A DNA stretch of 23,643 nucleotides from a virus, in the IMG/VR virus record IMGVR_UViG_3300032287_004066, positions 1-23,643 of that record; one strand, written 5' to 3'. A program made the translations under genes and the position numbers. Positions 1-23,643 of this stretch are shown here, in pieces. The notes below the pieces were generated by a model, which was given only the letters and a program-made list of their open reading frames with translations, was not told the DNA's origin and did no database searches. Every line of letters starts with the position of its first letter. Position 1 is the stretch's first letter.

Positions 1-1
1 C

Positions 2-217
2 AGTTACAAGACAGCAGACAATGAATTCGGAATGATTACCGTTACAGGTGAAGATCACCTCGATGCCGAAGCCACATTCTACACCATTGCAGACGATAAT
101 GGGTGGGCGATCGAGGAAGTGATGAGTGTGAGTGCCATATTAGAGATGACAGACGATGTTTATGAGATGGAAGACCAGGATAGCTGGTTAGACCAGTATG
201 TTAAATTGTATTATTAG
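2..217 (+). CDS. Small, very acidic protein of unknown function, 5' end outside window
   Basis: The reading frame is open from the left edge of the window to a TAA at 215-217, so the true start is probably outside. An internal ATG at 32 would give 61 residues. From that ATG the protein has 16 Asp/Glu and only one Lys, with acidic clusters near both the middle and the C-terminus, and no signal peptide or membrane segment. I do not recognise a family. The gene heads a run of small genes separated by GC hairpins, an arrangement typical of the accessory or host-takeover regions of large phages. An extreme negative charge is compatible with a DNA-mimic or an inhibitor that binds a basic surface, but nothing in the sequence proves this. 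Confidence 0.6.
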   Translation, partial: SYKTADNEFGMITVTGEDHLDAEATFYTIADDNGWAIEEVMSVSAILEMTDDVYEMEDQDSWLDQYVKLYY

Positions 218-247
218 AATATAAACACCATATCGAATAATTAATGT

Positions 248-266
248 GACGGGGCAACGCCCCGTC
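248..266 (+). terminator. GC hairpin between small genes, terminator-like
   Basis: There is a perfect 8-bp stem, GACGGGGC / GCCCCGTC, closed by a 3-base AAC loop, 30 bp after the stop of the first gene. It is followed by CTTATATTC rather than a long T run, so it is not a classical intrinsic terminator. It may be a terminator, a processing site or a 5' leader structure for the 296 gene. A second hairpin of the same design lies at 479-498, and the bases that follow both hairpins are also alike. Confidence 0.55.
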
Positions 267-295
267 CTTATATTCACGTTATAAAATTAAATGAT

Positions 296-469
296 ATGAG
301 TACAGAGATTTTGAATTTGGTTATTGTAATTTCTAATTGGACAAAGAATAACCCGTTAGCCGAGAAGAGGATCCCATTTAAGGGTACATGGAGTGAGGGA
401 GTTGAGAGGGTAAACCAGCTCCGAGCCGAAAACCCTAAATGGTATATTGGGTTAAAGTGGCCCTGTTAA
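296..469 (+). CDS. Small protein of unknown function, 57 aa
   Basis: ATG at 296 opens a 57-codon frame ending in TAA at 467-469. The product begins MSTEILNLVIVISNWTKNNP, is rich in Trp (residues 15, 32, 49 and 55) and ends in KWPC. No signal peptide, membrane segment or known motif is visible. Support for a real gene comes from context: it has the same upstream layout as the 526 gene (GC hairpin, then TTAYATTC, then an A/T-rich stretch, then ATGAGTA about 28-29 bp after the hairpin). It also fills the space between two hairpins almost exactly. Its function is unknown. Confidence 0.6.
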   Translation: MSTEILNLVIVISNWTKNNPLAEKRIPFKGTWSEGVERVNQLRAENPKWYIGLKWPC

Positions 470-478
470 GATAGAAAC

Positions 479-498
479 GGTGGGGCAAAAGCCCCACC
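479..498 (+). terminator. Second GC hairpin between small genes, terminator-like
   Basis: There is a perfect 8-bp stem, GGTGGGGC / GCCCCACC, with an AAAA loop, 9 bp after the stop of the 296 gene and 27 bp before the 526 start. The stem sequence differs from the 248-266 hairpin at matched positions while pairing is kept (GACGGGGC versus GGTGGGGC), which suggests the structure matters. It is followed by TTACATTC, compared with TTATATTC after the first hairpin. Confidence 0.55.
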
Positions 499-525
499 TT
501 ACATTCCCATCATAATTAAAAATTA

Positions 526-768
526 ATGAGTATGAATTACATGATTAACGACAGTGCAAGTAAGCAGATGGCAATCGAGTTCGCTAAATGGACTGTATTG
601 AACGGTATGCACATATCAGACCTTACATTCGAGGAGATGTTCGAGTGCTGGGTAAGTGAGCTGGATAACCAGGCAACCAGTGAGGTAGTGGATGATGAGG
701 TGGATATGCAGCAATGGGATGACCTGGAGCTACAGTTCGAGTATATGTCCGGTGCCTACGAGGAGTAA
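526..768 (+). CDS. Acidic protein of unknown function, 80 aa
   Basis: The 80-residue product carries 19 Asp/Glu and two Lys, concentrated in the C-terminal half (VVDDEVDMQQWDDLELQFEY). No signal peptide or membrane segment is seen and no family is recognised. ATG at 526 is preferred over the in-frame ATG at 532 because the ATGAGTA start and the upstream hairpin spacing match the 296 gene. The strong acidity resembles the partial first gene. A DNA-mimic or host-protein inhibitor role is only a guess from charge and position. Confidence 0.7.
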   Translation: MSMNYMINDSASKQMAIEFAKWTVLNGMHISDLTFEEMFECWVSELDNQATSEVVDDEVDMQQWDDLELQFEYMSGAYEE

Positions 769-770
769 AA

Positions 771-896
771 GACCGGCGATCGCGGGGTGCCATCGGTTGA
801 TGGCGGACCGCCCGCGGTCGATAGCGATCCGATAGCGGGATGATCGCGATCTGCTCCCATGCCAACCGCGGTCCATCGACGGGGCGGTGTCGGCGT
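771..896 (+). other. GC-rich palindromic island, possible structured RNA or boundary element
   Basis: About 125 bp of very GC-rich DNA lies inside otherwise AT-rich phage sequence, between the 526 and 1004 genes. It is packed with inverted repeats: GCGATCGC (776-783), GCCATC-GGTT-GATGGC (789-804), GACCGC-CC-GCGGTC (806-819), GATAGCGATC paired with GATCGCGATC (820-829 and 842-851, one mismatch), and ACCGCGGT (865-872). It ends in GGCG followed by seven A. I see no convincing gene on either strand. Downstream, TATTCACG at 912-919 repeats the octamer at 271-278 that follows the first GC hairpin. The rest of the gap to 1003 holds only the 947-960 motif and a TATTTATT at 981-988. Confidence 0.5.
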
Positions 897-946
897 AAAA
901 AAAGGGATATGTATTCACGACTCGCACACGATCTTTACCCATCGAC

Positions 947-960
947 AGTATATACGCATA
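947..960 (+). promoter_or_regulatory. AGTATATACGCATA motif upstream of the lipoprotein gene
   Basis: AGTATATACGCATA is nearly identical (13 of 14) to AGTATATACGTATA at 2041-2054. Both copies end their GTATATAC core exactly 48 bp before a start codon (1004 and 2098). TATTTATT follows at 981-988. The core GTATATAC is a palindrome, so this could be an operator or part of a promoter. Confidence 0.4.
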
Positions 961-1003
961 TATCTTACCAAAATCCACAATATTTATTACAAATAACACG
1001 AAT

Positions 1004-1264
1004 ATGAAACGATATCTGCTCACTTTTCTGCTAGTAATTGGATTCAGTAGCTGCTATGTGTACGATGAAGTACGCGTTAATTCGGCGCCTCAACCGCGTT
1101 TTTATTGGGACCCTATATATGGCTACCCACATTACTATTATACACGTCCACAAACTATTATTGTTGTGCCTCGTCAACCAAAGGTGCGTGTTATACAGGA
1201 ACCTCGTAGAAATGCGTTTGGACCAACAGCACCTCCGTCTGCACCTAGATATCCACGCCAGTAA
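1004..1264 (+). CDS. Small predicted lipoprotein, 86 aa
   Basis: The N-terminus is a clear lipoprotein signal: MKR, a hydrophobic run (YLLTFLLVIGF), then the lipobox FSSC with Cys17 as the lipidation site. The mature part is about 70 residues, rich in Tyr, Pro and Arg (YWDPIYGYPHYYYTRP, PPSAPRYPRQ) and looks extended or disordered. It should sit on the inner or outer membrane of the infected cell. Small phage lipoproteins often act in superinfection exclusion or in late envelope events, but no specific family is recognisable here. It is preceded by the 947-960 motif and stands alone before a gap. ATG at 1004 gives the complete signal peptide. Confidence 0.7.
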   Translation: MKRYLLTFLLVIGFSSCYVYDEVRVNSAPQPRFYWDPIYGYPHYYYTRPQTIIVVPRQPKVRVIQEPRRNAFGPTAPPSAPRYPRQ

Positions 1265-1307
1265 CAAGCACCAATACGAACATTTCCAAAGAAGGATGAC
1301 AAAAAAT

Positions 1308-1326
1308 AGTTTAAACCCAGTTTAAA
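1308..1326. repeat. AGTTTAAA tandem/inverted repeat
   Basis: AGTTTAAA occurs twice, 11 bp apart (1308-1315 and 1319-1326), and TTTAAAC / GTTTAAA form a 7-bp stem around a CCA loop. It lies in the gap after the lipoprotein gene and before a possible short gene. It could be an operator or a weak hairpin; nothing decides between these. Confidence 0.35.
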
Positions 1327-1369
1327 TCACTTTGCAATATGTCAAAGATCTCTTTTAAACACCCTCCTT

Positions 1370-1543
1370 ATGTCGACCAAGTATATACAAGATAGTTTGA
1401 TGCTAACAAAAGAGGCGTTTGAAGAATATATATTAAAACAACGTCAGGCCGAAGCAACTAGCTACGGTTTGACGTTGGAACAGTATCAGCAGGCGGTTCT
1501 AAGTGGGAGTTGCGTTCAATCGATTCCGCCAATAAAATATTAG
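1370..1543 (+). CDS. Possible small protein, 57 aa, overlapping the opposite-strand nuclease gene
   Basis: ATG at 1370 opens 57 codons to TAG at 1541-1543. A start at the in-frame ATG at 1400 (47 aa) is also possible, and it would leave AGTATATAC at 1380-1388 as an upstream element at the same 11-bp spacing seen before 15940. The sequence (YILKQRQAEATSYGLTLEQY in the middle) has ordinary protein composition and helix-like spacing. The last 86 bp overlap the 3' end of the convergent GIY-YIG gene. That overlap lowers confidence, although it could mean the nuclease gene was inserted next to, or into, an older gene. No family is recognised. Confidence 0.4.
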   Translation: MSTKYIQDSLMLTKEAFEEYILKQRQAEATSYGLTLEQYQQAVLSGSCVQSIPPIKY

Positions 1544-2006
1544 TGAAATCCCTACCCAAATCTTCAATTATTTGTTGAGCAATATTTGATGTAACACCAA
1601 ACATTTCTTTATCTTCATTTACACGGTATTGTCTCAGGTGCTCATGAATACGATGCTCAAGAATTCCAGATGCATAACACGGGAATGAGTAAACAGGAAT
1701 CCACGGTGTAGGAACACCAGTCGCTTTACTAATTTCACGAGCGCGTTCTTCTACAGTACGGGTAGTCATCCCAATTTTAACCATATTGGGAATTGAACGA
1801 TTAACTAAAATATAGATGTATTCTCTTGGGCGAACACCACCGGATGAGTCAGTTAACGGTTGAGCGAGATAAACAACGTCTTCCCATCCCTCGGGCATGT
1901 CGGATGAGGGTACAAGAGAATAATGCGTTGCTCTTTTATGTTCACCTGGTTTTAGTTTAATGTAATATTGCATTTCCTCAATAGGAATTCTTGTAAATTC
2001 ACTCAT
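1458..2006 (-). CDS. GIY-YIG nuclease, T5orf172-type
   Basis: The 182-residue protein has the hallmarks of the T5orf172/MUG113 branch of the GIY-YIG superfamily: YIYIL at residues 63-67 (first strand), VKIGMT at 76-81 (second strand), TVEERAREI at 84-92 with the candidate catalytic Arg90, and ILEHRIHEHL with a candidate metal-binding Glu near residue 118, followed by KEMFGV. The N-terminal 60 residues are a separate, unrecognised region. Proteins of this type in phages are usually selfish or homing-type nucleases, and some act in DNA processing. It is the only gene on the minus strand, which fits independent acquisition. Its start is divergent from the 2098 gene across a 91-bp gap. Confidence 0.75.
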   Translation of the reverse strand: MSEFTRIPIEEMQYYIKLKPGEHKRATHYSLVPSSDMPEGWEDVVYLAQPLTDSSGGVRPREYIYILVNRSIPNMVKIGMTTRTVEERAREISKATGVPTPWIPVYSFPCYASGILEHRIHEHLRQYRVNEDKEMFGVTSNIAQQIIEDLGRDFTNILLAESIERNSHLEPPADTVPTSNRS

Positions 2007-2029
2007 AGAGGAAATATAAGATTTCTATT

Positions 2030-2056
2030 TTGACAAAAGAAGTATATACGTATAGA
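2030..2056 (+). promoter_or_regulatory. Promoter-like region with TATACGTATA palindrome
   Basis: TTGACA at 2030-2035 is followed after 15 bp by TATAGA at 2051-2056, a short-spaced sigma70-like arrangement. Overlapping it is AGTATATACGTATA (2041-2054), which contains the perfect palindrome TATACGTATA. The palindrome recurs at 20612-20621 upstream of the TonB receptor. The region lies between the divergent nuclease gene and the 2098 gene and could serve either or be an operator. Confidence 0.4.
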
Positions 2057-2086
2057 AGGAGTTGTAGTAGGAGCAGTGCATTGCAA

Positions 2087-2094
2087 TATTTATA
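2087..2094 (+). promoter_or_regulatory. TATTTATA octamer, putative phage late promoter element
   Basis: This is an exact TATTTATA, 3 bp before the 2098 ATG. The same octamer precedes 3784, 6598, 10073 and 15940. With only 3 bp to the start codon, any transcript that begins about 6 bp downstream would be leaderless or start inside the gene, so its role here is less certain than at the longer-spaced sites. Confidence 0.5.
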
Positions 2095-2097
2095 GAC

Positions 2098-2355
2098 ATG
2101 GCAACATTTAAAATTAAAGCTGAAGATAAAGCAGCGTTTATCAACAAACTGGAAAAATTAGGGATAAAAGTAAGTACTGCTAATATGAAAAGTGGAACTG
2201 ATTCCCGCGGAGGTAAAACTATAAAATGGTTTACATTCGACGTTCCAAATCCGGATGATGTTAAACAAATAAAAGCAATGTTACGTCAATCACCTGCTAT
2301 TACAAAGTTAAAAGAAGAAATTAGAAGAGAAATAAAAAAATATTTGGAATCGTAA
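2098..2355 (+). CDS. Small basic protein of unknown function, 85 aa
   Basis: The 85-residue product is rich in Lys and Glu, with a helix-strand-helix look: an N-terminal KAEDKAAFINKLEKLGI helix, a central strand GGKTIKWFTFDVPNPDD, and a C-terminal charged helix (KLKEEIRREIKKYLES). The pattern suggests a compact alpha/beta fold, perhaps nucleic-acid or protein binding, but no family is recognised. It has no signal peptide. It is the first gene after the divergent nuclease gene and is preceded both by the TATACGTATA region and by a TATTTATA octamer. Confidence 0.7.
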   Translation: MATFKIKAEDKAAFINKLEKLGIKVSTANMKSGTDSRGGKTIKWFTFDVPNPDDVKQIKAMLRQSPAITKLKEEIRREIKKYLES

Positions 2356-2444
2356 AAAAGTTTCGGTAACTTCAACCTACGGTTGGTTTGAGAAATAGGG
2401 GAATGGGGAAACCGGCGCCGGGGTTAGAAATAAAAATAATAATT
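2356..2444 (+). promoter_or_regulatory. Structured leader with hairpin and CCGGCGCCGG palindrome
   Basis: This 89-bp gap holds a CAACC-TAC-GGTTG hairpin (2373-2385), then the G-rich stretch AGGGGAATGGGG, then a perfect 10-bp palindrome CCGGCGCCGG (2412-2421), which is striking in such AT-rich DNA. An A/T-rich run leads into the 2445 start. It may be a terminator/leader pair or an RNA control element. The reading frame of the next gene could extend back through it to a TTG at 2388, which I do not favour. Confidence 0.35.
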
Positions 2445-2648
2445 ATGCGTTATAAAAACAATGTTTTAGACAAATTAGAGCAACTAAATTCAACAGCAAA
2501 TCGAATTCAATTTCAAATAAACAGAGGAGGAACTCAAGATCAAGTTACCGAATCGATTGAAATGTTAAAAGAACAAATTGAAGGTATACGTGAAGTTATT
2601 TCTGTAGAATCTGATGATTTTGAACAGCAATTTGCACCAAGACAATAA
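2445..2648 (+). CDS. Small coiled-coil-like protein of unknown function, 67 aa
   Basis: The product from ATG 2445 starts MRYKNNVLDKLEQLNSTANR and is almost entirely helical in pattern, with heptad-like spacing of Leu/Ile up to about residue 50, then an acidic tail. I chose ATG 2445 over the TTG at 2388 because AATAATTATG matches the A/T-rich starts used across this window, and because the extra 19 codons would cross the GC palindrome. It ends 2 bp before the next gene and is probably co-transcribed with it. No family is recognised; a small adaptor or oligomeric protein is possible. Confidence 0.7.
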   Translation: MRYKNNVLDKLEQLNSTANRIQFQINRGGTQDQVTESIEMLKEQIEGIREVISVESDDFEQQFAPRQ

Positions 2649-2650
2649 TT

Positions 2651-2923
2651 ATGATGTGGAGTTGGTTAATAGGAATTCACGTTATTGAATTAATTGCTGT
2701 TGGTATATTCTTTCTTATTAGACGAAATTATATACTTGAAAAAGCAATTAACGATCAACAACAATACATTAATGCTATAAGCATTATTGTTGCTAATTCT
2801 GACGCTAAATTAAAAGAATTAGATGTAATGGGTGCTTTTCAAGCAGACGATGAAGTAGGAACTTTCTTTGCTAATTTAAGGGAAATCCAAGATATATTAA
2901 ATGAATTCAATAATCGTAAATAA
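2651..2923 (+). CDS. Small membrane-anchored protein, 90 aa
   Basis: One N-terminal membrane segment (about residues 4-24, LIGIHVIELIAVGIFFLI) is followed by RRNY, which predicts an N-out/C-in orientation, then a mostly helical, acidic cytoplasmic part (DVMGAFQADDEVGTFF, IQDILNEF). Small single-span proteins of this layout are common in T4-like marine phages, but I cannot name a function. A holin is one possibility given the endolysin at 9208, yet it is far from that gene and sits in an early-looking block. Two adjacent ATG codons (2651, 2654) offer alternative starts. Confidence 0.7.
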   Translation: MMWSWLIGIHVIELIAVGIFFLIRRNYILEKAINDQQQYINAISIIVANSDAKLKELDVMGAFQADDEVGTFFANLREIQDILNEFNNRK

Positions 2924-2926
2924 CGA

Positions 2927-2958
2927 TTTGGCTGTGTGATTTTCTCTCATTATATTGG
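2927..2958 (+). promoter_or_regulatory. Host-type (Bacteroidota) promoter for the late sigma gene
   Basis: TTTG at 2927-2930 is followed after 20 bp by TATATTGG at 2951-2958. This matches the Bacteroidota primary-sigma consensus TTTG-N(17-23)-TAnnTTTG at 7 of 8 positions of the downstream box. It lies 22 bp before the 2981 ATG. The same pattern is found before the primase gene (18844-18874). Confidence 0.5.
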
Positions 2959-2980
2959 GATTAAAAATTAGGAAATCACT

Positions 2981-3754
2981 ATGTCATATTTTGATACATA
3001 TGGTGCCGATATATTCGATGACGACAAATTGGCACTCACCAAACGAGGTAAACCGCGTAAGCGTAAACCAAAAGAACCTCGTATTTACTTTACTCAAGAC
3101 ACTGAAGACGCGATTGTGGAATATCTTGCCTGTACGGATCAAGATGAACGCAATCGCATCTATAATGAACGTATTGAATATGGCTTTTATAAATTAGCCG
3201 AAAATATTATTCATACGTTTAAATTTTACTATACGGATACTGATACGATAGAGGAACTCAAACACGAGGTTATTACATTTTTACTTGAAAAGCTTCACCT
3301 TTACAAACCTGAAAAAGGTAAGGCGTTTTCCTACTTCGGTACGATTGCTAAACGTTATCTAATTGTTTACAATGAGAATAATTATAAGAAACTTCAAGAA
3401 CGAGCTGATGTAGATGAATCTGATGACGATCAAATGCAGCTTTATGAGAATGATAGAAGTTTAGAGAACTTATTTAATGAAAATAATTTTATGGATCATT
3501 ATATTAGATATATTGATGCTCATATATTTAAATTATTTCCTAAAAAACAAGATGCTCAAACAGCAGACGCAATTGTTGAATTATTTCGTAAACGTGAAAC
3601 GCTGGAGATATTTAATAAAAAAGCACTATACATTTATATACGTGAAATAACAGATGTATCTACTCCTCAAATTACCAAAATAATTAAAAAACTTAAAGCA
3701 TTGTACATCCAGCTATACAATGATTATTATCAACATGGATATATAAAGATTTAA
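2981..3754 (+). CDS. gp55: gp55-like late-transcription sigma factor
   Basis: The 257-residue protein has a sigma region 2-like core at about residues 70-140: LAENIIHTFKF, an acidic helix TIEELKHEVITFLLEKLHLY, KPEKGKAFSYFGTIAKRYLI, then ENNYKKL. This pattern is characteristic of T4 gp55-type sigma factors, which bind host RNA polymerase core and recognise a single -10-like late promoter box. It is longer than T4 gp55 (185 aa). The extra C-terminal part (about 218-245, YIREITDVSTPQITKIIKKL) looks like a helix-turn-helix. The gene has a host-type promoter and lies directly upstream of the structural block, whose operons each start with TATTTATA. Assignment as a late sigma is fairly secure; the HTH is inference. 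Confidence 0.75.
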   Translation: MSYFDTYGADIFDDDKLALTKRGKPRKRKPKEPRIYFTQDTEDAIVEYLACTDQDERNRIYNERIEYGFYKLAENIIHTFKFYYTDTDTIEELKHEVITFLLEKLHLYKPEKGKAFSYFGTIAKRYLIVYNENNYKKLQERADVDESDDDQMQLYENDRSLENLFNENNFMDHYIRYIDAHIFKLFPKKQDAQTADAIVELFRKRETLEIFNKKALYIYIREITDVSTPQITKIIKKLKALYIQLYNDYYQHGYIKI

Positions 3755-3761
3755 TTACTTA

Positions 3762-3769
3762 TATTTATA
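3762..3769 (+). promoter_or_regulatory. TATTTATA octamer heading the gp5 operon
   Basis: An exact TATTTATA lies 14 bp before ATG 3784, in a 29-bp gap after the sigma gene. It overlaps TATACGTA (3766-3773), a near copy of the palindrome seen at 2045 and 20612. If it acts as a -10-type box, transcription would start about 8 bp before the ATG. Confidence 0.55.
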
Positions 3770-3783
3770 CGTAAACGCAAATT

Positions 3784-4185
3784 ATGTCTAATTTTGATGA
3801 TGTTACAATATTTGGAAACACATCACTAGCTGACCTGTTCAAGCAGATCCATAGGAATAATAAAGATGTTGATAAACAAATCAACGAGCTCATTGATACT
3901 CTTAAACCTATTGCTACTTCTAACGCCGGTTCTGCAGTGATGTTAATGCCTACTGTTAAAGATTTAATTGATGTTAACGTTAAAAACAACGAACAATTAA
4001 TTAAAATGGCGGGTATAGCACAACGTGCTGCTACTGCTAATGCTACTCAAGATACAGGATTTATAGATATGGATGAAATAAGTGCTCTTTTAGAAGAACA
4101 AAAAACTATACAAGAACAAGGTCAAAAATTATTAGAACAAATTCCTCAACAACCTCAAATTGAAGTAAATGGTAGTAAGGTATAA
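3784..4185 (+). CDS. Conserved-looking phage protein of unknown function, 133 aa, before gp5
   Basis: The N-terminal stretch FGNTSLADLFKQIHRNNKDV is followed by helices (QINELIDTLKPI), a central hydrophobic VMLMPTVKDLIDVNVKNNEQL and a Gln-rich coiled C-terminus (LLEQIPQQPQIEV). The pattern recalls small conserved proteins of T4-like marine phages found beside tail genes, with no assigned role. Its 3' end overlaps the gp5-like gene by 17 bp, so the two are translationally coupled and probably functionally linked, for example as a baseplate assembly factor. It is the first gene after the 3762 octamer. Confidence 0.7.
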   Translation: MSNFDDVTIFGNTSLADLFKQIHRNNKDVDKQINELIDTLKPIATSNAGSAVMLMPTVKDLIDVNVKNNEQLIKMAGIAQRAATANATQDTGFIDMDEISALLEEQKTIQEQGQKLLEQIPQQPQIEVNGSKV

Positions 4186-5335
4186 TTTAGGATCTATAAT
4201 TTCTTCTATTGGTAAAAATAATTATACACCTCCTAATAAGTCACAAATTGGAAGAGTATATGGAGTTGTTACTACTGAAAATACCCCTACTAAAAAACAA
4301 TTTGAACGTGCTGGTGGATTTAGTGGGATAGGTACTATATTTTATTTAGATTATGCTCAATCTAAAAATATAGTAGGTAATATAGATGATGATTTTTATG
4401 ATACTTGCAAACCAGCCAAACCTTTAAGTCCTCAAGATCAATACTACCCAGTTAACGGGGAATTAGTTTTTATAGAACAAGGACCCTCTCCTGTATCCCA
4501 AATATCTAATACAGCAGGGTTTAAATATTATTCAATAATTAATTTATGGAATAATTCCCAACAAAATGCCCAACCAGCAAATAATGATGCTAGTTTAGGT
4601 CTTACATTCTGTGAAAATCCAGATGTTAGACCTCTAATACCGTACGATGGGGATAATATATTAGGAGGAAGACAAGGGTCTTCTTTAAGATTTACTAGTA
4701 CAACAAGAGGAGTAACTCCAGAAAATGAATGGAGTGAAATAGGAGTAAAATGTGACCCTATTACTATATTAACAAATGGATTAGATTATGACCCAAATAA
4801 AAATTACTATATTGAGCAAATAAATAAAGATAAATCATCAATATATTTAACTTCAGCTCAAAAAATACCCTTAATAACAGATAAAACAGGAGTATTAAAT
4901 AATTTAACTAATCCTTTAAATGTTCCTGATTATATAAATTCTCAAATTATATTAAATAGTGATAGAGTAGTATTAAACTCTAAAGCAGATGATATAATGA
5001 TATTTGCTACTAAAAATATTGAAATTAATACTAAAAATATTATTAATTTAAATGCAGATGAAAGAGTACATTTAAATGCTAATACTGTATTTTTGGGACC
5101 TTACCCTAAAGCCGGTCCCCAACCTGTATTATTAGGATGGGAAACCTATAAAGTATTTAAACATTTAACTAAAACTCTTAGTAAACTTTCATCTCAATTA
5201 TCTAGTGCTGTTAGTACTCAAGAAGGCAGTGCTATAACAAGTTTACAAGTTGCTGGGAAAGAACTATCAAGCAATATAAAAAAGTTAAATAAATTATTAA
5301 AAAATATTCCTTCTAAAAATGTATTTACTTCATAA
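4169..5335 (+). CDS. gp5: gp5-like baseplate hub / central spike protein
   Basis: The 388-residue product resembles the gp5-type hub protein of T4-like cyanophages and related phages. An N-terminal OB-fold-like region (about 25-130: IGRVYGVVTT, YPVNGELVFIEQGP, SIINLWNN) leads to the linker EWSEIGVKCDPITILTNG (near 187) and DKSSIYLTSAQKIPL. Then comes a repetitive strand-rich stretch (about 257-308: IILNSDRVVLNSKADDIMIF and following repeats), as expected for the trimeric beta-prism needle. A C-terminal helical tail follows PVLLGWETYKVF. T4 gp5 (575 aa) has an inserted lysozyme domain; none is visible here. It overlaps its neighbours by 17 bp and 1 bp. Confidence 0.8.
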   Translation: MVVRYNLGSIISSIGKNNYTPPNKSQIGRVYGVVTTENTPTKKQFERAGGFSGIGTIFYLDYAQSKNIVGNIDDDFYDTCKPAKPLSPQDQYYPVNGELVFIEQGPSPVSQISNTAGFKYYSIINLWNNSQQNAQPANNDASLGLTFCENPDVRPLIPYDGDNILGGRQGSSLRFTSTTRGVTPENEWSEIGVKCDPITILTNGLDYDPNKNYYIEQINKDKSSIYLTSAQKIPLITDKTGVLNNLTNPLNVPDYINSQIILNSDRVVLNSKADDIMIFATKNIEINTKNIINLNADERVHLNANTVFLGPYPKAGPQPVLLGWETYKVFKHLTKTLSKLSSQLSSAVSTQEGSAITSLQVAGKELSSNIKKLNKLLKNIPSKNVFTS

Positions 5336-6585
5336 TGGGTAAAAAAAATATCAATATAGCAGCTATTCTCCCCCCAGATATTGTATCAACTATATCTGAT
5401 TCACTTCCTATTGAATCATTTGGAGCTCAATTAAAAGATAAAGCTAAAGAAATTCTTGTAGTAGGAAATCAAACAAAAATAGCTGATTTAAAAGCCGAAA
5501 TTGATTTATTAGTCCAAAAAGAACAAAAAGCAGGAGTTGAAAAAAGTAAAACAGAACAAGAAGCTTTATATAAACTCAATACAAAACAAATAACTCAAGA
5601 GCAGTATAATAAATTAGTAGAAGCTGCTTCTATTTCATTAGTAGCAACTCAAGCTATTACTAATATTAATAGACAAAAGTTACAACAAGATATAAATAAC
5701 ATCACTAATAATGTATATACAAACATAAAACAAGCCCAAACAAGTTTTAATGCAGATATTAAAGATACAGAAAAATATATTCAAAAACAGGATAACAAAT
5801 CTAGAAAAGATTTATCAAAACAAATTATATCCAATGCAGTTAAGGGATTAGTTCCTATTATTAGCTTATCAATAGCAAATAGTTTTTTAGTTATTGTAGA
5901 TCAAAGAAAAAAATTAGAAGAATTAGTTGATAATGTAAATGAATATATTGATACTAAAGTTAAGGATCAACAAACAGTTGAAATAGCAACTAATTTAAGA
6001 AATAACGCTATTACTTTAATTAATAATAGTATTAATAAATTAGAAAAATTAAAAAAATTACTAGAAAAAATTGCTAAAATATTAGTAATAACCTCACTTG
6101 TTATTAAATTAATATATTTAATTCCTATTCCTTTAAGCCCATTAATACTAAAAATTCTAACAGTAGCTGAAAAACTTGTCTCAGGATTAAGTGCCTTATT
6201 AGCAATTATTACGGTATTATTATCTAATGAAATATTAGAATTAGAGGAATTAAGAGATCGTCTAAAACAAATTAGTTTAAAATTAGATGGAAAAACATTA
6301 GATAATTTAAATGAACAACAATTATCAGACCTGTCTAATACATTCTTACCTGTAGGAACAGGAACTGGTGTTAATCAATTTCCATCATATAAAGGATTTA
6401 ATTTTAAAATAAAAGAAGAACAAAATCCAAAATTTGTTGTTAAAGGAAATAAACGTCGTTATGCCGTAGCTATTGATCGTTATAATGTGGAAATATTAAA
6501 AAGTGAATATTCATTTACATTAGATCCTAACGACTTAATAGAACAATTAAAACTAGTTATTGATCAACAAAACTTACAAGGTTAA
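5335..6585 (+). CDS. Coiled-coil structural protein, tail/hub candidate, 416 aa
   Basis: This Gln/Lys-rich, almost entirely helical protein has a long coiled coil (about 40-235) and a hydrophobic block (about 245-300: ILVITSLVIKLIYLIPIPL, LSALLAIITVLLS). It ends in a small compact C-terminal domain (about 370-412: RRYAVAIDRYNVEILKSEYS, LDPNDLIEQLKLVID). The start ATG overlaps the stop of the gp5-like gene (TAATG), so the products are likely partners. Long coiled coils with hydrophobic patches are typical of tape-measure or baseplate hub proteins (the T4 counterpart would be gp29), but I see no decisive motif. A tail or hub role is inferred from position and architecture. Confidence 0.65.
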   Translation: MGKKNINIAAILPPDIVSTISDSLPIESFGAQLKDKAKEILVVGNQTKIADLKAEIDLLVQKEQKAGVEKSKTEQEALYKLNTKQITQEQYNKLVEAASISLVATQAITNINRQKLQQDINNITNNVYTNIKQAQTSFNADIKDTEKYIQKQDNKSRKDLSKQIISNAVKGLVPIISLSIANSFLVIVDQRKKLEELVDNVNEYIDTKVKDQQTVEIATNLRNNAITLINNSINKLEKLKKLLEKIAKILVITSLVIKLIYLIPIPLSPLILKILTVAEKLVSGLSALLAIITVLLSNEILELEELRDRLKQISLKLDGKTLDNLNEQQLSDLSNTFLPVGTGTGVNQFPSYKGFNFKIKEEQNPKFVVKGNKRRYAVAIDRYNVEILKSEYSFTLDPNDLIEQLKLVIDQQNLQG

Positions 6586-6586
6586 A

Positions 6587-6594
6587 TATTTATA
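6587..6594 (+). promoter_or_regulatory. TATTTATA octamer heading the gp25/gp6 operon
   Basis: An exact TATTTATA fills 8 of the 12 bp between the 5335 gene and ATG 6598, ending 3 bp before the start codon. The 3-bp spacing is the same as before 2098. It implies either a leaderless transcript or read-through expression of the first gene, with the promoter serving the genes downstream. Confidence 0.5.
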
Positions 6595-6597
6595 ATT

Positions 6598-6957
6598 ATG
6601 AATACTAAAGCATTTAAAAGATTAATCAAGGAAGCTGTAATTGATGCTATTCATGAAGAATTACCATATATTCTTGAAGAGCACATGGCTAAACAAGAAA
6701 AAAAAGCATTACGTGAAAATAAAACAATAAGTCTTACTAGTAATAATATAATGCCTGGTGATCCTAATATTAGGGCATCATTGCGTGCCAAAATGGGTGA
6801 AGCATTTGGATTTCAACAACCTGCTTCTAAGTTAGAAGTAATTGACGCTGTTGATGAAAATACAGGAGAAAAAATAAACCCATTTTCTGCTTTTCTAGCT
6901 GACTCTGCAGCCAATATGACTGCTCAAGATTTATCAGGATTAAGAAATTTAGGATAA
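6598..6957 (+). CDS. Phage protein of unknown function, 119 aa, upstream of gp25
   Basis: The N-terminus is a charged amphipathic helix (FKRLIKEAVIDAIHEELPYI, then LEEHMAKQEKKALRE). The rest is an extended region containing MPGDPNIRASLRAKMGEAFG and a C-terminal AFLADSAANMTAQDLSGLRN. There is no signal peptide. It lies 1 bp upstream of the gp25-like gene and so is co-translated with the baseplate wedge genes. Such short helical proteins next to gp25/gp6 are plausible baseplate assembly or minor wedge components; I do not recognise a named family. Confidence 0.7.
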   Translation: MNTKAFKRLIKEAVIDAIHEELPYILEEHMAKQEKKALRENKTISLTSNNIMPGDPNIRASLRAKMGEAFGFQQPASKLEVIDAVDENTGEKINPFSAFLADSAANMTAQDLSGLRNLG

Positions 6958-6958
6958 T

Positions 6959-7363
6959 ATGCCAATACCTCAAACGATACGAGTAAATCCACTTGATTTA
7001 CAAAAAAATATTGCTATTGGGGTATCTTTACCTTTTGACAAACCTTTTACTAGTACGTACACTACTAAAGATCAAATAAAATCTAATTTACTTAATTTAT
7101 TATTAACTACTAAAGGAGAAAGAATAATAAATCCTTTTTTTGGAACAAATTTAAGAAATTTTTTATTTGAAGGAATTAATTCTTTTAATATTGATAATTT
7201 AAGATTGGATTTAATTAATAGTATTAATATTTTCATTCCTGAAATAACAGTAATAGATATTAATATAAGTCCGGATGCTGATTCTAATTTAATGGAGCTA
7301 AGTGTCAATTATCTACTAAATATTTCAAATACACCAGATCAAGTAACAGTACAATTTCAATAA
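6959..7363 (+). CDS. gp25: gp25-like baseplate wedge protein
   Basis: The 134-residue protein matches the GPW/gp25 family in length (T4 gp25 is 132 aa) and pattern. A strand IAIGVSLPFDKPFTSTYTTK is followed by QIKSNLLNLLLTTKGERIINPFFGT, whose KGER..NP.FG turn is the family hallmark, then LRNFLFEGI, and a C-terminal strand pair (VIDINISPDADSNLMELSVN). In contractile tails, gp25 sits in the baseplate wedge core, contacts the gp6 dimer and nucleates the sheath. The gene is followed 2 bp later by the gp6-like gene, the same order as in T4. Confidence 0.9.
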   Translation: MPIPQTIRVNPLDLQKNIAIGVSLPFDKPFTSTYTTKDQIKSNLLNLLLTTKGERIINPFFGTNLRNFLFEGINSFNIDNLRLDLINSINIFIPEITVIDINISPDADSNLMELSVNYLLNISNTPDQVTVQFQ

Positions 7364-7365
7364 TA

Positions 7366-9198
7366 ATGATTAACGAAGATAAGAATATATCATATCTAAA
7401 TAAAGGATTTACAGATTTTAAAACTGCCTTACAACAGTATGCTAAAACTTATTTTCCAACAACATATAATGATTTTTCAGAAGCTACTCCTGGAAATATG
7501 TTTATTGAAATGGCATCATATGTTGGTGATGTTATGTCATTTTATTTAGATACTCAAACACAAGAGAATTTTCTTTTATATGCTAAAGAAAAAGAAAATT
7601 TATACGCTATGTCATATGTAATGGGTTATCGACCTAAAGCATCATATGCTTCAACTACTACTGTTGATGTATATCAGTTAGTTCCATCTATTACTAATGG
7701 AGGAATTACAACTCCTGATTATGATACTTATGGATTAATTATTCCTGCAAATACTCCTATAACATCAAATAGTACAGGAATTAAGTTTTTAACTACACAA
7801 CAAATAGATTTTACTGATACAGGTAGTGTCGAAATCAGTTATGTTGATTCTAATTATTACCTATTTAAGAAATCTATTCCAGCCATATCAGCTGAGATTA
7901 AATCAACTACAGTATCATTTTCAGGTAATGATAAATTTGCAACAGCTGATATAAATGATACTAATACATTACAAATACTAAATGTTACTGGAAGTGATGG
8001 AAATATATGGTACGAAGTACCTTATTTGGCTCAATCGTCAATTTTTCAAAAAGTAGCTAATCCTTCATATTCAACAGACCAAGTCCCTTATTTATTACAA
8101 CTACAAAAAGTACCTAGGCGTTTTGTATCTAGAATACTCTCAGATAATACATTACAATTAGAATTTGGAGCTGGATTATCTCAAAATAAAACAGATTCAC
8201 AAATCATACCTACCCCTGATAATATTCAATTAGGTTTAGTACCTGGAATTTCATTATTAACTAATAATTATAATGAAGCTTCAGTAATGTTTACTCAAGA
8301 ATATGGGTTAGCTCCTACAGGAAGTATTAATATTACCTATTTAGTAGGAGGAGGAATAACATCTAATATTCCTGCTAATGATTTAACTATTTTAAATACA
8401 TCTGGTATTTATTTTAAAAATACTCCGGGAGGAGCAGCAGCCACCGTTTTAGCTAGTGTTGTATCTAATAATCCTATTCCTGCAACAGGTGGTAGAAATG
8501 GAGATACAACAGATGAAATTAAACAAAACGCTTTATATTCATATTCAACTCAATTAAGAGCAGTAACTAAAGATGATTATATAGTAAGAGCATTATCAAT
8601 GCCTTCAAATTATGGTGTGGTTGCTAAAGCTTATATTTCTCAAAATATGAGCGACAATCCTCAACAAACAGTAACTTATACACAACCTAATAATCCTTTA
8701 TCTTTAGATTTATATGTTTTATCATATAATTCAAATAAACAAATAATCCAAGCTTCCACAACATTAAAAGAAAATTTAGTAACCTATATTAATCAATATA
8801 GAATGGTATCTGATGCTATTAATATTAGAGATGCATTTTATATTAATATAGCAATAAATTTTGACATTACTATATTAAGTGGATTTTCAAATAAAGATGT
8901 ATTAACTAGTTGTGTAACGGCTTTACAAAATTATTTTAATATAGATAAATGGCAAATAAACCAACCAATTATCATTTCAGATGTAATGGCTACTTTATTA
9001 CAAATAAGGGGAGTACAATCTGTATCTAAAATAGAGATAATAAATAAACAAGATAGTACTGGAGCTACCTATTCCCAATATGGATATGATATAGCAGGAG
9101 CTACAAGAAATGGAAACATATATCCATCTATGGACCCCGCTATATTTGAAATTAGATATCCTAATACTGATATTCAAGGCAGAGTAGTTACTCTATAA
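7366..9198 (+). CDS. gp6: gp6-like baseplate wedge protein (baseplate J family)
   Basis: The 610-residue protein (T4 gp6 is 660 aa) shows the gp6/baseplate-J pattern. Its N-terminal helical part includes YFPTTYNDFSEATPGNMFIE, SYVGDVMSFYLDTQTQENFL and MSYVMGYRPKASYAS. A beta-rich middle includes LQLEFGAGLSQ and NITYLVGGGITSNIP. Next comes NGDTTDEIKQNALYSYSTQL with RAVTKDDYIVRALSMPSNYG. The C-terminal domain carries the INIRDAFYINIAINFDIT and ISDVMATLLQIRGVQSVSKI segments. gp6 dimers form the ring of the baseplate that ties the six wedges together. Order and spacing with gp25 support the call. Confidence 0.9.
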   Translation: MINEDKNISYLNKGFTDFKTALQQYAKTYFPTTYNDFSEATPGNMFIEMASYVGDVMSFYLDTQTQENFLLYAKEKENLYAMSYVMGYRPKASYASTTTVDVYQLVPSITNGGITTPDYDTYGLIIPANTPITSNSTGIKFLTTQQIDFTDTGSVEISYVDSNYYLFKKSIPAISAEIKSTTVSFSGNDKFATADINDTNTLQILNVTGSDGNIWYEVPYLAQSSIFQKVANPSYSTDQVPYLLQLQKVPRRFVSRILSDNTLQLEFGAGLSQNKTDSQIIPTPDNIQLGLVPGISLLTNNYNEASVMFTQEYGLAPTGSINITYLVGGGITSNIPANDLTILNTSGIYFKNTPGGAAATVLASVVSNNPIPATGGRNGDTTDEIKQNALYSYSTQLRAVTKDDYIVRALSMPSNYGVVAKAYISQNMSDNPQQTVTYTQPNNPLSLDLYVLSYNSNKQIIQASTTLKENLVTYINQYRMVSDAINIRDAFYINIAINFDITILSGFSNKDVLTSCVTALQNYFNIDKWQINQPIIISDVMATLLQIRGVQSVSKIEIINKQDSTGATYSQYGYDIAGATRNGNIYPSMDPAIFEIRYPNTDIQGRVVTL

Positions 9199-9207
9199 AA
9201 CTAATTT

Positions 9208-10029
9208 ATGAAATTACAAAGAGGCGATAATAATATTAATGTAAAACTTTTACAAGAAAAGTTAGGAATAGAGCCTATTGGTAATTATGGACCTAAAACA
9301 GAAAAAGCTGTAAAAGAATTTCAAATCCAACACGGTTTAGAACCTGATGGAGTTGTTAAAGATAAATTATGGGAGTTAATTATGAAAAAATCAATGGCTT
9401 CACCCGTACCACTTCCATTGGTTAATGTAGGTGGCTTAAAATTAGATAAATTAAAAGGACATATCCCTGATAATGTAATTTCTCAAATTCCGGATGTTGC
9501 TGTAAAATTTCAAATTAATACTCCATTACGTTTAGCTCATTTCTTAGCACAATGTGGTCACGAATCTGGAGGATTCAAATTAACAGTTGAAAATTTAAAT
9601 TATAGTTCTAAGTCATTAATGGCTGTATTTAAAAAATATTTTCCAACTCAAGGATTAGCTGAAGCATATGAACGTAAACCTGAAAAAATAGCTAATATAG
9701 TGTATGCTGATAGAATGGGTAATGGTGACAAAGCATCAGGTGAAGGATATAAATTTAGAGGACGTGGTTACATTCAATTAACAGGTAAATCTAATTATAA
9801 AGCATTTGGAGATTCAATTGGAGTTGATACTATTGCTAATCCTGACCTAGTTGCTACTAAATATCCACTACTATCAGCGGCTTGGTTTTTTCAACGCTGT
9901 ATGAAAAAATGTGATGCCGGAGCTTCAGATGAGGTTATAACTGCTGTTACAAAATGTGTTAATGGTGGTACTAATGGTTTAGTAGATCGCATGAAACATT
10001 TTAAAGAATACTACACTTTATTATCCTAA
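9208..10029 (+). CDS. Modular endolysin: peptidoglycan-binding domain plus GH19 lysozyme/chitinase-like domain
   Basis: Residues 1-58 form a PG_binding_1 domain (LQRGDNNINVKLLQEKLGI, YGPKTEKAVKEFQIQHGL, DGVVKDKLW). After a Pro-rich linker, residues about 75-273 match GH19: RLAHFLAQCGHESGG with candidate catalytic Glu119, ADRMGNGDKASGEGYKFRG with second Glu179, RGRGYIQLTGKSNY, and AAWFF. GH19 phage enzymes cut the glycan strand of peptidoglycan. No signal peptide is present, so release needs a holin, or the enzyme is carried on the tail. The gene sits 9 bp after gp6 inside the baseplate operon. Because the gp5-like hub lacks a lysozyme domain, a tail-associated role in cell entry is a real alternative to host lysis. 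Confidence 0.85.
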   Translation: MKLQRGDNNINVKLLQEKLGIEPIGNYGPKTEKAVKEFQIQHGLEPDGVVKDKLWELIMKKSMASPVPLPLVNVGGLKLDKLKGHIPDNVISQIPDVAVKFQINTPLRLAHFLAQCGHESGGFKLTVENLNYSSKSLMAVFKKYFPTQGLAEAYERKPEKIANIVYADRMGNGDKASGEGYKFRGRGYIQLTGKSNYKAFGDSIGVDTIANPDLVATKYPLLSAAWFFQRCMKKCDAGASDEVITAVTKCVNGGTNGLVDRMKHFKEYYTLLS

Positions 10030-10047
10030 AATAGTTTACAGTCGCCA

Positions 10048-10055
10048 TATTTATA
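10048..10055 (+). promoter_or_regulatory. TATTTATA octamer heading the large baseplate/appendage operon
   Basis: An exact TATTTATA lies 17 bp before ATG 10073, in the 43-bp gap after the endolysin gene. The spacing fits a -10-type box with transcription starting about 11 bp before the start codon. Confidence 0.55.
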
Positions 10056-10072
10056 TGTAGTAATCACTAATT

Positions 10073-11170
10073 ATGGCTGTTTATAAAATATTTCCTGAAA
10101 AAACTGCTACTCTCTATTCATATTATCCTACAGTTAATACGGGATTAGATGAATTAATTGAGTTAAGTACATTTTATACTGTAACAGGTACTAATGAAGT
10201 ATCTCGTGGGTTAATTAAATTTCCATCAAGTCAAATAACTAATATAATTGCTAATAATGTAACAAATAAAGCATTTGATGTTTATTTAAAATTATATCTA
10301 TCTAATGCATCATCACTTCCTTTAGATTATACCCTATATTGCCATCCTGTTTCAGGAAGTTGGAATATAGGAACAGGCAAATTAGGAAATACTCCTATTA
10401 CTACAGATGGAGCCAGTTGGCAATTTAGGAATGTACTTAGTGGCAGCACATGGTTCAGTACATTCCCTGCAGGTACAACTGGGTCTTTCAGATCAGGAAG
10501 TACAGTTGGTGGTGGATTATGGTATACATCTTCTGTTTATCAATCAACACAATCATTTACTAATTCTACTTCAAAAGATATAGAATTAAAAGTAACAAAT
10601 ACTGTAAGTGCATGGTATAGTAGTTCAATTTCAAATGAAGGATTTATTCTTAAACATAATTCTTCACTTGAATTTACTACTGCTTCTAAATTTGAAACTA
10701 AATATTTTGCTGGAAATACTAATACTATTTATCCCCCATGTTTAGAAATTAGGTGGGATGATTCATCATATAGTACAGGATCCCTAGCTATAATTACTTC
10801 TAGTCAATTTGTTGCTACTTTAGGTAATAATAAAGGAGAATTTCAACAAGACTCAGTACAACGCTTTAAAGTAAACGTAAGAGATAGATATCCTGTTAGA
10901 ATATTTACAACTACCTCTGGATATTTAGTTAATAAAGCTTTACCTTCTTCTTCATATTGGTCAATAAAAGATTTGGATACTGAAGAAATTGTCGTAGATT
11001 ATGATACATTATATACCAAAATAAGTTGTAACTCCTCAGGTAATTATTTTGATATCTATATGAATGGATTAGAACCAGAACGATATTATAAATTATTATT
11101 TAAAACTATCCTATCAACCGGTGAAACAATAGTTTCTGATAATAATTACATTTTTAAAGTTATAAGATAA
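10073..11170 (+). CDS. Structural protein with DNRLRE-like jelly-roll domain, 365 aa
   Basis: The first about 215 residues follow the pattern of DNRLRE-type jelly-roll domains: KTATLYSYYPTVNTGLDELI, then SRGLIKFPSS, a strand AFDVYLKLYLSNAS, YTLYCHPVSGSWNIGTGK, DGASWQFRN, and YPPCLEIRWDD closing the domain. DNRLRE and related modules are usually surface-exposed and carbohydrate-associated. Residues about 240-365 form a second beta-rich part (RFKVNVRDRYPVRIFTTTSG, YFDIYMNGLEPERYYKLLFK). Its position after gp6 corresponds to that of T4 gp7/gp8, so it may be a baseplate periphery or receptor-contact protein. It overlaps the next gene by 1 bp. Domain assignment is by eye. Confidence 0.65.
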   Translation: MAVYKIFPEKTATLYSYYPTVNTGLDELIELSTFYTVTGTNEVSRGLIKFPSSQITNIIANNVTNKAFDVYLKLYLSNASSLPLDYTLYCHPVSGSWNIGTGKLGNTPITTDGASWQFRNVLSGSTWFSTFPAGTTGSFRSGSTVGGGLWYTSSVYQSTQSFTNSTSKDIELKVTNTVSAWYSSSISNEGFILKHNSSLEFTTASKFETKYFAGNTNTIYPPCLEIRWDDSSYSTGSLAIITSSQFVATLGNNKGEFQQDSVQRFKVNVRDRYPVRIFTTTSGYLVNKALPSSSYWSIKDLDTEEIVVDYDTLYTKISCNSSGNYFDIYMNGLEPERYYKLLFKTILSTGETIVSDNNYIFKVIR

Positions 11171-11502
11171 TGTCTCAAATACCTGTACAAAAAACAGTAT
11201 TTAATAAGGATGCTTATGGTAGAGTAATTGATACTCAATTTCATCAATTAATCACCCAAGAAACAGAAGAAACCTTATCATTTACTGTTGATGATTTTTT
11301 TATATTATATGAACAACTATTCTATCAAATCCCTAGAGATGGAGATACTAATTCGCACCAGTATATTTTACAAAAAGAAGCAGATTATCTAGGTGTTAGT
11401 ATTAATCAAGATGATGTACAAGCCTTGTTAGATGAAATTACATCTCTAAGACAACAGGTTCTTGATAATCAAACTGTAATAAATGAATTGATCAAACAAT
11501 AA
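11170..11502 (+). CDS. Small structural protein with C-terminal coiled coil, 110 aa
   Basis: The product is acidic overall. It has a first part about 1-60 (FNKDAYGRVIDTQFHQLI, then FTVDDFFILYEQLFYQIPRD), a short SHQYILQKEADYLGV segment, and a C-terminal helix with heptad spacing (VQALLDEITSLRQQVLDNQ) that should form a coiled coil. Its start overlaps the previous stop (TAATG) and its stop overlaps the next start, so it is translationally coupled to both neighbours. It is probably a baseplate connector or a chaperone for the large protein encoded next. No family is recognised. Confidence 0.7.
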   Translation: MSQIPVQKTVFNKDAYGRVIDTQFHQLITQETEETLSFTVDDFFILYEQLFYQIPRDGDTNSHQYILQKEADYLGVSINQDDVQALLDEITSLRQQVLDNQTVINELIKQ

Positions 11503-14500
11503 TGGCAGATAATATAAAAATAGTAGGTGAAATTTTAAATACTCAACAGGTATCTCGTTATACTGAAGAAGACCTCAATATACTTCCTTCTCAATTAATT
11601 AAGGAAGATTTTGGTTTTTCTAACGATTATATTGAATACTTTGTATATGATGCTGGGGGAAATTCTTTAAATACAAATTATAATTATAGAGATTTTAAGT
11701 TAGCTTCTAATTCATACCTTGACCCTACCAGTGGTTCTCTCCCAATAATTGAAATAGATCCTGTTAAAGATCTACAAAGTCTAGGATATTCATCCGGTGA
11801 ATTTAATGTTCAATATAACTTTTTTAGTAATAAAATATCAAATCCTGACGCTGAGTTATTTTTAAAAGAAATATCATCAGATAGAACAGAACTAAGAATA
11901 GGTTCTACAACCCTAACAAACCAGCAAATTGAAGATTCTACATTATCTATTATTAATGAATATAGTGGTTCTTCTTATTTTGTTGACTATTTAGCTAATT
12001 TTGGAAATAATCAACAAGCAGTAGTAGTAAATGTTGCTTTAAATAAAATTGAGTCTGGATATGAAATTTTACTTAAACTCTACCAGCCTCTTCCTATTAA
12101 TATTTTAGAAAAATCAACATTGTGGATTGTAAAAGAAAAAGTCAATCCATATATTTTTGATATTAATCTAGATAAATTAATTATTCCTCTCCCTGGGCCA
12201 CAATTAAGAGGTCCAAATTTTGATATAGAAGTCCCTAATAGAAATAATATTGCTACTTCTTATCAAAACTACAACACTTTACTAAATAACTTCCAAAATG
12301 TATCTTCTTCATATAAACAACTTTTAAATTTAATTACTTCACAAAGTATTGATATTAATACTGATTATAGTAATTTTAATAATTTTGTATTTTTTAGTTC
12401 TGTAGAGCAAAGAATATTAAATTTCTATAACAAAGTAAAACAAATAGAAGATTTAAACAATAACATATCTACCTACACTGCTTTAACCTCTAGTTACCCT
12501 AATTTAAAAAATGATTTAAATTTAGCTACGGCTAGTATTAATAATACTATAGCTAATTTTGATGGATTTGAATATTATTTGTATTTTGAAAGTGGATCTT
12601 TAACTTCTTCATTAGAGTATGGAATAACTCCATACCCTAAATCTAACACAATAAAACCATTTACTTTAGCTCCTACAGGATCTACTTCTGCCTCTCTTTG
12701 GTTAACTTATGCTACATCAAGTGCTAATAATTATGATAATTATAATCAAAATAATTTATTATTTACTATCCCTAATTTTATAAGGGATGATGAAAATAAT
12801 ACACCATATATTACTTTTATTAATATGGTTGGTCATTATTTTGATAATATATGGATTTATCTTCAAGCAGTTACTGATGTTAATTTAGCAAATAATAATT
12901 TAGAAAAAGGTGTTTCTAAAGATTTAGTATATACTGCATTACAATCCTTAGGAACTAAATTATATAACAAATATGGGGATTCATCTAATGATCTTTTCTT
13001 AGTAGGAAAAAATAGTGGAAGTATTAACTTTGATAATAATTTTACTCCTACAGGTTCGTATTTAAATAATATACCTCGTAAAGATTTACTTGCTGAAACA
13101 TATAAACGTATTTATCATAATTTACCTTTACTATTAAAAACTAAAGGTACAGCTTATGGGTTACAGACATTAATATCTACTTTTGGAATTACTAGTAGTA
13201 TATTAAATGTTAAAGAATATGGTGGTTATTTAAAAAGTAATACATTACAAGAATATAACGATGATAAAGTAAGAATAGTATCTAATAGTATAGTAGCTGG
13301 TAATACTTTATCTCCATATATTAGTTTACAACAACAACCTACATCGTCTAGCTTATTTAGAACAAATGATTTACATTATGTAGATATATCGTTTTCTCCT
13401 GAAACTCAAATAGATAAGTATGTATCTGCTTCTATAGCATCTTCTAACCCAACATGGAATATAGATAATTATATAGGAGATCCTGGTTATTTATATAGTA
13501 GTTCATATGATAATTTAAATAGTCAAAGAAATACTTATTATAATTTCACTTCATCATATTTAGATTATGCTGGATTTATTAGATTAATCCAATACTTTGA
13601 TAGTTCCTTATTTAAAATGATAAAGGATTTTGTTCCTGCAAGAACAAACCTATCAACAGGTATCACCATTAACTCACCAGTATTAGAAAGAAACAAAATA
13701 TCATATGCTAAACCAACCTCAACTTCTAAAATATCAGTACTAAATTTAGGATTAAATGGTCCTACTGCTAGTACACAATATACTAGTTTATATAATTATT
13801 TAACAGAAAGTAAAGCAGCTTATTATAATGGAGAAATAAGTGGAAGTATAATTAATTATTATAATGATTGGACATCTAGAAATTTTAATCCTTATTTACT
13901 TTCTATTTCTAATAGTATAGATATTAATTCTTTTAATCATTCAAATTTTAATGTATTATTAAATAATGTGTCATCGAGCATATTATCTGTTACTAGAAAA
14001 TTATTACAACCTATATATTCTATAATAAGTGGAACTTTAGGTTTAGTTGGATATTCTTCTAGTTATTATGCTGAATTACAAGACTCTAATTTATCTTTAG
14101 AATCATATAAACTATCTCGTCATGATGGTGTTAAAATAAGTAGCTTATTATATAACACCTATACTAGCGCTTCATCAACTTATGATGGTGATATATCATA
14201 TGGAAAGACAGCTACTATAGATAAAAATGTAAGAAAAATAGGCTTATTTACAGATATAATTGAATCATCATTTCTACCAGGGAGAAATAGAGTAGCATTA
14301 AAATATCTTGTAGATGAATATGGTGGATTAACAGAATTAAATCAACGCAATAAATATTGGGAAGAAATACAAAGAACCTTTATTGCTGGTGATTATTTAA
14401 ATGTTTCCCAATTTGATAATCAAAAATCTAGCAACCAAAAAACTACAGACGGAAATAAACTTATTTTTGAAAGTGGTTATACTTATTACCCAATATTATA

Positions 14501-15158
14501 TTTTGCAAGCTGTAGTGCTGATCCTATTATATACTTTGAAAATTTAGGTGGTCCTAGTGCTTATAGAGCAACAGCTATAAATATAAGTTCTTCATATTTT
14601 ATAAGTGGATCTTCCCCATTAGGATTTCCTATAGCAGGAGGTGTTGTAAAAAATATATTTAATTATGAAAATGAAGATATAAATAATGTATTTTTTCCTG
14701 GTACTCTTGATAATTTTCCTTCATATTCTATAGCTGAATCTAGTCAATATAATATTCAAGCTGGATTTGATATAACTGTAACTTTACCTGACAATCAATC
14801 AGCTACTTGGTCTTTACAAGTATTTAAAAATAGTGATGTTACTCCTTTATTTGAAAGTTCAAATATATATACTAATGAGACTCCTGTAAATTCATATAGA
14901 ATATTATTTGCTACTGGTTCTGTAGCAAGCGCTCCTTGCTTTAGAGGCCCATCTAATTCTGGAGTTGGTTGGTCAAGTGTTCAATATCCTGTACAAGGTG
15001 ATACTATATTTACAAATTCTAGCCTAACAACCCCAATTAATATTTCAGGATATTTTGCATTATATATACCTGGTACTCCTGATCCTACTTACTATGGTCC
15101 TACTCGCACTATTTCAGGTAATACTCTAGGAAGTGATAGTGGAGTAGATCAATGTTAA
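11502..15158 (+). CDS. Very large baseplate or tail-fibre protein, gp7-position candidate, 1218 aa
   Basis: This is the largest protein in the window. It is rich in Asn, Ser and Tyr, with many SSY/SGS turns as in fibrous virion proteins. The N-terminal part (to about 250) is beta-rich; about 255-350 contains helical stretches (SSYKQLLNLITSQSIDINT). Residues about 525-570 hold a well-defined motif (LLAETYKRIYHNLPLLLKTK, then GTAYGLQTLISTFGIT). The C-terminal 200 residues are again beta-rich, ending in a Gly/Pro-rich tail. Size and place after gp25-gp6 match T4 gp7 (1032 aa), which runs along the wedge periphery. A tail-fibre role is the alternative. No transmembrane or enzymatic motif is visible. 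Confidence 0.65.
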   Translation: MADNIKIVGEILNTQQVSRYTEEDLNILPSQLIKEDFGFSNDYIEYFVYDAGGNSLNTNYNYRDFKLASNSYLDPTSGSLPIIEIDPVKDLQSLGYSSGEFNVQYNFFSNKISNPDAELFLKEISSDRTELRIGSTTLTNQQIEDSTLSIINEYSGSSYFVDYLANFGNNQQAVVVNVALNKIESGYEILLKLYQPLPINILEKSTLWIVKEKVNPYIFDINLDKLIIPLPGPQLRGPNFDIEVPNRNNIATSYQNYNTLLNNFQNVSSSYKQLLNLITSQSIDINTDYSNFNNFVFFSSVEQRILNFYNKVKQIEDLNNNISTYTALTSSYPNLKNDLNLATASINNTIANFDGFEYYLYFESGSLTSSLEYGITPYPKSNTIKPFTLAPTGSTSASLWLTYATSSANNYDNYNQNNLLFTIPNFIRDDENNTPYITFINMVGHYFDNIWIYLQAVTDVNLANNNLEKGVSKDLVYTALQSLGTKLYNKYGDSSNDLFLVGKNSGSINFDNNFTPTGSYLNNIPRKDLLAETYKRIYHNLPLLLKTKGTAYGLQTLISTFGITSSILNVKEYGGYLKSNTLQEYNDDKVRIVSNSIVAGNTLSPYISLQQQPTSSSLFRTNDLHYVDISFSPETQIDKYVSASIASSNPTWNIDNYIGDPGYLYSSSYDNLNSQRNTYYNFTSSYLDYAGFIRLIQYFDSSLFKMIKDFVPARTNLSTGITINSPVLERNKISYAKPTSTSKISVLNLGLNGPTASTQYTSLYNYLTESKAAYYNGEISGSIINYYNDWTSRNFNPYLLSISNSIDINSFNHSNFNVLLNNVSSSILSVTRKLLQPIYSIISGTLGLVGYSSSYYAELQDSNLSLESYKLSRHDGVKISSLLYNTYTSASSTYDGDISYGKTATIDKNVRKIGLFTDIIESSFLPGRNRVALKYLVDEYGGLTELNQRNKYWEEIQRTFIAGDYLNVSQFDNQKSSNQKTTDGNKLIFESGYTYYPILYFASCSADPIIYFENLGGPSAYRATAINISSSYFISGSSPLGFPIAGGVVKNIFNYENEDINNVFFPGTLDNFPSYSIAESSQYNIQAGFDITVTLPDNQSATWSLQVFKNSDVTPLFESSNIYTNETPVNSYRILFATGSVASAPCFRGPSNSGVGWSSVQYPVQGDTIFTNSSLTTPINISGYFALYIPGTPDPTYYGPTRTISGNTLGSDSGVDQC

Positions 15159-15170
15159 AACTAATTAATT

Positions 15171-15905
15171 ATGCCGTTTACACAAACAAAAACATTTAGC
15201 ATAAATCAATCCAACGTTTCTTTAGAAGAAGGGGATAAATTAACTTTTAAATTAGTTTTACAAGGATCTTCTACAAGTAATTTTACTGCTTCTATTTCTC
15301 AAGGATCTTTATATGTAGCATCTTTAGCTGTTGCTACGGGATATGCTTCAACTACCTGTCCCTATTTTGATACAGGATCTATATCAGCATCTATGGCTTC
15401 AGGTTCTTCTACTAATAATATTATAACTCTAGATTCAGGAATAACTAATTTTCATAATAGAAATTATCAATTTATACCTAATCCTCTTACAGGGTCTATA
15501 AACAGTTTATTTGATGAGTATGGGGTTGTTGATTATGAATTCTCAATTAAGCCGTACGATATAGCATTGACTTATTTATCTGATGGAACTTATATTGAAT
15601 CTAGAATTATTACTGCTTCTATTTCATCAAATCTTCTTCAATTACACTTAGATAGTCCTTTATCCAATTTTTATGCTACTAATCTAATATCAGGGTCATA
15701 TAGGAGTTTTTTAATATTATCTAGAAGAGAAGATGAAACTAATGCTTATTTAACCTTTAGAAAACGCAGTGGTGCTACTTCATATGGTTTTGTTATTCCA
15801 TCAAATTTAGCAGCAAATGTACTAGAGAATATAGATACCATTACTAGAGAAGTAAAACAAAAATTATTATCAGATCAATCACAAGTAACAATAAATACTT
15901 TTTAA
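15171..15905 (+). CDS. Beta-rich, Ser-rich virion protein, 244 aa
   Basis: The N-terminal half is strand-rich and Ser/Thr-rich (KLTFKLVLQGSSTSNFTASI). The second half includes YGVVDYEFSIKPYDIALTYL, then LILSRREDETNAYLTFRKR and a C-terminal helix (ITREVKQKLLSDQSQVTIN). It looks like a virion appendage or baseplate accessory protein. It is separated by 12 bp from the 1218-residue gene and shares its Ser/Asn/Tyr-rich composition. There is no TATTTATA in the 12-bp gap, so it should belong to the same transcript. No specific family is recognised. Confidence 0.65.
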   Translation: MPFTQTKTFSINQSNVSLEEGDKLTFKLVLQGSSTSNFTASISQGSLYVASLAVATGYASTTCPYFDTGSISASMASGSSTNNIITLDSGITNFHNRNYQFIPNPLTGSINSLFDEYGVVDYEFSIKPYDIALTYLSDGTYIESRIITASISSNLLQLHLDSPLSNFYATNLISGSYRSFLILSRREDETNAYLTFRKRSGATSYGFVIPSNLAANVLENIDTITREVKQKLLSDQSQVTINTF

Positions 15906-15912
15906 TTTAATA

Positions 15913-15928
15913 TATTTATAGTATATAC
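15913..15928 (+). promoter_or_regulatory. TATTTATA octamer joined to GTATATAC palindrome
   Basis: TATTTATA (15913-15920) is immediately followed by GTATATAC (15921-15928), 11 bp before ATG 15940. This is the only site where the two recurring intergenic motifs of this window abut. Confidence 0.55.
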
Positions 15929-15939
15929 AATAGAAAATT

Positions 15940-16602
15940 ATGGCAATTTTAAATCCTACAACAATTACTGTAGATGCAATATTAACCACAAAGGGTCGTG
16001 AATTATTGGCTCGTAATGATGGATCATTCAAAATTACACAATTTGCATTAGCTGATGATGAAGTTGATTATACTTTATATAACCCAACTCATCCATCTGG
16101 CTCTGCATTTTATGGTGAAGCAATTGAAAATGTTCCTGTATTAGAAGCATTTCCTGAAGATTCTCAAGTAATGCGTTATAAATTAGTAACATTACCTCGT
16201 GGAACCTCTAAATTACCTGTTCTTAATCTTGGTTATACTAGTATTACACTTAAACAAGGTGCTTCATTAACTATTACTCCGCAAACATTGAATTATGTTG
16301 GTAGTACAAGCACATTTGAAGCTAATGGGTATGTTGCTACAATTGCTGATTCTCGTCTAATATCTGCATTTACTGGGACCGGTATTACAACAACAACTCC
16401 TGTTCAAGGATTAAATACAACTACAGGAGCTGTATTATCAGTGACCCAAGTAGGTACTTCATTTACATTAACTGGAACTACAGTTAATACTTTGTTCGGA
16501 ACAAGTTTGACTACATTAACAACTACCATTACCGTTATTGGTAGAGATAGTGGTGCTAGAATTACTATTCCTTTAAATATTCAAAAAGTATCAACAATAT
16601 AA
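15940..16602 (+). CDS. Virion structural protein, N-terminal conserved domain plus beta-rich C-terminus, 220 aa
   Basis: Residues 1-90 form a compact domain (ILTTKGRELLARNDGSFKIT, QFALADDEVDYTLYNPTHPS, then VPVLEAFPEDSQVMRYKLVT) of a kind found in virion proteins of T4-like marine phages. Residues about 95-220 are Thr-rich and strand-rich (SITLKQGASLTITPQTLNY, TTITVIGRDSGARITIPLNI), resembling an Ig-like or adhesin module. It is the first gene of an operon with the two paralogous proteins that follow. A role as appendage or baseplate decoration is inferred. Codon choice is slightly richer in CGT/GGT than in the neighbours. Confidence 0.7.
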   Translation: MAILNPTTITVDAILTTKGRELLARNDGSFKITQFALADDEVDYTLYNPTHPSGSAFYGEAIENVPVLEAFPEDSQVMRYKLVTLPRGTSKLPVLNLGYTSITLKQGASLTITPQTLNYVGSTSTFEANGYVATIADSRLISAFTGTGITTTTPVQGLNTTTGAVLSVTQVGTSFTLTGTTVNTLFGTSLTTLTTTITVIGRDSGARITIPLNIQKVSTI

Positions 16603-16610
16603 TTTAAAAT

Positions 16611-17531
16611 ATGTCATTTTCAAGATATAACCCAGAAGACCAAGTAGTAAGCTCAGAAACCGTAGTGCGTGGTTTATGGAGTGGAGACACATATAATTTA
16701 GCTAATTTAGGATTTTTTACTGCCAGCTCTAATACATCTTATTATTTAAATGTATATGATACTGTCGGTACAGCTTCATTGCAATTTGCTATTCAATATG
16801 GTAATTTACAAGGATCTGGATCTACTCCTATAAATGCTTTAGTACCTGGAAATACTCCTACTCGTATTGTATATGGAGAATATAGAAATTTAGTTTATGG
16901 TACTGAAAATCAAAATTTTGTATTTAACGGATCTGTATCAGCAAGTGGAATTTATATTGTAAATATTGCTCGCTCTCGCTATAAAGAAAGCCTCCAACCA
17001 GGTTCTCTTGAATTAACAATAGGTACTAGAACATTGATTGATGATAGTACAACTACTAATTTATCTCGCTTCTTAGGCGAAAATAGATATTATAATCTAA
17101 TTAGTGGAAGTATAGCCAGTGGCTCATTTAGTACATCTGTTAATTATGGATTTTTCTTCCCAGATATGGGTCTTCTTATATTAGATTCTGGAAGTTTAGG
17201 CGCTAGCGTAACAGGAACTGGATCTGCAGCATTATTTAATGCTATTAAAACTGGAAATAACTTTAAACTCCAATCAGCAGAAACTGTATCTTCAACTTAT
17301 TTCTTTACACGTGTAAAAAATAGTGAATTTAATTATACTACTAATCCATCTATTATAGATGATAATGGTAATTTATTATATACTACATTAATTAATAATC
17401 CACAAACATATCCAACAACTGTAGGATTATATAATGATAATAATGAACTATTAGCAGTAGCTAAAATGAGTAGACCTTTAACAAAAGACTTTACTAAGGA
17501 AGCATTAATTCGAGTTAAGATAGATTACTAA
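16611..17531 (+). CDS. Virion structural protein, paralogue A of the 17539 product, 306 aa
   Basis: The protein starts MSFSRYNPEDQVVSSETVVR and is beta-rich throughout. It contains GIYIVNIARSRYKESLQPGS, followed by LELTIGTRTLIDD. Its C-terminal module has the order FTRVKNSEFNYTTNPS, then TVGLYNDNNELLAVAK, then PL, then a final strand. The next gene ends in the same module (see 17539). This ordered C-terminal pattern is also seen in virion proteins of other T4-like marine phages and probably mediates assembly onto a common ring or appendage. Residues before it would supply a variable function. It lies 8 bp downstream of the 15940 gene. Confidence 0.7.
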   Translation: MSFSRYNPEDQVVSSETVVRGLWSGDTYNLANLGFFTASSNTSYYLNVYDTVGTASLQFAIQYGNLQGSGSTPINALVPGNTPTRIVYGEYRNLVYGTENQNFVFNGSVSASGIYIVNIARSRYKESLQPGSLELTIGTRTLIDDSTTTNLSRFLGENRYYNLISGSIASGSFSTSVNYGFFFPDMGLLILDSGSLGASVTGTGSAALFNAIKTGNNFKLQSAETVSSTYFFTRVKNSEFNYTTNPSIIDDNGNLLYTTLINNPQTYPTTVGLYNDNNELLAVAKMSRPLTKDFTKEALIRVKIDY

Positions 17532-17538
17532 TTTATGT

Positions 17539-18390
17539 ATGTCTTCATTCAAAAAACTAAGCAAATCAGACGTTTCCGTTGTACCTTATCATGCTAATAA
17601 GCAATGGACATTTAATCAATCTACTTATACAACGTACTCTACTCTTTATACTGGTACTAATACAAGTGGAGTTTTTAGTTTAAGTGAAGCTTCATCTTCT
17701 AATCAATATAATAGATTAGTTTATGCTCAAATAAATCAATTATTTTATCAAGCTTATCCTAATCTATTAAATACATCCTCATTAGCAAGTTCAATATATT
17801 ATGAATCTACTTCTCAACAACGTCCTACTGCATCATATTTTGTATTTAATGATAATAATAATTTAATATCAAGTTTCCCTACAGGTTCTAACCAAACAAT
17901 TAAAGTTTTAGCAGTTGATCAAAGGGTATTTGGAAATAAAATATTACCAAATTCTATTACCCTTACTTCAGGAGCATATAATATATTTGATGATGGTTTT
18001 GGAAATTTATATGATGATACAATTCACATAGGAAATGTAATATACGCTCAAGGATTAATAATATTAACTAATCAAAGCTATCAAACAGTATTCTCAGAAC
18101 CTACTTTTACTATATCATTTAAAAACGATCATCTCATTTATGAAAATGAAGTACGTTGTTTAGTAAGGGAAAGTGATTTTAATTTATCATACAACCCATC
18201 ACTTGTAACAGGTAGTTACACAGGTGGTGTTGTAAGAAATTTTGCAACGGGTTCTAATTTCTACACTTATGCAACATCATTGGGATTATACAATGATAAT
18301 AATGAATTATTAGCTGTTGCTAAATTTGGTAAACCAATGTTAATATCACCAGATACAGACATGACATTTGTAGTTAAATACGATACTTAA
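17539..18390 (+). CDS. Virion structural protein, paralogue B of the 16611 product, 283 aa
   Basis: The C-terminal about 85 residues repeat the plan of the previous protein: VRESDFNLSYNPS, then SLGLYNDNNELLAVAKFGKP and a closing strand. The 44-bp DNA stretches coding for the core motif (from 17424 and from 18283) are clearly similar, so this is a tandem duplication with diverged N-termini. An internal part includes IKVLAVDQRVFGNKILPNSI, a counterpart of the SLELTIG region in paralogue A. It is probably a virion appendage or baseplate component. An out-of-frame ATG at 17535 lies just before the chosen ATG 17539. Confidence 0.7.
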   Translation: MSSFKKLSKSDVSVVPYHANKQWTFNQSTYTTYSTLYTGTNTSGVFSLSEASSSNQYNRLVYAQINQLFYQAYPNLLNTSSLASSIYYESTSQQRPTASYFVFNDNNNLISSFPTGSNQTIKVLAVDQRVFGNKILPNSITLTSGAYNIFDDGFGNLYDDTIHIGNVIYAQGLIILTNQSYQTVFSEPTFTISFKNDHLIYENEVRCLVRESDFNLSYNPSLVTGSYTGGVVRNFATGSNFYTYATSLGLYNDNNELLAVAKFGKPMLISPDTDMTFVVKYDT

Positions 18391-18399
18391 AATAAGTTT

Positions 18400-18852
18400 A
18401 TGAGAACATGGTTATGGCATGATGATGATGGAAGTATAGCAGAATTTCCTGAAGAAAAAGCTAATGAATATTATGGTTTTGTTTATATAATTACTAATAT
18501 AAAAACAAAGAAGTTTTATATAGGTAAAAAAGCATTCACCCATAATAAAAAGAAAAAACTTACCAAAAAAGAAATTGCTGAACATACGGGTGTTGGTCGT
18601 AAACCAACAACACGAGTTGATGTAGTAGATAGTGGATGGAAATTATATTGTGGATCATCTAAAGAATTATTAGCTGATATTAAAACACATGGTGAAAAAT
18701 ATTTTGAACGCATTGTATTACACTTAGCCAAAAATAAAAAACAACTCTCATTCCTTGAACTCCAGGAACAAATAACACACCGTGTATTGTTTAAGGATAA
18801 TTGTTATAACGATAATATAGCAGGAAAGTATTTTCGCAAAGATTTTGCTTAG
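18400..18852 (+). CDS. GIY-YIG domain protein, Seg-like phage type, 150 aa
   Basis: GIY-YIG signature: GFVYIITN (residues 26-33) and FYIGKKAF (39-46) around a hairpin, followed by a basic loop (NKKKKLTKKEIAEHTGVGRK), SGWKLYCGSSKELLADI, FERIVLHLAKNK and LELQEQITHRVLF, which offers candidate metal-binding Glu residues. This order is that of the small Seg-like GIY-YIG proteins widespread in T4-like marine phages, thought to be endonucleases. It lies 9 bp after the virion genes and 26 bp before the primase gene, at the join of structural and replication blocks. It could be a free-standing homing enzyme or a DNA-processing nuclease. Confidence 0.75.
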   Translation: MRTWLWHDDDGSIAEFPEEKANEYYGFVYIITNIKTKKFYIGKKAFTHNKKKKLTKKEIAEHTGVGRKPTTRVDVVDSGWKLYCGSSKELLADIKTHGEKYFERIVLHLAKNKKQLSFLELQEQITHRVLFKDNCYNDNIAGKYFRKDFA

Positions 18853-18874
18853 GCAAAGTTTATTACTATATTGA
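18844..18874 (+). promoter_or_regulatory. Host-type (Bacteroidota) promoter for the primase gene
   Basis: TTTG at 18844-18847 and TATATTGA at 18867-18874 are separated by 19 bp, fitting TTTG-N(17-23)-TAnnTTTG except in the last two bases of the second box. The box ends 4 bp before ATG 18879. The TATATTG core is the same as before the sigma gene. The upstream box lies in the last codons of the GIY-YIG gene. Confidence 0.4.
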
Positions 18875-18878
18875 GAGT

Positions 18879-19820
18879 ATGGATAGTACAGCTCTCTTAT
18901 TTTTAACCGAATCCGTATTGGGTAAAGGACAATCTACAAGTAAAGGCAATTACGCCTTTAAATGTCCATTCTGTACGCATCATAAAAATAAGTTAGAAAT
19001 TAATCTACGTACAACATCAAAACGTGAAAACTTTTGGCATTGTTGGATATGTGGTGCTAAGGGTAAATCATTGCTTACGTTGTTTAAGAAAATTAAAGCA
19101 CCTCAAGATAAAATCAATGAGTTAAATATATTAGTTATACCTGATAAAAAGGAAATCCCCATATCTTCAGATATACTTGAACTTCCTAAAGAATTTACAT
19201 CTTTTTCAGATATACCTGAAAATAGGATTACTCAAATCGAATCAAAACACGCGCTAAAATTCCTTAAAAAGCGTGGTCTTACACAAGACGACATAATAAA
19301 ATACAATATTGGGTTTTGTACAGAAGGTAAATATGAAGGTCGTATTATTATTCCTTCATACGATAATAATAAACGTCTAAATTACTTTATAGCTAGAGAC
19401 TATAAAGAACCATCATTACAAAAATATAAAAATCCTCCTGTATCCGCTAAAGATGTTATTGGGTGGGAGTTATACATAAATTGGAACGCACCAATTATAC
19501 TTGTTGAAGGTATATTTGATGCTCTTACTATTAAACGCAATGTAATACCTTTATTTGGTAAAGAATTACATGGTAAACTAATGGAAAAATTAGTTAAATC
19601 TTCTGTTAATCGTGTTTATATTGCTTTAGATGCTGATGCAAGAAAGGATGCTTTAAGACAAGCAGAAAAGCTTATGTCATACGGTAAAGAAGTATACTTG
19701 GTAGAAATGGAAGGTAAAGATGCAAACGAAATAGGTTTTGAAAATTTTCTTAACACAATTGAGCAAACACAACCACTGAATTTTCAGAGCTTGCTTGAAA
19801 AAAAATTACAACTATTATGA
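18879..19820 (+). CDS. gp61: DNA primase, T4 gp61-like (zinc finger plus TOPRIM)
   Basis: The 313-residue protein has an N-terminal zinc-binding domain with Cys29, Cys32, Cys55 and Cys58 (KCPFC and HCWICGAKG) and a TOPRIM domain with Glu210 in ILVEGIFDAL and Asp251/Asp253 in YIALDADARKDA. In between is the LKKRGLTQDDIIKYNIGF segment typical of DnaG-type primases, followed by GRIIIPSYD. It makes RNA primers for lagging-strand synthesis with the phage helicase. Length is close to T4 gp61 (342 aa). The stop overlaps the next start (ATGA), coupling it to the nuclease. A host-type promoter lies directly upstream, fitting early or middle expression. Confidence 0.88.
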   Translation: MDSTALLFLTESVLGKGQSTSKGNYAFKCPFCTHHKNKLEINLRTTSKRENFWHCWICGAKGKSLLTLFKKIKAPQDKINELNILVIPDKKEIPISSDILELPKEFTSFSDIPENRITQIESKHALKFLKKRGLTQDDIIKYNIGFCTEGKYEGRIIIPSYDNNKRLNYFIARDYKEPSLQKYKNPPVSAKDVIGWELYINWNAPIILVEGIFDALTIKRNVIPLFGKELHGKLMEKLVKSSVNRVYIALDADARKDALRQAEKLMSYGKEVYLVEMEGKDANEIGFENFLNTIEQTQPLNFQSLLEKKLQLL

Positions 19821-20605
19821 TCGACAGACATGTTAATATTATTAAAGATCCTAAAATTAAGCGTATTATTGAATACAGTGAGGGTGATAAGCAAGTTAAT
19901 GTACTAGATAGTAGATTTTATAAACGAAATGACAAATACTACCCATCTGTAACTTCAGTATTGAATTATTTCCCTAAAAATAAATTCTTCCATGAATGGC
20001 TTAAAGATGTAGGTCATAATGCTGATATTATTGCTTCTAAAGCAGCATCTGAAGGTACTCAAGTACATACTGCTATTGATCGTTTTTTAAACGGTGAAGA
20101 AATTAAGTGGATTGATGATAATGGAAGAGCAGAATACAGTTTAGAAGTTTGGAAAATGATTTTGAAATTTGCCGATTTTTGGAATACACATAAACCAGAA
20201 TTAGTAGCCTCAGAATATCATTTATTTTCAGATACTCACGAATATGCAGGTACAACTGATATAATTGTTAAATTAAATAACCAAGTATGGTTACTTGATA
20301 TTAAAACATCAAATTCACTTCATACCTCTTATGACCTACAATTAGCAGCATATGCTGTTGCTTGGAATGAAACACATAATACTTTAATTGAACGTACTGG
20401 TATTTTATGGTTAAAAGCAGCTACTCGTGGAGAAGGTAAAAAAGATGCAATTCAAGGTAAAGGATGGCAATTAAAACCATCAGATAGTATTGCTACTAAT
20501 TTTGAAATGTTTAAAAAAATATATGATATTTACAAACTAGAAAATCCAGAATTTAAGCCTATTACGGAATTATTACCCACGAGTATTAAATTATCTGCCG
20601 AATAA
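19817..20605 (+). CDS. PD-(D/E)XK nuclease, RecB/Cas4-type
   Basis: The 262-residue protein has the motif order of the RecB/Cas4-like exonuclease family: YYPSVTSVLNYFP near the N-terminus, SEGTQVHTAIDRFLNG with His84, EYAGTTDIIVKL with Asp148, WLLDIKTSN giving Asp161-x-Lys163, and DLQLAAYAVAW giving the Q175xxxY179 motif. It has no four-Cys iron-sulfur cluster signature. In phages, such nucleases degrade or process DNA ends during recombination, replication or host DNA breakdown. The 4-bp overlap with the primase gene points to a shared replication/recombination role. It is the last clear phage gene before the TonB receptor. Confidence 0.85.
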   Translation: MIDRHVNIIKDPKIKRIIEYSEGDKQVNVLDSRFYKRNDKYYPSVTSVLNYFPKNKFFHEWLKDVGHNADIIASKAASEGTQVHTAIDRFLNGEEIKWIDDNGRAEYSLEVWKMILKFADFWNTHKPELVASEYHLFSDTHEYAGTTDIIVKLNNQVWLLDIKTSNSLHTSYDLQLAAYAVAWNETHNTLIERTGILWLKAATRGEGKKDAIQGKGWQLKPSDSIATNFEMFKKIYDIYKLENPEFKPITELLPTSIKLSAE

Positions 20606-20610
20606 GATTA

Positions 20611-20622
20611 TTATACGTATAA
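20611..20622. promoter_or_regulatory. TTATACGTATAA palindrome upstream of the TonB receptor
   Basis: This is a perfect 12-bp palindrome in the 36-bp gap between nuclease and receptor genes, 19 bp before the TTG start. Its 10-bp core TATACGTATA also occurs at 2045-2054 and, in shortened form (TATACGTA), at 3766-3773. It could be an operator or part of a promoter. Confidence 0.45.
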
Positions 20623-20641
20623 TTGAAATAAAAAAATTTAC

Positions 20642-22888
20642 TTGAAACAGTTATTATTTTTCCTGTTGTGTCCATTATTTTTGTTTTCGCAAGACACACT
20701 TTTTAATCAGAAACTAGATAATATTACAGTTCGTTCTGTATCAAAGAAAGAATCTAACATTGCTGTTCTTAATACAATTAGAAATAGCTCTGTTATTTCT
20801 GATGGTCTTTCTGTTGAGTTTATAAAGAAAACCCCTGATCGTAGTGTAGGTGATGCACTTAAAAGAGTTAATGGTGTTACTATTCAAAACGATAAGTTTG
20901 TATTAGTTAGGGGTTTAGCAGACAGGTATAATTCTGCTATGTTAAATAAAACTATTTTACCTTCAACAGAACCAGATCGTAGAGCATTCTCATTCGATAT
21001 TATACCTTCAGGTCTTATTGATAATATTATAGTAGCAAAATCAGCTACAGCTAATTTGCCTGGTGATTTTGCCGGAGGTGTTGTTCAAGTAACTACCAAA
21101 GATGTGTCTAATGATTTTTTCTCATTAGGCCTCGGAGCGAGTTACGGGGCCGTCTCAACCTTCCAAAATTTCAAATTGGCGGATTATACGACCTTCCCCA
21201 CAGAATTTCCATCCACTTACATTTACCGCGTAAGCACAAACACAGAGAAAAAGAAATACACAAGTCTCATAAAGTCTCCAAATACTCAAGAGTTCAAATC
21301 CATTCCTAACTTGAATGGATCTCTTTCTTTTGGTATAAAAAGAAACAAATGGAACGTGTTGTTTAGTTCAACTGCAAGAAATACTTACACTCTAAATTAC
21401 ATTGATAGACAAGATTATCAATCATCAACTGAATTAGCTTACAAATATAAAGACACTTCATTTAATAAAGTACAATTATTGAATGGACTTGTTAATGTAA
21501 CTTATACAGGAAAAAATCGTTATAGTTTAAAAACATTATTTAATCATCAAGTTGAACAACAATATTTAACTCGCAATGGTGAAAATTATGACAACGTTCA
21601 AGACGTAAGAAGTAATGCTTCTAATCATATAGTTAAAACTGTTATTAATTCTCAATTTGATGGTAAGATTAAAACATTAGATTTTAACTTAGGTTATAAC
21701 TTAATGATTAGAAAACAACCTGACTACAGAATTAATCCTATTACTAAATCACTTGGTATTAATGAACCATATGCAACCGCTTGGAGAGATACTTACCGTT
21801 TTTGGAGTGATATGGATGAAAACGCTTTAAATGCTAATTTAAATAAACAATTAGGTAACTTTAAAGTGGGTGGTGGTTATCTTAAAAAATATAGAACATT
21901 CAAAGCAAGAATCTTTAGATATACTTCTTCAGACATGCTAGATGAAATCACTAACAATACAGACAAATATTCAGCTGATTTTGATTTAGCAAACGCTTAT
22001 GCTTTATATGAAGGTGAATTTGATGGTTGGAAAGTAAATGCTGGTTTAAGAACAGAATATAATTTATTTAATGTTAACACTGCTGATTTTAGTGGTACAA
22101 AAGTAAATGTAAATAGAAAGTATTTAGACCTTTTACCATCTGTAAACTTTTCTTATGAATGGGATAAGTTCAAATATCGTGTATCTGCTAGTAAAACATT
22201 AGCACGCCCTGAATTTAGAGAAGTAGCTAATTTTGCTTATTATGATTTTGTAAGAAATGCACAATTATTAGGTAATACTAATTTACAAAAAACAGATATA
22301 TACAATGTTGATGTTAAATTAGAATATTATCCTAAACAAGGTGAAAATATATCTGGTGCTTTCTTTATTAAAGACTTTAAAAAACCAATTGAACAAATAG
22401 TAGCAGACGGATCTGTACCTTCAAATTTACTATTAACATACATGAATCCAAATCAAGCATTATTAGCTGGTTTTGAATTTGAATTCCGTAAAAAAATAAC
22501 TAATTGGTTAGATGGTTATACTAATACTTCTATAGTTAAATCTGAAGTAGTTGTTAATGGAAGAAAAAGACAATTACAAGGACAATCTAATTATGTTGTA
22601 AATGGTGGATTAAATTTTCATAAAGGAAAAAATACATTCAATCTATCATATAATAGAGTGGGAGACAGAATATCAGCGGTAGGTTTTCAAGGCTACGATG
22701 ATATATTTGAAAACTCTAGAGATGTTATTGACATAGTATACTTACGTAAAGTAGGTAAAGGAGAAATAAAACTAGCAATAGGTGATATAATTGCACAACC
22801 ATCTATCTACTACCAAAAATCAAGAGGCAATTTAATTAAAACAAATAACGAACAATCAATTTCATTAACACTTAACTTGAATTTATGA
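20642..22888 (+). CDS. TonB-dependent outer-membrane receptor
   Basis: The 748-residue protein looks full length. TTG 20642 gives a good signal peptide (KQLLFFLLCPLFLFSQ, residues 2-17). A TonB-box-like stretch (NITVRSVSKK, 27-36) is followed by a plug domain (about 40-155) with PDRSVGDALKRVNGVTI, FVLVRGLADRYNS, PSTEPDRRAFSFDIIPSGLI and LPGDFAGGVVQVTTKD, then a beta-barrel to the C-terminal strand SISLTLNLNL. It lacks the N-terminal CarboxypepD_reg-like domain of many Bacteroidota receptors. Such receptors import bound ligands across the outer membrane using TonB energy; the ligand is not evident. It follows a phage nuclease gene by 36 bp and overlaps the lipoprotein gene. Codon use is mostly phage-like except at about 21120-21330. 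Confidence 0.88.
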   Translation: MKQLLFFLLCPLFLFSQDTLFNQKLDNITVRSVSKKESNIAVLNTIRNSSVISDGLSVEFIKKTPDRSVGDALKRVNGVTIQNDKFVLVRGLADRYNSAMLNKTILPSTEPDRRAFSFDIIPSGLIDNIIVAKSATANLPGDFAGGVVQVTTKDVSNDFFSLGLGASYGAVSTFQNFKLADYTTFPTEFPSTYIYRVSTNTEKKKYTSLIKSPNTQEFKSIPNLNGSLSFGIKRNKWNVLFSSTARNTYTLNYIDRQDYQSSTELAYKYKDTSFNKVQLLNGLVNVTYTGKNRYSLKTLFNHQVEQQYLTRNGENYDNVQDVRSNASNHIVKTVINSQFDGKIKTLDFNLGYNLMIRKQPDYRINPITKSLGINEPYATAWRDTYRFWSDMDENALNANLNKQLGNFKVGGGYLKKYRTFKARIFRYTSSDMLDEITNNTDKYSADFDLANAYALYEGEFDGWKVNAGLRTEYNLFNVNTADFSGTKVNVNRKYLDLLPSVNFSYEWDKFKYRVSASKTLARPEFREVANFAYYDFVRNAQLLGNTNLQKTDIYNVDVKLEYYPKQGENISGAFFIKDFKKPIEQIVADGSVPSNLLLTYMNPNQALLAGFEFEFRKKITNWLDGYTNTSIVKSEVVVNGRKRQLQGQSNYVVNGGLNFHKGKNTFNLSYNRVGDRISAVGFQGYDDIFENSRDVIDIVYLRKVGKGEIKLAIGDIIAQPSIYYQKSRGNLIKTNNEQSISLTLNLNL

Positions 22889-23643
22889 AAAAATTAGCTT
22901 TAGCTTTTTTATTAGTTACAACCCTATTCGCTTGCAAAAAAGAAGTTGTAGATGTACCTATTAATGTACCTACAGATAAAACAATTACAGGTAACATTAC
23001 AACAACTACTACTCTTACTTCTGACAAAGAATGGACTTTAAGAGGATATGTTTATGTAAAAGAAGGCGCTACATTAATTATTCAACCTGGAACTGTAATT
23101 AAAAGTGATATTGCAGAAAAAGGTGCTTTATGTATTGAAAGAGGTGCTAAAATTATAGCAGAAGGTACAGCAACAAAACCAATCATTTTTACCTCAGGAA
23201 AAATCGCTGGCGAGAGGTCTCCTGGTGATTGGGGTGGAATTGTAATATTAGGTAAAGCCAAAACTAACCGCTCATCAGAACCAACTATTGAAGGTGGTAT
23301 CGGTCGCCCATTTGGCGGTAACGATGATGGCGACAATAGTGGTATTTTAAAATATATTCGTATTGAATATGCTGGTATTGCTGCATTACCTAACTCAGAA
23401 ATCAATGCACTTACTTTAGGTGGTGTTGGTTCTGGTACAGTAATTGAACACGTACAAACAGTTTATGCTAACGACGATGCATTTGAATTCTTTGGTGGTA
23501 CTGTGTCTCCTAAAAATTTATATGCATTTGCTACAGCTGATGATGATTTTGATTTTGATTTCGGTTATACCGGAACTGTAACAAATGGTATTGCAAAACG
23601 CGATCCTCAATTTGTAGACAATGGTGATGCCGGCAATGGTGTA
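22885..23643 (+). CDS. Outer-membrane lipoprotein with right-handed beta-helix pattern, 3' end outside window
   Basis: ATG 22885 overlaps the receptor stop (ATGA). The signal MKKLALAFLLVTTLFAC ends in lipobox LFAC with Cys17, followed by KKEVVD; charged residues right after the Cys recall surface-export signals of Bacteroidota lipoproteins. The body shows beta-helix-like repeats: WTLRGYVYVKEGATLIIQPG, TVIKSD, GALCIERGAKIIAEGTATKP, IIFTSG, then DWGGIVILGKA, ILKYIRIEYAGI and DDAFEFFGGTVSPKNL. Flavobacterial genomes often pair such lipoproteins with TonB receptors. 253 codons are visible and the frame is open at the window edge. It probably forms a substrate-binding partner of the receptor; the substrate is unknown. 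Confidence 0.82.
   Translation, partial: MKKLALAFLLVTTLFACKKEVVDVPINVPTDKTITGNITTTTTLTSDKEWTLRGYVYVKEGATLIIQPGTVIKSDIAEKGALCIERGAKIIAEGTATKPIIFTSGKIAGERSPGDWGGIVILGKAKTNRSSEPTIEGGIGRPFGGNDDGDNSGILKYIRIEYAGIAALPNSEINALTLGGVGSGTVIEHVQTVYANDDAFEFFGGTVSPKNLYAFATADDDFDFDFGYTGTVTNGIAKRDPQFVDNGDAGNGV

Follow-up and report, generated by a model that had tools for sequence, protein, structure and literature searches.

A variant T4 late box as the likely late promoter of a T4-like phage family mostly infecting Bacteroidota

Genes and box sites in the window

The window (i.e. the whole 23,643-nt stretch of IMG/VR virus record IMGVR_UViG_3300032287_004066) contains a sigma factor gene followed by four operons on the same strand, whose products include two baseplate wedge proteins and an endolysin/chitinase (Table 1). 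No match to phage records was obtained for the window with megablast. A first-pass annotation had reported five exact copies of TATTTATA shortly ahead of start codons. All five were re-found on the + strand (2087, 3762, 6587, 10048 and 15913) at the reported distances to the ATG (3, 14, 3, 17 and 19 nt, respectively). Its description of the gaps in 3755-18399 was also accurate, with those of 29, 12, 43 and 34 nt holding TATTTATA while a 12-nt gap (15159-15170) and the gaps of <=9 nt were without it.

As a bare word, TATTTATA was not enriched, with nine sites on both strands of the window as compared to 10.7 in shuffles. The first-pass list left out one + site (13488) and three minus sites that fall within genes. 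Five of the six + sites were intergenic, though intergenic DNA makes up 5.2% of bases (binomial 2e-6), and five gaps held the word as compared to 0.34 in shuffled gaps (P <= 0.0005). Placement of TATTTATA, and not word frequency, is far from chance. A sharper word was ATATTTAT, for which all six + sites and neither of the two minus sites in the window were intergenic. The sixth + site (980-987, ahead of the ORF at 1004) reads TATTTATT and was therefore overlooked in the scan for TATTTATA. Not every promoter is boxed, as the box was not found in the gaps of the window before 2981 (sigma), 18879 (primase) and 20642.

Table 1. Coordinates of genes, boxes and predicted transcription starts in the window
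Feature	Coordinates	Strand	Details
Late-type box ATATTTAT 980-987	979..992	+	-13..-6 octamer 979-986; predicted +1 A at 992; before ORF 1004-1264
ORF	1004-1264	+	relative in L091, 91% identical
Late box ATATTTAT 2086-2093	2085..2098	+	predicted +1 2098 = A of ATG; leaderless class; 13/33 orthologs with ATG exactly at +1
85-aa ORF, first gene past box	2098..2355	+	
Predicted host-type promoter of sigma gene	2927..2957	+	TTTGG 2927-2931, TATATTG 2951-2957
Sigma factor, 257 aa	2981..3754	+	sigma region 2 (about 35-150), probably gp55-related; C-terminal four-helix domain without clear match
Late box ATATTTAT 3761-3768	3760..3773	+	predicted +1 A at 3773; 11-nt leader; kept in 84/85 orthologous gaps
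Operon 1, three unannotated late genes	3784..6585	+	3784-4185, 4169-5335, 5335-6585; orthologs of immuto_153-155, partly by gene order
Late box ATATTTAT 6586-6593	6585..6598	+	12-nt gap; predicted +1 6598 = A of ATG; leaderless class; 44/44 orthologs with this exact ATG spacing
Operon 2	6598..10029	+	6598-6957; gp25-like baseplate wedge 6959-7363; gp6-like baseplate wedge 7366-9198; endolysin/chitinase 9208-10029
Late box ATATTTAT 10047-10054	10046..10059	+	predicted +1 A at 10059; box in 51/57 orthologs
Operon 3	10073..15905	+	10073-11170, 11170-11502, 11502-15158 (1218 aa), 15171-15905
Late box ATATTTAT 15912-15919	15911..15925	+	predicted +1 region 15923-15925 (T at 15924 flanked by A); box in 5/5 orthologs
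Operon 4	15940..18852	+	15940-16602, 16611-17531, 17539-18390, GIY-YIG nuclease 18400-18852

Distribution of the box among relatives and gene classes

Motif discovery in the gaps of relatives, named as a check by the first-pass annotation, was run on 81 loci with 802 gaps by counting unbiased 8-mers against an expectation from coding sequence. The top intergenic 8-mer was ATATTTAT, which was seen 277 times as compared to 3.4 expected and to 26 occurrences of its reverse complement. Random-seed EM on the gaps converged to TATATTTAT. The box was retained at orthologous junctions despite diverging flanks (84/85 after the sigma gene, 44/44 before the gene at 6598, and 51/57 and 5/5 before operons 3 and 4), and was found at none of the orthologs of two tested junctions that are unboxed in the window. 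After the sigma gene, it was still present in relatives whose identity was as low as about 41%. Terminators were commoner ahead of late boxes than in other gaps (P = 0.001). A split by the base following the box (T or not) alone did not separate promoter classes. Nothing was found in the open-access literature on this box as a phage promoter or as a Bacteroidetes late promoter.

One relative, Flavobacterium phage immuto (vB_FspM_immuto), is an isolate that infects Flavobacterium sp. LMO8. Its virion genes, terminase and sheath among them, are marked by the box, and its early genes have a distinct promoter, TTG-N20-TATMTTTA. The late region of immuto contained 18 late-type vs 3 host-type promoters, and the rest of the genome 9 vs 34 (P = 1.2e-6). 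The late class showed no conserved upstream element, either of the -33/-35 type or TTG, and no G after the box core; a separate promoter class of the same phages bears the TTG element. The 8-mer rank, the orthologous conservation and the immuto gene class support the first-pass reading of a late promoter box of this phage lineage. The box is likely to serve as late promoter in a family of T4-like phages that mostly infect Bacteroidota, where a gp55-like sigma factor with host polymerase would open it.

It is rather unlikely that the box is a Bacteroidota -7 element without its -33 partner, read by the host primary sigma factor (or an RpoD-like phage copy) and activated late by another factor. 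The Bacteroidota primary-sigma promoter (-33 TTTG / -7 TAnnTTTG) shares with the box the position relative to +1, a TA..TTT core and the lack of a Shine-Dalgarno leader. The core TATATTTA is common to early promoters of the same phages and is similar to TAHHTTTG, for which the -33 partner in F. johnsoniae is weak (PMC6847099), and phages of one lineage pair the box with an RpoD-like sigma factor (see below). Unlike the host promoter, however, the box is without a -33 element, has a fixed TA in the variable positions, carries A in place of the nearly invariant G-5 after TTT and lies mostly before late genes, and the late and host-type promoters serve different genes. Furthermore, many immuto late boxes have C at a near-invariant A position, and the box is retained in Microcystis phage Mel-JY01, a Shine-Dalgarno user.

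Relation to the T4 late box and gp55

With a conserved A taken as +1, positions -13 to -6 of the box are (T/C/A)ATATTTA. The 8-mer TATTTATA is 1-2 nt out of this register, its last A being unconserved (IC 0.04) and the preceding A nearly invariant (0.98). The first-pass annotation had described TATTTATA as the exact reverse complement of T4 TATAAATA, which is literally true, and had proposed a changed or flipped box. T4 TATAAATA and its reverse complement are identical except at the two central bases; as the T4 box is TAT-AA-ATA, and asymmetric only at its centre, reverse-complementing it equals AA->TT. Despite this literal identity, it is highly improbable that the T4 late box is inverted here and that its reverse complement is read by the sigma factor. 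The direct match to the T4 box is already 6/8, the register fitting T4 -13 to -6 is that of TATATTTA, and the T4 reader of A-12 (i.e. Y97) is kept. No flip is needed either, since the genes and the conserved +1 A are found on the T4 side of the box. Thus the change was upheld and the inversion was not. Judged by sequence, the box is the T4 late box with AA->TT at -9/-8 in unchanged orientation, a variant and not an inversion. It is not TATAAATA at -13 to -6, and is therefore classed as a T4-type late promoter variant and not as a strict member; these genomes contain TATAAATA itself in 1-9% of their gaps. Phages with true gp55 contain TATAAATA, and the box was found in 0/66 and 0/56 of their gaps.

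The sigma gene directly upstream of the operons had been called gp55-like, and both fold and profile matches point to a distant gp55 relative. The best solved match to the predicted structure was gp55 (7D7C, chain F) with Z 9.9 and rmsd 2.7 over 110 residues, sigmaE region 2 being tied (Z 9.4-9.7). In the gp55 family, sigma region 2 leads into a helix-loop-helix. Comparison with the gp55 profile gave E 0.0011 over 98 columns with a probability of 20%, and the immuto sigma factor, immuto_152, matched phrog_234 at E 0.008. The sigma profile matched no PDB sequence, and for the C-terminal domain predicted alone no fold matched clearly (best Z 5.0). In a distant alignment with T4 gp55 (12-18% identity), Y118 of the window sigma factor corresponds to Y97, which stacks on A-12 in T4, and is invariant. 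The T4 readers of A-9 and A-8 differ, with N13 (A-9) replaced by T and T99 (A-8) by G, Q or S. Replacement of N13 and T99 while Y97 is kept is as expected for a changed box.

In the proposed mechanism, the sigma gene would be expressed from a host-type TTTGG..TATATTG promoter; similar pairs lie ahead of this gene in closer relatives, and the late box was found there in 0/78 non-redundant relatives. The late promoter would be a single -10/-7-type element, (T/C/A)ATATTTAT, without a -33 element. Host RNA polymerase with the phage gp55-like sigma factor (2981-3754) may open this box and start transcription at the A four nucleotides past the 9-mer ATATTTATN, and the sigma factor would then switch on the virion operons, as in T4. 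The AA->TT change at -9/-8 would also bring the box closer to the host TAnnTTTG.

Shared with the T4 system are one -10-like box without a -35 element before virion genes, an encoded minimal sigma factor with a predicted region 2 fold, and A at -12 with its tyrosine. In contrast to T4, TT replaces AA at -9/-8 together with changed pocket residues, a C-terminal four-helix domain stands in place of the short gp55 tail, many starts are predicted to be leaderless, and a gp45-type sliding clamp (PF02916) was not detected in seven records, T4 serving as a positive control. Late promoters of the T4 type depend on the gp45 clamp and on the coactivator gp33. The late promoters of KVP40, 44RR, S-PM2 and Aeh1 likewise combine a gp55-family sigma factor with a TATA-like box; these are reported to be highly similar to the T4 consensus, with -13/-12 altered in Aeh1, and TT at -9/-8 is undescribed there (PMC2988020). 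The change from A-9/A-8 to T/T with matching pocket changes would represent a natural specificity switch in gp55, for which a cryo-EM structure exists. The sigma factor was found on at least 599 stretches in IMG/VR. No earlier late-promoter consensus for this large, mostly uncultured T4-like family was found in the open-access literature; with the box as the first, late operons of the family could be read from sequence.

Phage record G011 and its relatives have the same box and an RpoD-like sigma factor, with no relative of the window sigma factor detected, indicating that the link between sigma factor and box is not exclusive and that another sigma factor may read the box. The huge phage LR756508 has the sigma factor (43% identity), and the box was not found in the 100 kb examined. 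A rule equating presence of the sigma factor with presence of the box failed in both directions for 26 endolysin-sharing records, owing to the fragmentary nature of the records and to a lineage with a different sigma factor.

Spacing of the box and predicted leaderless starts

Box-to-ATG distances were bimodal and ranged from 3 to more than 25 nt. Among close starts, the ATG was exactly at position 12 in 99/116, from about 11 gene families, and position 12 was A in 87% of leadered sites. The motif, its directionality, the gene class, the orthologous conservation, the conserved A and the exact 12-nt offset are all read directly from the genomes. The variable distance to the ATG, and the occurrence of the box alongside Shine-Dalgarno leaders, agree with the first-pass view that this is not a ribosome-binding element. 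Bacteroidota lack Shine-Dalgarno sites and two boxes of the window end 3 nt ahead of an ATG, as might be expected of a translation-start or RNA-processing signal. Such a signal in place of a promoter has very little probability, however, since the box is missing before closely spaced operon genes and is largely complementary in distribution to host-type promoters, and since a separate AATTAAAA signal precedes ATGs.

For the favoured late promoter, the ATG fell exactly on the predicted +1 in 84/300 cases (about a quarter of boxes), an offset that implies leaderless late mRNAs. Some late messages thus probably start right at the start codon, and translation would be leaderless where this codon is +1. 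A broader proposal has roughly an even chance of being correct: ATATTTAT would be a common late-promoter code of Bacteroidota phages that is read by at least two phage sigma types (i.e. gp55-like and RpoD-like), the gp55-like one having arrived there through changed -9/-8 pockets with the A-12 tyrosine kept, and a conserved late-gene set, to which the gene ahead of the baseplate wedge pair belongs, would be expressed from truly leaderless mRNAs with +1 as the A of AUG. The fixed box-to-ATG spacing predicts such messages and may bear on initiation by Bacteroidota ribosomes without Shine-Dalgarno sites. Leaderless mRNAs are a minority in Bacteroidota, with 5.5% in F. psychrophilum (PMC9723704).

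Placement and conservation of the candidate late promoter box

The five TATTTATA sites reported by the first-pass annotation were correctly positioned, with an ATG located 3, 14, 3, 17 and 19 nt downstream, respectively. This word was not over-represented in the window (9 occurrences vs. 10.7 in shuffles); its placement, not its frequency, departs from chance. Five of six plus-strand sites were intergenic (binomial, 2e-6), with intergenic DNA constituting 5.2% of the window and 1.1% of 3755-18399, and five gaps contained the word as compared to 0.34 after shuffling of each gap (P <= 0.0005). A slightly shifted word, ATATTTAT, outperformed TATTTATA, with all six plus-strand sites and neither of the two minus-strand sites lying in gaps. 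The sixth plus-strand site (980-987, upstream of ORF 1004) was absent from the original list.

Relatives of this 23.6-kb IMG/VR fragment were obtained by a sigma-protein scan, which yielded at least 599 confirmed stretches, of which the best 80 were taken further. The nearest isolated phages were Microcystis phage Mel-JY01 (190 kb) and Flavobacterium phage vB_FspM_immuto (immuto; 160 kb), the latter matching the window at 48% for the sigma factor and 45% for a gp6-like wedge protein. Motif discovery in gaps of relatives, which had been proposed as a check, ranked ATATTTAT first among 8-mers (802 gaps, 81 loci; 277 observed vs. 3.4 expected from coding sequence), its reverse complement occurring 26 times in the same gaps, and a random-seed EM search converged on TATATTTAT. 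The box was retained after the sigma gene in 84/85 orthologous junctions with drifting surroundings, in 7 of 8 cases among more divergent relatives in MAG contigs, and before genes 6598 (44/44), 10073 (51/57) and 15940 (5/5). Two box-less junctions of the window (15171 and 16611) also lacked the box in the few relatives found.

Relation to the T4 late box and the phage sigma factor

The T4 late box spans 8 bp from -13 to -6 with T at -13 (PMC2988020). When +1 was placed at a conserved A downstream, the box of this phage family was (T/C/A)ATATTTA at -13 to -6, differing from the T4 box TATAAATA by AA to TT at -9/-8. The first-pass annotation had proposed an inverted T4 late promoter. This reading was not supported: unshifted TATTTATA differs from TATAAATA in the two centre bases and nothing else, and a same-direction box explains the motif. 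As the T4 box is near-palindromic, 'reverse complement' and 'AA to TT' describe the same thing, and the inversion was a misreading. In the EM motif, the last A of TATTTATA was unconserved (information content of 0.04) whilst the preceding A was conserved (0.98).

The window sigma matched sigma-70 region 2 in sequence libraries (best 2.2e-6; 17/32 members), and each large relative had only a single detected clear region 2 sigma. An AlphaFold model (mean pLDDT 71.5) was structurally closest to T4 gp55 of 7D7C (Z 9.9; 110 residues at rmsd 2.7), with which sigmaE region 2 was tied. Comparison of the sigma profile with a gp55 alignment gave E 0.0011 and a probability of 20% over 98 colinear columns; the C-terminal four-helix domain (165-257) had no clear match. 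The bases flipped out by T4 gp55 are A-12, which stacks on Y97, A-9 (N13, H95) and A-8 (T99) (PMC7892883). In a joint alignment, Y97 corresponds to a tyrosine, Y118, invariant in both families. N13 corresponds to T in window-type sigmas, T99 to G (window lineage), Q (immuto) or S (Mel-JY01), and H95 to F or Y, with F also present in several true gp55s. Thus the reader of A-12 and its base appear to be kept whilst the readers of -9/-8 and their bases have changed, a co-variation that is suggestive and not proof because the alignment has 12-18% identity.

TATAAATA was enriched in two records encoding a true gp55 (phrog_234, E 2e-62 and 3e-63), and [AC]TATTTAT occurred in none of their 66 and 56 gaps. 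The late box was present in 28-33% of gaps in large relatives with a window-type sigma (G001, G002 and immuto) and in 13% for Mel-JY01, including before portal and tail genes; Mel-JY01 had Shine-Dalgarno leaders in 39% vs. 15% shuffled. One record, LR756508, has a 43% sigma but no late box in the 100 kb covered, and phages of the G011 type have an RpoD-like sigma and 23 late boxes vs. 0.4 expected. Because of these exceptions, reading of the late box by the window-type sigma is likely, not settled. A full RpoD-like sigma is encoded by this second phage lineage (L172, 1354-2181; L170, 1354-2184; and record G011), in which both a host type (TACCTTTG/TATATTTG) and the late type (ATATTTAT) precede genes; convergence on one late box is possible.

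Predicted start site and leaderless genes

The fourth nucleotide past the 9-mer ATATTTATN was A in 87% of leadered sites (86% minus near-duplicates). Among 300 sites, box-to-ATG distance was bimodal, being exactly 3 nt in 84, 4-10 nt in 13 and mostly 11-22 nt in the rest; at a distance of 3 nt, the ATG begins exactly at the conserved-A position. For ATGs located 9-14 nt past the first base of a box in all loci, 99/116 were at offset 12, representing about 11 unrelated gene families as compared to one to five at any other offset (binomial P about 1e-4, counted on families). Gene 6598 had offset 12 in 44/44 orthologs and protein similarity starts at that Met. The simplest reading is that +1 would be the conserved A and that one class of late mRNAs would start with AUG. 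A one-nucleotide ambiguity in register remains, as near ATGs in the immuto lineage, where the box is [AC]TATTTATA, are at offset 12 or 13. At one of the six sites in the window (15912), the exact predicted +1 is a T flanked by A in both directions.

The literature indicates few leaderless mRNAs in hosts: 5.5% in F. psychrophilum (PMC9723704), with leaders under 10 nt constituting 3.7% in B. thetaiotaomicron (PMC7366714) and 87% of F. johnsoniae leaders exceeding 10 nt (PMC6847099). The 4-5 nt from -7 element to start site in F. johnsoniae (PMC6847099) agrees with the register of the phage late box. The changed -9/-8 specificity and predicted leaderless late genes are the most interesting results, both extending beyond the first-pass finding; no earlier description of this box was found in the open-access literature searched.

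Promoter classes and other features

In the immuto late region, whose bounds we set from annotation, an [AC]TATTTAT box that lacks any upstream element precedes the genes for terminase, portal, sheath, tube, tape measure and structural proteins. Early ORFs, mostly small, have a promoter of the host -33/-7 type, AGTTG-N20-TATMTTTAGGTATC. Counts were 18 late-type vs. 3 host-type in the late region and 9 vs. 34 in the rest (P = 1.2e-6). Together with retention at orthologous junctions, this supports the late-promoter role originally suggested. Terminators were located upstream of 24/131 late-box gaps vs. 23/310 promoter-less gaps (P = 0.001). Upstream of the sigma gene, the window and its closer relatives have a host-type TTTGG..TATATTG pair, and 0/78 non-redundant orthologs have a late box there. 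This promoter order matches that expected of a cascade in which host sigma would act first and phage sigma second, followed by virion genes.

A long run of small ORFs at 60-76 kb of immuto (L151) has a near-identical early promoter, AGTTG-N20-TTCNTATMTTTAGGTATCAATAATTAAA, before each. In relatives (e.g. L034, L037), the interval from the TTG to the -7 element of host-type promoters also contains a GGCAAA-like element.

Additional genes of the window
Feature	Position	Strand	Evidence
TonB-dependent receptor/outer-membrane barrel gene	within 20642-23643, after exonuclease gene		748 aa, PF14905 1.9e-22
Further ORF, lipoprotein-like start	within 20642-23643, after exonuclease gene		
T5orf172/MUG113-domain gene	1458-2006	minus	41 tblastn hits among fetched loci

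As neither the barrel gene nor the lipoprotein-like ORF matched any other fetched locus, this segment is possibly host cargo or an assembly join. The T5orf172/MUG113-domain gene is the only clear minus-strand gene of the window, and GC content is 42% in 1-2000 vs. 25-32% elsewhere. Immuto 18.6-37 kb (L150) has annotated queuosine/7-deazaguanine DNA modification genes (QueC, QueD, QueE, FolE, QueF and DpdA).
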